This document shows, in pieces, positions 1-64,000 of a stretch of DNA of 64,000 nt. Each line of letters starts with the position of its first letter. Within the stretch, counting starts at the first letter, position 1. The stretch is taken from positions 1 to 64,000 of IMG/VR virus record IMGVR_UViG_3300030101_002616; one strand, 5' to 3'. The position numbers and the translations under genes were made by a program. This DNA is from a virus. Under the pieces are notes generated by a model. The model did no database searches. It saw only the letters and a list, made by a program, of their open reading frames with translations, and was not told where the DNA came from.

Positions 1-377
1 TCAGTAGTTTCTACAATTTGAACTCGTAATGGGAACTCCTGTCCTTCAAAAGAAGCAATAGGATTAAGAACATTTACGACAAGTATTTCGTTGCCCATGT
101 CATCCATTTCCCAAGCTTGATCATCTCCAACTGAGATACCAAGTGCACTCTGTACATCCGCAGGTGTAGCTGGTTGCCACGCTCTACGCGCAGAGTTTCT
201 ACTAAATCTGTTATCAGATTGATTAAATACAAACGCAGCTGACAAGCCGCGAGATCCTTCTTTGACTTCTGCCAATTCCATTTGGACAAAGCCACCTTCA
301 ATCTTTCTAAATCTTGTAAGTAAAGTTTGACCTAGTTTTAGAGTGTTAAGGTCGCCACTGTGCAATAAATTTGCCAT
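1..377 (-). CDS. hypothetical protein, 3' end outside the window
   Basis: The frame opens with ATG at 377 (MANLLHSGDLNTLKLG) and stays open for 125 codons to the left edge, so the C-terminus is missing. It is soluble, with no signal peptide or membrane segment, and mixes charged and hydrophobic residues (VQMELAEVKEG, WEMDDMGNEILVVNVLNP). The N-terminal half could be a small beta-barrel, and a single-stranded DNA-binding role in the leftward, probably early or replication, block is possible, but I see no diagnostic motif. The start is supported by the AT-rich leader with an ATTAACATTATT-type motif that also precedes neighbouring leftward genes. A shorter frame in another register inside it is ignored. 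Confidence 0.6.
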   Translation of the reverse strand, partial: MANLLHSGDLNTLKLGQTLLTRFRKIEGGFVQMELAEVKEGSRGLSAAFVFNQSDNRFSRNSARRAWQPATPADVQSALGISVGDDQAWEMDDMGNEILVVNVLNPIASFEGQEFPLRVQIVETT

Positions 378-397
378 GATAATAATGTTAATAATGA

Positions 398-637
398 TTA
401 ATAATAATAGATAATTGTTCCTTCGTGGTCAACAAATGTTTTCAGTGTCTCTGTTTCTTCAGTTTCAACTGGTTCTTCTATTGCGTGAAGGTCTTTGTGA
501 TTGCTTGTGCATTCACCTAGAAAATGTAAGGCATCTATCTCATCCCTAAAAGTTCTAGAAAATTTGTGTGTGTGATAGATTGGGTCACAATCGTGTTCAT
601 CACAACTGTTTGCAGTGTAAGTAACTACGTAGCGCAT
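398..637 (-). CDS. small acidic hypothetical protein (79 aa)
   Basis: I start this gene at the ATG at 637 (MRYVVTYTANSCDEHDC) rather than further upstream, because that ATG directly follows the CATTATTAAC leader motif and the longer version would run into the next gene. The product has a His/Cys/Asp-rich patch (CDEHDCDPIYHTHKF) that might bind a metal and an acidic C-terminal half ending in three tyrosines. No family recognised. It sits 20 bases upstream of the leftward gene that starts at 377. Confidence 0.5.
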   Translation of the reverse strand: MRYVVTYTANSCDEHDCDPIYHTHKFSRTFRDEIDALHFLGECTSNHKDLHAIEEPVETEETETLKTFVDHEGTIIYYY

Positions 638-707
638 GTTAATAATGTATAAAAGGTTAATAAATGTGGTTAGCTTAGCCGTCTTTACAGCGCGGCTACT
701 CTGTTTA

Positions 708-1166
708 TTATACGGCAATGCAAGTGCCATCATCAAAATCTGCTTTAGAAGCTTTCAAAAGATACTCTTCTACACCTTCTAGGTCAAGTCGTTCTAGAAC
801 TTCTCCCATCCATTCATCTGTATCACTAAGGTAAGTTAAATATCCAAAAGGATTTATCATCTGTCCCTCTGCATCAAATATTGCCATCTCATACTCATCA
901 TAATCTGCAAAAGTATGGTCTCCATTTATAATAGATACATACCATCCGTTATCAAAATCTATAATTGCTCTGTATTTGAAACTTGCAACTGTATTATGAT
1001 AGTTATAGTCTTTAAGCCATAAAAGATCTTTAAACTTTAATGTGTTATTATTAATTTTTGGTATTTTCTCGCCCTCTTCTTTAGGCCATGAGCCACCAAG
1101 AGGCAATGTCTTGTGATGATTTAATATATCAAATTGTTCATCTCTAAGTTTTAATGCGTTTTCCAT
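708..1166 (-). CDS. hypothetical protein (152 aa)
   Basis: A soluble acidic protein starting MENALKLRDEQFDILNHHK. The central part alternates aromatic and hydrophobic residues (KYRAIIDFDNGWYVSIINGD), which suggests a beta-rich domain, and the C-terminal third is helical (WMGEVLERLDLEGVEEYLL). I do not recognise a family; the pattern is that of small phage early proteins. Its start overlaps by 23 bases the end of the small membrane protein gene read just before it, so the two are probably cotranscribed leftward. The leader carries a perfect copy of the 12-base ATGTTAATAATG motif (plus-strand sense). Confidence 0.6.
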   Translation of the reverse strand: MENALKLRDEQFDILNHHKTLPLGGSWPKEEGEKIPKINNNTLKFKDLLWLKDYNYHNTVASFKYRAIIDFDNGWYVSIINGDHTFADYDEYEMAIFDAEGQMINPFGYLTYLSDTDEWMGEVLERLDLEGVEEYLLKASKADFDDGTCIAV

Positions 1167-1317
1167 GTCGTTTAAATGTAAGTAATGTTAATAATGTTAA
1201 TGTAATGGCAGGATGTATGATAACAAACAGCCATATGTTAATCTCTTTGTATGTAAGTCCTGTGATGTCAGACATCAAGTACATAGCACCTACACATAGG
1301 TCAAATAATTCTGCCAT
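1144..1317 (-). CDS. small membrane protein (57 aa)
   Basis: A short open frame from ATG 1317 to TAG 1144-1146. The first 30 residues are amphipathic (MAELFDLCVGAMYLMSDITG) and are followed by one clear membrane helix (IWLFVIIHPAITLTLLTLL) and a basic tail (KRHGKRIKT). This predicts a single-pass inner-membrane protein with its C-terminus in the cytoplasm. Many phages carry such one-helix proteins in early regions; the function is unknown and a holin-like role cannot be excluded. The reading frame overlaps the following gene by 23 bases. Confidence 0.5.
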   Translation of the reverse strand: MAELFDLCVGAMYLMSDITGLTYKEINIWLFVIIHPAITLTLLTLLTFKRHGKRIKT

Positions 1318-1344
1318 AATATAAATGTTTTAAATGTTAATATA

Positions 1345-1434
1345 AAAGAGAGTACAGATCCTAGTCTTATTTCTGTATTTCACCGCTTATAATAATATCG
1401 GGATGGTGGTTATGTGCACTAACCAACTCTCTTT
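1345..1434. ncRNA. candidate structured RNA, cloverleaf-like, 90 nt
   Basis: A perfect 9-bp closing stem pairs 1345-1353 with 1426-1434. Inside it are a 5-bp stem (ACAGA with TCTGT) next to the closing helix, a 4-bp stem CACC/GGTG with further CCG/CGG pairing, and a 5-bp stem with a 7-base loop (GGTTA/TAACC around TGTGCAC). This makes a four-way junction with tRNA-like proportions. No canonical T-loop (TTCRA) or anticodon loop is seen on either strand, so I do not call a tRNA. Read leftward, the closing helix is followed by a short U-run (TTTTAT), which would also fit a processed or terminated RNA. Confidence 0.35.
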
Positions 1435-1468
1435 ATGGGAAGCTACTAATCACTTCACTCCCTGTTAT

Positions 1469-1527
1469 ATCTCGTCCAACCTTTAGCATAAAGCTTAGTC
1501 AGTTGGTTAGGGAAAACCCGACGAGAT
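1469..1527. ncRNA. candidate structured RNA, three-way junction, 59 nt
   Basis: An 8-bp perfect stem pairs 1469-1476 (ATCTCGTC) with 1520-1527 (GACGAGAT). Stacked on it is a GGG-AAAA-CCC hairpin (1510-1519), and a CAAC/GTTG arm (1477-1480 with 1502-1505) encloses a weak inner hairpin. The rightward reading is followed by TATCTTTTT, so it could terminate rightward transcripts. Read leftward, it begins at the stop codon of the lipoprotein gene. It does not match hammerhead, pistol or tRNA consensus as far as I can judge. Confidence 0.3.
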
Positions 1528-1667
1528 TATCTTTTTAAATTACAATGTGATTTAACATAGCCCTTACCTGTTAATACTTTAGGTGATGAGCAAGATGTTA
1601 ACCACACCGCAAGGACAAAGAGTACAACTAGTACTCCAAAGTCCTTAAGTGTATAGTTACTATTCAT
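1527..1667 (-). CDS. tiny lipoprotein (46 aa)
   Basis: The frame runs from ATG 1667 to TAA 1527-1529. It has a hydrophobic signal segment (VLVVLFVLAVWLTSC) ending in a lipobox LTSC followed by SS, so the predicted mature peptide is a lipidated stub of about 20 residues with a basic end (KR). Such minute lipoproteins recur in Bacteroidetes phages and are sometimes outer spanins; here the distance from the endolysin genes makes that only a guess. The start codon overlaps the stop of the upstream membrane protein gene by 8 bases, which argues for translational coupling. Confidence 0.55.
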   Translation of the reverse strand: MNSNYTLKDFGVLVVLFVLAVWLTSCSSPKVLTGKGYVKSHCNLKR

Positions 1668-1893
1668 CTTTATCTAGATAATTTTTGTAACTCCAGTTAT
1701 CCTGTTTAGTTTGATACATTTCTGCACGCTTGACAGATCCTGCACATACTAATACACATACAGCTGCGCCACACGCATATAGTATTGAAGTAGAAGTAAC
1801 TGCAACAATACCAAATCCAATAGCACCAGCCATAGAAATTAAGCAAAGTAGTTGATAGCAGAACTTGAGTCTGCCGTAAGAATAATAAGACAT
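1660..1893 (-). CDS. small two-helix membrane protein (77 aa)
   Basis: Starts MSYYSYGRLKFCYQLL and contains two hydrophobic helices (about residues 13-33 and 36-52) with a short turn, then a charged tail (KRAEMYQTKQDNW). It is predicted to be an inner-membrane hairpin. The function is unknown; holin-like size and topology are compatible but there is no family match that I recognise. It is the first gene of a leftward unit that continues into the tiny lipoprotein gene (8-base overlap). A candidate TAGGTTTG -7 box lies about 47 bases upstream of the start. Confidence 0.55.
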   Translation of the reverse strand: MSYYSYGRLKFCYQLLCLISMAGAIGFGIVAVTSTSILYACGAAVCVLVCAGSVKRAEMYQTKQDNWSYKNYLDKDE

Positions 1894-1939
1894 AATGTAA
1901 GTAATTAAAGTTAATAAATGTTATATAATGTAATAGGAA

Positions 1940-1947
1940 CAAACCTA
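1940..1947 (-). promoter_or_regulatory. candidate leftward Bacteroidetes -7 box
   Basis: Read leftward the sequence is TAGGTTTG, a perfect TAnnTTTG box. A good -33 TTG is not present at the usual 19-base spacing (only TTC), so it is a half-match. It lies between the terminator at about 2020-2054 and the membrane protein gene starting at 1893, where a promoter is expected. Confidence 0.35.
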
Positions 1948-2019
1948 TTCAATGTGAAAAAGTGGTAGGAAGTGGCGAATACAGTCTAGTATACACACTC
2001 TCGTATCGTAGTACAACCT

Positions 2020-2054
2020 AACAAAAAATAAAAAGAAAGAGGCCTAAGCCTCTT
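2020..2054 (-). terminator. rho-independent terminator
   Basis: Read leftward: a 7-bp stem AAGAGGC / GCCTCTT with a 4-base loop, then a long U-rich tract. It starts a few bases after the stop codon of the leftward gene at 2060-2299 and closes that transcript. Confidence 0.8.
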
Positions 2055-2059
2055 GCTTG

Positions 2060-2299
2060 TTACAAAGTTACTTTATCAACAGTAGAATAATCGTTGATAG
2101 TAGCAATGATTTGACCGTCTTCACTAGTCACATAGTTAAAGTCTGCAATGTTCTTACACTCTTGCGAATTTTTACCAACAGGATAGTAGGTAGTCAAACC
2201 CTTACCATTAATACACGCAACAAAGTTGCCGTTAGGGCCGTGCACTAGCTCAGCCGATACATAGCCTGCTTCACGCAGGTAATCAATAAATTTGTTCAT
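2060..2299 (-). CDS. hypothetical protein (79 aa)
   Basis: I use the ATG at 2299 (MNKFIDYLREAGYVSAELV) rather than the GTG two codons upstream. The product begins with an amphipathic helix and continues as a beta-rich domain (NGNFVACINGKGLTTYYPVG). No family recognised. It is the first gene of the leftward block, reads away from the late genes, and is followed directly by a strong terminator, so it forms a single-gene transcript. Confidence 0.6.
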   Translation of the reverse strand: MNKFIDYLREAGYVSAELVHGPNGNFVACINGKGLTTYYPVGKNSQECKNIADFNYVTSEDGQIIATINDYSTVDKVTL

Positions 2300-2393
2300 A
2301 ATCACAATTGTTTAATAATTTAGCACGGGACTATCCCAATACTCGATACCTAGTGGGGGTCTTTGCAATAGTTGGTCTACGCTCTCAAAGATT

Positions 2394-2423
2394 TTGGTGG
2401 TTAAAAATTTTTTAGTAGTTTTG
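2394..2423 (+). promoter_or_regulatory. Bacteroidetes-type promoter
   Basis: TTG at 2394-2396 (within TTTTG), then 19 bases, then TAGTTTTG at 2416-2423. Both boxes and the spacing match the -33/-7 promoter of Bacteroidetes. Transcription would start near 2430 and run rightward, about 350 bases ahead of the first gene, so it would make either a long leader or a small RNA. Confidence 0.6.
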
Positions 2424-2719
2424 CATTCAGAAGCACACAATATGTGTATCACCCCAGAGGGCCGAGAGGTAGTTATGGGGTCAGACGTTGGATTGTAGAT
2501 CTTAAATAAAGATTAGAGTTTTCTCCAATAGCTTCTAAAAAGGCGGATATAGCCAACGGTTAGGGCACATTACACACAGGTAGGTGTGATGAATTAACAT
2601 CAGTATTAGTGTCCTTAGGTAGTCCAAAAGACAGCACTGCCAGCGGTAAAATTCCAACTGAAATTAGCAAATCTCCTAGGGTCTTCCTATATCCATATGT
2701 GAAGTTATTTACAAAACAC

Positions 2720-2751
2720 TTGCATTTGTAAATTATTTTATTATACCTTTG
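2720..2751 (+). promoter_or_regulatory. Bacteroidetes-type promoter for the GroES-led operon
   Basis: TTG at 2720-2722 and TACCTTTG at 2744-2751 with 21 bases between, in very AT-rich sequence. The predicted transcript starts near 2758, about 20 bases before the GroES-like start codon. It is well placed to drive the whole rightward block. Confidence 0.65.
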
Positions 2752-2777
2752 CAATATTGAACTAATAATAGATAACA

Positions 2778-3053
2778 ATGGCAAAAGAATTCACATTTAA
2801 ACCATTTGGTGCATGGATAGTAGTACCAAGACCTGATAAAAAGAAGACAGATGCAGGCATCATTCTAGATGACGAGACTGCAAGACAATTACAAACAAAC
2901 ATAGTAGAAGTATTGGCGGTAGGACCACAAGTTTCGCAATGTGAGAAAGGCGATAAGATTATGGTAGACCCAAATACAGAAGCAATGCTGATTCATATTG
3001 ATGAAGTGCAGTACTTGTTTGTTAATGAATTCCAAGTATTAGGTAAGTTCTAA
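2778..3053 (+). CDS. GroES-like co-chaperonin (91 aa)
   Basis: The sequence keeps the GroES 10-kDa barrel pattern: an N-terminal strand with a KPFGAWIVVPRPD stretch, the mobile loop region KKTDAGIILDDE (compare KTxGGIxL), the VLAVGP turn, then KGDKIMVDPN and a C-terminal strand YLFVNEFQVLGKF. Length is close to bacterial GroES (about 95 aa). Phage versions such as T4 gp31 replace host GroES so that the host GroEL chamber can fold a large capsid protein; that is the likely role here, in the cytoplasm. It is the first rightward gene, with its own promoter, and its stop overlaps the next start (TAATG). Confidence 0.85.
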   Translation: MAKEFTFKPFGAWIVVPRPDKKKTDAGIILDDETARQLQTNIVEVLAVGPQVSQCEKGDKIMVDPNTEAMLIHIDEVQYLFVNEFQVLGKF

Positions 3054-3319
3054 TGAAAGTGCCAGGAACAGTCACAATAAACCTGGACGACTACTTAGAA
3101 CTAGTAGAACATACCCACAAAACTAACGATCTAAAAGAAAATACGTCCAGAGCAGCCAAAGAAATGTCTGTGTTCTTGTCATTCTTGTGTACAAGAGAAG
3201 ATATATCTAAATATATAGACGAGTTTAATAGACAGTCTAAAACTGCTACTATTGTGTTAGAAAACGATAGAGCAACAATACAGTTTAAGGATGATCAAAA
3301 CAAAATTTCAGACAAATAG
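3053..3319 (+). CDS. hypothetical protein (88 aa)
   Basis: Starts at the ATG overlapping the GroES stop (TAATG), which suggests coupled translation. The N-terminal MKVPGTVTINLDDYLELVE stretch looks like a small DNA-binding or scaffold module common to many phage proteins, followed by helices rich in Lys and Glu. No family recognised. Its last 29 bases overlap the next gene. Confidence 0.6.
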   Translation: MKVPGTVTINLDDYLELVEHTHKTNDLKENTSRAAKEMSVFLSFLCTREDISKYIDEFNRQSKTATIVLENDRATIQFKDDQNKISDK

Positions 3320-3482
3320 TTGGGAAGAGTTGTTTGCACTGTACGATGAATTTGAAAAAAAATTAGAAATGTGGTCAGAGAAGAATATTAATTGTACATG
3401 GGATATACAGGTTCTAATAGGGGACCATGAATATACTTTGATAGTTACAGTACAAGATGAAAGCGGAAAAGAAGAAGAATAA
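3291..3482 (+). CDS. hypothetical protein (63 aa)
   Basis: A short acidic protein (MIKTKFQTNSWEELFALYDE) with an N-terminal helix and a C-terminal beta hairpin (WDIQVLIGDHEYTLIVTVQDE). It overlaps genes on both sides (29 and 26 bases), as is usual in this packed stretch. Function unknown. Confidence 0.5.
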   Translation: MIKTKFQTNSWEELFALYDEFEKKLEMWSEKNINCTWDIQVLIGDHEYTLIVTVQDESGKEEE

Positions 3483-3639
3483 AAGAAGAATATACATAGA
3501 CAATAAACCTATGAAGGTTGCATATGAAGTGTATGAACTTTTAGAAAACCAAAAGTTACAGATACAGCAGTATGAAGCTATACTTGCTGCATACTTAAAA
3601 GAAAAAGAAGAAGCGAATGGAACAGAAGATAACGATTAA
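3457..3639 (+). CDS. small coiled-coil protein (60 aa)
   Basis: A very basic N-terminus (MKAEKKKNKRRIYIDNK) leads into one long helix (VYELLENQKLQIQQYEAIL) with a heptad-like pattern, ending acidic. No recognised family. It overlaps the preceding gene by 26 bases and the following winged-helix gene by 23. Confidence 0.5.
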   Translation: MKAEKKKNKRRIYIDNKPMKVAYEVYELLENQKLQIQQYEAILAAYLKEKEEANGTEDND

Positions 3640-3949
3640 CGTAAACTCTACACTAAAATATTTACAGTTTTGGAACGGCGTGTTTAATCTTACTACTACA
3701 GAGATACGAGTTTTAGCAACACTTGTAGATTCTGCTAATATACTTGAAGATCCTAACATATGCTCTGCTAAAGTTAAGAAAGCAGCTGCAAAAACTCTAG
3801 GATTAGTAGACTTTAATACACTGAACAACTATGTAAAGAAAATGAAAGATAAAAGAGCTATACGTAAAGAAGGCAAAAACTATATACTAAACAGACTGTT
3901 AGATTTAAGCACTAAAAAAGTAGAGGTAAATATTAACTGGAATGAGTAA
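3617..3949 (+). CDS. winged-helix-like DNA-binding protein (110 aa)
   Basis: The middle of the protein reads as a helix-turn-helix with wing: LTTTEIRVLATLVDSANIL, then KKAAAKTLGLVDFNTLNNYV as a recognition-type helix pair and KKMKDKRAIRKEGKNYILN as wing strands. The LT..E..VL..L opening is typical of MarR/replication-initiator-type winged helices. It probably regulates phage transcription or helps packaging or replication; the sequence does not decide which. It lies among small genes between GroES and the terminase and overlaps its neighbours by 23 and 8 bases. Confidence 0.55.
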   Translation: MEQKITINVNSTLKYLQFWNGVFNLTTTEIRVLATLVDSANILEDPNICSAKVKKAAAKTLGLVDFNTLNNYVKKMKDKRAIRKEGKNYILNRLLDLSTKKVEVNINWNE

Positions 3950-4241
3950 AGACAAGCTGCCTAGTATTTGGCAAATGACTAAGAGTTTTAGTAAAGATCT
4001 TACTAAATATATTTCTGAAGGAGCTCCTAATGTGAGTCCTGAGGATTATACAGCTAGATTATCTGACTGTAATAGTTGTGAGCATATAATAAGGGAGAGA
4101 ATGAGATGTGGTAAGTGTGGATGTTTGATAGAACACAAAGCAAAATGGAAAACAACTACATGTCCTATAAACAAATGGAAGGCACAAGACAATGGCAAAG
4201 TCAAAAAAGGAGATAATACAAACTCTGGCAACAAAGTATAA
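3942..4241 (+). CDS. zinc-ribbon protein (99 aa)
   Basis: The central part has CNSC, CGKCGC and a later CP in a spacing that fits one zinc ribbon, with basic residues between (about residues 43-75). The N-terminus MSKDKLPSIWQMTKSFSKDL and the following GAPNVSPEDYTARL stretch resemble a small zinc-binding protein carried by many phages, usually without known function. Nucleic-acid binding is the natural guess. It overlaps the IHF-like gene by 50 bases, an unusually long overlap, but both frames look well formed. Confidence 0.65.
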   Translation: MSKDKLPSIWQMTKSFSKDLTKYISEGAPNVSPEDYTARLSDCNSCEHIIRERMRCGKCGCLIEHKAKWKTTTCPINKWKAQDNGKVKKGDNTNSGNKV

Positions 4242-4407
4242 CTTACCTTTGGAAAAGGTAGAGAAGATTGTAAACAGTCAGTTTAAATATGTGACAAAGA
4301 TTATGTCAAACGGTAAGTTTGATAGTGTTAGACTACCATACTTTGGTAGATTCTACTCAAAGAAAGAAAGAAGAGATATATTAAATGGAACTACTGGAGA
4401 TAGTTGA
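4192..4407 (+). CDS. IHF/HU-like DNA-bending protein (71 aa)
   Basis: A helical N-terminal half (KKEIIQTLATKYNLPLEKVE, then VNSQFKYVTKIMSNGKF) is followed by a strand segment VRLPYFGRFYSKKERR, which matches the start of the HU/IHF beta saddle (compare IPGFGTF). It is shorter than HU (about 90 aa), lacking a full arm. crAss-like phages commonly encode IHF-like subunits near structural genes, where they may help DNA condensation or regulation. It overlaps the upstream zinc-ribbon gene by 50 bases and the downstream gene by 23. Confidence 0.6.
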   Translation: MAKSKKEIIQTLATKYNLPLEKVEKIVNSQFKYVTKIMSNGKFDSVRLPYFGRFYSKKERRDILNGTTGDS

Positions 4408-4888
4408 TAACGTAGCAGTGCCTTCACCATATGCACTAAGTATTATAGAATTTAAGGACTTAGATTCCAAACAACTTGCATATGTTTACTTTATGTGCGA
4501 TCACAGGTCACCATATGCAGTATATGACTTAGAAGCTAGACATGATGAAGTTACATTAGGAGTATATGGTAAAGATTACAAAGTACCTACAAAAGTACAA
4601 GCAGCTTGTAGTGCATATAGAAAACTTAAAGAAACATCAGCGGTAAAGTTGTTAAATGCAGCTAGATCGTCTGTTATAAAACTACAGAAGTATTTTGAAA
4701 CTGTAGATCTTACGCTTATGGATGATAATGGTAGGCCTATATTCCATGCAAAAGATTTAGTTGCTAATTTATCTAAGATGGGTGATGTAGTTGATGGGCT
4801 ATCAAAACTAGAAGAGCAAGTAGCTAAACAAGAACAAATAAATACAAATACACGCGGGGGAGTTGTAGTTAACAAATATAGTTCGTAG
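4385..4888 (+). CDS. hypothetical protein, possible small terminase subunit (167 aa)
   Basis: A mixed alpha/beta N-terminal half (VAVPSPYALSIIEFKDLDSK, YVYFMCDHRSPY) is followed by long helices (SAYRKLKETSAVKLLNAARS, LVANLSKMGDVVDGLSKLEE) ending with a Gln-rich segment. Helical oligomerising ends and a place just ahead of the large terminase make a TerS role possible, but I see no clear helix-turn-helix. Probably a conserved crAss-like gene of unknown function. Confidence 0.55.
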   Translation: MELLEIVDNVAVPSPYALSIIEFKDLDSKQLAYVYFMCDHRSPYAVYDLEARHDEVTLGVYGKDYKVPTKVQAACSAYRKLKETSAVKLLNAARSSVIKLQKYFETVDLTLMDDNGRPIFHAKDLVANLSKMGDVVDGLSKLEEQVAKQEQINTNTRGGVVVNKYSS

Positions 4889-4897
4889 ATTTGAGAG

Positions 4898-5176
4898 ATG
4901 GATTTTTTAGATGACATAGAAGATTATAATGCAGCAATGGATAATGCATACAACTTCGTCACAAAAAGAATAACTCTTGATGATATATTTGAAGAAGCTG
5001 ACTTAACTGGTAAGGTCAGCGAGTTCTATTTACCATTTGATCCAATACAAGGTGATGGTAGAGATGAAGCTACATTAGATCTGCTAATAGATCATTTTAT
5101 AAGCATAGAAGAATACGAAAAATGTCAGGAGTTACAGAACATAAAAGTAAAGTTTTCAAAGGAACCAAAGGACTAG
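4898..5176 (+). CDS. acidic hypothetical protein (92 aa)
   Basis: A strongly acidic protein (MDFLDDIEDYNAAMDNAYNF) with predicted helices and little else to classify it. It overlaps the beginning of the large terminase gene by 55 bases, so the two are likely translated together. It could be a terminase accessory or the small subunit; neither is shown by the sequence. Confidence 0.5.
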   Translation: MDFLDDIEDYNAAMDNAYNFVTKRITLDDIFEEADLTGKVSEFYLPFDPIQGDGRDEATLDLLIDHFISIEEYEKCQELQNIKVKFSKEPKD

Positions 5177-7113
5177 CTCCAGCAGCTAGCAGGTACCTAA
5201 AAAACGGTTATTATACAGATGCACTACCTGGCACTAAGCCTTACTTTGAATATTGGGACGAAGAAAGACAGCGATGTCTGTATGGATATACACACAATGG
5301 TATAACTATTACAGGCAATCACTATTTTTATCTAAATTATTGTCCTATCGACAGATCTGTTGATGAAGAACTACCAGATGGTACAGTTATAGCGCGAAGA
5401 GAGCGTACATTCCCAGCATTTTACGACGGAGATTGGAAATATTTTACATCAGTAGACAGATGTAGGAAAGAAAACAAGCATATGACAGTGTTAAAAGCGC
5501 GTCGTAAAGGATTTTCTTACAAAGCTGCTGCTATGTTGGTACGTAACTACTTTCATGTGCGTAATAGTAAGAACTATGTCTTTGCAGGGCAGAAAGAATA
5601 CTTGATTGGGGATGGTTTACTGTCCAAGGCTTGGGATATTATGTCATTTGTAGATGACAATACAGCATGGACACAACCAAGACTGCGAGACAGAGAGATG
5701 CATAAGCAATCTGGGTACAAGAAAAATGTAAATGGTGCACTTGTAGAGATGGGTATGAAGTCACAGATCATAGGTGTATCATTAAAAGATGATCCAGACA
5801 AAGTACGTGGTAAAGCAGGTGAACTTATCTTTTTTGAAGAAGCAGGATCATTCCCAGGACTACTAAAAGCTTGGGAAGTAGCTATGCCAACTATGCGTCA
5901 AGGTAGTAAGACACTAGGTACTATGATTGCTTTTGGTACAGGTGGTACACAGGGTGTAGACTTTGCAGGTATGGAAGAACTATTTTACAATCCAGAGTCA
6001 TATGACTGCTTATCTTTTGCAAACGAATGGGATGATGGTGCTATGGGTACAGAGTGTGGATACTTTGTACCAATCTTTGAGAACTTAGAAGGATTTATAG
6101 ATGATGATGGTAACTCTAAGATAGAAGAAGCTACAGATTTTGAACAAGGTAATAGAAACAAAAAGAAAGGCACTAATGATCCAAAAGCATACGATCAGTA
6201 TATAGCTGAACACCCACTATGTCCTAGTGAAGCTACATTACAAGTATCATCAAATTTATTTGATATATCATCACTACAAGAACAATACAATAAAGTAAAA
6301 GCTAACAAGCTACATGCTATAGGTACAGCTGGTAGATTGTATTATAGTAAAGATAATAAGATAAAGTTTGAGCCTGATGGTGATGCTAGGCCAATCCTTC
6401 GATTTCCACATCGTAAAGAAGATAATCTGGTAGGAGCCATTGTTCTCTACGAAGGTCCTTATAGGAACCAGGAGGGACAAACTCCGCATAACCTATATGT
6501 AGTGTGCCATGACCCGTATGGACAAAACCAATCAGCAGACTCCAGCTCTCTTGGTGCTGCGTATGTGATAAAGAGAATAAATAATATATCAAAGCCTGAT
6601 GATTTAATTGTTGCTAGCTATGTAGGTAGGCCACACACGCAGGACGAATATAATAAAAATTTATTTATGCTAGCAGATTATTACAATGCAAAGATTGGCT
6701 TTGAGAATGATCGTGGTGCTGTAATACAATACGCTAGGCAACATAGAAAGTTGCACAGATTACAAGAAGAGTTTGAGATGTTAGATAAAAAAGAATTGAG
6801 ATCTAGAAATGTCAAACGTAACTTTGGTATGCATACTACAGAAGCTAGGAAAAGACAAGGTGAGTTATACATAAGAGACTGGTTGAATGCTGTAAGGTCT
6901 GATGATGGTGACACTATAACTCTTAACTTACACAAGATATATGATTTAGCTTTACTACAAGAGCTTATAAAGTTTAACCACAGAGGTAACTTTGACCGGG
7001 TGATGGCACTAATGATAGGTATGTACCACACCAGGGAACTTTACAATGCTGAAGTAAAAGAGATAATAGAAGACAATTCATCAAACGAATGGTTTGATAA
7101 GAATTACTACTAG
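5122..7113 (+). CDS. terL: terminase large subunit (663 aa)
   Basis: The DNA-packaging motor ATPase/nuclease. A variant Walker A lies around residues 125-134 (KARRKGFSYK), Walker B with the catalytic Glu around 234-241 (ELIFFEEA), and a coupling motif near 269-275 (IAFGTGG). The nuclease half shows an acidic strand VVCHDPYG and later ENDRGAV. Length and motifs fit crAss-like TerL. It binds the portal vertex, pumps DNA into the prohead using ATP and cuts the concatemer. It overlaps the upstream acidic gene and is followed 77 bases later by the portal gene, the usual order. The start is not certain because of the 55-base overlap, but the next internal Met would remove conserved-looking sequence. 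Confidence 0.9.
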   Translation: MSGVTEHKSKVFKGTKGLAPAASRYLKNGYYTDALPGTKPYFEYWDEERQRCLYGYTHNGITITGNHYFYLNYCPIDRSVDEELPDGTVIARRERTFPAFYDGDWKYFTSVDRCRKENKHMTVLKARRKGFSYKAAAMLVRNYFHVRNSKNYVFAGQKEYLIGDGLLSKAWDIMSFVDDNTAWTQPRLRDREMHKQSGYKKNVNGALVEMGMKSQIIGVSLKDDPDKVRGKAGELIFFEEAGSFPGLLKAWEVAMPTMRQGSKTLGTMIAFGTGGTQGVDFAGMEELFYNPESYDCLSFANEWDDGAMGTECGYFVPIFENLEGFIDDDGNSKIEEATDFEQGNRNKKKGTNDPKAYDQYIAEHPLCPSEATLQVSSNLFDISSLQEQYNKVKANKLHAIGTAGRLYYSKDNKIKFEPDGDARPILRFPHRKEDNLVGAIVLYEGPYRNQEGQTPHNLYVVCHDPYGQNQSADSSSLGAAYVIKRINNISKPDDLIVASYVGRPHTQDEYNKNLFMLADYYNAKIGFENDRGAVIQYARQHRKLHRLQEEFEMLDKKELRSRNVKRNFGMHTTEARKRQGELYIRDWLNAVRSDDGDTITLNLHKIYDLALLQELIKFNHRGNFDRVMALMIGMYHTRELYNAEVKEIIEDNSSNEWFDKNYY

Positions 7114-7190
7114 TGTTATATTTATAATAGTATATATAAAAGATGTATACAGAGTAGAACAAGGTATTAATTTAATTAATTTTGCAAGAT

Positions 7191-9446
7191 ATGTATCTAG
7201 GGGGAGACAAAATACCGCAGCAAAAGCTGCCTTTATCAAAGAAAAATAAAAAGTGGAGAGAAAGTTGTGTAGAAGCCTACATAGAGCTATCTCAATATGG
7301 GGTCAACGAAAGAAAGGATGATCTCAAACGCTTGTATGACTATTACAACGGTGTAATTTATGAGGATGACTATCGTTACGTTACACAACCCTACGGCAAG
7401 TCCCGTACAAATTTCCCCTCTAAAATGCGTAACTATCCTATTATCAAACCTATTATTGATCTTCTCTTGGGTGAAAAGTCTAAACGACCTCTGAATTACA
7501 CCGTTACCGTACAGAATGGAGATGCAGTAAGCCAGAAAGAAAGTGCAAAACAACAAGCCATATATCAGAACTTACAGCAAAGATTTATAAAAACTTTAGC
7601 ACAAAGCAACCCAGACATACTGCAAAATCTAGAATCTCCAGACGATATTCCTATGCCTAAAGAAATAGCTGATCAGTTTGAAAACAGTTATGTAGATAAC
7701 AGAGCTATCAAAGGACAACATGCTATAACATACATTATGCAATCACAAGAAGTGTATGATAAGTTACAAAAAGCATGGTTTCACTTCTTAGTATCTGGTG
7801 AGGTATATACTCACAGAGGTGTAAGAAACAAAGAACCTTTCTACGAAATTCTTAATCCTATTGATATTGATTATGATAAAGATCCAGACATAGAGTTTGT
7901 AGAAGATGGTGACTGGGCTTTGGTTCGCAAGTACGTACATGCATCATCAGTTATTGATTCATTCTACGAGTCATTAACAGAAGAGCAGGTACTAGAGTTA
8001 GAAGAACCAAGACAATCAGACCCTGAGTCATATTTATTATACAGACGAGCAAGAGCTGGTTCTGATCCAAATACATACAGAAACAGATTGATAGAGGTAG
8101 TTACTGTGTATTGGAAATCAAGAAAAAGAATAGGCTTCTTAGAATACATGGACCCAGAGACTGGGACTATGGAAGAGATGGAGGTTGATGAAACCTTTAG
8201 ACTACCTAAAGAGATGAAAGATATGGGTGCTAAGGTAACCTATCTATGGGTAAACGAAGTATGGGAAGGCACACGTATTGATGGTAGATTCTACATAAAT
8301 ATCAATCCTGTAGCTAACCAAAGAATATCTATTGACAATGCATCAACATGTAAATTACCTATTAATGGTAGAAAATACTCTGATATAAATTCTGACAACA
8401 TATCACTAGTATCACTTGGTATACCTTATCAGTTAAACTACAATATCTTTAAATATAGAATGGAGTTAGCAATAGCTAGAAGTAAAGATATTATCTCACA
8501 GTTTGACATCAATATGATACCTAAGAAGTGGGATATGGATAAGTTTATGTACTATGTAGAAGGTACAGGTATAGCATGGGTAGACTACAACAAAGAAGGT
8601 ATACAGCTTAATCCACAGCATCAATCAGTATTGGACATGTCAATTAAGACTATATCACAATACATCACACTATTAGAATCTATATTAAATGAATGGGAAA
8701 AAATATCTGGTGTGTCTAGGCAAAGACAAGGTACAATTGGTGCATATGAAGGTAAGGCTAGTTCACAACAAGCTATTCTACAATCGTCGCACATTACAGA
8801 AGATATATTCCGTAAGTTTGCTAGGCTAGAACAAAGAGATTTACAAGCACTACTTGACTATTCTAAAGAAGCATGGCTTACTGGTAAACAAGGTATGTTT
8901 GTAATGCCTGACGGTACTACAGACTTTTTAGATCTTGATACATTGCAGCATATGGAATCTAACTACGGTATATTTGTATCTGATGCTGGTAAAGATCAAC
9001 AACGATTAGATCAGATCAAAGGCTTAGCACAAGCTATGATACAGAATGGTACTAAGGCATCTATGGTAGCTGAGATGTTTGAATCAGAAAACTTTAGTCA
9101 GATAAAAGGTAAACTTAAAGCAGCAGAGAAGGCTGCAGAAGAATTAGAGCAAGCACAACAACAAGCACAGCAACAACAGGCTCAACAGCAAATGCAAATA
9201 CAACAACAAGAGATGGAAAGAGCTTCTATTGATAAAGAGAAGGATAGACAGTTAGACATTGAAGTAGCGTTGATAAATGCAGAGGCTAGAAAGAATCCAG
9301 AGCTAGACAGCTTTAACATGCAGAAGTTGATGCAAGACTTTGAAAATAAACAACGAGAGTTAGATATTAGAGAAAGAGAGCTTGGTGCTAAAATAAATAA
9401 CGACAGCGAAAAAAATCAGATAGCAAGAGAGGGTGATGCTGAATAA
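7191..9446 (+). CDS. portal protein (751 aa)
   Basis: I start at ATG 7191 (MYLGGDKIPQQKLPLSKKNK) rather than the in-frame TTG three codons earlier. The N-terminal part (KRLYDYYNGVIYEDDYRYV, then NYPIIKPIIDLLLGEKSKRP) is characteristic of portals that form the dodecameric DNA channel at one capsid vertex. The C-terminal barrel is rich in Gln (about residues 650-690) with a long coiled coil after it. The size is as expected for crAss-like portals. Gene order terminase-portal-scaffold-capsid supports the call. Its end overlaps the next gene by 11 bases. Confidence 0.9.
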   Translation: MYLGGDKIPQQKLPLSKKNKKWRESCVEAYIELSQYGVNERKDDLKRLYDYYNGVIYEDDYRYVTQPYGKSRTNFPSKMRNYPIIKPIIDLLLGEKSKRPLNYTVTVQNGDAVSQKESAKQQAIYQNLQQRFIKTLAQSNPDILQNLESPDDIPMPKEIADQFENSYVDNRAIKGQHAITYIMQSQEVYDKLQKAWFHFLVSGEVYTHRGVRNKEPFYEILNPIDIDYDKDPDIEFVEDGDWALVRKYVHASSVIDSFYESLTEEQVLELEEPRQSDPESYLLYRRARAGSDPNTYRNRLIEVVTVYWKSRKRIGFLEYMDPETGTMEEMEVDETFRLPKEMKDMGAKVTYLWVNEVWEGTRIDGRFYININPVANQRISIDNASTCKLPINGRKYSDINSDNISLVSLGIPYQLNYNIFKYRMELAIARSKDIISQFDINMIPKKWDMDKFMYYVEGTGIAWVDYNKEGIQLNPQHQSVLDMSIKTISQYITLLESILNEWEKISGVSRQRQGTIGAYEGKASSQQAILQSSHITEDIFRKFARLEQRDLQALLDYSKEAWLTGKQGMFVMPDGTTDFLDLDTLQHMESNYGIFVSDAGKDQQRLDQIKGLAQAMIQNGTKASMVAEMFESENFSQIKGKLKAAEKAAEELEQAQQQAQQQQAQQQMQIQQQEMERASIDKEKDRQLDIEVALINAEARKNPELDSFNMQKLMQDFENKQRELDIRERELGAKINNDSEKNQIAREGDAE

Positions 9447-10155
9447 TCAAATGCGTAGAGAAATATTGGACACGGCTAGGTCTACTGGATTTGAAGGTAG
9501 CATACTAGACTTGTATCAAATGGCTAACCAAGGCGCTAATGTACCAGCAATGTTACAAGCAGAAGTACAAGCTAAGCAAGAGAATATGCTAGTTGCACAA
9601 ACTCCACAAGAACAACAAGTAGGTTTACGTGAGCAACAAGCTATGGGTAATACAGATGCTAGCATGGTTTTTCCAGACGTGCCAGCTAATACATCATTTA
9701 ATACTGAAGGTATGCAAGTGCCTATCAATATTACAAAGGTAGATGACCAAGGACATTTAGTACAATCGTATCAGAATGTACCACCAGGTATTAAAGACTT
9801 ACCTACAGGACCAAAGCGTGGTACAGTTATAGAGACACCAGCTTACAAGAAAGGTGGGTATAGATCTAAGTATGGCAAAGATCCAGTAACAGGTACAGGT
9901 AAAAAGCCAAAAGGTAGTGGTAGAAGATTATACACAGACGAGAATCCAAAGGATACTGTAGGTATTAAGTTTTCCACTCCAGCTGATGCTAGAGCCACTG
10001 TAGCTAAAGTCAAAAGAGTTAATAAACCTTTTGCTAGAAAGATACAAATACTTACTGTAGGCGAACAAAGAGCCAAAGTAATGGGTAAAAGTCAAGTATC
10101 AAGCATATTTACCAGGGGTAAAGAAGCACTAAGACGAGGTAGAAAAAAGACATAA
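9436..10155 (+). CDS. basic hypothetical virion-region protein (239 aa)
   Basis: Starts MLNNQMRREILDTARSTG. The first 100 residues are Gln-rich and helical; the C-terminal 100 are strongly basic and carry a conserved-looking block (GSGRRLYTDENPKDTVGIKF, then ARKIQILTVGEQRAKVM) that I have seen in small viral proteins of unknown function, including in eukaryotic large DNA viruses. A role in head assembly or DNA contact is inferred from its place between portal and scaffold and from its basic charge. Confidence 0.65.
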   Translation: MLNNQMRREILDTARSTGFEGSILDLYQMANQGANVPAMLQAEVQAKQENMLVAQTPQEQQVGLREQQAMGNTDASMVFPDVPANTSFNTEGMQVPINITKVDDQGHLVQSYQNVPPGIKDLPTGPKRGTVIETPAYKKGGYRSKYGKDPVTGTGKKPKGSGRRLYTDENPKDTVGIKFSTPADARATVAKVKRVNKPFARKIQILTVGEQRAKVMGKSQVSSIFTRGKEALRRGRKKT

Positions 10156-10185
10156 GTGATATATAATAAAGACATATCCAAAAAC

Positions 10186-10213
10186 ATATGCGTATGTAGT
10201 AATACATGCATAT
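10186..10213. repeat. bulged inverted repeat upstream of the scaffold gene
   Basis: ATATGC (10186-10191) and ATGTA (10194-10198) pair with TACAT (10203-10207) and GCATAT (10208-10213) around a GTAA loop, leaving a 2-base bulge: 11 base pairs in all. There is no U-run directly after it. A TATTTTTG box that fits TAnnTTTG follows at 10219-10226 but without a -33 TTG. It may be an operator, an RNA processing hairpin or a weak terminator. Confidence 0.4.
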
Positions 10214-10247
10214 TTAACTATTTTTGTAAAAAATTAATATATAGATT

Positions 10248-11381
10248 ATGATAGAACCAGGAGAAGAAGAAGGCATCGGTTTGGATGACATTTCATTTGA
10301 CGATGTGATAGGCGGCGGATCAGAAAGCTCAGAGGTAGCAGAAGATCTTGCAATAGAAAAACCAAATGCAGAAGCTGAAGAGCTTGATGCGGATGCGGAA
10401 GAATTAGAAGAGTCTGAGGACGTAGAAGAAGTTGAAGAAGAAGAAGAGGAGTATGATGATGAGGAAGATGAAGACTACGAGGAAGACGAAGAGTATGAAG
10501 ATGATGATGAAGAAGATGATGACAGAGAACCTGTTGCTTCTACAGTAGTTTCTTCAATACTAGACAAGTTAGGCTTTGAGACTGAAGATGAGTATGATGA
10601 CACTGAAGAAGGTCTCTTAGCAATGACACAAGATGTTGGACAACAGATAGCGGAAGATCAACTAAATAATTTATTTGAGAACTTCCCATTAGTACAAAGA
10701 CATCTAGAATACGTTCTTAATGGTGGTGAGTCTAGAGATTTTATGCAAGCATATGATCCACAGTTAGACTACAACCAGGTAAGTTTTGAAGAAGATGACA
10801 CAAGAAGTCAAAAAGCTATTTTATCTGATTACTTTGCAACAAAGGGACATGATCAGAACTTTATAAATGAGCTACTGACTGACTATGAAGATACTGGTAA
10901 ATTATACCAGAAAGCTGAAGCTGCTAGATCAGCTCTAGGTAAGATGCAAGACCAATCCAGAAGTCAACTGGTTGAACAGCAGAAACAACAAAGAGCCGAG
11001 CAAGAAGAACAGCAAGAAGAGTTTTGGAATGGTGTGTATGAAACCATCGACAGTACTGATGATTTTGCAGGTATTTCTATTCCAAATAGAGAGAAGTCAA
11101 AGTTTTTTGACTATATCTCAAATCCTGTGACTAGAGATGGTCGCACACAACGAGATCTGGATCACTCTGAAGCAGAGATGGAAACCAAGCTCGCTATTGA
11201 TTATTTAATGTTCAAAGGTTTTGATTTATCAAAATTGGTAGAAACAAAAGCTAGAACATCAAATGCTAAGTCATTGCGAGATAGAATATCCAGAAATGAA
11301 GAAAGAGTTAAAAGCGCACGAGGACGTCAAAGACGTAAGAGTAAGCAAGTAGACTTAGATGATTTGGATCTTAATATATAA
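10248..11381 (+). CDS. acidic scaffolding protein (377 aa)
   Basis: Residues 30-100 are almost entirely Asp and Glu with Tyr, followed by helical segments (SQLVEQQKQQRAEQEEQQEE) and a basic C-terminal end (RISRNEERVKSARGRQRRK). This charge layout and helix content, between portal and capsid genes, is what scaffolding proteins look like: they guide capsid subunits inside the prohead and leave before DNA entry. The basic tail would be the capsid-binding end. No protease domain is seen. The long acidic run is extreme even for scaffolds. Confidence 0.75.
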   Translation: MIEPGEEEGIGLDDISFDDVIGGGSESSEVAEDLAIEKPNAEAEELDADAEELEESEDVEEVEEEEEEYDDEEDEDYEEDEEYEDDDEEDDDREPVASTVVSSILDKLGFETEDEYDDTEEGLLAMTQDVGQQIAEDQLNNLFENFPLVQRHLEYVLNGGESRDFMQAYDPQLDYNQVSFEEDDTRSQKAILSDYFATKGHDQNFINELLTDYEDTGKLYQKAEAARSALGKMQDQSRSQLVEQQKQQRAEQEEQQEEFWNGVYETIDSTDDFAGISIPNREKSKFFDYISNPVTRDGRTQRDLDHSEAEMETKLAIDYLMFKGFDLSKLVETKARTSNAKSLRDRISRNEERVKSARGRQRRKSKQVDLDDLDLNI

Positions 11382-11427
11382 ATGGCAATTTTAAAATGCA
11401 ACTTAACTTTATAAAAATTAGATAATT

Positions 11428-12882
11428 ATGCCAGGACAAATGACCGGGACGAACATTAGCGTACAAAAGACGTTTTATAATGATTCGCAAATGACAGACA
11501 TGAACAGTCTAGCTAACGCGTTATTGTCTAAGCCAACTGAACTATCTCCGATTATTACGCACCTAGCGGGTAAAGATGATAAACGATTCCCACTATCTTT
11601 CTTAACAGAAGGAGCCGGTAACGTTCAATCAATTGACCGTTTAGAGTACGAATATCGTGTAGCTACTCATAAATTGAGAACTCGTCCAGTGGCTGTGACA
11701 AACGCCGGAGCAAACTTAGGAATTGGAGGATCAACCTTTACGTTGATATTTCCAGACAAACGATTCGTATTTCCATACGTGTTAGTAAACAACAAAGGTG
11801 AACTAGCTCGTATCATGAAAGAACCACAACCTTATGTTGGTGGATCTGGATGGGAATACACATTACAATTAGTTAACCCAGCAGCTGCTACTCAACTTAC
11901 TTCAGGTTTTACAGCAGGTGATCTTTGGGCTCAACTATATGCACCAGTAGGAGTTGACTTCTCAAGAGGTAACGCTTCTAACTGGCAAGCACCAGGTAAA
12001 GTTCGTAACAAAATTACTACAGTACGTAAATCTTATCACATGTCAGGACATGCTAAAGATTATGTAGCTGAGTTTTCTTTACCAACTAAAGGTGGTGGTA
12101 GCACTAACCTTTGGATGGATTATGAAGAGTACAACCACATGCTTGACTTTAAAGAAGAGTGTGAAATGTACTACTGGTACGGACAAAAAACTTATGATGC
12201 AAACGGTAACACGTTTATGAAAGATGAGAATGGACAGCCTGTAATTGTAGGCCCAGGTTTATTTGAGCAAATCGTAAACACTGACACTTACTCAAAAATG
12301 ACTGAGACTAAGTTGAAAAACATCATAGGTGATTTATTTTACCAAATGACAGATGCTAATCAGAAGCAAGTAACATTATTTACTGGTACTGGTGGAGCAA
12401 GAGAGTTTGATGAAGCTCTTAAGTCGCACTTTTCTGGAGCTGTTAACAGCTTTAAGACAGGTGGTGAAAACAGATTTATCACGGGTAGCGGACGTAACTT
12501 AGGATTAACTGGTTACTTCACTACTTATGAGCATGTAGACGGACACGTAATCAATGTGGTTAAGATTCCATTATTTGATCATGGTCCAGTTGCACAAGCT
12601 CGTGAGAAGCACCCAGAAACTGGTTACTCATTAGAGTCTTACCGTATGGTATTTGTTGACCAGTCTAACTACGACGGACAAGCTAATCTTTCAATGATCT
12701 CTAAGAAAGGTCGTGAGATGATGCGTTGGTGCGTTGCTGGTTCTGTAGTTCCAAGAGGATTTGCAGCTACAGATACTAGAGCATCAGACGTTGATGGTGC
12801 AAGTGTACACATGTTGAAGACAGCGGGTATCTGCTTACGTAGATTTGATACTTCGTTGGATATTCAATGTGTAGCTTCCTAA
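11428..12882 (+). CDS. major capsid protein (484 aa)
   Basis: A HK97-fold capsid protein is expected here and the sequence fits crAss-like capsids in length and layout: an N-terminal arm (MPGQMTGTNISVQKTFYNDS), an E-loop-like part with basic turns (YRVATHKLRTRPVAVTNAG) and a C-terminal P-domain ending LRRFDTSLDIQCVAS. Codon use differs from neighbours: many CGT and AAC codons instead of AGA and AAT, as in highly expressed genes. A strong terminator follows. It is made in the cytoplasm and assembles around the scaffold; GroES upstream may serve its folding. Confidence 0.85.
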   Translation: MPGQMTGTNISVQKTFYNDSQMTDMNSLANALLSKPTELSPIITHLAGKDDKRFPLSFLTEGAGNVQSIDRLEYEYRVATHKLRTRPVAVTNAGANLGIGGSTFTLIFPDKRFVFPYVLVNNKGELARIMKEPQPYVGGSGWEYTLQLVNPAAATQLTSGFTAGDLWAQLYAPVGVDFSRGNASNWQAPGKVRNKITTVRKSYHMSGHAKDYVAEFSLPTKGGGSTNLWMDYEEYNHMLDFKEECEMYYWYGQKTYDANGNTFMKDENGQPVIVGPGLFEQIVNTDTYSKMTETKLKNIIGDLFYQMTDANQKQVTLFTGTGGAREFDEALKSHFSGAVNSFKTGGENRFITGSGRNLGLTGYFTTYEHVDGHVINVVKIPLFDHGPVAQAREKHPETGYSLESYRMVFVDQSNYDGQANLSMISKKGREMMRWCVAGSVVPRGFAATDTRASDVDGASVHMLKTAGICLRRFDTSLDIQCVAS

Positions 12883-12942
12883 TTTAGGGAGTTAAAAGAG
12901 GCGTGCATTCGCAAGTCTATATATTGGTTTTTGGTTGAAGTC

Positions 12943-12975
12943 GTGGGGGCTTAGTGCCCCCGCTTCTTCTATTTT
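12943..12975 (+). terminator. rho-independent terminator after the capsid gene
   Basis: GTGGGGGC and GCCCCCGC form an 8-bp GC-rich stem (one G-U pair) around TTAGT, followed by TTCTTCTATTTT. It is the strongest hairpin in the head module and would give the capsid gene a separate short transcript. Confidence 0.85.
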
Positions 12976-13033
12976 AAGATATTGGGGAGTTATTCTTTGC
13001 ATCCACTAATTAAAACTTTAAAAGAACTGTATT

Positions 13034-13843
13034 ATGAGCAAAAAAGTGTATTTAAGGGCTAAGCAGATTAATAATCACTTACCCAAGGAAATTAACGCTA
13101 GCGCTATTAGAAAACTAAGTAGCGTATTTGTAAACCGACAACCACTAAAACCTTTTGATCCACAAGATGAAAAGAAGTATTTAGAAGGCATGTTAGATGT
13201 AGATCCCGCTCACATGGAGTGGCCTAAGCACACTAAGAAATTTTGGGCTGAGTTTACTGTCCCAGTAGGTTTTGAAGGTGTAGAACTAGAAGTAGGTAAA
13301 ACTGAAGACGGTAAACCTATTGATATTAATGATTTCATCAAATATCATTTTGCATTGAAACATCCACACGTAGCACTAACTGAAGAAGAAATGAACGCAA
13401 GTTCACAAAAAAGATTCTTTATTCAAGATTTAGCTAAGAAGGATATTTTACGTAACAATGATATTCAAGTCAAGAAAGATGCTGACAAAGCATTTATCAA
13501 GGTAACTACTGATGAAAAACAAATGAGAAGAGTGTATAGATTATTGGGTAATACTAATCCAGATGTATTAACTAGAGAACAAGTAGAAAACTTACTCTAT
13601 GATATTAAGGAAAAATCGCCTAAGAAGTTTATCAAAGTATCTCAAGATAAACACTTAGAAATGAAGGCAGAGATTGAGACAATGGTTTCAGCTGGAGTAC
13701 TAAGAAAGATAGGTAACCAAGTTATCTTTATTGATGAGGTATTAGGAGAAACATTAGATGACACTGTTATACATTTGAGAGATAAAAAGAACTCAGGTAA
13801 ATTAACTACTTTAAGAGCAAAACTTAAAACACTAGCATCTTAA
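13034..13843 (+). CDS. conserved virion-region protein (269 aa)
   Basis: Starts MSKKVYLRAKQINNHLPKEI. It is basic and well structured, with a beta-rich middle (KKFWAEFTVPVGFEGVELEV) and helices near the end. I do not recognise a named family; its place directly after the capsid and before a connector protein is where crAss-like phages keep head-completion genes. A TTAAAACTTTAAAA leader sits just ahead of it, as before the 16008 gene. Its stop overlaps the next start (TAATG). Confidence 0.6.
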   Translation: MSKKVYLRAKQINNHLPKEINASAIRKLSSVFVNRQPLKPFDPQDEKKYLEGMLDVDPAHMEWPKHTKKFWAEFTVPVGFEGVELEVGKTEDGKPIDINDFIKYHFALKHPHVALTEEEMNASSQKRFFIQDLAKKDILRNNDIQVKKDADKAFIKVTTDEKQMRRVYRLLGNTNPDVLTREQVENLLYDIKEKSPKKFIKVSQDKHLEMKAEIETMVSAGVLRKIGNQVIFIDEVLGETLDDTVIHLRDKKNSGKLTTLRAKLKTLAS

Positions 13844-15006
13844 TGAATGTAACTGAAATGCATATAGCTGTACAGCAAGGAGTGGATAAGATTAATTCAC
13901 TCCAAGCTGACAGTTTGCTATCTGAAGAGATAGACATTGAATTAAACAAAAACATGTTTAGGTTTATCAACACCAAGTACGGTAGAAATAACCTATACAG
14001 AAAAGGATTTGAAGAATCACAAAAAAGAATAGATGACTTACGTACACTTGTGCGTGAGTATGAAGCTCCTGTATCATTTAAGGAGCAGTTAAAAACAAAT
14101 ATATTTGTAGACACATTTAAACTACCAAATGATTATATGTATTTGGTAAATCAAATGTCAAAGATTTGGATTAACAATTGTAGACCTATAGGCTATAACT
14201 TAGTTAATCCTCCAGCAATATCGTTCTTTACATTAGACTTAAATAATTTTGTATTGAATAATCAACTTGGAAATTCTACGGCATTTATTCAAGGTATAGA
14301 AATGGTTGCAGATATTACAGGTACAGATCCTACATCTGCTGTAATATGGAATCCATCAGCTGCACTAATAGCTTCAGGGTGGACACCAGAAAGTTATCCT
14401 GCAAATATAGAAGCAACAAAACAAGATATACTAAATAATCCAGGACCTGGGTTTGATGTATATTGGGAAGAGTATGAAACACTGAACTTTCCAGGACAGT
14501 TTATAGTTATAGTAGATACAGATCAGCATGACTGGTTTAACTTTGATTTATCTATAGGAAATGTTAGTCATGCAGTAGGTGAGCCTATAGATGGAGCTAC
14601 ACAACCAGCACAACAGGCAGGCCAGGTTATGGATACGACATACTCTGAAAGAAGAGAACCAATATCGTTCTCTGCAAGAATACAAGAGGGAAATAGATTC
14701 TCTCAACAAGATGACATATTTACGCTTTTGAGTGACCCGTTTAATACAACTAAACACACCTCTCCACTAACCACATTTAGAGGTAGGTCAATAGATATAT
14801 ACACTAGTGATATATTTATAATAGATACGTTAAAAATAACGTATATCAGAAAGCCACAAGAAATATCCTTACCTTTGGGGGTAAACTGCGAACTTCCTGA
14901 GCACACTCATCAAGAAATTGTGAGCATGACAGTCAGCAGTATATTAGAAGCTATCTCTGATCCGCGATACAAAACAGCGCTTGGGGAAGTTACAAAGAAT
15001 GAATAA
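13843..15006 (+). CDS. crAss-like ring/connector virion protein (387 aa)
   Basis: The N-terminal helices (MHIAVQQGVDKINSLQADSL, then IELNKNMFRFINTKYGRNN) and the following RIDDLRTLVREYEAPV are the signature I associate with crAss-like head-tail ring proteins, which stack between portal and tail. The middle is an insert with aromatic and Pro residues. It would form a dodecameric ring at the vertex. Start ATG overlaps the previous stop. A GCGGC-ATA-GCCGC hairpin follows the gene. Confidence 0.65.
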   Translation: MNVTEMHIAVQQGVDKINSLQADSLLSEEIDIELNKNMFRFINTKYGRNNLYRKGFEESQKRIDDLRTLVREYEAPVSFKEQLKTNIFVDTFKLPNDYMYLVNQMSKIWINNCRPIGYNLVNPPAISFFTLDLNNFVLNNQLGNSTAFIQGIEMVADITGTDPTSAVIWNPSAALIASGWTPESYPANIEATKQDILNNPGPGFDVYWEEYETLNFPGQFIVIVDTDQHDWFNFDLSIGNVSHAVGEPIDGATQPAQQAGQVMDTTYSERREPISFSARIQEGNRFSQQDDIFTLLSDPFNTTKHTSPLTTFRGRSIDIYTSDIFIIDTLKITYIRKPQEISLPLGVNCELPEHTHQEIVSMTVSSILEAISDPRYKTALGEVTKNE

Positions 15007-15015
15007 TTATTAATA

Positions 15016-15028
15016 GCGGCATAGCCGC
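15016..15028 (+). terminator. weak hairpin, possible attenuator
   Basis: GCGGC-ATA-GCCGC, followed by ATAAATTTTAG. The stem has only 5 bp but is GC-rich. It lies between the ring protein gene and the following gene. Confidence 0.4.
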
Positions 15029-15043
15029 ATAAATTTTAGAAAA

Positions 15044-15982
15044 ATGGCAAGACATTTGTATATTGGAAATGCTCAAGCAGTAGCCTATGATGGTAACGGA
15101 TTGTTAGCTGACGGTGCAATTGACATCCAAAAACTAAGCAATGATGGACCTACTTCATTAGCACCAGGTGATGTTTTAGCAGACTCTGATCAAATTAGAG
15201 TAGTTCAAGGCGGACCTGCTGGGATTGATGTAAACATTGTATCTCCTTGGATTTACGGTAGAGACGTAGTAGCATGGGGTGGTAGATCTCACGCAGCACA
15301 AGCTGCTCAAGTATCTACTGTTACTATAGCTACAAACGCAACTGCTGCTGCAAATCACACTATTAAAATTGTAAACTTAACTGATGGTGCTGAGCCTTTT
15401 GAGTTAAAAAGTTATGAAATAGCTGTAGCTGCTGGTGCAACTCCAGTAACTCAAGCTGCTGCTTTTGTAGCTGCTTTGAATGCTGATTTACCTCATTGGA
15501 TTAATACAGCAGTTGATAGTGGTGGTGGTGTAATAACTTTAACAGGTTTTACAAAAGGCGCAACTAAAGCTGATGGATCTGTTCAAGGTGAAGTAGTTTT
15601 ATTTGATGTTGTAGACGATTTAGACGGAGACAACGGAACAACTGCTGCTTTTGCAACTACAACAGCTGCATCAAGAGGTAATGGTGATAGTCACTATGTT
15701 AAAGAAATGGAAGAAGAATTAAGAGGTGCACAGTATGGTTTTTATAACCGTATTCACCAACCTAATACTCCAGCTCAAAGCACTGTAATTGGTGATTCAT
15801 ATGATATGTATCATATTGTAGCTACTAAGGACGGTTCTTCAGCTTCTCAAATTCACGGTGTAGATAACTTAATTGAAATCTATATTGCATTTGATAATGG
15901 AACAGCTGCTTTAACTATGGCTTTAGAAGGACAGCTTAATCCTTATCTATTTGATGCTGGATTTGCAAACGTTAACTTATAA
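15044..15982 (+). CDS. probable abundant virion protein (312 aa)
   Basis: A neutral, Ala/Thr/Gly-rich, beta-strand-rich protein (MARHLYIGNAQAVAYDGNG; a central region with many ATT/ATA repeats of amino-acid type; VDNLIEIYIAFDNGTAALTM near the end). There is no signal peptide. Good codon use and hairpins on both sides of the two-gene unit 15044-16511 suggest strong expression, so it is probably a head decoration or other major virion protein rather than an enzyme. No named family recognised. Confidence 0.6.
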   Translation: MARHLYIGNAQAVAYDGNGLLADGAIDIQKLSNDGPTSLAPGDVLADSDQIRVVQGGPAGIDVNIVSPWIYGRDVVAWGGRSHAAQAAQVSTVTIATNATAAANHTIKIVNLTDGAEPFELKSYEIAVAAGATPVTQAAAFVAALNADLPHWINTAVDSGGGVITLTGFTKGATKADGSVQGEVVLFDVVDDLDGDNGTTAAFATTTAASRGNGDSHYVKEMEEELRGAQYGFYNRIHQPNTPAQSTVIGDSYDMYHIVATKDGSSASQIHGVDNLIEIYIAFDNGTAALTMALEGQLNPYLFDAGFANVNL

Positions 15983-16007
15983 TATTAATCTTTTAAAACT
16001 TTAAAAA

Positions 16008-16511
16008 ATGGCAAATAACATTTATAAACCTACAATGGTTAAAGCAGTTTGGGATATAGGAGTTAGCGGTACTTTAGCAACTAACAAATCTTATGCTCCA
16101 AGCACAAGTACTAACAGCGATAGCGGTTATGTAGCAGATAAAAGTATTATCATTCCTGAAGGATCTTTAATTCTTCGTGCTTATACATACTGTGAAACAG
16201 CATTAAGTGATGATGATGATAACTCAACAACTCTAGCTTTAGGTTATACTGGAGCTACAGGAGCTTTCATTGCAGCAACTGCATGTAACACAGCTCAGTA
16301 TGGAGCAGGTATTGGTATGACTTTAGTAGACAACTATGCTTTAGACGGAAACGCTCTAACAAACACCGCTATGGGTGCAGCAAGAGACGCTACTTTATTG
16401 TATACTGCCGCAGATGTTGAATTATTGTTAACTCTTAACAATGACCACAACATTGATGCTGGTAAAATTACTTTATTCGTAGAGTATGTACAAACTGGAG
16501 ATATAGCATAA
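16008..16511 (+). CDS. probable abundant virion/decoration protein (167 aa)
   Basis: A beta-rich protein (KAVWDIGVSGTLATNKSYAP; LILRAYTYCETALSDDDDNS; AADVELLLTLNNDHNIDAGK) with the look of a small jelly-roll or decoration domain. The leader is TTAAAACTTTAAAA, as in 13034. It is followed by a strong terminator. Likely cotranscribed with the 15044 gene and made in quantity. No named family recognised. Confidence 0.6.
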   Translation: MANNIYKPTMVKAVWDIGVSGTLATNKSYAPSTSTNSDSGYVADKSIIIPEGSLILRAYTYCETALSDDDDNSTTLALGYTGATGAFIAATACNTAQYGAGIGMTLVDNYALDGNALTNTAMGAARDATLLYTAADVELLLTLNNDHNIDAGKITLFVEYVQTGDIA

Positions 16512-16524
16512 TCTCTTAACATAT

Positions 16525-16566
16525 AAGACTCGCAGGGGACTAGTTTCCCCTGTAGGTCTTTTTTTA
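16525..16566 (+). terminator. rho-independent terminator
   Basis: Outer arms AAGACT / GGTCTT enclose CAGGGGA and TTCCCCTG around a short loop, followed by seven T residues. The next gene starts only 17 bases later, so downstream genes depend on read-through or on a promoter overlapping this site. Confidence 0.9.
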
Positions 16567-16582
16567 CAAAAAACAAAACAAT

Positions 16583-17116
16583 ATGAGTTTAATAGTATCG
16601 TCTACAGCAGACTGCCAATATATAGTAATTAGAATACCAGCTAACTCTTATGGAGGAGGTAGTGGTTATCAAGGTGGAACTCCTCTAACAGTAAAAGTAT
16701 CTTTATTAGATAGTTTTTATGAATTTACTGTTGCTACAACTGCATCAGACGTTGTAACACTAGTTTCACCTAATCAGGTAGGTGGTGGAGAGCATGGACT
16801 ATTTTTAGTAGAAGCTATTCTGGACGGAAACGTTGTAGGAAAAGCAGGAGCATTATTAGCATGTGATGTATTATGCTGTATTGCAAGTAAAATGGAAGAA
16901 CTATTAGACTGCGACTGCGATTGTAACAAATGTTCAGAACACTTTGTTGAAGCACAAAAAATATTTTTACTGCTAAAAACAGCAGAATCACAATTAGATA
17001 CATCTTATCTTAATTCACCTACATTAAGTCAAATACACGCTATAATAGATAGCGCTAGAGAAAAATATGAAACTGCCCAAGACATGTGCGCTGGCCATTG
17101 CGGGTGTAACTGTTAA
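16583..17116 (+). CDS. cysteine-rich virion-region protein (177 aa)
   Basis: The N-terminal 90 residues form a beta domain (DCQYIVIRIPANSYGGGSGY); the C-terminal half is helical with clusters of Cys (CDVLCC, CDCDCNKC, CAGHCGCNC), 14 in all by eye. These could bind metal or form disulfides outside the cell. It is placed just after the terminator and just before the 1488-residue fibre-like gene, so it may be a fibre adaptor. Not recognised as a named family. Confidence 0.55.
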   Translation: MSLIVSSTADCQYIVIRIPANSYGGGSGYQGGTPLTVKVSLLDSFYEFTVATTASDVVTLVSPNQVGGGEHGLFLVEAILDGNVVGKAGALLACDVLCCIASKMEELLDCDCDCNKCSEHFVEAQKIFLLLKTAESQLDTSYLNSPTLSQIHAIIDSAREKYETAQDMCAGHCGCNC

Positions 17117-17118
17117 TT

Positions 17119-20100
17119 ATGGCAAAGGGATTACAAACTTTTCTTAGTTATAAATACCTAAAAGATGCTTCAGGTATTCAATATCTTGTACTTATATCTC
17201 ATGTAAGTAATCCTGTTATTGGTGCTGCAGGTCTTGGAAAGGGTTTTACTTTAACTCCTAAAACTGTAAGTACTTTAAAAGATGGTAACAGAGAACAAGT
17301 ATATACTTATACAGGTTCTGGTAATGTAACCGCAAATTTTAAAGAAGGTCAAACTATAACTATCAGTGTATCTGATATTCCAAAAGGCAGTGAACTTGCA
17401 GTTCCTTTTGACTCCTTAGAAAGATCTTTTAATTTTGATGTATCATCTGAATCTTTACTTGGGTATGATATATCTGATGCTTTATTCTATTCAGAAGGTA
17501 CGGCTAGCTATAGAGAAAGTTATATACTACCACAATCTAGTAATCCTCATTTAGATACTAGTAGCAGAACAGATTTTTATTATACAGCAGATGGCTCTGC
17601 TGCATACATGGGATCTACCAGCCTACAAAACAAATTTTTAAATAATATAGGTTATAGTAATAGAGGATCTGATAGTACTGATTTAGGTAAATTCAGAGGA
17701 GGATCTGATGATAATACTTCAGTTGAATTTACTACTACCCACCAAACTCCAGTTGCCGGACAAACAACTGGTCCTGCAACGCAAGGGGGTATAGTAGCAT
17801 TTAGTTTTATACCTAGAACTAGTGCTGTTGATGACACCCCATTACCTATTATTGATGTATGTCAAGATCCTCAAGCTACTAATTTCTATTTAACAGGCTG
17901 TATAAACGAAGAGTTACCCTGTGTAGATTCAGGAACTACTCATGCTAATGATTGTGAAGGAGTTGCTTTAACAGCAGATATAATAAATAACAGCGTCTTA
18001 ACTAATGGGTCATGTTGTGAATATACAACTGGATGTGAAGATTTTAATGTAGTTATAGGTGATATAACAGCAGCTAATATAGACGTAGCAAATGGTACTA
18101 TTAATATAACAGTATCTGGAGGAACGCAAAATTATACTGCAGTAGTTGGTGCTATAGAACTAGATAATCCAGAAAATTCATTTAGCACTCAAACTACAAA
18201 TAGTATTTCTACTGATGAATTTACTCTTAGCAGTTTATTTCCTGGTAAATATAATCTTAGTGTAACAGATTCTACATCAGGTACAGCTTGTAATCAAAGA
18301 ATAGAGTTTATTGTACCACCAAAAGGATCTGATCCTGGTGGTGAAGGAGATTTTGGATGTAAAGATACTAGCTCAGCAATCAATCACGATAACTCTGTTA
18401 CTACACACCAAGATAGACTATGTGTTTTTTGTGATGCTGACTCTGGTTTATTATTTGCAGATTCTACTAATCCAACATTTTTAGGAAATGCTTTTGTTCC
18501 TACTTCTGACAGTCCTATTTTTAATTTTAATAATGCTACAAGCACTCCAGAAGGTGTAAGTATTGAAAATGGTTCACTTACTTTTCTTGGTGTTCAACTA
18601 TTTAATGAAGATATTAACTTATCTGAGCCTCCTGCAGTTCATAATTTTAATCCTCTTGAAGAGTTTACTACTGATCAAGCTAGTATGTTTGATTATCAGT
18701 TGTACAGAATTGATTCAGAAGTAGACGGGTTACTGAATGAAATTAATCTTGCTGAATCAGGAAATGTAAAAGCTTGGCTAACTGCTAATGCAACAGCTGT
18801 AGGAAGTGTGGTTCAAACTACGGGTGCAGCACACTCATTTACAAGTTTAGGTCCAGGAACCTATACAGTATTAGTTACATATGATGCAGATGGAACTCCA
18901 AATGGTGATCCAGAAGAAGAACAATGTTATTATGTACCTATACCTCAAACTGTCTATCAAAGAGGATGTACTGATCCAACTGCTGATAACTACAACACTG
19001 CTTTTGAGTCTGATCCAAATTCATTTTTACCAAGTGAGGGTTGTTTTTATCCGCCCCAAACTTGCAATGATCCAGGAATAGTATTTGATGCTGTAGTTTC
19101 ATGCAATGCAGACGACGGAACTATACAAATTGACTCAATAGATTTTGTATCACTTAATCCTGATATATTAGATGCAGGAGTAAATGGGTTTATTGTAACT
19201 CAGGATCATGTAAACCCACCATTTGGAGCAGGAGTAATTGTTGCTGCAGGAGGATCTGGATTTGCTGCTCTTCAATATATTGCGTGGGAACTTTTTTGTT
19301 ACGATCTTTTTAATAGTAGTATTGATCCTAATATGCATTGGATGAGTTTACCAGTTGGATTTCCTCAAGGCTATGTAAACTCTGAAGGTGTTGTACCTGC
19401 TAGTGGGGCTGGTAACCTTGCAAACATGTATAGAATACTTTCAACAATAACTTTTGCTGATGGAACTGATTTATTTCTTGGAGAAATAGGTTTAGGTGAC
19501 CTTTTACCAAATACAGTTCCTTTTGATACTCCAAATCTTGTAAATTATGGTGAAGTAACTTGTGAGCATATAAGTACACACGGTACTCCTACTTCTGTAA
19601 CATTTAATTATAACTATGGGGAATATAATGTATATGGAGAAAGCGCATCTTATACACATATTTTTACAATAAGTCAACTAGAACAATTTACTGGTTGTTG
19701 TGAATTTTCAGAACCTGAACCTGAAGGCTGTACTGATCCTACTGCAACAAACTTTGATCCAGCTGCTATAATAGACGACGGTTCTTGTATTTACCCTGAA
19801 CCCCCAGTGGTTCCAGGTTGCACAGACCCTACAGCTACAAACTTTGACCCACTTGCTACAGTCGACGATGGATCATGTGAATACATTCAACAAGGTTCTT
19901 GGTTACAAGCTGATTGTTTTACTTGTTCTTACAATGAAAACTTTCCTAATGGATTTGAAACCCAAGAAGAGTGTGAAGATTCTATTGAGTCTAACACAGA
20001 CTGTTGTGTTCTTGAGACTTATGTTAATAATGCTGGTGATATTATGGGTACCCTTCCAGTATTAGATACAACTAACTCAAGTTCAATTTTTAATGATGTG

Positions 20101-21585
20101 ACAGGATTATGTGACGATCAATCTACTGGTTCGTTCGTTTTTACTTTTCCTTCTGGTTTAAACAACAGTGTATTTAATATGACTAGCAATGTATCTTTCT
20201 TTTGGAGAGTAGGTACTCTTTGTTGTCCTAGTGTACAATATAGTAATATCTGGTCCGGAGCTCTAACTAATGATTTTGGAGAGGTTACTGATGCAATTAC
20301 TAATATGGATACGTCAGATTTAATAGATTTAACTGGTGCAACCCAGTCCATTACTGTGAATGGTATAGAAAGTGGACAATACATAATGTGGTTTTATTTC
20401 TTTGATATACCTTTTGATGCTACTGGGGCAGACCCAATAAATGGCCTACCATACCAAGATGGTGGACAATCTTGTACTACTTACACAGTAAATATTGATA
20501 TTGGCATAGATGATTGTGATGATAGTATTGTACATGGTTGTACTGATCCTGAAGCAGATAATTATAATGAAAGTGCAACTGTAGATGATGGAACATGTAC
20601 ATACACAGATATTAATGACGACAATCCTGATGGTGGTGATGGTGGTGATCCAGGAGGTCCTGGTGGTCCTGATGAAGAAGTTGGTTGTGATTGCGGAGAT
20701 GGTACATATTCTCCAGCATGTTGTCCACCTACTGCAATTTGTGGATGTCAAGATCCAAATGCAAGTAATTTTAATCCAAATGCCACTTATTATGATCCAA
20801 CCGCAGATGGTTGTGGGTGTGAATATGATGGAGATCCTCCATTTGTAGGTGATCCACCAATTACATCAACTGTTTTAGCTTGTGTTCCTAGAACTATTCA
20901 TAAATTAATAAGATACAATAATGAGTGTATAGCAAGGGCAGGTCATAGAGTTTATACTAAACATATAACGGGATTAGGCAATAGTTGTTCTAATATGGAA
21001 ACTATGAAAATGGTTATTATTAATGATCTTATTAGTAGACTAGGGCTACCTTGTATATTTAATTGTTCAGATAATGATACGCCTGCTCCAGATACAGCTT
21101 CTAATGTTTGTAAAGATAATTGGACTAATAATGGTTCTTTATACTGGAATCCAGCAGATGCAGCAGCTAATATATATAATTTAGGAATACATGTTAGAAG
21201 ACCATTTGTACCTAACCCAGGTGGTTTACCAGCACCTATATATGTTGCTATATCTAACTCTGGATTAGACATAGATCCATTCTCTAACAATTCAGCTAGT
21301 GGATGGAAGTTATGTAAAACAGAATCTATAGTAAATGAAAAGAATAATTATTTACCAAACTTTCTTAAATTTGCACACGAGTATTGTAAAAATTGTGGAA
21401 TACCTCCATATAGAATAGATGATACTCTTTCTTCAAGTGTTACAGATACATTTACTACTGGTGGAAATGATATAACAGCAGGGGGGACTACATTTGATAA
21501 TACTTCAGATCAAACAGATCTAACAACTCTTGACGATATAGAGGGAAATGAAACAGATAACGAAACAGGAGGTTTATACTCTTAA
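17119..21585 (+). CDS. large cysteine-rich fibre/adhesin-like virion protein (1488 aa)
   Basis: The N-terminal 120 residues look like a virion attachment domain (MAKGLQTFLSYKYLKDASGI). The middle is a string of beta domains including five or more calcium-binding-like modules of the form GCTDPTATNFDP...DDGSC (near nucleotides 18964, 19726, 19816, 20533 and 20740), and others that are degenerate. A Gly/Pro/Asp linker follows (near 20635), and the last 200 residues form a separate domain with Cys (TIHKLIRYNNECIARAGHRV). There is no signal peptide or sorting domain, so it is expected on the virion. Receptor binding is inferred. The same repeats occur in the secreted protein encoded at 26820-28829. 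Confidence 0.65.
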   Translation: MAKGLQTFLSYKYLKDASGIQYLVLISHVSNPVIGAAGLGKGFTLTPKTVSTLKDGNREQVYTYTGSGNVTANFKEGQTITISVSDIPKGSELAVPFDSLERSFNFDVSSESLLGYDISDALFYSEGTASYRESYILPQSSNPHLDTSSRTDFYYTADGSAAYMGSTSLQNKFLNNIGYSNRGSDSTDLGKFRGGSDDNTSVEFTTTHQTPVAGQTTGPATQGGIVAFSFIPRTSAVDDTPLPIIDVCQDPQATNFYLTGCINEELPCVDSGTTHANDCEGVALTADIINNSVLTNGSCCEYTTGCEDFNVVIGDITAANIDVANGTINITVSGGTQNYTAVVGAIELDNPENSFSTQTTNSISTDEFTLSSLFPGKYNLSVTDSTSGTACNQRIEFIVPPKGSDPGGEGDFGCKDTSSAINHDNSVTTHQDRLCVFCDADSGLLFADSTNPTFLGNAFVPTSDSPIFNFNNATSTPEGVSIENGSLTFLGVQLFNEDINLSEPPAVHNFNPLEEFTTDQASMFDYQLYRIDSEVDGLLNEINLAESGNVKAWLTANATAVGSVVQTTGAAHSFTSLGPGTYTVLVTYDADGTPNGDPEEEQCYYVPIPQTVYQRGCTDPTADNYNTAFESDPNSFLPSEGCFYPPQTCNDPGIVFDAVVSCNADDGTIQIDSIDFVSLNPDILDAGVNGFIVTQDHVNPPFGAGVIVAAGGSGFAALQYIAWELFCYDLFNSSIDPNMHWMSLPVGFPQGYVNSEGVVPASGAGNLANMYRILSTITFADGTDLFLGEIGLGDLLPNTVPFDTPNLVNYGEVTCEHISTHGTPTSVTFNYNYGEYNVYGESASYTHIFTISQLEQFTGCCEFSEPEPEGCTDPTATNFDPAAIIDDGSCIYPEPPVVPGCTDPTATNFDPLATVDDGSCEYIQQGSWLQADCFTCSYNENFPNGFETQEECEDSIESNTDCCVLETYVNNAGDIMGTLPVLDTTNSSSIFNDVTGLCDDQSTGSFVFTFPSGLNNSVFNMTSNVSFFWRVGTLCCPSVQYSNIWSGALTNDFGEVTDAITNMDTSDLIDLTGATQSITVNGIESGQYIMWFYFFDIPFDATGADPINGLPYQDGGQSCTTYTVNIDIGIDDCDDSIVHGCTDPEADNYNESATVDDGTCTYTDINDDNPDGGDGGDPGGPGGPDEEVGCDCGDGTYSPACCPPTAICGCQDPNASNFNPNATYYDPTADGCGCEYDGDPPFVGDPPITSTVLACVPRTIHKLIRYNNECIARAGHRVYTKHITGLGNSCSNMETMKMVIINDLISRLGLPCIFNCSDNDTPAPDTASNVCKDNWTNNGSLYWNPADAAANIYNLGIHVRRPFVPNPGGLPAPIYVAISNSGLDIDPFSNNSASGWKLCKTESIVNEKNNYLPNFLKFAHEYCKNCGIPPYRIDDTLSSSVTDTFTTGGNDITAGGTTFDNTSDQTDLTTLDDIEGNETDNETGGLYS

Positions 21586-21599
21586 AATAATATAATAAA

Positions 21600-23120
21600 A
21601 TGGCAGAAATAACAACACTAAGTACCCTTTCAAAAACTAGCGTAGCGTCTACAGATTTTTTACTCGTAGCTAACTCTAGCACAAAATCGGCTAAAAAATT
21701 ACAACTACAAACGTTGTTTCCAGCAGTGTCTACAGCAGGCACAAGCTCGCAAGAGCTCTATACGAGCGCTACACTAACAAATAAAAATCAGATTGTATTC
21801 AAAGGACTGAAGTCTGCTGATACTAAAGTAACTGTAACTACAGCAAGTAATAACTTAGTAATTACACTAGTAGAAGCACAGATAGATCTTAATGCCTGTG
21901 ATAATAGTAGTGCAGGATTCTTAAAGACAATTAATAACTCAAACTGGAGTGGTACTGACTTAGCAGTAGTAAATGGAGGTACAGGACTATCAGCGATAAC
22001 AAAAGGTTCAGTTCTATATGCTAATGATACAGACACAATAGCAGCTACAGCAGCAATGTCTACAAACGGACAACTGCTTATAGGTAATGCAACTAATGGC
22101 TTTCCATCAGTAGCAACACTTACAGCTGGAGCTAATATGACTGTTACTAATGGTGCAGGTACAATTACACTTGCAGCTAGTTTAGCAAGTTTAGCATCTA
22201 ATTTAGATACAGGTAGTTTTAATATTGACTTGAATACTAACTACATTAGTGATGATGGATCTGATAGAGGTATATATGTGCATACTAATGGTAAAACAAT
22301 ACTTAATGACTCAGGATCAACTTTAACTACAGGTGAAGCCACAGGTCAGTTAAATATACAAGGTAGTACAGCCACAGCAATTACAATAGGTAATACTGCT
22401 GCATATCAATCTACGTACACTGTTCAAACCACAACATCAGCATCTGGAACTGCGGGGGCTAATTTAGCTGTAAATGCAGCTACTGCGGGTGGTGGAAATA
22501 TGGATGGTGGTGATTTAAGACTTTCAGCAGGTACTGCTACAGGATCTGGTAATGGAGGTGATGCATCACTATCCGGAGGAGATGCAGCATCAGGAGATGC
22601 AGGTAATGTATTATTAAGAACATATACAAGTGGAGGATCAATAACTACAGCATTAACTGTAGATACTAATCAAGATGTATCAGTAGAAACAGGTAATCTA
22701 TTTGTAAAAGCAAAACCTATTTATGCAAGAGCATCTAGTACGGCAGCATTTATACAATACCAAGGAGCTGAAGCTACTACAGATGATGGCACTACAGCAG
22801 TATCAGCTGCTAACATATTAACAGGTATTGTAAAATGTACACCTACAGCTGATAGAAGTAAAGCTACAGATACAGCATCTAACTTAATATCAGGATTATC
22901 TCTAACAGCAGATAACGATAGCTTTGACTTTAGTTTTATTAATTTAACAACTGACGGACAAGATAACGTAACGCTTACAGGAGGAACAGGTGTAACACTT
23001 GTAGGTAATATGGTAATACACGCACAGGATGCATCAGATGATGCAGTATCTATAGGTGTAGGAAGATTTAGAATAAGAAGAACCGGTGCTAGTGCAGTAA
23101 CCATGTACAGAATCGGATAA
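21600..23120 (+). CDS. tail or head fibre protein (506 aa)
   Basis: A low-complexity Ser/Thr/Ala/Gly fibre with NGGTGLSAITKGSVLYAND-type stretches typical of phage fibre shafts, a region of GGDL...G repeats (about residues 296-340), and a compact C-terminal beta domain (FDFSFINLTTDGQDNVTLTG, GRFRIRRTGASAVTMYRIG). The N-terminus (MAEITTLSTLSKTSVASTDF) is probably the virion anchor. Gly-rich repeats are shared with the fibre encoded at 29293-30447, which suggests duplication. Receptor binding outside the cell is the likely role. Confidence 0.65.
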   Translation: MAEITTLSTLSKTSVASTDFLLVANSSTKSAKKLQLQTLFPAVSTAGTSSQELYTSATLTNKNQIVFKGLKSADTKVTVTTASNNLVITLVEAQIDLNACDNSSAGFLKTINNSNWSGTDLAVVNGGTGLSAITKGSVLYANDTDTIAATAAMSTNGQLLIGNATNGFPSVATLTAGANMTVTNGAGTITLAASLASLASNLDTGSFNIDLNTNYISDDGSDRGIYVHTNGKTILNDSGSTLTTGEATGQLNIQGSTATAITIGNTAAYQSTYTVQTTTSASGTAGANLAVNAATAGGGNMDGGDLRLSAGTATGSGNGGDASLSGGDAASGDAGNVLLRTYTSGGSITTALTVDTNQDVSVETGNLFVKAKPIYARASSTAAFIQYQGAEATTDDGTTAVSAANILTGIVKCTPTADRSKATDTASNLISGLSLTADNDSFDFSFINLTTDGQDNVTLTGGTGVTLVGNMVIHAQDASDDAVSIGVGRFRIRRTGASAVTMYRIG

Positions 23121-23145
23121 TATTAACCAATTAATTATATAGACA

Positions 23146-23547
23146 ATGAAAGTAAAAATGAAAAATGGTGAGTTTGTTGAATTGTTCAACGGACTAACAG
23201 CAGTACAACAACTAAAAGGAGTTAAGTTTGGATTGTTAGTATCTAAGAATATTAGAGTAATACAAGAAGAACTTAAGGACATCGAAGAAGCTAGTAAGCC
23301 TAGTGAAGAGTTTTTAGAGTTGTCACAGAAGATGCAAGTTCTTATGAACAAAAAAGATGACGAAGCAATAGCTAAGTTAGAAAAAGAAAATAAAGAACTT
23401 GTTGATGCTCGTAAAGAGCAGTTAGCTGAGATAGATAAACTACTATTAGAAGAAACTGAAGTTGAACTGCACGGCATACCAGAAAACTGTTTACCAACAG
23501 ATATTACTGGTGAACAAATTATTAACATAGATAAAATTATAGAATAA
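23146..23547 (+). CDS. coiled-coil protein (133 aa)
   Basis: A short beta start (MKVKMKNGEFVELFNGL) is followed by a long charged helix, about residues 30-108 (QEELKDIEEASKPSEEF, then KLEKENKELVDARKEQLAE), and an acidic end. It probably oligomerises. Similar small coiled-coil proteins sit beside fibre genes in marine phages, but the function is unknown to me. It shares the TAATG overlap with the next gene. Confidence 0.55.
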   Translation: MKVKMKNGEFVELFNGLTAVQQLKGVKFGLLVSKNIRVIQEELKDIEEASKPSEEFLELSQKMQVLMNKKDDEAIAKLEKENKELVDARKEQLAEIDKLLLEETEVELHGIPENCLPTDITGEQIINIDKIIE

Positions 23548-23858
23548 TGGCTCAAACAATTTCAGAAAGCTTATTAAAAAATACTCTTGATGTTTTAAGT
23601 GAAAGTATGTCTCCACAAGTAGTGCATATGATTGATGATACTGTAGAACATACAGGACCATATTTTGCAATAGCTGCATTAGAAGAATCTGTTATAGATA
23701 CTTCAGAATGTACTACAAATATCACAGATGCAGCAGCAACAATTACAATACCAAAAGGTATGACTATATATGGTGATTTTGACTCTATTGAGTTAGATAG
23801 TGGTAAAGTTTTAGCATACGCAAGAAAAGGAATAGTACCTGTAAATGCAGGCGGATAA
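23547..23858 (+). CDS. small virion-region protein (103 aa)
   Basis: A helical N-terminus (MAQTISESLLKNTLDVLSES) and a compact beta domain at the C-terminus (ITIPKGMTIYGDFDSIELDS, GKVLAYARKG). The latter block recurs in marine phage structural proteins of unknown role. No signal peptide. Probably part of a fibre or spike. Confidence 0.5.
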   Translation: MAQTISESLLKNTLDVLSESMSPQVVHMIDDTVEHTGPYFAIAALEESVIDTSECTTNITDAAATITIPKGMTIYGDFDSIELDSGKVLAYARKGIVPVNAGG

Positions 23859-23883
23859 TATTAAATATTAATAAAAAAAGAAT

Positions 23884-24270
23884 ATGGGAACATTAAGTGT
23901 TAAATTAGAATTAATAAGTAGAGGTTTTGGAACCCCTACAAAAATAAGAGTTACAGATCTTATAACTACGACTAATCCTTCACAAACTTTGTCTCGTGTA
24001 AGTGCAACCACTACAGGAGGTGACACTATCATTCTTCCTAATGCTAATGTAGAACGTTTTGTCTATATAAAACATTTAGGATTAAACTCAGCAGGAGCAA
24101 GAAACGTAACAGATAAATTAAAAGTAGAATATTCTGATGGCAATCATATAGCAGAGCTTAGAGCAGGAGAGTTTTTGTTTTTACCTTATGACACAGGTGG
24201 ATCAGCTCTTTTACAACTAGAAGCTTCTGCAAATACGATACAAGCAGAATATGCATTTTTTACTAGATAG
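23884..24270 (+). CDS. small beta-rich virion-region protein (128 aa)
   Basis: A beta-rich protein (MGTLSVKLELISRGFGTPTK; ERFVYIKHLGLNSAGARN; GEFLFLPYDTGGSALLQLEA) with no signal peptide or membrane segment. The fold is likely a small jelly roll. It stands between fibre genes and the exported lipoprotein gene. Function not recognised. Confidence 0.5.
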   Translation: MGTLSVKLELISRGFGTPTKIRVTDLITTTNPSQTLSRVSATTTGGDTIILPNANVERFVYIKHLGLNSAGARNVTDKLKVEYSDGNHIAELRAGEFLFLPYDTGGSALLQLEASANTIQAEYAFFTR

Positions 24271-24271
24271 A

Positions 24272-25318
24272 ATGATTAGAGTATTTGTAATATTATTAGT
24301 TTTCTTAATGTCTTGTGCAGCACCGAAAGAGTGTTGCTCACAGATTAAAAAAGCTATAAAGTTTTCTACATTCTATGTAGCAGCGAATGGAGGTACGTCT
24401 TTATCTGATAGAGAAGTATATTCTATAAATGGAAGTACACTTTTATATGATACTATTATTACTCCTTATGACTACTCATTATCTATGGGTATTCGTAAGA
24501 TACAGAGGTTTCAATATGAAGGTACTTCACCATTTAAAGATGGTACAGAGTCATCATTTAGTGATGCTGCTAGTATAGGTAGAAACCCTTTTGAGTATTT
24601 ATTTGAGATAGAATATAGAAGACAGGAGGGTGTAGAGTATTTTGATCAGCATCATTTTATAAGATATGCTAGATCTAAGTGGTTTACAAAAGCAGAATAT
24701 ATTAAAGATGGTTTTGCAGACATAGAGTATTTTGAGGGTACACACAGACTACGACTGAATGGTGGTAAAAAACTATCATTCAACATAGGCGCTGTACAAA
24801 GATTAGCAGAGCCGTATGGATATGATCCATTAGAAGAGTGGACTATGTCTACAGGTGATATACACTATACACAACTAGCTATTGAAGAGGGATATAGTAT
24901 AGATGTATATGAATCTGAGTATAGAGCACCAGATGGTGCAATTGTAGCAAATAGTGCTGAGGTATGGAATCAGATAGTTATGCCAGAAGTATTAGAAAAT
25001 TATGTAGAAAAGAAACGAAATGAACTAGCTAATCAATGGCAGCATTCATTAGTAATAGGTTTTGATTTCTATCACTATAAGAAAAACTTTTGGTTACACT
25101 CTTGGGGTAACTTTATGCCTTACCATTATAATGATGGTGGACAATATTCTTATCATAATTTTAATGATGGAGAGCAGTGGTATGATTACTCAGGAGGATT
25201 AATATTTGGACTGAAAGCAACAAAACACTTAGGATGTTTTATTGAAGGTAAATACAATAAGTATTGGAATAAAGAATGGTACGATTTTAAATTAGGAATT
25301 AACTACGTTATATTTTAA
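24272..25318 (+). CDS. phage-encoded lipoprotein/outer-membrane-type protein (348 aa)
   Basis: I start at ATG 24272 (MIRVFVILLVFLMSCAAP), because a lipoprotein signal with lipobox LMSC begins there. The rest is rich in aromatic residues and alternating strands (FLFEIEY-like stretches, KLSFNIGAVQRL, HSLVIGFDFYHYKKNFWLHS) and ends in YVIF, an aromatic C-terminus like that of outer-membrane barrels. It may be anchored in the outer membrane of the infected cell, for example to block further phage adsorption; this is inferred. I recognise similar proteins in marine phage genomes but know no function. Confidence 0.6.
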   Translation: MIRVFVILLVFLMSCAAPKECCSQIKKAIKFSTFYVAANGGTSLSDREVYSINGSTLLYDTIITPYDYSLSMGIRKIQRFQYEGTSPFKDGTESSFSDAASIGRNPFEYLFEIEYRRQEGVEYFDQHHFIRYARSKWFTKAEYIKDGFADIEYFEGTHRLRLNGGKKLSFNIGAVQRLAEPYGYDPLEEWTMSTGDIHYTQLAIEEGYSIDVYESEYRAPDGAIVANSAEVWNQIVMPEVLENYVEKKRNELANQWQHSLVIGFDFYHYKKNFWLHSWGNFMPYHYNDGGQYSYHNFNDGEQWYDYSGGLIFGLKATKHLGCFIEGKYNKYWNKEWYDFKLGINYVIF

Positions 25319-25320
25319 AA

Positions 25321-25599
25321 ATGGCAACTGAAATAGGAAAAGACACTAAAATTAAATTAAGTTTAGAAACAATAATATCTTTAGGATTTGTATTAGTAAC
25401 TATGACTGGTATGTGGTTTACACTAAAAGGGGAGATAGCTGAAGCAAAAGAATTACCAGTAGCTCCAGATCCAGAAGTAACACGTATGGAGTTTGATATG
25501 AAAGATCAAATGATACGTAACACTATTATGAATACTCAAGAAGATGTAACTGAAATAAAAGCTACATTAGAAAAGATAGAAGATAAACTTTATAAATAA
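25321..25599 (+). CDS. single-pass membrane protein, possible holin or inner spanin (92 aa)
   Basis: A basic N-terminus (KDTKIKL), one membrane helix (about residues 16-36, IISLGFVLVTMTGMWFTL) and a C-terminal coiled coil (FDMKDQMIRNTIMNTQEDVT, ATLEKIEDKLYK). Such topology fits either a pinholin-like protein or an inner-membrane spanin. It stands between the lipoprotein gene and a secreted thioredoxin-fold gene, in a block with lysis genes downstream. Confidence 0.5.
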   Translation: MATEIGKDTKIKLSLETIISLGFVLVTMTGMWFTLKGEIAEAKELPVAPDPEVTRMEFDMKDQMIRNTIMNTQEDVTEIKATLEKIEDKLYK

Positions 25600-25937
25600 T
25601 GTGGAAAGTTATATACAAGCATTTATTATTTTTATTTTTTTGTACGGTCTCGTATACTGCTTTTTCACAGATCACAGTGATTCACTTTAACGCTGGCTGG
25701 AACGAAGCTAATGATGTAGAGTGGTTTGATAAATTATCAGACGCTGGTAAAAAAAGTTTAAGTATTGACGATAAAGACATACAAAAGGAATATGCTATTG
25801 CTATTGTACCTACTATCATTGTGTTTGATGAGGGCGAAGAAGTAAAACGTTTTCAAGCAGATCTTAGTTTTGAGATGGTGGCTACAAGAAAAGAGATACA
25901 GAATTACATCGACGAATTAATAATGAGTAAATTTTAA
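25599..25937 (+). CDS. exported thioredoxin-fold protein lacking active-site cysteines (112 aa)
   Basis: A signal peptide (about residues 1-24, ending YTAFSQ) precedes a small thioredoxin-like domain: strand ITVIHF, then NAGWNEAND where catalytic thioredoxins have WCxxC, and the cis-Pro motif IAIVPTIIVFDEGEEVKRF (Pro 71). With no CxxC it cannot be a normal oxidoreductase; a binding or structural role in the periplasm is more likely. It overlaps the preceding gene by one base, so it belongs to the same late unit. Confidence 0.6.
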   Translation: MWKVIYKHLLFLFFCTVSYTAFSQITVIHFNAGWNEANDVEWFDKLSDAGKKSLSIDDKDIQKEYAIAIVPTIIVFDEGEEVKRFQADLSFEMVATRKEIQNYIDELIMSKF

Positions 25938-25938
25938 T

Positions 25939-26820
25939 ATGGCAAATATTTTAGGATTAGGATTAAGCACAATAAAAGGATCAACAGTTGATCAACCATA
26001 TGCTACAAGGTTTGCTAGCTTTAATGGATCAAGTAGTAAGGCTTTAGCAGCACCAGGTAGACTGCCTTTAATATTAGCAGGTAGTGGTACTCTTGGAGAG
26101 AATATAACATTTTCTATGTGGATAAAGGCTACATGGACTATACCTGCAAGTCCAGCTGATGCAGTAGTTAACAATATACCATTTTTTATGTTAGGTAGTG
26201 ATACAGATGTGCATGAAGCGTTTAGAATGTATTATATGATAGAAGACGGTTCTGCTAACAATAAAAATGATGTTGTTATGGAACTAAGAAGTTCAACTCC
26301 TAGTAATTCTAGACAAAATGAAATAATGAGATTAAGCGCTACAGGCGGCAGTCCAAGCAATTCGACTATAACAGGTAGTAGTGCCGCTGATCACGATAAA
26401 ATGTGGGACAGTGATAACTCTGCTATAACAACAAATAATGATGGATTTGTACATATAGTTTGTAGTAGAGGTACCTTAGATTGGAAAATATTTTGGAATG
26501 GTATTAACTGTGAAGTGATAGACAATGATTCAGGCTCATTAAACACAGATGTAACTGAGTTTGATTCTTTTAGTATAGGATATTGGGAGTATGCTGATGC
26601 TTATGGTCAACTAGGTGTAAGAGATTTTGCAATATATAATAGTCAACTATCTGGTTCAGATGTAACTGCATTATACAATGGTGGAGTACTAGCTGATCAT
26701 AGAGATTTAATTACACCACAGCCTATAGTATATTATCCTTTTGAAGAAGATGGTAATGACGTAATAATATCTACAGGACCACACTTAACTTTAACCGATG
26801 TAACTTTTGAAAATATATAA
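25939..26820 (+). CDS. LamG/concanavalin-like lectin domain protein (293 aa)
   Basis: The sequence follows the LamG-type jelly roll: YATRFASFNGSSSKAL, then FSMWIKATW, a central DGFVHIVCSRGTLDWKIFWN with NGINCEV, and the late strand FSIGYWEYADAYGQLGVRDF followed by AIYNSQLSGSDVTALYNGG. These domains bind sugars or glycans. There is no signal peptide, so it is likely a virion protein that helps attachment to host surface polysaccharide. It ends at TAA overlapping the ATG of the secreted protein gene. Confidence 0.7.
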   Translation: MANILGLGLSTIKGSTVDQPYATRFASFNGSSSKALAAPGRLPLILAGSGTLGENITFSMWIKATWTIPASPADAVVNNIPFFMLGSDTDVHEAFRMYYMIEDGSANNKNDVVMELRSSTPSNSRQNEIMRLSATGGSPSNSTITGSSAADHDKMWDSDNSAITTNNDGFVHIVCSRGTLDWKIFWNGINCEVIDNDSGSLNTDVTEFDSFSIGYWEYADAYGQLGVRDFAIYNSQLSGSDVTALYNGGVLADHRDLITPQPIVYYPFEEDGNDVIISTGPHLTLTDVTFENI

Positions 26821-28829
26821 TGAATAACTTTACTAAATTTTTATACGCATTTTTAATAGTCGCAGTATTTACTGCAGCTTCAGCGTTTGGACAATGTCCT
26901 CCAGGATCTTGGAGTTTAGATATAACTGTAAATCCTGATCAATATCCAGAAGAAACAACTTGGCATTTAGTTACGTTTAGTGGTGACACTTTGTTAGAAG
27001 GTGGGCCATATACTAATATAGTAGATTATGAACCACAGTACGCAGGTATATGTGTACCTGTTGATAGTTTTCTGTTTATATTAAACGATCAATATGGTGA
27101 CGGTGTTGCAGGTAGCTTGTGGGGTGGTAATGATGGTTCTATTTATATAGAGCAATGTGGTGATACTATATGGACTTTACCTGTAGCTGATTTTGGCTAT
27201 CAAATATATGATACAATATATACTTCTGGATGTCCTCCGCCCCCACCAATATACGGGTGTATGGATAGCAGTTATGTAGAGTTTGACTTAACAGCTACAT
27301 TAGACACAGGTATGTGTTTTACACCAAAGATATATGGATGTACAGACTCATTAGCATATAATTATATAGACTCAGCTAATACAGATATAAATATAGATAG
27401 CTGTATGCATGAGTTAGAATTAACCGACTTAGCTGGAAATGGCTGGGCTGGTTCTTCATTAAAACTATCACAGGCAACTAGTATGATGCCGCCATTTAAC
27501 TATCAAGTTATTGGTACGTATACATTGCTAGATGGTTTTGATACAACGTTCTTTATAAATTTAGCAGCAGGGTATCCTGTTAGAGCAGTGTTTGAAATTA
27601 CACAGCAATCAGACTTTACTGCAGTACAATGTGGCTATAGCTTATATTCTGAAGATTATGTAGCTATAGATATAGAAGGTGGATTTGTAAATCCTATACC
27701 TCCATTCTTTCCTATTATGGGAGATCCATACTGCGGTAATAATTGTATAGAAAGAACATATGGTTGTATAGACAGCCTAGCAGTAAATTATAACAATACA
27801 GTAAATACAGATGATGGAACTTGTTACTATAATCCAGGGTGTACTAATCCACTTTATTTGGAGTATGACGCGGCTTATGACTATGACGATGGTAGTTGTA
27901 TTACGATGGTTGTATACGGATGTATGGACTCAACTGCACTTAATTACGATCCATTGGCTAACGTTGAGTTACCTAACTCTTGTATTGCTATCGTAGAAGG
28001 GTGCACTGACAGTACAATGTTTAATTATAATATCAATGCAAATGTTGATGATGGTAGTTGTATATCTTTTTACTACGGATGTACAGACCCAACAGCATTT
28101 AACTATGATAGCTTAGCGAACACAGACGACGGCTCATGCATATCCGTTGTTTGGGGCTGCACTGACCCTGCGGCCTTTAACTACAATTCATTAGCTAATA
28201 GCGATGATGGATCATGTATACCAGTAATATTTGGTTGTACAGATCCTAGTATGTTTAACTATTGTGACACTTGTAACACAGATAATGGTAGTTGTATACC
28301 TTACATATATGGATGTATGGATAGTACAGCTATGAATTATGATGCTACAGCTAACACAGATAATAACACTTGTATATATCCATTCCCTGGTTGTATGGAT
28401 ATTACAGCTGTAAACTATGAACCGTTAGCTAATGTTACTGATAGTAGTTGTTACTATGAGTCAGGGTGTGATGCAAGTGTTCCATATTATATACCTAACT
28501 CGTGTTTTGAATGGGTTATACAAGTAGATCCATATTGCTGTGATAATAGTTGGGATGAGCCTTGCTATGATTTATATAACTATTGTGTAGATGGTTGGAC
28601 AGGTCCTACAGACATAGCAATGTTTGAGAGAGTAGGCGTACTACCATATCCTAATCCATCAACAGGTGTAGTAAACTTTACAGCTGAGGTAGGAATAAAA
28701 GTATACGACATGTTAGGTAAGTTGATATTAGAAGATAAATCAAATACAATAAAACTTAACAAAGGTATATATCTAATTAAGATTTCTAAGGAAAACTTAA
28801 ACATAACAACAAAACTAATTATAGAATGA
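26820..28829 (+). CDS. type IX-secreted repeat protein encoded by the phage (669 aa)
   Basis: Domains in order: a Sec signal peptide (about residues 1-24, ending SAFG); a beta domain (residues about 25-140); eleven repeats of the form GCTDPTAFNYDSLANTDDGSC (residues about 146-544, with a second beta domain inserted after the second repeat); a Cys/Trp segment (DPYCCDNSWDEPCYD); and a C-terminal sorting domain (PYPNPSTG, KVYDMLGKLI, NKGIYLIKI, TTKLIIE) matching type A T9SS domains. Known T9SS proteins cross the outer membrane and are attached to or released from the cell surface. A phage product with both signals should be put on the host surface during infection. It overlaps its upstream neighbour by one base (TAATG) and the endolysin-like gene by four. 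Confidence 0.8.
   Translation: MNNFTKFLYAFLIVAVFTAASAFGQCPPGSWSLDITVNPDQYPEETTWHLVTFSGDTLLEGGPYTNIVDYEPQYAGICVPVDSFLFILNDQYGDGVAGSLWGGNDGSIYIEQCGDTIWTLPVADFGYQIYDTIYTSGCPPPPPIYGCMDSSYVEFDLTATLDTGMCFTPKIYGCTDSLAYNYIDSANTDINIDSCMHELELTDLAGNGWAGSSLKLSQATSMMPPFNYQVIGTYTLLDGFDTTFFINLAAGYPVRAVFEITQQSDFTAVQCGYSLYSEDYVAIDIEGGFVNPIPPFFPIMGDPYCGNNCIERTYGCIDSLAVNYNNTVNTDDGTCYYNPGCTNPLYLEYDAAYDYDDGSCITMVVYGCMDSTALNYDPLANVELPNSCIAIVEGCTDSTMFNYNINANVDDGSCISFYYGCTDPTAFNYDSLANTDDGSCISVVWGCTDPAAFNYNSLANSDDGSCIPVIFGCTDPSMFNYCDTCNTDNGSCIPYIYGCMDSTAMNYDATANTDNNTCIYPFPGCMDITAVNYEPLANVTDSSCYYESGCDASVPYYIPNSCFEWVIQVDPYCCDNSWDEPCYDLYNYCVDGWTGPTDIAMFERVGVLPYPNPSTGVVNFTAEVGIKVYDMLGKLILEDKSNTIKLNKGIYLIKISKENLNITTKLIIE
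27255..28451 (+). repeat. eleven Cys-bounded repeats in the secreted protein gene
   Basis: Each unit of about 21-27 residues starts GC(T/M)D and ends (D/N)(G/S)(S/T)C, with an NY/NF and an Ala/Asn-rich middle. The Asp-rich end suggests calcium binding, and the two Cys suggest a disulfide per unit. Units 1-2 are separated from 3-11 by an inserted domain. Codon choice differs between units, so they are old rather than a recent expansion. Confidence 0.8.
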
Positions 28830-29293
28830 AATTAGAAGTATTAAGATTTAGCTCACAGTCAGACTGTACACATGGATTGTTGTTTGAAGTAAATGATTTA
28901 GGCAGACACTTCTTGTGCTATACATTAGAAGACGAACATCGTGTTCTAAAAGTAAAAGGCGAGACAAGAATACCATCAGGTACATATAAAATAGAACTAA
29001 GAAAAGAAGGAGGATTTCATGCTAGATACGATAAAAAATATCCTGGTATACACCGTGGTATGTTGCATGTCATTGATGTTCCTGGTTTTGAGTATATTCT
29101 TATTCATACTGGAAACACTGACGAGCATACTGCTGGTTGTCTTATCGTTGGAGACAGTCAAGAAAACAATCTTATTCTCCGCGATGGGTTCGTTGGTAAG
29201 AGCGTTAACGCGTATAAGAGGATTTATCCAGCTATTGCAAAGGCAATAGAACAAGGAGAAGAAGTAACGATAGAATATATTGATTTTGATTAA
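28826..29293 (+). CDS. DUF5675-type endolysin candidate (155 aa)
   Basis: The protein matches the DUF5675 pattern: a beta-rich start (LEVLRFSSQSDCTHGLLFEV), RIPSGTYKIELR, then LHVIDVPGFEYILIHTGNTD and HTAGCLIVG. The H94...T102-x-GC105 arrangement resembles the catalytic His and Cys of L,D-transpeptidase-type folds, which act on peptidoglycan. DUF5675 genes commonly sit in phage lysis positions, so cell-wall cleavage is the likely role, but no activity has been shown that I know of. There is no signal peptide, so it would need a holin. Overlaps the T9SS-type gene by 4 bases and the next by one. Confidence 0.7.
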   Translation: MKLEVLRFSSQSDCTHGLLFEVNDLGRHFLCYTLEDEHRVLKVKGETRIPSGTYKIELRKEGGFHARYDKKYPGIHRGMLHVIDVPGFEYILIHTGNTDEHTAGCLIVGDSQENNLILRDGFVGKSVNAYKRIYPAIAKAIEQGEEVTIEYIDFD

Positions 29294-30447
29294 TGAAGTT
29301 TATAGGTCAGTACATACAAGATTTTATTGCTAGATTTAGAAGCGATGTTTACTTAGAAGATGTAAGCAGCGGTACTATTGCTAGTGGTGGTAACTTAGGT
29401 CTAGATTCAAACAACAAAATAGTCAAAGCAACTATAAGCAGCACAACAGATTTAGCTAGTGATGTTACAGGTACTTTACCTGTAGCTAATGGCGGAACTG
29501 GCGCAACAACCTTAACATCAAACTCTATATTAACAGGTAACGGTACATCTGCAGTTCAAGCAGAATCTGGATTAACATACGATTCAGAAGCATTAGATGT
29601 TGGAGACGATGATGATGGCGCTGCTCAGATAAGAAGATTAAGACATACTGACGAGGCAGGAGGAGATTTATATATAAGAGGCGGTGATGCTACTGGTACA
29701 AATAAAGCAGGTGGAGATTTACAATTATTTGGCGGTAGAGCAACTGGTAATGCCAATGGAGGATCAATAATTTTACAAACAGGAGCTCTTGGTGAAAGTA
29801 GTGGAACGACTTTACGAGGCACAAGCACTATAGCTTCATTTAGAGGTTCTGATAAAAAAACATTATTAACTGGTAATTTAATATTTGAAGGACCTGTAGT
29901 AGATGGTAATGACACAGAATTTTCTATAACAGAGCAAACTGCAAATAGAACAATAACGATTCCTGATGCTTCTGGTACTATAGCTTTTTTAGATAGTGAT
30001 ATTACAGGTACTGCGACTAACGCTACAAAACAAATATTTGTTACAACGCATAACTTTCAGCTAAACAACAATACTAGCATTAAAAATTATGTACCGTTTA
30101 ATAACTTAAACGAAAGTACTAGCGGAGGTCCTATGAATAATTATTGGACTAGAACTTTAGCTCCTTATCCTGGTACTATAAAAAAGATAGCAGTAAGGTC
30201 TCAAACAAGCTTAGGTTCTAGCTGTGAGCTAAGAATATCAAAAATAACAGACACTACAGATAAATTAGAAGACGGTACGCATGTTGATAATACAGGCATA
30301 GATTTAAGTACTGCTCAAACAACTGTAATAACAACAATGAATACTAATAGTTTTGCCGCAGGAGATGCTGTAGGTGTAGCTCTTCAAAGAAGTGCTGGTA
30401 CAGCCGCGCAAGTAATAGTAACAATAGTTTGGGAATATACAACATAA
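29293..30447 (+). CDS. fibre protein (384 aa)
   Basis: The N-terminus (MKFIGQYIQDFIARFRSDVY) resembles anchors of marine phage fibres. It is followed by a shaft with LPVANGGTGATTL and GGDLYIRGGDATG-type repeats (compare the 21600 gene), then DASGTIAFLD and a C-terminal beta domain (KIAVRSQTSLGSSCELRISK, VIVTIVWEYTT). Both fibres probably bind receptors. Their shared repeats and different tips suggest duplication followed by divergence. Confidence 0.65.
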   Translation: MKFIGQYIQDFIARFRSDVYLEDVSSGTIASGGNLGLDSNNKIVKATISSTTDLASDVTGTLPVANGGTGATTLTSNSILTGNGTSAVQAESGLTYDSEALDVGDDDDGAAQIRRLRHTDEAGGDLYIRGGDATGTNKAGGDLQLFGGRATGNANGGSIILQTGALGESSGTTLRGTSTIASFRGSDKKTLLTGNLIFEGPVVDGNDTEFSITEQTANRTITIPDASGTIAFLDSDITGTATNATKQIFVTTHNFQLNNNTSIKNYVPFNNLNESTSGGPMNNYWTRTLAPYPGTIKKIAVRSQTSLGSSCELRISKITDTTDKLEDGTHVDNTGIDLSTAQTTVITTMNTNSFAAGDAVGVALQRSAGTAAQVIVTIVWEYTT

Positions 30448-30450
30448 ATT

Positions 30451-30984
30451 ATGGCTTTAGCAAATAAAAAAATAACAGATATATTTAATAAAAAAACTGG
30501 AGGAGCAAAAGACTCTAAGTCTATAACAGATTCAGTAGAGCTTGATATTAAAACTAAGTTTGACAACGGTGAGCATATTGAAGATAATGGTATGTTTACT
30601 AATTTAGCTCCAGCTCTGTATGCCGTGCAGCAAGTTGCAGATGATATAGAAGAAATAAGAAGATTTATTACTAGCGAAATAACTAGTATATCTACATCAC
30701 AAGCTAATGCTATAACAGCTAATACGGCTAAGACTACTTTTCCTGGTTTTGGAACAAGTTCAGGCACAGCATTAGAAGGTGATACCACTACAATAACTAC
30801 TACACAAGCAAATGAAATTACAGCTAACACAGCTAAAGTAAGTCAGGGTTTAAAAACTGCAAACATGTCGATGCAGTTTGATGTAGTAAATACAAAAGGA
30901 ACATATACGTTAACAATAACTATTATTGATAGTACTAATCCTAAAGCGCCAGTAACTAAAACAGTAACTTTAAATTTAAAGTGA
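30451..30984 (+). CDS. fibre-associated protein with ANAITANTAK repeats (177 aa)
   Basis: The N-terminal half is helical (ALYAVQQVADDIEEIRRFI), with a repeat SQANAITANTAK / TQANEITANTAKV that recurs in phage trimeric fibres as a coiled-coil stretch, and a short C-terminal beta domain (GTYTLTITIIDSTNPKAP). It probably trimerises and connects or extends a fibre. Function otherwise unknown. Confidence 0.55.
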   Translation: MALANKKITDIFNKKTGGAKDSKSITDSVELDIKTKFDNGEHIEDNGMFTNLAPALYAVQQVADDIEEIRRFITSEITSISTSQANAITANTAKTTFPGFGTSSGTALEGDTTTITTTQANEITANTAKVSQGLKTANMSMQFDVVNTKGTYTLTITIIDSTNPKAPVTKTVTLNLK

Positions 30985-31424
30985 GGTATATATACAGAAA
31001 TATAACAACAGCACACACTCCTGTGATATGTATTCCTAGAGAAAGGGAAGACTCAGTTATTGTAATACATAAATGTGATATAGCAAATGTAAGCGGTAGC
31101 GATGCTACTGTTAGTGTATATTTAGAAACTTATGATATTAATAAAACAGAACATCTATTTGGAAATCAAGACATAGGTAATTATACTGAAACTATTGATG
31201 ACTATACAGATAAAGCAGATCAAGAGATTTATTATAAGATAAAAAATGTTAGTGTACCGGTAGGAACTACACTATCACTATTTACAGATCATCCTTGTGG
31301 TCATGATAACAAATTTAATTTTGTAATAGAGACTTCACAAAATGTAGATGTAATTTTAGATTATAAAATTAATGAAATAGAAAAATCTAGAAGCATAACA
31401 ACAAGAACTATAAATCAATACTAA
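30981..31424 (+). CDS. small beta-rich protein (147 aa)
   Basis: It starts at GTG 30981, overlapping the previous stop (GTGA). The product is beta-rich (VIVIHKCDIANVSGSDATVS; NKFNFVIETSQNVDVILDYK) and resembles the small sandwich proteins found beside fibre genes. No signal peptide. Function unknown. Confidence 0.5.
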   Translation: MRYIYRNITTAHTPVICIPREREDSVIVIHKCDIANVSGSDATVSVYLETYDINKTEHLFGNQDIGNYTETIDDYTDKADQEIYYKIKNVSVPVGTTLSLFTDHPCGHDNKFNFVIETSQNVDVILDYKINEIEKSRSITTRTINQY

Positions 31425-31425
31425 T

Positions 31426-31845
31426 ATGATACAAAAAGTAATGGGCGGATTATTTGGCAAAGTGCTAGACAACGCTGAAGGAATACTAGACAAAGTAATT
31501 ACAACTGATAAAGAAAGAGATCAGGCTAAGATAGAATTACAAAAGATAATGCTAGAAGCAGAACGTGAAGCTTTTGCTAAAGAAGTAGAAGATAGAAAGT
31601 CTGCAAGAGATATGTATAAAGATGATGCTATCATCCAAAAAGTGTTAGCAACTTTGTTCACAGTTGCATACTTTGGTATTAGTTTTGTGATGTTTAATCA
31701 CTTTGTTCTAGGAGATATAAACTTGGGAGAGTTTGAAATTAGCTTTATTTCTACTATCTTTGGAGCAATGTCGGCAAAAGTCAACACAATTGTTGATTTC
31801 TTTTTTGGCGGCAGTTCAAAGAAAAATAGTAACGAAGACAAATAA
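31426..31845 (+). CDS. holin of the Holin_3TMs type (139 aa)
   Basis: The pattern LDKVITTDKERDQAKIELQK, then VEDRKSARDMYKDDAIIQKV and two hydrophobic stretches (ATLFTVAYFGISFVMF and FISTIFGAMSAKVNTIVDFF) fits the phage holin family with an amphipathic N-terminus. It would open the inner membrane at the end of infection and release the endolysin. It lies 2.1 kb from the DUF5675 gene, with fibre genes between. Confidence 0.75.
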   Translation: MIQKVMGGLFGKVLDNAEGILDKVITTDKERDQAKIELQKIMLEAEREAFAKEVEDRKSARDMYKDDAIIQKVLATLFTVAYFGISFVMFNHFVLGDINLGEFEISFISTIFGAMSAKVNTIVDFFFGGSSKKNSNEDK

Positions 31846-31860
31846 CCAACAACCAATATT

Positions 31861-32991
31861 ATGACCAAAGACGAAGTAAAAGCTTTTCTAAAAGAGAAGC
31901 CTGGCTACCTTAAGGAAGGTGCTGCTAGACTATCAGAGAAGCTAAATTGTAGTGTAGAAACATGTAGACATGCATTAACAGAAGCGCGAATAGATGCAAA
32001 AGGATCTGACTTTGATCTGGATAACGTAAGTACTTCAGAGATAAGTGAGTTCAAACAGTTCTTAAAAGATAATGAAATAGAAGAAACAGATGTCAAGTCT
32101 GTAAAGTTTTGGCAAAACATGCAAGGGGATCATAGATTCTCTGTCGTAGTCAAAGGAGAAGACGATCTAATGAAGCAAGCAAAGGAAGAAATGATTGCAC
32201 TTCTAGAGTCTTACAGCCCAAAGGTTGAACAGGATTACAACACCGTCCAAGACCCAGTTACATATGAGATCTCCTTACCAGATATTCACTATGGTAAGTA
32301 TACTGGACAGACACTTGACCAAGCTGAGGAGGAGTATATGAATACTGTAAAAGATTTGTTGTCTAAGGCGGAAGGCCTAAACATAGAAAGAATCTTGTTG
32401 CCTATAGGTAATGATGGTATGAACTCTGAGGGATATTCCCGTGCTACCACTAAAGGTACACCTCAGCAAGATTCAGCAGAATGGCAAGAAACATTTGTAG
32501 GATATTGTAACCTAATGGTAAGAGCAATAAACTACTTAGCTAAATCTGCACCTGTAGATGTGATTATTGTGCAAGGTAATCATGACTATGAAAGAATGTT
32601 TTATGCAGGTGAATACCTGAGAGCGTTCTTTAAAAATGATGATAGAGTTGATGTTGATAATAACTTTGACTCTAGAAAATACTATAAATACGGAGTTAAC
32701 TTAATTATGTTTACACACGGAGATAAAGAGAAACCAGCTGAGATGCCGTTAATAATGGCTACTGAACAACCTATGTTATTTGCACAGACTAAGTTTAGAG
32801 AGGTTCACTGCGGACATAAACATAAAGAACAAGTTAATGAATATCGAGGAGTAAAGGTAAGATTTATACCATCAATATGTGGTAATGACTCATGGCATAA
32901 GATGATGGGTTACGAAGCAAAGAGAACAGGCCAAGCACATATATGGAGTAAAGAGCGCGGATATGAAGGATATTTACAAACGAACATATAA
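31861..32991 (+). CDS. metallophosphoesterase with N-terminal extra domain (376 aa)
   Basis: Calcineurin-type phosphoesterase motifs are clear: DIH at residues 141-143, IGNDG at 182-186, GNHD at 239-242, TH at 285-286 and GHKH at 318-321. They coordinate two metal ions. The first 100 residues form a separate domain with a helix-turn-helix look (EGAARLSEKLNCSVETCRHA), so binding to DNA is possible. Phages use such enzymes as nucleases or phosphatases; the substrate is not shown. It lies between the holin and a ring-protein gene, a common place in crAss-like and related marine phages. Confidence 0.7.
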   Translation: MTKDEVKAFLKEKPGYLKEGAARLSEKLNCSVETCRHALTEARIDAKGSDFDLDNVSTSEISEFKQFLKDNEIEETDVKSVKFWQNMQGDHRFSVVVKGEDDLMKQAKEEMIALLESYSPKVEQDYNTVQDPVTYEISLPDIHYGKYTGQTLDQAEEEYMNTVKDLLSKAEGLNIERILLPIGNDGMNSEGYSRATTKGTPQQDSAEWQETFVGYCNLMVRAINYLAKSAPVDVIIVQGNHDYERMFYAGEYLRAFFKNDDRVDVDNNFDSRKYYKYGVNLIMFTHGDKEKPAEMPLIMATEQPMLFAQTKFREVHCGHKHKEQVNEYRGVKVRFIPSICGNDSWHKMMGYEAKRTGQAHIWSKERGYEGYLQTNI

Positions 32992-32994
32992 CAC

Positions 32995-33678
32995 ATGACA
33001 CTAAATGAGATTGCATATAATATTTTAAACTTGGTTAGAGGTGGTAGATCTAGCAATAATGAACACATATCTCTTGATCAAGTTAAATTTAATGTGAAGT
33101 ACTACAGAGCTATGCTTATACGTAGAGACTTTGCTAGAAACGGTACTATAACTAGACACTTAGAACAAGATCTTAAATGCTTAGAGCTAGTTAAAGTAGA
33201 CGCGTCAAAGTGTTGCAATCTTCCTACAGAGTGTGCGGTGTATAAAACTATTAGAAAGATACCAAGAACAGTTAGATTTAATTTTAAGGATGCAGTTACT
33301 TATGTAGGCGCTATTGATGGTAAAACTAATATACCAATAGTAGAATCACACACGGTACAATGGTTACCATATGATAAGTACACTAAAAATAAAATGAAAG
33401 CTTATATGATTGAAGATCATTTGTATGTATACAATGCAGATGGTCTGAAGTTTATAAATGTCAGAGGGATATTTGAAGACCCTGAAGAACTCTCTGAGTA
33501 TGATTGTGACGGAAATGATTGCTATGATAGCGAATCACCATTTCCTATCCCTATGGATATGTTACAAACAATTACACAAGGTATTATGAGCGGAGAGCTT
33601 ATGATGCTATCAACGTCAGTAAATGACACAACTAATGATACGATGCAGGATCAGGGCAGACCTGCACCAAGACAATAA
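32995..33678 (+). CDS. crAss-like ring/tail virion protein (227 aa)
   Basis: The N-terminus (MTLNEIAYNILNLVRGGRSS, then VKFNVKYYRAMLIRRDFARN) and the Cys/Pro-rich middle (CCNLPTECAVYKTIRKIPRT) are typical of crAss-like structural proteins that build the head-tail rings. The C-terminal tail is low in order and Met-rich. Ring or tail placement is inferred from the family and from the nearby connector (36055) and muzzle (37011) genes. Confidence 0.65.
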   Translation: MTLNEIAYNILNLVRGGRSSNNEHISLDQVKFNVKYYRAMLIRRDFARNGTITRHLEQDLKCLELVKVDASKCCNLPTECAVYKTIRKIPRTVRFNFKDAVTYVGAIDGKTNIPIVESHTVQWLPYDKYTKNKMKAYMIEDHLYVYNADGLKFINVRGIFEDPEELSEYDCDGNDCYDSESPFPIPMDMLQTITQGIMSGELMMLSTSVNDTTNDTMQDQGRPAPRQ

Positions 33679-33702
33679 TTATAATTATAAATATTTTTAA
33701 AA

Positions 33703-34443
33703 ATGAATAAGAAAAAAATGATGTACGGAGGGTCTAAGAAAAAGATGATGATGTACGGTGGTAAAAAAATGATGCAAAAAGGCGGTAAGCTAAGGATGGT
33801 AAAAGGTCCTGATGGCAAGATGGTTCCTTTCTATGCAGCTGACGGTAAAGGTAAGATGCAGATGGGCGGGAGTAATAGTTTGCCAGCTAAGGTACCAGCA
33901 GCAAAATTTGAGCGAGGTGATGGACCAGATAAAGGAATGTCTAAAAGAGATATGCGAAAGCGAGATAGAAAGAAAAGGAAAATAGAAAAAAGAATTGGCA
34001 GGATAATAGGTAAGGAAGGAGCAGCCACAGCTAAAATGCAGATGGGCGGTAACTTAGCTGATGTTAACATGAAAGATGCTAGAGAAGCAAAAAGAACTAG
34101 ACGTCGTGGTGAGAGAGGTATGGCAAAAGATGATGCTAAAAGAGCTAGAGCTGCTAACCGAATTAAGCGTGCTGGTGAAAGAGCTATGGCTAAGGACGAT
34201 AGACAGAACAAAAGAGCTAGCAGAAAAGCAAACAGAAAAATGGATGCTGCTGAAAGAAAGCTGTTAGCTGGGAGACAAGCTACTGCTCAAGGCAAGCTAA
34301 AGAAGGCTACTAGAAAAACTAGAAAAGTTGGTAAGAAACTTGGACAAGCTAGTAAAGCAATGATGGGCATGGGCGGTAAAAAGATGATGTACCAAATGGG
34401 TGGATTCATCGAGCCAGGTGTATTTGACTTAGATAGAGACTAG
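33703..34443 (+). CDS. very basic Lys/Met/Gly-rich protein (246 aa)
   Basis: Repeats such as MMYGGKK, MQKGG and MQMGG at both ends bracket a long Lys/Arg-rich helical core (KRDMRKRDRKKRKIEKRIGR; EAKRTRRRGERGMAKDDAKR). The composition suggests DNA binding or condensation in the virion. GG motifs recur in the other basic proteins here and in the 41936 protein and may be processing or binding sites. No known domain is recognised. Confidence 0.6.
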   Translation: MNKKKMMYGGSKKKMMMYGGKKMMQKGGKLRMVKGPDGKMVPFYAADGKGKMQMGGSNSLPAKVPAAKFERGDGPDKGMSKRDMRKRDRKKRKIEKRIGRIIGKEGAATAKMQMGGNLADVNMKDAREAKRTRRRGERGMAKDDAKRARAANRIKRAGERAMAKDDRQNKRASRKANRKMDAAERKLLAGRQATAQGKLKKATRKTRKVGKKLGQASKAMMGMGGKKMMYQMGGFIEPGVFDLDRD

Positions 34444-34907
34444 TGCAACACACCATCTCTCACATATACAATGATTATGTAGAGGCTGACAGCAGTATAT
34501 CAAAGCAAACTTTTGTAGATATATGCAGTGAGTTTAATATGATGATTATAGATTACATTCTAGACGGTAAAGAGTTTAACATGGGGTATAACCTATCAAC
34601 TCTTTCCGTCGTAAGAATGGAGAGAGATCCTAGAAATCCAGGTATAGACTGGGGTGAGTCAAACAAATATAAAGCTGAGCTATTAGAAAATGGTAGTAAG
34701 CTTTACAACAAAGACACTGGAGACGGTGTCAAATGGCACATATACTATACAGACAATGAGTATCTTAAATACTACTGGCGTAAAGGTAAGTGCAAAGTAA
34801 AGAACAAAACAGTTTACAGATTTGATGCTACACGAGGAGTGAAGGGCAACAAGGGTAGACTGAAGGAATTAGATGAACTAGATTATTTAAAATTTAAAAA
34901 GAATTAG
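34443..34907 (+). CDS. conserved crAss-like protein, HU-like N-terminal half (154 aa)
   Basis: It starts at a GTG whose first base is the last base of the previous stop. Residues about 17-55 (SKQTFVDICSEFNMMIIDYI, LDGKEFNMGYNLSTLSVVR) run like an HU/IHF N-terminus: two helices, a Gly-containing turn and a strand LSTLSVVR in place of IPGFGTF. The rest (IDWGESNKYKAELLENG; WHIYYTDNEYLKYYWRKG; NKTVYRFDATRG) is a block I associate with crAss-like genomes. Architectural DNA binding or a virion role is inferred. Confidence 0.55.
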   Translation: MQHTISHIYNDYVEADSSISKQTFVDICSEFNMMIIDYILDGKEFNMGYNLSTLSVVRMERDPRNPGIDWGESNKYKAELLENGSKLYNKDTGDGVKWHIYYTDNEYLKYYWRKGKCKVKNKTVYRFDATRGVKGNKGRLKELDELDYLKFKKN

Positions 34908-34909
34908 AG

Positions 34910-35491
34910 ATGCCAAAAGACGCGTGTTATCATAAGGTTGTAGCCCGTTACGGTCCTAAGACATCTGCATACAGAAGTGGTGCGATGGCTAAGTGTCGTA
35001 AGGTTGGAGCTGCTAACTGGGGAAATAAAAGTAAAAAAGAAAAAGGTGGATTAGCTGCTAGTCTAATGTCAGACGTATATGGTAGTGGCCGCAAGTTAAA
35101 GAAAAGACAGAATGGCGGTCAGTCTAATATTGGACCAAAGTCGGCAAAGAGATTTAGAGAAAATCCATTTCCTGGTCCTGCGTTTACTAAGGAACAGGAA
35201 GCGCAAGCAGCAAGAGCAAGGAAGAAGGTTAAAAGGGCACTTAAAGACCCGTACGGAACACTCAGAAAGATAGGAAAGAAAATAAGAAAGAAACTGAAAA
35301 TGAAAAATGGAGGAGTTTCTAAAGTTAAAGGTGTTAGTACAGAAGGATTAACATCTAGACAAGCTACTACGTTAAAGAAACATTCTGTACATCATACTAG
35401 AAAACATATACAATCAATGGTTAATGCTATGAAGAAAGGTGCATCATTTAGTGCATCACATAAGATGGCGCAGAAAAAAGTTGGATCATAA
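34910..35491 (+). CDS. basic virus-associated protein with KVGAANWGN block (193 aa)
   Basis: The N-terminus ACYHKVVARYGPKTSAYRSG, then AKCRKVGAANWGN, forms a compact domain found in small proteins of phages and large algal viruses, of unknown function. The middle is Lys/Arg-rich, and the end (GLTSRQATTLKKHSVHHTRK, HIQSMVNAMKKGASFSASHK) is a second recurring block with His and Lys. This is a likely nucleic-acid or virion protein. It ends in ATAATGG overlapping the next gene. Confidence 0.6.
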   Translation: MPKDACYHKVVARYGPKTSAYRSGAMAKCRKVGAANWGNKSKKEKGGLAASLMSDVYGSGRKLKKRQNGGQSNIGPKSAKRFRENPFPGPAFTKEQEAQAARARKKVKRALKDPYGTLRKIGKKIRKKLKMKNGGVSKVKGVSTEGLTSRQATTLKKHSVHHTRKHIQSMVNAMKKGASFSASHKMAQKKVGS

Positions 35492-35781
35492 TGGCTGTAA
35501 GAAAAACTGCTGCAGGCGCTAGACTAAAGCGTTGGTTTAAAGAAAAGTGGAGAACACCTCGTGGTAATAAAGACTACAGTGGAGGTGAGAACACATTTAG
35601 ACCTACTAGACGTATATCTAAAGATACACCATCTACGTGGTCTGAACTGTCTGCATCAGAGAAGGCTAGAGCTCAGCAAGAGAAGAATACTAAAGGAAGA
35701 GTTAGTAGATATAAAAAGAAAAAGAAAGTTAAACGTGCGAAGGGTGGTGGATTTATACTACCTGGACCAACAATGATATAA
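35491..35781 (+). CDS. small basic protein, possibly DUF5872-like (96 aa)
   Basis: The pattern RWFKEKWRTPRGNKDYSGG, FRPTRRISKDTPSTWSELSA and a basic tail ending KGGGFILPGPTMI resembles small virus proteins sometimes labelled DUF5872; I am not certain of the label. It carries a GG motif near the end. It overlaps the previous gene and precedes another small virus-type protein. Confidence 0.55.
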   Translation: MAVRKTAAGARLKRWFKEKWRTPRGNKDYSGGENTFRPTRRISKDTPSTWSELSASEKARAQQEKNTKGRVSRYKKKKKVKRAKGGGFILPGPTMI

Positions 35782-35783
35782 CT

Positions 35784-36053
35784 ATGGCAACACCAGCATG
35801 GCAAAGAAAAGCAGGAAAGAATCCTAGCGGTGGGTTAAACGCTGCAGGAAGACGATCTTATAATCAATCTACAGGTGGTAATTTAAAAGCTCCTAGTAAA
35901 AAGAAAGGAAACAAAAGACGCTCTAGTTTCTGTAGTAGAATGTGCGGCATGAAAGCTAAACGTACAGGAGCTAAAGGTCAAAGAGATCCTAAATCAAGAA
36001 TTAACAAATCGCTACGTGCATGGAATTGTGGTAGCTGTAGTAACTGGAGATAA
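35784..36053 (+). CDS. small basic protein, DUF6321-like (89 aa)
   Basis: The sequence MATPAWQRKAGKNPSGGLNA, then GRRSYNQSTGGNLKAP and SSFCSRMCGMKAKRTG with DPKSRINKSLRAWNCGSC, matches a small domain shared by phages and some algal viruses that I associate with the name DUF6321. Cys pairs (C, CG, NCGSC) may bind metal. Function unknown. The overlap with the start of the next frame is avoided if the connector starts at 36055. Confidence 0.65.
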   Translation: MATPAWQRKAGKNPSGGLNAAGRRSYNQSTGGNLKAPSKKKGNKRRSSFCSRMCGMKAKRTGAKGQRDPKSRINKSLRAWNCGSCSNWR

Positions 36054-36054
36054 T

Positions 36055-37011
36055 ATGGCAGTATATAAGAACATATCAAGTAAAATGATTATACGTAAAG
36101 TTATGCGTGACTTGCGTCCTAATCATGCAGAATGGATAGATGATGCGGTAGAGTGGATAGGTGAGGCCTTAGAGCATATAGGAGCTGCATCACAACTTTG
36201 TCAAAAGCAATGCGTGCTTACAATAGAAGATCACAAAGCATGTTTGCCTGGAGACTTATACTTTATAAATCAAGTAGCAGTTAATGGTACTGTCGGCACT
36301 TCTGCAAGTGATGAGCTTGATGTTCTTACAGAGCAAGTTAGAAAACTCAGAGCTGACATAGCAGAATACAACTCAACATTAGAAGAAGATGTAGCTAACA
36401 ATGGAGCTAACATTACTAACGCAGATTTAACTACATATGATACACAATATAAATCAAATGTAACAGAACTTAGAGAGCTAATTAGTAGGATAACCGTTTT
36501 AGAGGGGATATATTTTAATACTAAGGGTGGGGGTGCTGGCCTAGAACCATTACGTTATGGGGCTAGCACTTTCCATAGCTCTATGCACTGCGACGATTGT
36601 ATTAATGAGCATGCACTAAACAATGAAAGTTATATAATAGATTGTGATTTTATAAAAACATCTTTTGCTAGTGGTAAGGTATGTATAAGCTATACAGCTT
36701 TTCCTATTGATGAAGATTGTTTTCCAATGATACCAGATGACATAAGTTATAAAGAAGCTATGTTCTGGTATATATACAAGCAAATGTTGTTAGGTGGATA
36801 TGATAAACCTAACAATAGAATAGATTATAACTTTGCTGATCAGAAATGGAAGTACTATTGTACTCAAGCTAGAAACGCTGCAAACTACCCAGATATTGAA
36901 AGATATGAATCTTATATGAATCAGTGGGTTAGACTTATACCAGATATTAATGCACACGATTGCTTCTTTGAATACCTAAATCATAGAGAAGATTTGAATA
37001 GAAATTACTAA
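36055..37011 (+). CDS. crAss-like ring/connector protein (318 aa)
   Basis: I start at ATG 36055 (MAVYKNISSKMIIRKVMRDL); an earlier in-frame start would overlap the previous gene. The N-terminus (RPNHAEWIDDAVEWIGEALE, HIGAASQLCQKQCVLTIEDH) and the closing half (YKEAMFWYIYKQMLLGGYDK) are familiar from crAss-like head-tail ring proteins; a coiled-coil insert (EQVRKLRADIAEYNSTLEED) may line the tail. It immediately precedes the muzzle-type gene, as in other crAss-like phages (TAATG overlap). Confidence 0.65.
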   Translation: MAVYKNISSKMIIRKVMRDLRPNHAEWIDDAVEWIGEALEHIGAASQLCQKQCVLTIEDHKACLPGDLYFINQVAVNGTVGTSASDELDVLTEQVRKLRADIAEYNSTLEEDVANNGANITNADLTTYDTQYKSNVTELRELISRITVLEGIYFNTKGGGAGLEPLRYGASTFHSSMHCDDCINEHALNNESYIIDCDFIKTSFASGKVCISYTAFPIDEDCFPMIPDDISYKEAMFWYIYKQMLLGGYDKPNNRIDYNFADQKWKYYCTQARNAANYPDIERYESYMNQWVRLIPDINAHDCFFEYLNHREDLNRNY

Positions 37012-40000
37012 TGGCTAAATATATAAAAGGATTAAATAAAGATGCGGCTCCAATAGATCAGCCCGAAGGATCATACAGATATGCTAAAAATGTATTACTG
37101 AATGAAACTGCTGGTGCTATATCTAATGAGCCAGGGACACAGGTTCAGCCTTCAACTCTTCTAGGAACAGTTATAGGGACTATAGAAACTACTGATGATA
37201 AGATTATTATCTATACTGTAGATGATAATGGTCGTTCTAGAATATATTTATTTGATAGTGCAGGTTCAGGCGCTACGTTTTTAATACTTACAACTACTGC
37301 TGGTAATGTAATAAATGGTAATGATGTTGATTTAAAATTTGACAAAAAACATCCTATAGAAGGTACATATAAAATTGATCCTAACGGAGATTTAATTGTA
37401 TACTGGACTGATAATTTTAATCCTCCACGAAGTCTTAATATTACAAGACAGCAAACAAGTAATAATACTATTATATATGGAGTTGATCCTATTGGATCAC
37501 CTAATAAAAATTACATAGATAGATTAAACTTATTTCCACATTCAGGTCCTGTTCCTAGAATAGCCTTTGATAGAATAGCAAATGGTGGTGCATTAAAGTC
37601 TGGGACATATACTTTATTCTTAGCATATGTTGACGAAAACTTTACACAAACAAACTTTGTATCATATTCATTAGCAGTTCCTATTGTAGAAGATGATGAA
37701 AGTGTAACACCAATAGAAAGATATGATGGATGTGAGCCTGATACACAAACAGGTAAATCTATTGTATGGGAAGTTGATAACTTAAATACAGATTATGAGT
37801 TTTTAAGACCTGTAGTAGTACATAGAAGTTTAGACAAAGATGGTTCTCCCGCAGAATTTGCTTTTAAATTAAATGATTTAGATATAAGTGCGGCTACAGC
37901 ATCTGTTACATTTTCAGGACTAGAGGGCTATCAGTCATCTTCTGTAGATGAAGCTATTATAGATACAGTATCTTATGATACTGCTAAAACTGTTACACAA
38001 TTAGATAGTGTTTTATATCTAGGTAATTTAACTGGAAATAAAGATATAGGTTATCAAAAGTACGCAAACTTTATATCGCTAGAGGCGGTAGCTGGACCTT
38101 CATTTAATCCTTTTGATCCGTATGAGTTAACTGCTGACAACTTAAATTATGGGTACATAGATACAGACCCTTATAGTCAGGTGCTATCTGGTATAACAAG
38201 ACAAGGAGGTTTTAGAGATGTGGATAGATTATCATCTACTAGGAATGCTCCTGCAAGTAATCCTGAACAAGTTTTTAATAGAAGAAGTTATTTTAGAGAT
38301 GAGGTATATGCATTTTATATAGCGTTTATACTTAATGATGGTAGCATGTCTTATGCTTATCATATACCTGGAAGATCAGCTAAGACAGACGTCGATGGCG
38401 GTTCTATTAGAAAAGTAGGAACTAATAATCCTATAGCAGGATCTGCTTCTGAACTTGATTCTACTGCAGACCCTGATCTTACACAGCTAACACAAGGACA
38501 AGGGCAGTTGTTTCACTTTCATGACTTCTCTATTTTTGGAACAAGTAATACTAACTTTTGGCACAATAAAAATGAGTTCTATCCTAATACGGATGACTAC
38601 TTAATGATTGATGCTAATGATCCTGATACTACAGTAGAAGACTTAAGAGGTAGCAATGTTAGACACCACCATATGCCTTGTAACACTAATAGTGATATGA
38701 GGACTATTGTTTCAAATAACAGCAGTATCAATGAGGCTGTAGATGAAACAACTACTGTTTATTATTTCTATTGGGGGGATCTAGCAGATAGTCAATCTGG
38801 TTTGAATGAAACCCAGGATTTGCATGTAACAGACTTTTCTGCTAATACAAGCGCTATAGATGATACAGGTGGAATAGGTTGGGGGGATTGGGAGGATGGT
38901 TCTGAAGATCTTCAAGATGCTTTTGGTGATATTAGCACTTGGACATATCAAGTGCCTACTGCAGGTGATATTGCAAATGGTAACTTACAAGGATATTTCT
39001 TATGGCGTTCTCCTGGTAATATTAATAGTGGGTTTACTACTGCTGAAGTGCAGGAGGTATTAAATAATGGAGATATAAATTTAAACCAAACTAATAGTGG
39101 TGGAGGTGTTTTTGATTGTCCTTGTGATCAGTTAAATACAGATCCTAATAATGTATATGGATATTTTGTTTGGCAGTCAACAACTCCTGCAGTTGATGCA
39201 GCCGGTTCAATATCACAAGAAGTTAGGCCTTTAGGTGTACGTCTTGATGATATAAAAATACCAAAAAGTATTGCAGATAAAGTACAAGGATTTAAAATAT
39301 ACTATGCAGAGCGTAAACACTCTAACAGAAGAATAATAGGACAGGATGTTTTAAAGAAGGCAGAAGATCTTGGTGAAAGAAATATAAGTGGATGTGAAGG
39401 AGAAAGTGGTAATGGATCTATTGAAGAGTTTATACTAAGTCCTGGGGCTTTAAGAAATGGGCCAATGACTACAGCAACCTTTCATGACTTTTATTTATTA
39501 CACAGAAAAAACAGTTTAGTTCCTGCTACACACACAAGTGAAGAGTATACAGTATCAATGTTTTCTATTAAAGGGCCTGGTCACACTTATGATGATGTTG
39601 ATGAAAATTTAACACCACTTGAAGCATGTCAGTATGGTAACTCTTATGTAACAGCTCACCTTGGAGGTACATATGGATTTTATACAGGTAATACTCTACC
39701 ATTCTTCCACTTCCCAATAAGAGAAAAATGTAAAACCTATTTAAATGGTGACTCTATATATGATGGTAGAGGTATAGGATTTGGTAAAAGAATATTTAAT
39801 ATAGGGGGAGAAACCTCTATTTTACTAGGCTTCAAACCTACAAGACAACCAGTCCAAGCTCTTTGGCCACAGGCTGATGGAGGAGTGTTTTGGCATGATC
39901 CTATTCCCGGTTCTTCAGATCCTTTTTCTTATGAGGCACCCTCTTCACCACCAGTATTAAAACTGCATAATTTACATGCTTTCAAAACAGATATGTATTT

Positions 40001-41933
40001 ATCGTTTGATACACAAGAGTTAGTGTGGACAGGATTTGAAGTAGTAGGAGATGAGTTAGATAACTATACAGTTGAAGATGACAACACCTCTACTCCAGGA
40101 GCTACTCACCAAACTGGTAATATATTTGGAGGGGATACTTTTATATGTAGACATGGTTATCGTATAACTCACAGGCCTGCATACCAAGGCACAGCGCCGT
40201 ATGATCATAAATCTTTAATATATGTAATATCTGAGTCTACAGATAATATAAACTTTAGACACGAGACAGACGTAGATAGCACATACTTTCCAGGATCTCC
40301 TGCTAAAAAATTATTAGACATAAAAGCAAATATAGATCTTACCAAGAAAGACAATATGAAGTATGATGAGTCTTTTTCTCTTGGGGTTGCAGATATAAAA
40401 CCAGCAATACCATATCCACTAAGAGAAGCTGACCCTAGTATATTTCAAACAAGAGTACAGAGATCTGCAAAAGCAGATAACACTAGTTTAATAGATAACT
40501 ATCGCGTATTTTTAGCACTACAGTTTAAAGATCTACCACGTAATAGAGGCAGTTTACATAGACTGATTACCTTAAACAACTTGTTATATCTACATACTCA
40601 AGATAGTTTATTTAGAACTAAGGGTAAACAATCATTACAAATGTCAGATGGCACAGAGTCGTTTGTAGGTAGTGGTGATATATTTGCTCAAGAGCCTGAT
40701 GAGTTAATACAAACTAAGTTTGGTTATGGAGGTACACAATCTCAATGGGTTTCTATAGTTACTAAACACGGATACTTTTGTATGGATTATAGAAATCGTA
40801 GAGTCTTTTTAATGAAAGATCAGCTATATGATATAGGTAAGACTGGATTAGAAAGTTGGTTTCAAGATAACATTCCATATGCCCTAGAACAACACGGCTT
40901 ACCTATAGACTTTGATAATCCTATAGTAGGTATAGGTTTTAATGCAATGTATGATGAAAGATATGATAGAATACTATTAACAAAAAGAGACTTAAAACCA
41001 ACTGCCGTTTTAGAAGAACTACTTGAAAATGCTAATGATAATTTTGCAGATGAAACTCAAACAATTGCAACATACGATGAAACACTGCAACAGTTTGTTA
41101 CAAAGTTTGAAAATCAAAATGGTAATATTGTAATCACTCCTATAGACTTTACGGATGATTACTATTTTACACTTTCAGGTTGGACAGTATCTTATAATGT
41201 AGAATCAAATGTTTGGGCATCTTTTCATGATTACATTCCATATAAGTATACTAGAATTAAAGATACATTAGTATCATTTAATGAAGGTAATAATGAAATT
41301 TGGATGCATAAAAGCGAAGAAAATCGTGGTAGTTTTTATGCTGTAGATTATGCTACAGAATTTGAGTTTATATATAATGCAGCTAAGGACAGTGACAAAA
41401 TATTTTATAGTTTTGAATATACTATTGATGTAACTGATGAACATGCACCTACAATAGATGGTGGTAAATTACGTCACGATCATGGATTTAATAGTTTTTA
41501 TGTATATACCACACACCAACTATCTGGAGAAAGTCCTATAGAGTATATGATAAATACTCGTAGAGTTGGTAATGAGTGGAAAATAAATAAGTTCAGAGAC
41601 TTAGCAGATTTACAAAACAATCAACAATTAACGTATGTAGGGCCTGCAGGAGTAGGCACTTTTACTGGTAGCAACTTTGGTGTAACAAGCGCTAATGTTG
41701 CCGGCACAATAACAACAGGCGTTACAACCCATTTAGCTAATACTTCAATGTTTAATGTAGATGGTATGACTGAAACTATAAACGCAGCCTTTATAAATGC
41801 TGCTAAATCATGGGAAACAAGAAGAAAGTTTAGAGATAAGTGGGTAGGAATTCGTTTAAAGTACGACAATGTTTCAAAAAAATTAATAAATTTGTATTCC
41901 ACCAACGTGGCTGCAAAAAAATTCTATAGATAA
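37011..41933 (+). CDS. crAss-like muzzle/tail stabilisation protein (1640 aa)
   Basis: The opening KYIKGLNKDAAPIDQPEGSY then RYAKNVLLNETAGAISNEPG is the signature of the large crAss-like tail protein called stabilisation or muzzle protein. The rest is a beta-rich propeller-like or multi-domain protein with aromatic turns, and with an RGSLHRLITLNNLLYLHTQD segment near residue 1180. It is expected to form the distal tail opening through which cargo and DNA leave. It is larger than the roughly 1200-1400 aa I would expect, and inserts probably account for this. Confidence 0.7.
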   Translation: MAKYIKGLNKDAAPIDQPEGSYRYAKNVLLNETAGAISNEPGTQVQPSTLLGTVIGTIETTDDKIIIYTVDDNGRSRIYLFDSAGSGATFLILTTTAGNVINGNDVDLKFDKKHPIEGTYKIDPNGDLIVYWTDNFNPPRSLNITRQQTSNNTIIYGVDPIGSPNKNYIDRLNLFPHSGPVPRIAFDRIANGGALKSGTYTLFLAYVDENFTQTNFVSYSLAVPIVEDDESVTPIERYDGCEPDTQTGKSIVWEVDNLNTDYEFLRPVVVHRSLDKDGSPAEFAFKLNDLDISAATASVTFSGLEGYQSSSVDEAIIDTVSYDTAKTVTQLDSVLYLGNLTGNKDIGYQKYANFISLEAVAGPSFNPFDPYELTADNLNYGYIDTDPYSQVLSGITRQGGFRDVDRLSSTRNAPASNPEQVFNRRSYFRDEVYAFYIAFILNDGSMSYAYHIPGRSAKTDVDGGSIRKVGTNNPIAGSASELDSTADPDLTQLTQGQGQLFHFHDFSIFGTSNTNFWHNKNEFYPNTDDYLMIDANDPDTTVEDLRGSNVRHHHMPCNTNSDMRTIVSNNSSINEAVDETTTVYYFYWGDLADSQSGLNETQDLHVTDFSANTSAIDDTGGIGWGDWEDGSEDLQDAFGDISTWTYQVPTAGDIANGNLQGYFLWRSPGNINSGFTTAEVQEVLNNGDINLNQTNSGGGVFDCPCDQLNTDPNNVYGYFVWQSTTPAVDAAGSISQEVRPLGVRLDDIKIPKSIADKVQGFKIYYAERKHSNRRIIGQDVLKKAEDLGERNISGCEGESGNGSIEEFILSPGALRNGPMTTATFHDFYLLHRKNSLVPATHTSEEYTVSMFSIKGPGHTYDDVDENLTPLEACQYGNSYVTAHLGGTYGFYTGNTLPFFHFPIREKCKTYLNGDSIYDGRGIGFGKRIFNIGGETSILLGFKPTRQPVQALWPQADGGVFWHDPIPGSSDPFSYEAPSSPPVLKLHNLHAFKTDMYLSFDTQELVWTGFEVVGDELDNYTVEDDNTSTPGATHQTGNIFGGDTFICRHGYRITHRPAYQGTAPYDHKSLIYVISESTDNINFRHETDVDSTYFPGSPAKKLLDIKANIDLTKKDNMKYDESFSLGVADIKPAIPYPLREADPSIFQTRVQRSAKADNTSLIDNYRVFLALQFKDLPRNRGSLHRLITLNNLLYLHTQDSLFRTKGKQSLQMSDGTESFVGSGDIFAQEPDELIQTKFGYGGTQSQWVSIVTKHGYFCMDYRNRRVFLMKDQLYDIGKTGLESWFQDNIPYALEQHGLPIDFDNPIVGIGFNAMYDERYDRILLTKRDLKPTAVLEELLENANDNFADETQTIATYDETLQQFVTKFENQNGNIVITPIDFTDDYYFTLSGWTVSYNVESNVWASFHDYIPYKYTRIKDTLVSFNEGNNEIWMHKSEENRGSFYAVDYATEFEFIYNAAKDSDKIFYSFEYTIDVTDEHAPTIDGGKLRHDHGFNSFYVYTTHQLSGESPIEYMINTRRVGNEWKINKFRDLADLQNNQQLTYVGPAGVGTFTGSNFGVTSANVAGTITTGVTTHLANTSMFNVDGMTETINAAFINAAKSWETRRKFRDKWVGIRLKYDNVSKKLINLYSTNVAAKKFYR

Positions 41934-41935
41934 TT

Positions 41936-44900
41936 ATGGCAAAATCAAGAGCTCAACAAGCAGCAATAGCAATATCAATGAAGAAAGCAGGTAAGAAGCC
42001 TAGACTAAGAAAGAAACAAAAGGGTGGAGAGTATACTGTTAAGAGTGGAGATGCTATGTATAAAATAGCTAAGAAATATAACATGTCCACAAGCGACTTA
42101 ATGGCACTAAATCCTGAAATTAACGAAAGAGGTGATATTCGTCCAGGACAAAAGATAATTACAAAAGCGCCTTCAGAGTCTTTCTTTGACAACTTTAATC
42201 TGCCTTCAGGTAAAAAGGCGGTTAAAGAAGTTTTGCAAACATCTACTGGTATAAATCAGGCAGATTTCTTAGGGCTTATACCTGCAAATGTTAAAGCTTT
42301 TGTTTCTGATATTACAGGTATAGGTAAGTCAGAAGGTATTACTGAAAAAGATCTTAATAACAGGGAAAAGAAAGCTCTAAGAGAAGCTATAAAAAGAGCT
42401 GAGGAAAAAGGTAAAAATTATATTGAATATCCAGATTTTGCATCGGCTGCTGAACCAACATCAGACATCGGTGGAGGAACTTTTTTACAAGGCTTTGCTC
42501 CTATAACAAAATATTTTGATCCTAAGTATTCTATGAAAACTCTGTTAGGACAGGCTAAATTTAAAAAGAATAAAGATGGCACTTATACAGTGACTGATCA
42601 GTTTAATTTTAATGATGCTAGTAAAGCTGGATTTAAAGGAGTTATTGCAGACATTAAAGATCAAGGCATTGCAGGACTTTCTCCTTATAAGTTTGCAAGA
42701 AATATTGCAAGAAACTTTGGTTCTGCTGAAGGTGAGGGTATGGATGTAAACATTACATTTCAAAAAGGTGGTGTAAGCGATACAATAAAAGTAAGCTCAA
42801 CAGATCAAGCAGTTGCTAAAAAGAAACTTCAGAATAAGTTTAATGGTAGAATACCAAATAACGCAGTTCTTACTTATGACAAAGATACTGGGAAGTATAC
42901 ATACACAGTTCCTCCAACCCCTCCTAAAGTAGATCAAAAAAAGGAAGGCGGTTATCCTAAGAGCAGTAACAAAGAGTTCATGAGACGTATGGGTTACTAC
43001 CAAGGAGGTGGATTAAATCAAACTCCTATGTACGGCTCTAACACTATACCGGGTACACCAGAAACAGCTGCTATCACATATCAAGAAGCAGATCAATCTA
43101 GACTAAAAGCATTAGAAGAACAATTAAAAGAAGCTCAAGAGTCAACTAAGTTTCAAGATGAAGCAGAGGCAGAAGTTGCTAAACAAGCATCTACTATTAG
43201 TGGTATAGAACAAGGACTATCACAAGGTGTAAAAGGCCTAGATAAACTTGGAGCGTTTGATAAGTTAAAAGAGAAAGGTGCTGAAAAAACTGAAGCTTTA
43301 TCAAAGCTAGGAGAGAATGCTGCTACAAATCTTGCTAGAGTAGGAGCTACTAAGGCAGACGAGGTAAGCAAAATTTTAGCTGATCAGTTAATACCCAAAG
43401 GAGGAAAAGTTATTGACGTTGCTAAAGATAAACTAAACATGGGTTTAGGTACTGATTACATGGGTGGTTTTGGATCAGATCAAGCAGCGAAGTTTGGAGA
43501 GATGCTTCAGCAATCAAATCCACAACAAGTTATATTGAGAGAGGGTGCAGAAGAAGCACTTAAACAAACCACTACGAATGTAGCAAGTGGTTTAACTCCT
43601 GCTCAATACGGAAACATAGGGGCAGTTGCATCACTTGCAGGTGAAGGTATTAAGATGGCATCAGACGATAAAGATGCTACTACAATGAATGTAGGAGAAA
43701 GTGTGGGTTCAGGACTGTCAGGTGTTGGTACAGGTATTGGTGCAGCAACAACTACAGCTATGCTAATGGGAGCTCCTTTAGGTCCTGTAGGTATGGCTGC
43801 AGGTGTAATTGGTGGAGCTGCATATGGTTTAGGTAAAGGACTTATACAAAGAGGTAAGGCTAGGAGAGAAGAAGAGAAAGCTGAAAGAAAAAAAGAGAAA
43901 CAGTTATCAAAAATAGGAACACAGAGTAGATTAGAAGCACTTAAGTCTAAACAGTATTCAGGATTTGATTTTGGTGCTGATGTTAGACAGGGTGGAGGAT
44001 TTAGTGGAACGTTAGATAACATACAAGACGGATTAACACTAGCTGGATTAGCAGGGCCTGTAGGACCTTTTGCAGATATAGCTAATACTGTTATTTCTGC
44101 AGGTAGAGGAATTTATTCTGGTGTAACAGGAGATACAACAGCAGCTAAAAAACATGCAGTGAACACAGGCCTTAATTTAGTTTCAGCTATACCAGTTATA
44201 GGTGATACAATATCAGCTCCTAAAGCAATAAAAGCAGGAGCAAATTTAGCTCAGAAGGCCGTAGTAAAAGGAAAGAAAGTTAAGTCAGGAGCAAATATAT
44301 TACAAGCTGCAAACATTATAAATCCTGCTGGTAACTTCCAACCTTCTGTAGATATGAATCAAACATTTGCTTCAGAAACAACTGGGGTTAGACCTCCAAT
44401 AATTCCAGAGATGATGAATTTACCTAAGTTTCCACAGCAACCTCCTATACCAAAGATAGGACCTAGTACAAGAAAAAATGGTGGTGTAAAACTGCCAGGT
44501 GGTGTAGCTAAGCCTATACCAGGATCTGATGCTATAGAGTTCAAAGGTAGAAGTCATGCACAAGGTGGTATCATGGTAGACCCTATGACAGAAGTAGAGG
44601 GCAATGAAACAATGGATAAAGTAACTATGAATAAAGGTGGTAAAAGAGATTACTTCTTCTCACAACATTTAAAGATGGGGGGCAAGTCATTCGCACAGAG
44701 ACATAAAGATATATTAAAGAAAGGCGGTAGTCAAAAAGATATTGACTCGTTAGCTAAACTACAAGAAAAGAAAGCAGGTAGAAATCCTAACACTGTTAAG
44801 TTAGGTGCAGGTGGTTACTATCAAGGTGGCGGAATGTTTAAGAAAAACCCTAACGATTTTGGTCAGACTTATGATGATGGAACCCCAGTATACAATGACC

Positions 44901-46009
44901 AAGGTTTAGTACAACCTCCAGCTTCTTTAGTTCAAGATTTTCAAAATAGAATGTTCCCACAGGTAATACAAGATCCTGTAGTAGGTGATTTCGATCCTAT
45001 AACAGACATACCTTCAGCAACAACAACTAATAATACTAAAAACGAACCTACTAATACCACTAATAATGAAGAGGAACGTATTGTAGATGGAAATGTTGAA
45101 CTTTTAGATCCTATACAAGTTACTCAAATACCTGTAGACGATACCATGCCACCAACATTACAGCCTATTGCTGTTGATGAAAATGGTATGCCTATAGAAT
45201 CTGACTACAACTCGCTTTCAGATGAAGATAAGAGTGTAGTAGATAAAGCAAACTCAGGAGCTGATCTAACAGACTTAGAGAAAAAAGCTTTAAAGAGATT
45301 ACGTAGAGATGTTCCTGGTCTAGCTATAGGTGCGGGGGTTGCACAACTTATTGCACCTGCATATGCATTCTTTAAGAAAGATAGAGTAGCAGAGCAGATG
45401 GGTGCGCCTGGTAGAATCAAAGCTCCTACACTAGATAGAGTAAGCTATAACACTGAGCGTGCTGCTAATGCTGCAGATAATAGAGCTATGAATAGGTTCA
45501 TTGAGACTAGTGGTATTGGACCGGCTGGTATCATTGCTAAGATGTCTGCGTATAGACGTAAGCAAGAAGGTGATCTAAAGATTGCTGCACAAGAGTCTAG
45601 AGTAAATACTCAGATTGCAAATCAAGAAGCGCAGATGGCTCAGCAAGCTAATGCAAGAAACGTTGCTAATGCAATGCAGGCAGATCAAATTAATACTCAG
45701 TTAAGAGAAGCACAGTTAGCCGCTAATCAAGATAGAAGACTAGAAGCTATAGACTCATTTACAGAAAGAACTGCAGGACTAGCTGGTGATCTAATGGCAT
45801 ACAAAGGTACTGAAAGGTTAGCAAGAGCTACTGGCGATATGGGTATCTATGAAAGAGATAGACTAAGAACATTCTTAAAGAATCAAGTTAATCCTAGAAC
45901 AGGTCAGCCATATACAAATGCTGAAATAGCTGAACTATTTAACAAACGTTTTGGTGAAGCTCAAGCAACTAAAGAAGATAAAGAAGATAAACAAGATGAG
46001 CAGATATAA
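41936..46009 (+). CDS. giant internal virion protein with LysM domain (1357 aa)
   Basis: Residues about 32-76 form a LysM domain (YTVKSGDAMYKIAKKYNMST, then LMALNPEI, IRPGQKI), which binds peptidoglycan. A hydrophobic Gly/Ala stretch (about 588-640, AAGVIGGAAYGLGKG) could enter membranes. Around residue 870 there is a block SHAQGGIMVDPMTEVEGNET common in phage internal proteins, with MGG, KKGG and YYQGGG motifs nearby. The C-terminal part is helical and Gln/Ala-rich. As cargo it may be ejected and anchor in the cell wall. Its 3' end overlaps the next gene by 14 bases. Confidence 0.65.
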   Translation: MAKSRAQQAAIAISMKKAGKKPRLRKKQKGGEYTVKSGDAMYKIAKKYNMSTSDLMALNPEINERGDIRPGQKIITKAPSESFFDNFNLPSGKKAVKEVLQTSTGINQADFLGLIPANVKAFVSDITGIGKSEGITEKDLNNREKKALREAIKRAEEKGKNYIEYPDFASAAEPTSDIGGGTFLQGFAPITKYFDPKYSMKTLLGQAKFKKNKDGTYTVTDQFNFNDASKAGFKGVIADIKDQGIAGLSPYKFARNIARNFGSAEGEGMDVNITFQKGGVSDTIKVSSTDQAVAKKKLQNKFNGRIPNNAVLTYDKDTGKYTYTVPPTPPKVDQKKEGGYPKSSNKEFMRRMGYYQGGGLNQTPMYGSNTIPGTPETAAITYQEADQSRLKALEEQLKEAQESTKFQDEAEAEVAKQASTISGIEQGLSQGVKGLDKLGAFDKLKEKGAEKTEALSKLGENAATNLARVGATKADEVSKILADQLIPKGGKVIDVAKDKLNMGLGTDYMGGFGSDQAAKFGEMLQQSNPQQVILREGAEEALKQTTTNVASGLTPAQYGNIGAVASLAGEGIKMASDDKDATTMNVGESVGSGLSGVGTGIGAATTTAMLMGAPLGPVGMAAGVIGGAAYGLGKGLIQRGKARREEEKAERKKEKQLSKIGTQSRLEALKSKQYSGFDFGADVRQGGGFSGTLDNIQDGLTLAGLAGPVGPFADIANTVISAGRGIYSGVTGDTTAAKKHAVNTGLNLVSAIPVIGDTISAPKAIKAGANLAQKAVVKGKKVKSGANILQAANIINPAGNFQPSVDMNQTFASETTGVRPPIIPEMMNLPKFPQQPPIPKIGPSTRKNGGVKLPGGVAKPIPGSDAIEFKGRSHAQGGIMVDPMTEVEGNETMDKVTMNKGGKRDYFFSQHLKMGGKSFAQRHKDILKKGGSQKDIDSLAKLQEKKAGRNPNTVKLGAGGYYQGGGMFKKNPNDFGQTYDDGTPVYNDQGLVQPPASLVQDFQNRMFPQVIQDPVVGDFDPITDIPSATTTNNTKNEPTNTTNNEEERIVDGNVELLDPIQVTQIPVDDTMPPTLQPIAVDENGMPIESDYNSLSDEDKSVVDKANSGADLTDLEKKALKRLRRDVPGLAIGAGVAQLIAPAYAFFKKDRVAEQMGAPGRIKAPTLDRVSYNTERAANAADNRAMNRFIETSGIGPAGIIAKMSAYRRKQEGDLKIAAQESRVNTQIANQEAQMAQQANARNVANAMQADQINTQLREAQLAANQDRRLEAIDSFTERTAGLAGDLMAYKGTERLARATGDMGIYERDRLRTFLKNQVNPRTGQPYTNAEIAELFNKRFGEAQATKEDKEDKQDEQI

Positions 46010-48392
46010 GTTAAGACCATATGTTAGTGTTTATAGAGATCCAGGATCTGTACAAATAAACACACTACAAAGACAAAAGTTTCAACAAGCGTTTAATGCT
46101 GATGATGCTTTAGCAGGTGCAGTAGATCAAATGAAGGCTGCAGAATTTGAGGGAGATAAAGCTCTTAAAATGGAACTTGAACAAAACACTAGAGGTCAAT
46201 TACAAGACAGAGCGGGTCGTGGTGATTATGAAACTATGACGATGGACGTAGCTAAAAGTGCAAGAAATTTTGAGCAGCAGTATGCCCCTATAAATGCTAA
46301 CTATGAAATATATCAAAACTATAAAAAAACTTTAGATGAGGATTACAAGAAAGGTGACATAGATGCATTTACTTATAGAAGATCTTTAGATGCATCCAAG
46401 TATAACTATGAAGGGTTACAAAAGAATGAAGATGGAAGTATAGATGATGGTAGCTACTTTAAAGGGTATAACTATGTAAAGGATGTAGACATACAAGGAA
46501 AAATGTCTGAACTAATGAAAGATCATGCTGTTAAAAAATATGGCAAAGATGTGCAAGTAATTAGTGAGGATGGTAACTACTATATTACTGATGGGTTTTC
46601 AAGAGAAACTATACCTGACACTGAGGTAGCTATGGTATTTAACAATCTTATTGCTCAACCTGATGTAGCTGCTTATCTTAATCAAAAGGCAGAGTTAAGT
46701 ACTTTTGATATGACAGATGAGGATATTAGAAGTTCTCTAACTCGTAAACTGTATGGAGATGATGATCCAGAATCAGAAGACAAAGGTCTAATAGGACTGA
46801 GAGATAAAGCTATAGCTGCTGGAGATGATAAGTTAGCAGCTGACTACGATGTAATGATAAAAGAAGCTCAAGGCCTTTTACAAAATGCAGGCGTAGAAAC
46901 TGAAGATGAAATGATTGCTAAGCGTAGAGACTATATCAAAGGTTCAGTTTTACAATCTGAAGCAAAAAGAGAACTAGATGTATCTATAACTAGATTTGCA
47001 TTTGATAATAGAGAGGTTAACAAAGCAATAAAGTATAGTGAAAAGTGGACAGCAGATTATGGCAAGTTCTTAGATATTTATCAGCCAGACATCTTAAAGA
47101 GAACTGGTGTTAGTGAGATAAGCAATCCTGGTGGAAACAATCCTTCAGCAATAAATGATTATATAAACGGACAGCTTCAAATAGAAGTAAATGAAGTAAA
47201 TGCGTTTAATACTTTATACGCTGATGTATTAAAAGGTAGAAAGGTAACTGCTGAAGACATACTAAGTGGTAATGTGCCTGATGAACTTAAACAAGGAGAT
47301 GTATATCAGAAACATAGAGATAAAATAATTCTATCCAGAACTCAAAGGTATCTGCAAAACAATCTATTAGACAAGGCAGACAAAGAAGCAGGAAGCGAAT
47401 TTAAAGAAGAATTCTTAACTAGTAATTTAGATAGAAATGACCTTACTGGTCAAGACTTACTAGAGAAAGCTAGAGAAGTAACTGGAAATAGTAACCTAAC
47501 TTTAATTGAGCTTGGATCTATAATGTCAGATGCTGCAGAACTTACTGCTTACAGCACTCGAAGAAGTGAAGCTATTAGTTTTGCTGCGGGAGACACTAAA
47601 ACTGAAGAAGAGTTGAATAAACTTAGAAAGTCTAGAGATATTAAGAATCAAATATATGATGCACTTAATATAAGTAATTTCCAACAAGCTGGTATAACAA
47701 GCTCATTTAGAGACTTAACTGATAAATATACAGATGGCGTAGAGGATTGGTTAGAAAATAATGCTAAGATTAATGTGGGAGATTGGACAGCAAACAACTT
47801 CCCAGCTTTAGATAATCCTGCAAAAATTGCAGAAGTTACAGCTTATGTAAAACAATACTTTACTGGTAATGATAAAGGAGGAGGAGCAGGTAAGCCACTA
47901 GATCCAACATTTAAGATTTTCTATGATGGTAAAAAACAAGAAGGCACAGGAACTGTTGGAAGCTTCTTAGAAGATATGGAGTGGAAGAGTAAAGATGTAA
48001 AGGTTGTAGATGTAATGTTTGATCAAACTCCTTACATGGGAGAACCTACACTTCAATTAACAGTTAAAGGTGAAGAAGGGGAGTCTGGAGTTATTATACT
48101 ACCATATAGTAATATACAAAATGATCAGATGGATCAGTACTTCCAACTTCCTGGATTTAGATTACAGCAAGAGCTTATGATGCATAAACAAGCTAGGGCA
48201 GATAATGCTACTATAGGTTTATATGATAAAAAGACTGGAGCATTGGCAAGTCAAATGACTGTAACTTTTGATACAGACAGAGGAGATGTAGCATTAATAG
48301 ATGGTAATTATTATCGTTTAGGTAGTAAGGAATTCTTGAAAATGATGGACAGTAACGCAGCTAATTTTGAGTTCAGAACAATAACATATTAG
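45996..48392 (+). CDS. cargo-like internal virion protein (798 aa)
   Basis: I start at ATG 45996 (MSRYKLRPYVSVYRDPGSVQ) because this is a typical opening of such proteins and the longer frame would lie inside the previous gene. It is helical and highly charged throughout (NYKKTLDEDYKKGDIDAFTY), with a small beta domain near the end (PTLQLTVKGEEGESGVIILP). No enzyme motif is seen. Its place between the muzzle and the polymerase marks it as a likely ejected protein. Confidence 0.6.
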   Translation: MSRYKLRPYVSVYRDPGSVQINTLQRQKFQQAFNADDALAGAVDQMKAAEFEGDKALKMELEQNTRGQLQDRAGRGDYETMTMDVAKSARNFEQQYAPINANYEIYQNYKKTLDEDYKKGDIDAFTYRRSLDASKYNYEGLQKNEDGSIDDGSYFKGYNYVKDVDIQGKMSELMKDHAVKKYGKDVQVISEDGNYYITDGFSRETIPDTEVAMVFNNLIAQPDVAAYLNQKAELSTFDMTDEDIRSSLTRKLYGDDDPESEDKGLIGLRDKAIAAGDDKLAADYDVMIKEAQGLLQNAGVETEDEMIAKRRDYIKGSVLQSEAKRELDVSITRFAFDNREVNKAIKYSEKWTADYGKFLDIYQPDILKRTGVSEISNPGGNNPSAINDYINGQLQIEVNEVNAFNTLYADVLKGRKVTAEDILSGNVPDELKQGDVYQKHRDKIILSRTQRYLQNNLLDKADKEAGSEFKEEFLTSNLDRNDLTGQDLLEKAREVTGNSNLTLIELGSIMSDAAELTAYSTRRSEAISFAAGDTKTEEELNKLRKSRDIKNQIYDALNISNFQQAGITSSFRDLTDKYTDGVEDWLENNAKINVGDWTANNFPALDNPAKIAEVTAYVKQYFTGNDKGGGAGKPLDPTFKIFYDGKKQEGTGTVGSFLEDMEWKSKDVKVVDVMFDQTPYMGEPTLQLTVKGEEGESGVIILPYSNIQNDQMDQYFQLPGFRLQQELMMHKQARADNATIGLYDKKTGALASQMTVTFDTDRGDVALIDGNYYRLGSKEFLKMMDSNAANFEFRTITY

Positions 48393-48393
48393 A

Positions 48394-51300
48394 ATGTCAG
48401 AAGAAATTAATCCATTAACCCAACTGCCATATGATGGCGACGCTACAATAGATGCCACTTCTGGTACTGCTGTAGAAATAAATCCTCTAACAAAGCAGGC
48501 CTATGCTCCAACTACCTCTTATGAGAGTAAAATGAATCAACGTGGACTATCTACTATCTATCAAGATGATCGTGACATAGATCGTTTTAGAAAGTATAAT
48601 GTTCCTAGAGGACAGCTGTTAGACTGGGAAGAGATTCGAGCTATGAATCAAACTACTGCAGATAAGTGGGGTAATGGTTTAGCAAAGATGGGGGTTACCG
48701 CTTTAGGAGCTGCAGCAGAAAATACTTTAGGTATACTATTTGGTCTAGGTGAAATGGCATTTGGTAGTGGTGTTTACTATGATAATACGGTAGGTAAAGC
48801 TGTAGATAATACAAATGCTTGGATGCAGGAAAACATGCCTAACTACTACACAAGAGAAGAACAGAACATGAGCACTTTCAGTAAGCTAGGAACTGCAAAC
48901 TTTTGGGCAGATACTTTTGCAAATGGGATAGGATACTCTTTAGGTTCTATTGCATCTATGTATCTTACAGGAGGTAGAGGAATAATAGGTCTAGGTGCTA
49001 AAGGTGTACAGGCTTTAAGTAAAGCTAAACAAGCAAAAGCACTATACGATTCTACAAAAGCTGTTATAAATGGAACTAAACTGTCAAGACAGTTAAGTAA
49101 AGGGGCCAGCGCATTATCAAAATTTAAAAGACATGGGCAGGTATTAGATGCAGGTCTTATGATGTCTTTAGGAGAAGCTTCTGTAGAGGCAAGACAAAAT
49201 CTTAATGATACAAGAGAAGCGCTGTTAGCTATTCATATGGAAAGAGAGGGTATTACAGACCCTGCAGATGTATCCGCAGAAGATAGAAGAGAGATAGAAA
49301 GAATAGCCATTGCTTCAGGCAACACACACTTTGCAGCTCAACTACCAGTTCTTATGGGCACTAATCTAATGATGTTTGGTAAACAGGTATCAGGATTTAG
49401 AGCTGCTCAAAGAGCTAGTAAAGATGTATCATTCATTGAGGCAACTCGTAAAGCTGTAAGTAAATATGCTAATGATGGTTTTTGGAAGGGCACGGCAAGA
49501 AGACTTACACCTGCAGCTAAAAATGCTGCGGAAGAGGCTTTCCAAGAAGGTTTTCAATTTGCATCAGGAGTATTTGCTAGTAACTATCACACTGCAAAAT
49601 ATAAAAACAATGGTGTAGGAGATATGATGGCTGCATTAAATGAATCATTATCTGAGACATTTGGATCACAAGAAGGTTTAGAATCTATATTAGTTGGAGC
49701 TTTGACTGGTAAAGTAATGGGAGCAGGTCAATCTATACTTAGTAAAGAGGTATCTACTAGAAAGGCAAACGCTCAAAGACTAGCTGACTTTATCAATGCT
49801 GGACTTCTTGACAATGTTCAAAATTCAATAATAAACTCTTCAGCACAGTCTGATGCAATGAAAAGAATGCAAGCCGCATTAGAGCGTAATGATCACAAAG
49901 CTTTTAAAGATGCACAGTTTGACCTTATATCTTACAACGCACTATATGCTTTAGAAACTGGAGGATTTGAACTGTTCAAAGAAAAGCTAGAAGATTCTAA
50001 GAATCTATCTGATGAAGAGTTTGCAAAACAGTTTAACATTACAGACAAGAATGGAGATCCATTAGATATTGTAAAGGCTACTGGAAAAACCAAAGCAAAA
50101 ACCATTGAAGATTTACAAAAGAAACTTGACAACTTTGAAAAAATATATAATAATGTAAGTGATAGATTTGCATTGCCAGATAAAACTAGTGGACTGCCTA
50201 GAGCTCTGATGTCTGAAGAACAAAGAAAAGCTGAGGACCAAACATATGAGAATAGAGCTAGATTACGTAATCAGTTAATATTATCAGGGGCTGCACTACA
50301 AGATAGAAATCGTAGAATGGAAAGCATCCAGGATAACATGTCAGAGATTATTGCAAACTCTTTGGCAGGTATTGGTGCTACAGGTAGAGACAAGTTAAAC
50401 ATAGATAAGATTCTTAATGAGTTTTCTATATTCCAAACAGAGCCCGGTGAAGCTGATGCTAAGGACTATGATCCAGACGCAAGATTTCAAAAGCTAAGAG
50501 AAAACTTATTAACTGCTATTGCAGAAGTAAGTAGGATAGATCCTATTGCTGCAGAGGCTTTAACAGAGCAGGCAAAAGATTATGTAGCTCTGGCCCAAGA
50601 AACAATAGAAGGACTAGATACTTACAATAAACTTGCATCAGATCCATATGCACAAGCAGAGTTTCAAAGACGAACAGAGGAACAAGAAAAAGCAACACAG
50701 GCTAGAGAGCGTGCTAAGATGTTAAAGGAGAAGACAGATAAAGCAGAGACATCTGATGACATGAACGAAGCATTAAAAGATGCAACAGATGATGAGTCTA
50801 GAGTACATCTTAAGAAAAAGAATGAGCTTATAGCGAAAGAGAACAGTCTTAAAAAAGACTTTATTGCTAAGGCTAAAGGTGCAACTCGTAAAGAAAAGAT
50901 AGAAGACTTAGAAAAGAAAGATAAAACTAAGCTAACTCCTATACAAAAGAAAGCACTTAACTTAGCTATTGGAGAGTTGAAGAGACAAGATCAAGCTCAA
51001 CAGGTAGATAAAGTAGAAGTAAAACCAGTAGACAATTCAGAAGACAATCTAGCACAAGAGGATCAAGGTACCCAGAATGTAGAAGAAGCATTTAATCCTG
51101 ATAATATAGGAAAGATAGAAGCTGTATCTGAAGACGGTAGAACATTCCAAATAGATGGTGAAAACTTTTACAATAGATTTGACAATCCTTTAGATGCTGT
51201 AAAAAGAGATGGTGCAACAGATGAAATCTATGCAGTAGTTCTTGAGGATGAGGATGGTAATACACATACAATACAAGGTCCTGAGTCTAGAGTAGACGCT

Positions 51301-53742
51301 CTTGCATATGGTATAATCATGTCAGAGTTATACAAAATAGAAGGTCAGACTACCTTAGACAGAGAAGCAGCTGAAATAAATGAAAACGCAATAGCTGAAA
51401 AAACTGATAAACTTGCTAAAACAGGTGTGCATGGTAAGAAAAATGATGCAACTCTTAGGTACGAAATATATAAACTTAGAAGACTACAAGAGGCTTTATT
51501 AGAAAACAGAGACATAATAAGAACCTTGATGATTCAAGACGGCGCATCTAAAACAAAATTAAAAAACGATCGTGCTTTAAAAAGAATGTCTAAGAAGAAT
51601 AGATCTTTAGCTAAACAAATCAGTGATAGAAAAAAAGTTCTTAGAGCTAGAGGGAAGTCAATTGGATTAAATCCTAATGAGTTTATAATGGTAGAGGGTC
51701 AAGCTATTGATGCTATTAAAGATACTGAGAAGTTAATACGAGATACTAAGAATGATATTACACGATTAGAGAAAGATGTAGAGCAACTAACTCAAGACAG
51801 AGAAAGATATATAGAGGGTAGGGATACAGAGTCTGCAGAGGCTGCAGCTAGAGATTTACAAGTAGCACAACAAGAGTTAGAAGATAGAAAAAAAGATTTA
51901 GCTGAAGGTAAAGCTATCTTAGAACTAGAAAAAAATAATTTAAAAAGATTACAAAATGAAGAAGAAGGTAGGATTCCAAGAGATGCAGAACAAGTTGCCG
52001 AAGGAAGTACAGGAGAAGCTAAAAGGAAAGTCGATGAAGGAGAAGATTCAAATAGGGCTGAAGCTGTTGAAGAAGAGGGGACTCCTGTAGAAGAAACTGC
52101 AGAGCCCAGAGATGTAGATGAGAAGGCTATAGAAAAATCATTGAATGATAAACAGTCTGTAGATAAAGCTAAAACACCTGCCAGTACTGCTGCGCCTGGT
52201 GTGCCTCTAAAAGATGATGAGGTAGTTGTAGATAGAGTACAGCTAATGCCTCCTGCAGAAGGACCAACACTTGGTGAAGCTTTACAACAAGAAGCAAAGC
52301 CCCCCGTACAGGGTGACAACCTTCCAATGAAAAGTGCAATGGATGATCCTACTATTGGAAGAGGAGATACAAAAATACGTGTAAATGAAGAAGGTATACC
52401 CTTTGATAATACAGATGAGCTTGAACAAAGAATGGGTCTTAAAAGCTTACGTGTTGGGGATGAGGTAGAGTTTGTAATAATAGAAAACGACTTCTTTGTA
52501 GAAAACCATAAAGGTAAAGATACTGAGTTAGAATACTTACCAATATACTATCAAAAGAATGGTGTAATATTAGGTAAGCTACAGAGATCTACTAGTCAAG
52601 AAAAAGCTGAAATAGTAAGAAGACTTCGTGCGGGAGAGAGAGTAACAACTAGAGTATCCGAAGTATTTGCTCCTAACTACAACAATGCAAGAATGTCTAC
52701 ACCAGACGGCACTGTAAAATACTTCTATGATCCTAGAGAAAGTTTAGGACAACAACCAATACTTGTATTCTCTGTTGTAGATGAAGATATACAGCAGCTA
52801 GTTGCACCACAAGATCCAGATGTAAACCTATCTTCAATAGATACTAGTAACATAGGAACAGGTCAAGTAGCATTTTTAATACCAAGTTCTGAGGTCCCCG
52901 GTGGACAAACAACTATATCTGTAGGTAGTACAGCTACACTTTCCTCAGCAGCGGTAGATACCACTATTGACCTTCTATCAAAAGGAGACTTAGAAGGAGC
53001 TGCAGAAATAGTTGCAACTAGTTCAGAAGTAGATAGAACATTATCATCAACAAAACGATCACATCTAGAGCTTTTAGAATTTAAGACAGAGGAGCAGGTA
53101 GTAGACAAAGTAGATTTAACTACTGGACAAAGTGTTGCATCTTCTGCCCCTGATAACAAAAGTATAGTATACTATAGTCCTACTGCAAACAGACTAGTAA
53201 AAATTTCAAATAACAACTTTAAAAAAGCAATAGCAAATCAACCTTTTAAATTAAGTTTTGTTGAGGTTGTTGATGGTCAGTATAAAACTAAAGGTGCTCC
53301 GGATGCAGAGTACAATAAAGTAAAAGATAATTTTCAAAAAGATTTTAGAGATCTTCTAAGTTCAAAAAAATATCAAGTTAGTAGAGATAGAATGCAAGCA
53401 GGTAACGCTCCATATACTAGCCGTGTAACTGGTAATAGATATGATAGTTATACTGACTATCTTTTTTCTCTTGAAGAAGGAGCAGTTAGAGAACAGGGAG
53501 CGCTAGGTCATAACTCTATACTTGCAACAGACTTAGTTAGAACAGCTGGTGGATTATTCCATAACCCTGTAGTATCATTTGCAAAAGAAGACATCTTTGG
53601 TAAGAGTACAGAACAAATTTCAGAAAATGTTACCTTTGCATCTTCACCTGAATCTACTGGTAAAACATTTAAAAATAAAATGGCGTCTCCATTTAGAGGT
53701 GATACAGCCAGAGAAGATTTTGATAACGACTGTAAACTATAA
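48394..53742 (+). CDS. giant cargo-like virion protein (1782 aa)
   Basis: Hydrophobic segments near residues 98-123 (ALGAAAENTLGILFGLGEMA) and 178-200 (IGYSLGSIASMYLTGG) suggest membrane insertion on ejection. A long Ala/Glu/Lys helical middle includes a coiled coil (about residues 1105-1190; TEKLIRDTKND-like heptads are visible), then a Pro/Glu-rich linker, then a compact C-terminal domain. It directly precedes the RNA polymerase gene (3-base gap), as in crAss-like phages, where neighbours are packed and ejected together. No catalytic motif recognised. Confidence 0.6.
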   Translation: MSEEINPLTQLPYDGDATIDATSGTAVEINPLTKQAYAPTTSYESKMNQRGLSTIYQDDRDIDRFRKYNVPRGQLLDWEEIRAMNQTTADKWGNGLAKMGVTALGAAAENTLGILFGLGEMAFGSGVYYDNTVGKAVDNTNAWMQENMPNYYTREEQNMSTFSKLGTANFWADTFANGIGYSLGSIASMYLTGGRGIIGLGAKGVQALSKAKQAKALYDSTKAVINGTKLSRQLSKGASALSKFKRHGQVLDAGLMMSLGEASVEARQNLNDTREALLAIHMEREGITDPADVSAEDRREIERIAIASGNTHFAAQLPVLMGTNLMMFGKQVSGFRAAQRASKDVSFIEATRKAVSKYANDGFWKGTARRLTPAAKNAAEEAFQEGFQFASGVFASNYHTAKYKNNGVGDMMAALNESLSETFGSQEGLESILVGALTGKVMGAGQSILSKEVSTRKANAQRLADFINAGLLDNVQNSIINSSAQSDAMKRMQAALERNDHKAFKDAQFDLISYNALYALETGGFELFKEKLEDSKNLSDEEFAKQFNITDKNGDPLDIVKATGKTKAKTIEDLQKKLDNFEKIYNNVSDRFALPDKTSGLPRALMSEEQRKAEDQTYENRARLRNQLILSGAALQDRNRRMESIQDNMSEIIANSLAGIGATGRDKLNIDKILNEFSIFQTEPGEADAKDYDPDARFQKLRENLLTAIAEVSRIDPIAAEALTEQAKDYVALAQETIEGLDTYNKLASDPYAQAEFQRRTEEQEKATQARERAKMLKEKTDKAETSDDMNEALKDATDDESRVHLKKKNELIAKENSLKKDFIAKAKGATRKEKIEDLEKKDKTKLTPIQKKALNLAIGELKRQDQAQQVDKVEVKPVDNSEDNLAQEDQGTQNVEEAFNPDNIGKIEAVSEDGRTFQIDGENFYNRFDNPLDAVKRDGATDEIYAVVLEDEDGNTHTIQGPESRVDALAYGIIMSELYKIEGQTTLDREAAEINENAIAEKTDKLAKTGVHGKKNDATLRYEIYKLRRLQEALLENRDIIRTLMIQDGASKTKLKNDRALKRMSKKNRSLAKQISDRKKVLRARGKSIGLNPNEFIMVEGQAIDAIKDTEKLIRDTKNDITRLEKDVEQLTQDRERYIEGRDTESAEAAARDLQVAQQELEDRKKDLAEGKAILELEKNNLKRLQNEEEGRIPRDAEQVAEGSTGEAKRKVDEGEDSNRAEAVEEEGTPVEETAEPRDVDEKAIEKSLNDKQSVDKAKTPASTAAPGVPLKDDEVVVDRVQLMPPAEGPTLGEALQQEAKPPVQGDNLPMKSAMDDPTIGRGDTKIRVNEEGIPFDNTDELEQRMGLKSLRVGDEVEFVIIENDFFVENHKGKDTELEYLPIYYQKNGVILGKLQRSTSQEKAEIVRRLRAGERVTTRVSEVFAPNYNNARMSTPDGTVKYFYDPRESLGQQPILVFSVVDEDIQQLVAPQDPDVNLSSIDTSNIGTGQVAFLIPSSEVPGGQTTISVGSTATLSSAAVDTTIDLLSKGDLEGAAEIVATSSEVDRTLSSTKRSHLELLEFKTEEQVVDKVDLTTGQSVASSAPDNKSIVYYSPTANRLVKISNNNFKKAIANQPFKLSFVEVVDGQYKTKGAPDAEYNKVKDNFQKDFRDLLSSKKYQVSRDRMQAGNAPYTSRVTGNRYDSYTDYLFSLEEGAVREQGALGHNSILATDLVRTAGGLFHNPVVSFAKEDIFGKSTEQISENVTFASSPESTGKTFKNKMASPFRGDTAREDFDNDCKL

Positions 53743-53745
53743 TAT

Positions 53746-56700
53746 ATGGCTTGTAGATATATAAGAAATAAAAACAATAACATTACTAGTGCTATAGCTC
53801 CTAATGGACAAAGATCAAAGTTGTTTGATTCTTTAGCTACTGCTACAGGTAACATAGATTCTGCTAGAAGTGTATATGAAAATCTTTATACAAAACGTGG
53901 TAAAGAATTATATGGTGCTGATTTTGAAAACTTTGAAAAGTCACAAGACTTTTTAACTACTGATGACAACGGTGAGCCTATACTAGCAGCTGGTAATGGT
54001 TTTTACTATATATTAAAAAAGAATGGTAAAGATAGAATAGTATTAAATTTAAAAAGACCAGTTAGACAGGTATCAAGTAACCTAAGCTTTGAGGAAGAGC
54101 GTGAGATAATTGATACCGCTATTAGTTTTGTAAATGATTTACGTGCACAGAACCCAGAATACTTCAAAGATCCTAAAAAAGTTACACAGTTTTTTAATGA
54201 AAGCAAAGGTAGCAAAGGTATACTAGCAGAGATAATAGCTACAGAAGCTTTTGATGGTATACCAAATACTAAAGAGGGTAGAGAGTTAGCTGTAAGTTTA
54301 GTAAAGATTGGAAAAGAGCGGGGAGAACAAGCAATGTTAGATGCGCTCCCTGAAGGAGTTACATTGATAACTAAAAACGATAGGGGATATGTAATGCTTA
54401 GTGTGTATGACAACTGGAGTGATGAAATTGCAGATGATGGTACAGGTAACTTATCTAAAAAAGGATGGCGTTCCACTATACAAGAAGGTCTAGAAGAGTA
54501 TGGACTAGTTCTACGAGATGATATTGGACAACTATTTGACATAGATGATACCCCAATACGTATACATGATGTATCTAGACTAGAAGAAAATCCAAAAGAT
54601 AAACTATCTACTACAGTAAAAGCAATTCTTACAGATATTAGAAAGACAGAACCAAACTCGTTAGGATACTTTACAGCAATACCCTTAGATGAAATTTATG
54701 CAGATATGGCTGAAGCTACTGTTAATCAGCCTGATTTTAATAAGCAACTTACAAGACTAGAGTTTATGTCTAAGTATAAACCTAATCTTGTTCCTGTGGT
54801 AGAAACACTAAAAAGATTGGATAGAGAAGGACAAGCTGCAGTCTTTGCAAACTTTGCTAATTCTTATAAAAACTTTATACAGTTTAAAACTAGAGTAGAA
54901 GTAAAAGAATCTGGAACACGAAGTATAATAGAAATGTTTCCTTCTAATCGATCTAACACAGCGCGTATAGCTGCGACAAGATGGAATAGACAAGCTGCAA
55001 AGGACAGAGCTCCTAATGATAGAGCTCTATATCAATTAGATGAGGATGGAAAGAGAAACGTAATAGATAGTAAAAAGTCTGCTGCAACTACAGCCTATGA
55101 AAAACTATCAAAGTATGAAAATGTAAGAAGTATTCCTAATAATGGGATACAGCTAAATCAAGATGGAAACCCTGTTTTAACTGAAGAACTTGATGCTATA
55201 GTAGAAAATCTAAATGATATGCTGTATAATATGAGCATACAATATGGGCCTACAAAAGAAGCATCTGCAGAAAATCTTAAGAAATATTTTACAATAGGAG
55301 AACCTAGAAAAAATGGATTTGATTTATATAAAGATTTTGTTGCACCTCCTGGAGGAGCATTACAGCTGCAGAAGTTAATAAAAAGAATTAATAAGAATGA
55401 AGATATATTCACAAAAGATAGAGATATAATAAAACATCTAGCATCTATTACTCCATATTTTAAAACACAAGCAGCAGATTCTTTTCTAAGTGGTGCAGGT
55501 AAAACATATTATCCTATTAATCAGTTAACTACTTTGGATGAAATAGTTAATCATGTTAGGTCAGAAGAGTTTACTAAGACAGTAGAAGATTTTCAGAATA
55601 CTAGACTTTTTAATCCTAGCAGTGTAGAAACTAACTATAGATCTCAGTTCTTGTTTGCATTAGCAACCAACGATACATTTAAAGCTAAGTTTATGTCTGA
55701 GGTTCTTGACTCTACAAAAACAGCTAATGATTTTGGTATAGGACAAGACTACGAAAGTCAAAACAATAGAACATCTCTTATAGCTAGACTAAATGCATTT
55801 GCTAACAATGAAGATAAAACAGCATTTAAACTAGCGGTATCTACACAGGCAGATAGAAAGCGTATGGATTTTGTTACTATGATAAGAATAGACAAATTAC
55901 CTATTAGTCAGAGAGAAGCTATTAAAGCATTAATAGTTCAAGACCTTGCGGTAATGGATAAAGCAAATCAAGATATTGCTGAGATGCCTGCAAACGAATT
56001 AATAAAGGGATACCACTATCTTACAGAACCGCAAGCAGCAGACGGCCCTGTATTTACTATGCCTCAGATAGGATTTTTAAAAGGAGACTATACTTCTGAG
56101 TTACGAGACAACATGACTCCGTATCTAGATGGAACACTTGATGAAACAACTAAGGCTAGAATAGATCAAGAAATAGAGTCGCTAGTTGATAAAGTATATA
56201 AACAGTTAGATGTTTATTACGATGGCTTAGTATCTGAGATGAGACGTTTAGATATAGATAATAAAGAGCTAAGAAGCAGTATTAGAAATGAGGCAGATCT
56301 AAAAAATTTCATAATAAATGATTTCTATGGTAGAATAGAGTTTAATAAACTTTCCCGTGGCGGTATGTCATTTGCTCAAAAAGGACCTAAAGATTATTAC
56401 AAACGTATGAAGGGTATTAATACTCCTGGTACAAAACTAGCAATAAAAGGAAGCTTGGATGCAGATCCTAACTATGGCATGATGCCTACCTATAATGCTA
56501 TTACTATAGCTAAATTAGATTTTCAGGACCGTGCAAAAGCATTAAAAATTGCAGATGACATAAATAATAATCTTCAGGATGCAGGTCTAACAGAGACAGA
56601 AGCAAATGAGATAGCTTTACAATATGGAAGTGTAGATAAAGGTGATGCGCAGAGTTTTATATCTCTGGATATGTACCGAGGTATCATGGAAGGAATGGGA

Positions 56701-59700
56701 GAGTATGGTCCTAAAGATATAGAAGCATATAACAATCATGAAAGTACAGATCCAACCAACCCTAACGCAGGTAGGTATGTAGATAATCAGGGCAATGCTA
56801 GACCATTACGCCCAGTAAAACCATACGCTGAAGAGTTAACAGTTAGAAATGGTATACCGGTTCTAACCATGGATAAAAACTCTTATGTAACTATAACTAA
56901 AGAACTAGCTGCAGAGTATCCACAACTAGAAAAGATGCGTTCTATTATGGCTAGTCAAGACATACAGGTGGTGCATGAAGAGAATGCAACTAAAGGCGGA
57001 CGTAAAGATGTAAGAGATTTGTATACTAATGACTTACAAAACTTAACACCTATGACAATGGATTCTAGTAAACTTAGATTACCATCCATAGAAAGAGATA
57101 AGAAGACTGGAGAGATAACATTCTCTAGACAGATCCGTAAAAACGTAATAGCTAACTGGCAATTACCGTTAGATGAATTTGTAGAGTATCAATCCCTAGT
57201 ATCAGAAAATATTCAAGAAGACACTAAAAAGTTAGAAGATGAGCTAGGCATAACCAAGTTAAGAAATGCTATAAAAAATAATAATGTAGAAGCTATAGCT
57301 GATGCTAAACTAGCCTACTTACAAAAACTTAGAGACAAGTTAAGATCCGCTGTAAAAGAAAGAGGATTACCTGACTCTTACATAGGCGCACTAAACATTG
57401 TACCAAACGGATCGTTTGACTACAGATTTGACATACCGCTAGCATTCCCTAACTACCAAGCTAAGTTTGAACAGATATTTTTTAGTCTGTTTAATAATGG
57501 TATATTCAAACAAAAACTAAAAGGTAAAGAACTAGTTCAGATAGCAGAAGCTGGTGGACATGCGGTTGACAGTGAACTAGAGATGTACAATGGTACCAAG
57601 CCTGCACAAGTAATGATGCGTCGTAGTGATTTAGGTATCTCAGAAAATGAAAACATAGAAGAGCTTATAGCAAACAATGACCCAAGAATAAAAGTAATAG
57701 GATACCGTATACCTAACCAAGGTAAGAACTCTATGCTTCCAATGCAAGTAATACGCTTTTTACCTGAGTCACACGAGAAAGGAATAATTGTGCCGGGCGG
57801 TGTAACAAGGCAAATGGGTAGTGACTTTGATGTAGATAAGATGATTACTATACAAAGAGAAGAAGGGACTACTCCTAGAAACGAGCGTGATAAAAGAATA
57901 TTTGATATAATGTATAATTCAATCACAGCTAAAGAACATCTATCAGAAGTTCTAGATCCGCTAGATGGTGAACGTCTTAGAAACAAAGCAGCTGAAGTTG
58001 GTAGAGGAGAAAATGTTATAGACTATAACAACCCTCTATCAGAGCTTGATATGGAGATGCGTAATAAAGCAGGTATTAGACTAAGAGGTTCTTGGGCTAA
58101 CATGCTGGCAGGACACAATGTAGCACAAGCAGGTAACCTAAGAATAGATCCAGGCTATGCACCTATTATAGGAGGTACAACTTATGATAAACTAGGACAG
58201 GTATTTGAATTTGGTACAAAAAAATATAATACTGCTGCAATATCTGCTTATCTATCAGCGGCTGTAGATGCTGCAAACGATCCAATACAAGTAGATATAA
58301 ATGATAATGAGTTTACTGTGCCTGTAGCGGGTATGATGCTAAGCGCAGGAGTGCCGCTAGAAAACGTAATAGATTTCTTAACTCAACCTGCTATACTAGA
58401 AGTAATACAGCACGCAAGAGATAATAGTTACCACATGGGACAATTGTATAAATCTATGTCTGCAATTAGAAGACAAAGAAAGTTGCCAGCATCGGCTGAA
58501 ACTTCCTACAATATTTCATTACAAGAACTATCTGACAAATCAGAAGATACTCAAGCTAAGATGTTAGATAACTTCGAGTTATTCTATAAAGCAGGAATGT
58601 CTACAGCAAGAGCCTTTAAAGTAATAACACCTGATAACTTAGATAATCTAAATGAAATATCTTCTTTACGAGCTTGGTTAGATATAGAACAACAGTTTAC
58701 TACAAATCAAGATACTAATATTATTTATGGAGCTGAAGAGTTTGTAACTGAACTGCAGACAGGTAGAGAATCTGTATATCCAATACAAGTAGCATACCGA
58801 GGAATATTTAATACAATGCTAGGTGCGGCTGAAGAAGCTGGATTCATTAACAATAGACCTGCATTCTTTAGATTTAAAAACATACTAAAAAATAGTTTAT
58901 TACAAACTAGATTTAATTCTGAGCAACATAAGTTTATTGATAGAGCATTGTTTTTAAAGATAATGGGACACCCGGACAGTCCACTAGCAGACTATATGTC
59001 TAAGGATCGCTTTGAAAAATTATATACTGATCCTAATAACAACATAGCTATAAGACTAGACAATCTACAGAAGAGTGATAAACTATCAAACAATAGATTC
59101 TTTCAGTTATTAGAAGCTTCTGATACTAATAATGAAAAAGGTAATCCAGTGTTTACTATACAGTTAAACTCTAATTATGACATGACATCTCTAGAAAAAA
59201 ATACTTTGACAGTTGGATTCAAAGAGATGTTAGAAAGTAAAGACCCAGTTATAGCAGAGTTTGCAAAAGATTTAATAGCTAATCAACTAATGTCTACCGG
59301 ATTCCATCCTAGTAAAAACTCTTACATGGATCTAATACCACCGGAAGCATTTACAACTAGTATATTAAACTCAGCTATGGAAAGCCCTACCATGTTCTTT
59401 AATAAAATTCAAACTGAAACAATAGGACATGACTTCTATAATGACTTTGTTCACGATTTTATTCGTAACTTTGGAAGCGCAACGCCTGGCGGTGCTCCAC
59501 TGTTGCCCGTAGTTAGAAACAGAAATCTTAGTCCTAACAACGAAGGTTTAGTAAGAGTAGATAAAGTAAGAAACCCAAGTATATTTAATAAAACAAATGG
59601 GTATGCAGCCTACTTTATTACATATCCAAAAGGTGCGGCACCTAAAGTATATGTAAGAGTAAATGGAAACATATATCAAGAATTGCAAATGAAGGGAATA

Positions 59701-59871
59701 AAAGGAAAACTAAATGAAGTAGGTAGCACTGCAGAAAGAAGTTCTATAAATAAAACAGGCACAACAAGCATGCCAAACATGGATACTTACATTGCTAATG
59801 CTGTACAAGCTCCTACCCCAACAGATGTAGAACAACCAGTAGAACTAACTAAAGTTTGTAGAATAGGATAA
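53746..59871 (+). CDS. virion RNA polymerase, crAss-like (2041 aa)
   Basis: The key motif is DFDVD at residues 1360-1364 inside VTRQMGSDFDVDKMITIQRE. This is the acidic loop of a double-psi beta-barrel, which in the characterised polymerase of Cellulophaga crAss-like phage phi14:2 holds the catalytic metal. The N-terminus (ACRYIRNKNNNITSAIAPNG) and the preceding GYRIPNQGKNSMLPMQVIRF also fit. Length is similar to phi14:2's enzyme (about 2200 aa). It should be carried in the virion, ejected into the cell and transcribe early phage genes. A Mg2+-binding role of the Asp residues is inferred from the family. Its stop overlaps the next start (TAATG). Confidence 0.8.
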   Translation: MACRYIRNKNNNITSAIAPNGQRSKLFDSLATATGNIDSARSVYENLYTKRGKELYGADFENFEKSQDFLTTDDNGEPILAAGNGFYYILKKNGKDRIVLNLKRPVRQVSSNLSFEEEREIIDTAISFVNDLRAQNPEYFKDPKKVTQFFNESKGSKGILAEIIATEAFDGIPNTKEGRELAVSLVKIGKERGEQAMLDALPEGVTLITKNDRGYVMLSVYDNWSDEIADDGTGNLSKKGWRSTIQEGLEEYGLVLRDDIGQLFDIDDTPIRIHDVSRLEENPKDKLSTTVKAILTDIRKTEPNSLGYFTAIPLDEIYADMAEATVNQPDFNKQLTRLEFMSKYKPNLVPVVETLKRLDREGQAAVFANFANSYKNFIQFKTRVEVKESGTRSIIEMFPSNRSNTARIAATRWNRQAAKDRAPNDRALYQLDEDGKRNVIDSKKSAATTAYEKLSKYENVRSIPNNGIQLNQDGNPVLTEELDAIVENLNDMLYNMSIQYGPTKEASAENLKKYFTIGEPRKNGFDLYKDFVAPPGGALQLQKLIKRINKNEDIFTKDRDIIKHLASITPYFKTQAADSFLSGAGKTYYPINQLTTLDEIVNHVRSEEFTKTVEDFQNTRLFNPSSVETNYRSQFLFALATNDTFKAKFMSEVLDSTKTANDFGIGQDYESQNNRTSLIARLNAFANNEDKTAFKLAVSTQADRKRMDFVTMIRIDKLPISQREAIKALIVQDLAVMDKANQDIAEMPANELIKGYHYLTEPQAADGPVFTMPQIGFLKGDYTSELRDNMTPYLDGTLDETTKARIDQEIESLVDKVYKQLDVYYDGLVSEMRRLDIDNKELRSSIRNEADLKNFIINDFYGRIEFNKLSRGGMSFAQKGPKDYYKRMKGINTPGTKLAIKGSLDADPNYGMMPTYNAITIAKLDFQDRAKALKIADDINNNLQDAGLTETEANEIALQYGSVDKGDAQSFISLDMYRGIMEGMGEYGPKDIEAYNNHESTDPTNPNAGRYVDNQGNARPLRPVKPYAEELTVRNGIPVLTMDKNSYVTITKELAAEYPQLEKMRSIMASQDIQVVHEENATKGGRKDVRDLYTNDLQNLTPMTMDSSKLRLPSIERDKKTGEITFSRQIRKNVIANWQLPLDEFVEYQSLVSENIQEDTKKLEDELGITKLRNAIKNNNVEAIADAKLAYLQKLRDKLRSAVKERGLPDSYIGALNIVPNGSFDYRFDIPLAFPNYQAKFEQIFFSLFNNGIFKQKLKGKELVQIAEAGGHAVDSELEMYNGTKPAQVMMRRSDLGISENENIEELIANNDPRIKVIGYRIPNQGKNSMLPMQVIRFLPESHEKGIIVPGGVTRQMGSDFDVDKMITIQREEGTTPRNERDKRIFDIMYNSITAKEHLSEVLDPLDGERLRNKAAEVGRGENVIDYNNPLSELDMEMRNKAGIRLRGSWANMLAGHNVAQAGNLRIDPGYAPIIGGTTYDKLGQVFEFGTKKYNTAAISAYLSAAVDAANDPIQVDINDNEFTVPVAGMMLSAGVPLENVIDFLTQPAILEVIQHARDNSYHMGQLYKSMSAIRRQRKLPASAETSYNISLQELSDKSEDTQAKMLDNFELFYKAGMSTARAFKVITPDNLDNLNEISSLRAWLDIEQQFTTNQDTNIIYGAEEFVTELQTGRESVYPIQVAYRGIFNTMLGAAEEAGFINNRPAFFRFKNILKNSLLQTRFNSEQHKFIDRALFLKIMGHPDSPLADYMSKDRFEKLYTDPNNNIAIRLDNLQKSDKLSNNRFFQLLEASDTNNEKGNPVFTIQLNSNYDMTSLEKNTLTVGFKEMLESKDPVIAEFAKDLIANQLMSTGFHPSKNSYMDLIPPEAFTTSILNSAMESPTMFFNKIQTETIGHDFYNDFVHDFIRNFGSATPGGAPLLPVVRNRNLSPNNEGLVRVDKVRNPSIFNKTNGYAAYFITYPKGAAPKVYVRVNGNIYQELQMKGIKGKLNEVGSTAERSSINKTGTTSMPNMDTYIANAVQAPTPTDVEQPVELTKVCRIG

Positions 59872-62800
59872 TGGCAAAAAAATGTAGCATACAAGTCAAT
59901 GGACAAGAGCATATAATGCTAACACAGTTAGCTGATTATATAGATAACTCTGAACCAAACTCTAGAAGTATAGAAAAAGTAGTAGACATACTAAAAGAAG
60001 GTAAAGGTATAACTAGTGTTCAAGGCGTGCCTGGACTGTTTGTTACTGAAGATCAAAGAAAAGATATTAAGTTAATTAATAGTCAGGGCATGGTGCCAGG
60101 GTTAATTGATGTAAAGTACTTTGAATCAATTGCACAGGGACCAGATGGTAGTCCTACAAATATATATAAGATAGAAGTTAATGATAATATTCTACAACAA
60201 AGACCTAAAGTAGGAGACTCAAACTCTAACTTTAACTATAATAATCAGTATGAGCTAGATCAGTTTAATAGACTAAGCGCTGATAAAAAATCTACACAGA
60301 CTACAGAAAAAGAAATACCAGATAAACCAGAATCTCCTAAAGTATACAGTACAAATGCGCAAGCACAAAACGAACTGCAACAGCTAGCACTAGATGCAAA
60401 AATTATTATTGAAGCACAGCTGCAAGAAGTAAAAGGCTTACCAGATGAAATGCGCGAGAAAAAAGAAATAAGACTTAAAAGATTACAAGCAGCTGTAGAT
60501 AAAATTAAAAGAGCTGATGATTTCTTCATGTTTGTGGTAGCTAATAGGGACAATATAAACAATGCTGTAGAGGAGTTTAATTCTATAATGGCATTACCTA
60601 TAGAAGAAAGAGCTAAGCCTAAAAACATGAATCGAATGTATGAAATTAAAAATACACTTGATAGTGTGGATACGCTTGTAAAACTTAAACAAGTTGTAAT
60701 AGATCAAATAGGATTAGGTCAACAAGGAAGGCTGCAAGAAATATTAGATAATATAAAAAACACAATAGATAAAGCAGAAGAATTAGATAATAGTTTTGAA
60801 AGAGAGATTATACCTATCATGGCAGAGGTATTAGTAGGGTACCATAACCAAGCCATAGATCCAAAGATTGATTCAATAATAAAAAACATAGAAAAGTTTG
60901 GGGACTGGAGAAGATTCAAATCAGAAGTTGATACAACTAATGAATACAAAGAGTTAGAGGAAAGATTAAAAGACGGAAAGATAACAACGCAAGGATTTGA
61001 AGAAGCTGCAAAAAGAATGACCTTAGATAGTTTTAAAAACAGAAAGATCCTAGGCAGAGATAAGTTAATAAAAGAAATGACAGCGGCGCACAAAGATAAA
61101 AGTGCGTTTTCGTATTACTTTGATCCGTTAATATATTCATCTGAGGCTGCAATACAATTGTTTACTAAGTCTGTAAAAGAAGCAACGTTCAAGAAAAATG
61201 AAATGACTCTTGATTTTAAGTACATACTTAAAGAGGAGTATGATGCATTTACCGAGGGTATGAATGAAACGCAGATAGCTAAACTAAATGATGATCTACT
61301 AGAAGTTGTCACATATTATAGAAGAGACGCAAATGGAGATATAAGTTCAACGGAGCTACTATCTTTAGTGCACCCGCTATTAATAAATAAGTTCAACGAG
61401 GACAGAATAAAAATGCGAGAGCGTCTAAATAAAAAATACAATAGACCTCAAAGAGAAGATTATACAAGTAAAGCAGAATATGGTGAAGCAAATGCAGCTT
61501 GGGATAGATCTAAAAACAGAACTCTATATTACAAAGCAGAGCAGAAATGGATTCAAGAAAATACTGAACCAATTGAAGGATGGGAAAAAGAAATAGCCAA
61601 ACTTAATAGAGAAATAGGAGAGGCAGAAAAAACATTACAGAAAGCAAAGGCCGCAGGACGTAGTGATGCAGAGTATAATGCTATGCAACAAATAAAAGAA
61701 ACAAGAAAAGCTATACGCTCTATGATAAATCCTGTAACAGGTAAACCCAAAGGGCCTTTAGTAAAACCAAAAACTTCTGTATATACTAATCCAAAGTATA
61801 CTGCCATACAGAACGATCCTAGAAAGAAAAGATATTATGACTTTACTTTAAAATCTCTCAGAGAAACTCAACAAATGATTGGTAAAAAGAGAATGAGAAG
61901 TCAAGTATACGATGAGTATTCATATCTAATGCCTTCAATACGTAAAAATGATTTTGATCGTGCTATGGAACAAGGTCTAGTAGCATCAGCAAAAGAATTA
62001 TTATCAGATACATTTACAGTTCAAGAGACAGAAAAAGATGTATTTGGTAACTACAATGAGCAGACAGGAGAGCTACAACAAGCAGTTCCAGTATTCTATA
62101 CCAACGAGGTAGATCATAAAGATATATCAAAAGATATAGCTAGTAGTCTATATCAATTTAGAGATATGGCAAACAACTATGTAACTAAAAATGAAATAGT
62201 AGGACAAGTTATGTTGTTTAGAGATATACTAAAAAACAGAGATACTATGGAAGTGGATGCTGGAGGTGTTGCATATCTAAGTGGTATAGCAAACAAGTTA
62301 GGCGTAAAACTTCCTGCTAAAAAAGCTGGTGAGTCATATACGTTTAAGCACGTTGATGCTTTCATAGATACAATAATGTTTGGGCAAAGAGAGTTAAAAG
62401 AAAACTTTAAAATATTTGGAAAAGAAATATCTGCAAACAAATTTGCTAATGCATTGAATGCTTTTGTAGCAATGAATACGTTATCATTTAACTTCTTGCA
62501 AGGTGCTAACCAAAGTATAATAGATAACATGGCTCTTATTAGTGAAGCAAACGCAGGTGAATTCTTTAGTCGTTCAGATCTAGCCTGGGCTAAGTCTCAG
62601 TATTGGTCTGAAGGTGCAGGATTATCTGACACTGGAAGATTCATACCTGACACAAAACTAGGTAAAGCATTAGAAATGTTCGACGCCTTAACAGAGTTTA
62701 CAGATCAAGAAGGTAGAAGATTAGTAGGGGGAAGATTACGTAAAGCGCTAGAAACAGGTAACTTATTAGTAGTACAGCAAGCAGCTGAACACGAAGTTGC

Positions 62801-63737
62801 AACTACCAGAATGTTAGCGCTGATGAAAAACTTAGAGGGAAAATTAAAGGATAAGGATGGTAATGTTATAAACAATGAAGATGGAAAGCCAGCTAATTTA
62901 TATGACTTACTATCAATAGATAAGAAGACAGGAAAAATGTCAGTAGATTCTAGAGTTGCAAACTTTAATAAGAGTGACTTTATAAATCTAGTGCAAGGAT
63001 TAGCTAGAAGAACTAACCAAACTAAGGGTGGATTTGACAGACCAACTGCACAAAGAATGTGGTATGGTAAACTAGCAATGCTATTCCGCAGCTGGCTAGT
63101 ACCCGGACTAAGACGTCGTTATGGACACGGAGGATTTACAGGCCCAACAGTGCATGCTGATGAAGAGTTAGGAACTGTAACTCAAGGTATGTACATATCA
63201 TTCTGGAACTTTTTACGTAAAAGTGTAGCAGATAGAGCATGGCCACATACTGTATTTGATCAACTAACTGAGATGGAGCAGCAAAATATAAAACGTACAG
63301 GAACAGAGTTTGGATCTTTAGCAGCAGCATTTGTTCTAATACAAGCCTTACAAAATCTAGATGATGATGAAGAAAACTTTGCAACAAACTTTTTACTGTA
63401 CCAAACATTAAGATACCAAGCAGAGATAGTACAATGGACTCCAGGTGTTGGAACTATGGAAGCTATTCGTATTTTAAAATCACCAACAGCAACAGCAAGA
63501 CACGTAGAAAAAGCTATTAAACTTTTTGGTCAAATTAAAGACGAAGGATTATATAATCTAGGATTCCCAATAGATGAAAAAGATATATTCTATCAAAGAG
63601 ATTCAGGACGTTATCAAAAAGGTGATAGAAAAATTAAAAAAAGTCTTGAAGATTTACTGCCAATACTCAGAGGTCTAAACAAAAGTAAGACCCCTGAAGA
63701 GGCAGCTCAATATTTCCTAGGAGGAACGTATAACTAA
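59871..63737 (+). CDS. giant cargo-like virion protein (1288 aa)
   Basis: The N-terminal 120 residues form a mixed domain (CSIQVNGQEHIMLTQLADYI). Then come long charged helices, then a C-terminal third with aromatic and basic segments (MLFRSWLVPGLRRRYGHGGF; FGSLAAAFVLIQALQNLDDD) that may touch membrane. No catalytic motif is seen. In crAss-like phages a large protein follows the polymerase and is packed with it; this is likely that protein. Its end overlaps the leftward gene's end by 3 bases. Confidence 0.6.
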   Translation: MAKKCSIQVNGQEHIMLTQLADYIDNSEPNSRSIEKVVDILKEGKGITSVQGVPGLFVTEDQRKDIKLINSQGMVPGLIDVKYFESIAQGPDGSPTNIYKIEVNDNILQQRPKVGDSNSNFNYNNQYELDQFNRLSADKKSTQTTEKEIPDKPESPKVYSTNAQAQNELQQLALDAKIIIEAQLQEVKGLPDEMREKKEIRLKRLQAAVDKIKRADDFFMFVVANRDNINNAVEEFNSIMALPIEERAKPKNMNRMYEIKNTLDSVDTLVKLKQVVIDQIGLGQQGRLQEILDNIKNTIDKAEELDNSFEREIIPIMAEVLVGYHNQAIDPKIDSIIKNIEKFGDWRRFKSEVDTTNEYKELEERLKDGKITTQGFEEAAKRMTLDSFKNRKILGRDKLIKEMTAAHKDKSAFSYYFDPLIYSSEAAIQLFTKSVKEATFKKNEMTLDFKYILKEEYDAFTEGMNETQIAKLNDDLLEVVTYYRRDANGDISSTELLSLVHPLLINKFNEDRIKMRERLNKKYNRPQREDYTSKAEYGEANAAWDRSKNRTLYYKAEQKWIQENTEPIEGWEKEIAKLNREIGEAEKTLQKAKAAGRSDAEYNAMQQIKETRKAIRSMINPVTGKPKGPLVKPKTSVYTNPKYTAIQNDPRKKRYYDFTLKSLRETQQMIGKKRMRSQVYDEYSYLMPSIRKNDFDRAMEQGLVASAKELLSDTFTVQETEKDVFGNYNEQTGELQQAVPVFYTNEVDHKDISKDIASSLYQFRDMANNYVTKNEIVGQVMLFRDILKNRDTMEVDAGGVAYLSGIANKLGVKLPAKKAGESYTFKHVDAFIDTIMFGQRELKENFKIFGKEISANKFANALNAFVAMNTLSFNFLQGANQSIIDNMALISEANAGEFFSRSDLAWAKSQYWSEGAGLSDTGRFIPDTKLGKALEMFDALTEFTDQEGRRLVGGRLRKALETGNLLVVQQAAEHEVATTRMLALMKNLEGKLKDKDGNVINNEDGKPANLYDLLSIDKKTGKMSVDSRVANFNKSDFINLVQGLARRTNQTKGGFDRPTAQRMWYGKLAMLFRSWLVPGLRRRYGHGGFTGPTVHADEELGTVTQGMYISFWNFLRKSVADRAWPHTVFDQLTEMEQQNIKRTGTEFGSLAAAFVLIQALQNLDDDEENFATNFLLYQTLRYQAEIVQWTPGVGTMEAIRILKSPTATARHVEKAIKLFGQIKDEGLYNLGFPIDEKDIFYQRDSGRYQKGDRKIKKSLEDLLPILRGLNKSKTPEEAAQYFLGGTYN

Positions 63738-64000
63738 CGACCTTCTCTTTCTATAGCCATAAGCAATAGTAATAGATAACCAACTAGATCTCTAGCTGTG
63801 TCTTCTGTATCATCATTCAATCCTTTGTTAGCTATGCGGGCTAGCTTATCATCTATCCTAGCTTTGATAGCTTCACTTGCTCCAAGTTTACTAAATACAC
63901 CAAGAGGGTTAAGCGCCGTGTTTCCATACGCAGCGTTCTTTTCCTTCAGTAAATCTGTAATGGATTCAGTAACTTTGTCCAAGTGCCATGCAAAATCTGC
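63734..64000 (-). CDS. DUF1599/Nmad1-like protein, 5' end outside the window
   Basis: The frame is open to the right edge (upstream residues ADFAWHLDK continue), so the N-terminus is missing; 88 residues are visible. The pattern LKEKNAAYGNTALNPLGVFS, then ASEAIKARIDDKLARI and DTARDLVGYLLLLL is typical of DUF1599 (nucleotide modification associated domain 1), an all-helical family related to MazG-type pyrophosphatases. Such proteins may act on unusual nucleotides. It reads leftward, converging on the cargo gene, and marks the start of the next gene block. Confidence 0.65.
   Translation of the reverse strand, partial: ADFAWHLDKVTESITDLLKEKNAAYGNTALNPLGVFSKLGASEAIKARIDDKLARIANKGLNDDTEDTARDLVGYLLLLLMAIEREGR

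Follow-up and report, generated by a model that had tools for sequence, protein, structure and literature searches.

The stretch of DNA analysed here (the window) comprises 64,000 nucleotides of an 80,483-base virus record, the first 98 bases of which are repeated at the record's end. Its plus strand carries, at positions 53746–59871 (ATG at 53746, stop codon at 59869–59871), the gene for a 2041-aa protein, termed B, which ORF calls, homology and fold identify as a catalytic virion RNA polymerase. B lies between two putative RNA-polymerase-associated cargo proteins encoded on the same strand, the upstream protein A (48394–53742, 1782 aa) and the downstream protein C (59871–63737, 1288 aa). Large proteins are also encoded upstream of A on the plus strand (37011–48392), by ORFs at 37011–41933 (1640 aa), 41936–46009 (1357 aa, including an endolysin-like part) and 45996–48392 (798 aa), the last two of which contain no cysteines; the giant neighbours that an earlier note on this DNA had invoked are thus present. 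PHROG matches to crassvirus terminase (E 6.6e-129), portal (E 3.4e-126) and major head protein (E 1.5e-83) place the phage in the order Crassvirales, as judged from these three proteins, and its terminase is ~40% identical over 93–99% to crassvirus terminases (best identities). A tRNA scan of the window found none, and no known RNA families were detected in it at the gathering threshold, with nothing convincing at relaxed thresholds.

The earlier note had read a DFDVD motif at residues 1360–1364 as the mark of a crAss-like virion RNA polymerase. Both the ORF and the motif were found as described, the latter at 57823–57837 on the plus strand as the catalytic loop of a predicted double-psi barrel. 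Comparison of B with PDB sequences (phmmer) returned exactly one relative, 6vr4_A, the DNA-dependent RNA polymerase of phage phi14:2 (E 2.5e-25), in an alignment that spans residues 852–1402 and 1379–1555 and pairs DFDVD of B with DFDID of 6vr4_A, so the polymerase resemblance is not due to chance. Pfam and PHROG searches gave no usable polymerase match for B. The structure predicted for residues 840–1640 (pLDDT 71.7) resembled 6vr4 (Foldseek E 2.7e-22; Z 21.3 across 679 residues) and QDE-1 (Z 13.4), and on these two the fold assignment was built; model positions 416–568 also aligned with cellular β′/Rpb1 chains at a Z of ~6, which is weak by itself. The model contains a double-psi-barrel core of the QDE-1/gp66 type, and its DFDVD region aligns with the barrel of 6vr4, of QDE-1 and of β′/Rpb1 chains, the structural match on which the earlier reading depended. 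With sequence, predicted fold and a phi14:2-like gene order in agreement, B is, on this combined evidence, a crAss-like virion RNA polymerase of the phi14:2 gp66 family. That B is packaged in the virion and ejected is suggested by homology and by the position of its gene within the rightward structural block. By analogy with the phi14:2 enzyme, which transcribes early genes and is rifampicin-resistant (review PMC10136315), it would transcribe early genes after entering the cell with the DNA.

The earlier note had also singled out Val in the loop, where phi14:2 has Ile. The difference is real and is seen in the phmmer alignment, but it is uninformative: across 17 aligned homologues (the window ORF and 16 others) DFD and the last D are invariant and the variable position is occupied by Val, Ile or Phe, and relative G001 has Ile although its terminase and portal are 97–98% identical to those of the window. 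The residue was rejected as a marker.

Leftward block and candidate promoters

The leftward block at 1–2300 proposed in the earlier note as a polymerase target is present. Positions 1–2299 of the minus strand are the start of a leftward early/replication region and a candidate target of the polymerase. Because of the terminal 98-base repeat, these positions lie at the promoter-proximal end of a ~19-kb leftward region that continues via 80383–63734 and encodes a family A DNA polymerase, a DnaB-like helicase, an SF2 helicase, a 5′–3′ exonuclease and a uracil-DNA glycosylase. The repeat TTAACATTATTAACATT (≤2 mismatches) occurs in four minus-strand copies, all within positions 1–1200 and adjoining start codons, and in none on the plus strand; G001, G002 and G005 retain this repeat, although their polymerases are just 46–51% identical to B. 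The AT-rich leaders of the block were not accepted as proven polymerase promoters, since they abut ATG and stand before rightward genes too. Host-type promoters follow the pattern TTG-N19..21-TAnnTTTG. On the leftward strand this pattern occurs in no leader of 1–2300, and its intergenic matches elsewhere are two rightward and two leftward. Host-type promoter-like sites are located on the plus strand at 2394–2423 (TTG-N19-TAGTTTTG), upstream of a conserved RNA, and at 2720–2751, upstream of a GroES-like gene, the first of the rightward block.

Terminal cysteine pairs mark separate consecutive chains and are missing from fused ones

The A, B and C proteins of the window total 5111 aa and contain four cysteines, which lie only at facing ends, ≤5 residues from ends that are consecutive in the order A-B-C. 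At the A/B junction these are Cys1780 of 1782 at the end of A and Cys3 at the start of B (codons 53731–53733 and 53752–53754, plus strand, computed from residue positions, as are the following), and at the B/C junction Cys2038 of 2041 at the end of B and Cys5 of 1288 at the start of C (codons 59857–59859 and 59883–59885, plus strand). At the genome cysteine rate of 1.06%, 54 would be expected in the three proteins (P(≤4) = 1.4e-18). In phi14:2, g067 has Cys1797/1797, g066 has Cys3 and Cys2179/2180 and g065 has Cys3/1421, with no further cysteines. The terminal-cysteine pattern does not figure in the earlier note, and literature searches found no account of terminal cysteines in these proteins.

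The pattern was surveyed in 151 loci, 42 of which had no ORF matching the polymerase pattern and were left out of the main counts; the 109 polymerase ORFs were reduced to 87 by removing cores ≥90% identical, and ends cut by the contig were uncounted. In these dereplicated loci, a cysteine ≤10 residues from the end was found in 179 of 184 ends that face another separate chain (A end 44/45, B start 43/45, B end 45/47, C start 47/47) and in one of 118 outer ends (A start 0/35, fused-AB start 0/18, fused-BC end 1/29, C end 0/36), which corresponds to a Fisher p of 1e-76 if the relatedness of the loci is ignored. In the single outer match, L129, the next protein starts with MCPN and fits the C profile, so this end is a junction. 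Both B starts that lack a nearby cysteine have an in-frame ATG upstream, and the sole cysteine of L177 A and of L166 B lies 15–17 residues from the end; the ORF downstream of L166 B does not match the C profile. L167 B has a separate C, yet no cysteine ≤10 residues from its end (the nearest is ~26 away). When the 42 loci left out by the first filter were rechecked with a profile, a polymerase core was found in 31 and none in 11; in this set the C start had a cysteine in 18 of 18 cases, and the B end clearly had one in 16 of 18. The polymerase ORFs of gut relatives have 1–26 internal cysteines; not every interior is thus free of cysteine, and these phages must cope with mispairing. In L151, a four-piece locus, an extra 288-aa car, separated from A by an unrelated ORF, has cysteines only at residues 4 and 287.

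Where A-B or B-C is one polypeptide, the corresponding cysteine pair is missing. The C-protein profile falls inside 27 of 27 ORFs labelled BC-fused and inside the total A-B-C fusions L140, L142 and L144 (4895, 4799 and 5547 aa), which contain 0, 1 and 3 cysteines, none of them terminal. Around the estimated B-C boundaries of fused proteins, cysteines occurred in 3 of 30 windows of ±40 residues against 6.2 expected, a count in which the boundaries are crude and some clearly misplaced ones (e.g. L092, L111, L112 and L144) are still included. The polymerase tree, which includes L002 and L003, the relatives of the window's protein, in place of that protein itself, and excludes one of the 87 rows as too short, implies at least four changes of fusion state for B-C and at least five for A-B. 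Across the Crassvirales loci surveyed, the sequences thus show the terminal pair to follow the separation of the chains.

A proposed end-to-end coupling and its alternatives

The cysteines at facing ends suggest that A, B and C are coupled end to end, like the cars of a train. We infer that A-B and B-C are linked through thiols, most likely as disulfides, with the C-terminus of each chain joined to the N-terminus of the next (A to B, and B to C). B would be carried in the particle with its upstream partner A and downstream partner C, enter the cell with the DNA and transcribe early genes. The separate chains would act as a single continuous thread of ~5,100 residues, and both its storage and its unfolding through the narrow tail would keep to a fixed order and a 1:1:1 ratio; fused phages would reach the same order and ratio by gene fusion, and the reducing cytoplasm would uncouple the cars and release the polymerase. 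As particles assemble in the reducing cytoplasm, the disulfides would need to form late or after lysis. Disulfides between tail proteins have been reported in crAss001 virions, for which samples for mass spectrometry were made both reduced and non-reduced, and according to the crAss001 atlas partial unfolding of the cargo is required, with gp45 proposed to be the first to leave (PMC10172136). The portions of the literature examined describe no bond between the A, B and C ends, and in the literature searched we found no description of a redox-releasable coupling of ejected proteins.

Two alternatives deserve weight, although we consider either one unlikely. The same ends could be paired through a bound metal (a Zn-Cys cluster) or a non-covalent thiol contact, and would then meet in a folded complex rather than in a thread. 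In favour of this, zinc is often bound by cysteines, and the terminal cysteines of a three-chain phage number exactly four, but fusion of one junction leaves two, not enough for a Cys4 site in a single train, and no additional conserved cysteine was seen near the ends (cysteines being the ligands considered). Comparably improbable is that the terminal cysteines serve as sorting or packaging tags, each read singly by another virion protein and not mutual partners. A protein that is to be ejected needs some signal for packaging, and the cysteine motifs are short and lie at the chain ends (residue 3 in 36/45 B starts, the penultimate residue in 28/45 A ends); a tag, however, would be expected at any free end, whereas the outer ends counted above lack cysteine, and the inserted car of L151 has one at both its ends.

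Very little likelihood attaches to the cysteines being a by-product of nucleotide signals at tight gene junctions (start/stop overlap, ribosome binding). Many of the genes do abut or overlap, but crAss001 A has its terminal cysteine despite being encoded on the opposite strand, so gene adjacency is not the cause; moreover, in L151 an unrelated ORF stands between A and the extra car, the cysteines at A and B ends are encoded by TGC (11) as well as TGT (81), and other genes of the window genome have cysteine in just 4/72 first-10-residue and 5/72 last-10-residue stretches. That an ancestral pattern was kept by accident, without function, is barely credible, for although all loci are related, the polymerase cores are deeply divergent (end branches have a median length of 0.5 changes per column) and the cysteines followed the repeated changes of fusion state.

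The explanation that we favour as a whole, and hold to be probable, is an A-B-C virion polymerase set whose chain ends are thiol-joined, threaded in order and released in the cytoplasm. For the wider proposal the chances appear evenly balanced: that crassviruses eject the polymerase as a tail-to-head disulfide-coupled A-B-C thread (sometimes with a fourth member), freed by cytoplasmic reduction, its couplings repeatedly swapped with gene fusion. The question addressed is how a phage gets cargo of megadalton size through its narrow tail in the correct order. For the most abundant human gut viruses, the cysteine rule would fix a stoichiometry as well as a physical order A → B → C and would supply a release step, and if the coupling is a disulfide, it would provide single-residue handles on polymerase delivery.

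Comparison with known systems

The closest parallel is phi14:2, in which gp66 (6vr4), encoded with g067 and g065, has a DFDxD loop and fold like those of the window protein. Both phages have the three genes in the order A-B-C with convergent genes after them, one of which encodes uracil-DNA glycosylase, and they share the four terminal cysteines; the window genome is 80 kb against 100 kb in phi14:2. B is ~25% identical to gp66 across the matched third of the protein, and C matches g065 by phmmer (E 1.3e-31). No phmmer match was found between A and g067, which sit at the same place, and cross-family homology of A is weak: outside its clade, the window-clade A profile reached only Dulem virus 41 and crAss001 gp47 (E 3e-20 for the latter).

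In crAss001, three RNA-polymerase-associated virion proteins were detected by mass spectrometry (PMC10172136), and the cargo proteins gp47, gp50 and gp49 all have terminal cysteines, like A, B and C of the window, the only cysteine of A being at 2339/2341. Unlike in the window, A is on the opposite strand and B has one internal cysteine. Polymerases of Intestiviridae (CrAssphage ZA, crAss002) and Suoliviridae (cr50_1, cr1_1) contain the same three modules, with B-C fused in the former and A-B in the latter; in each family the cysteine pair is missing at the fused junction and retained at the single junction still split. The virion RNA polymerase of phage N4 is likewise a giant enzyme ejected with the DNA (PMC12633501), the role proposed for B; the terms cysteine and disulfide are absent from the main text of that paper.

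The polymerase and its genomic setting

The ORF at 53746-59871 (plus strand) is unbroken and encodes 2041 aa, with DFDVD at residues 1360-1364. A phmmer search of all PDB sequences returned the phi14:2 polymerase (6vr4_A) as its sole relative (E 2.5e-25, in two stretches), and the DFDID of 6vr4_A pairs with DFDVD in the alignment. By tblastn, 68 phage records match the ORF, mainly from Bacteroides, Cellulophaga, crAss-like or uncultured phages. A structure model of residues 840-1640, based on 17 sequences (mean pLDDT 71.7), resembled 6vr4 (Foldseek E 2.7e-22; Z 21.3 over 679 residues) and QDE-1 (Z 13.4). Residues 416-568 of this predicted structure, a stretch that contains the DFDVD loop (model residues 521-525), can be aligned with cellular beta'/Rpb1 chains. 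Because of these alignments, the identification in the earlier note, which would have fallen without a structural match of the DFDVD region to a double-psi barrel, stands. The protein adds one more member to an already known family.

The virus record comprises 80,483 bases, of which the window covers 1-64000. Its first 98 bases are repeated at its end, so the genome is likely circular or terminally redundant, with about 80,383 bases. Among the rightward genes (2778-63737, plus strand) are those for a GroES-like protein, terminase, portal and major head protein as well as the cargo block; leftward genes (63734-80383 and 1-2299, minus strand) include those for DNA polymerase A, helicases, an exonuclease and uracil-DNA glycosylase. 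The cargo block (37011-63737) is 42-70% identical to those of the related genomes G001 and G002; synonymous divergence is mostly about 1.0-1.6, and one protein in G001 has a value of 0.53. Identities of 85-98% are seen for most of the structural and replication genes on either side. The block seems, from these values, to be swapped between genomes as one unit.

Cysteines at the ends of the cargo chains

The polymerase (B) lies between an upstream partner A (48394-53742) and a downstream partner C (59871-63737), the latter homologous to phi14:2 g065 (E 1.3e-31). Together they contain four Cys residues, against 54 expected from the genome average of 1.06%: one in A (1780 of 1782), two in B (3, and 2038 of 2041) and one in C (5 of 1288). 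Both proteins preceding A (41936-46009 and 45996-48392) lack Cys. In the first set of relatives, all pieces of A, B and C that were read have Cys only near facing ends, i.e. those adjoining the next chain in the order A-B-C; an apparent additional Cys in L007 lies past the stop codon and is not part of the protein. The window genome, whose cargo avoids Cys, also encodes Cys-rich proteins at 17119-21585 (53 Cys in 1488 aa) and 26820-28829 (37 in 669 aa), both on the plus strand.

For a wider count, 151 loci were gathered from an initial set of relatives, relatives from three profile scans and 16 phage-record regions; they yielded 109 ORFs with the polymerase pattern, 87 after dereplication. Cys occurs within 10 residues of the A end in 44 of 45 cases, the B start in 43 of 45 (45 if a later in-frame ATG is permitted), the B end in 45 of 47 and the C start in 47 of 47. 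At outer ends, which have no chain neighbor, it was found at 0/35 A starts, 0/18 fused AB starts, 1/29 fused BC ends and 0/36 C ends, with 10 A starts and 11 C ends left out as cut. The overall difference is 179/184 versus 1/118 (Fisher p 1e-76, which takes no account of relatedness). Among other genes of the window genome, 4/72 have Cys in their first 10 residues and 5/72 in their last 10. When 42 loci lacking the pattern were re-examined by profile, a polymerase core was detected in 31 and none in 11. The downstream ORF matches the C profile in 18 of these 31, and all 18 have a Cys-bearing start (later ATG permitted). The polymerase end clearly carries Cys in 16; the other two, L172 and L187, were translated with TGA as Trp, and their true ends are uncertain. 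Twelve long AB ORFs among the recovered loci start without Cys. Some gut crassvirus loci, among them L084 and L080, seem to decode TAG as an amino acid within the polymerase region.

The C profile, built from 36 separate C proteins, matches the downstream ORF in 46 of 47 loci labelled as having a separate C (36 by construction) and lies inside all 27 ORFs labelled as fused BC chains (with a separate A, or ?BC). In L069, a single ORF of at least 2926 aa (5' end open) comprises A and B and has no Cys at the A-B junction; Cys is kept at the B end and C start. Total fusions, with A and C matches in one ORF, have no terminal Cys in L140 (4895 aa, 0 Cys), L142 (4799 aa, 1) and L144 (5547 aa, 3). The C profile revealed two more among initially dropped loci, L126 (4732 aa, 0 Cys) and L132; L125 is apparently the L126 sequence cut short. 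Locus L151 contains four pieces: A (Cys 1259/1260), an additional protein of 288 aa with Cys only at 4 and 287, B (Cys 5, 1336 and 3158/3158) and C (Cys 3). On a tree of 86 cores, where the relatives L002 and L003 stand in for the window protein, the fusion state changes at least four times for B-C and at least five times for A-B.

The single outer-end Cys belongs to L129, where the chain ends DKC and the next protein starts MCPN and matches the C profile, so this locus counts among the junctions. The only Cys lies 17 residues from the end in A of L177 and 15 in B of L166, whose downstream ORF begins MPARSC yet does not match the C profile. B of L167 has no Cys near its end, the closest being about 26 residues away, though its C matches the profile. 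In L183, the polymerase ORF has no Cys at its end, and a 609 aa ORF separates it from an open ORF starting MSKC; in L098 the polymerase is divided over two ORFs.

The gene for A of crAss001 (gp47; only Cys 2339/2341) lies on the opposite strand, apart from B; another ORF stands between A and the additional protein in L151; and both Cys codons are in use at chain ends. From these genes, the Cys pattern tracks chain order, not gene adjacency. The intervening L151 ORF (about 6933-7400) appears by eye to be ferritin- or Dps-like.

RNA elements and promoter-like sites

A highly conserved structured non-coding RNA is predicted at 2425-2700 (plus strand), downstream of a host-type promoter and upstream of the GroES-like gene. 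An exact 24-mer of it occurs in 18 IMG/VR stretches, and a consensus of 11 sequences has 67 pairs, 11 of which are preserved despite changes on both sides; no Rfam family matched. An element of about 58 nt (about 1483-1545, minus strand), built from an outer stem of 8 bp plus inner hairpins, likewise had no Rfam match and is kept in G001, G002 and L044 at differing places among early genes. In the relative L036, an early gene is immediately preceded by a hammerhead-like ribozyme (6852-6914, minus strand; Rfam Hammerhead_3 E 5e-4, under the gathering score), also present in L041, L045, L048, L052 and L053, the last with a compensatory change in one stem. Host-type promoter-like sites lie in the leftward replication region of G000 at about 80146 and 67729 (minus strand), the former conserved in G001, G002 and G005 and the latter in G002; host polymerase may therefore also serve this region.

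Possible coupling of the chains and comparison with known phages

At the level of sequence, the loci demonstrate a positional Cys rule and its dependence on fusion. We infer an end-to-end link between A, B and C: paired ends would be joined, most likely by disulfides, into an A-B-C thread, which would pass in the order A, B, C and be released by reduction in the cytoplasm. Support from context comes from crAss001, in which disulfides are described between tail proteins, the cargo has to unfold in part, and gp47, gp49 and gp50 are present in the virion (PMC10172136). In several gut crassviruses the cargo genes have thioredoxin-like genes close by, which is only suggestive. Against disulfide coupling count assembly in a reducing cell and the tolerance of internal Cys by gut polymerases. 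No description of terminal-Cys coupling was found in the literature searched, a set outside which lies the main phi14:2 structure paper, which may have one.

The gene order of phi14:2 matches that of the window: g067-g066-g065 (counterparts of A, B and C), then convergent genes, one of them for a uracil-DNA glycosylase. Its Cys residues are at 1797/1797 in g067, 3 and 2179/2180 in g066 and 3/1421 in g065, exactly the pattern of the window at about 25% identity over the alignable part.
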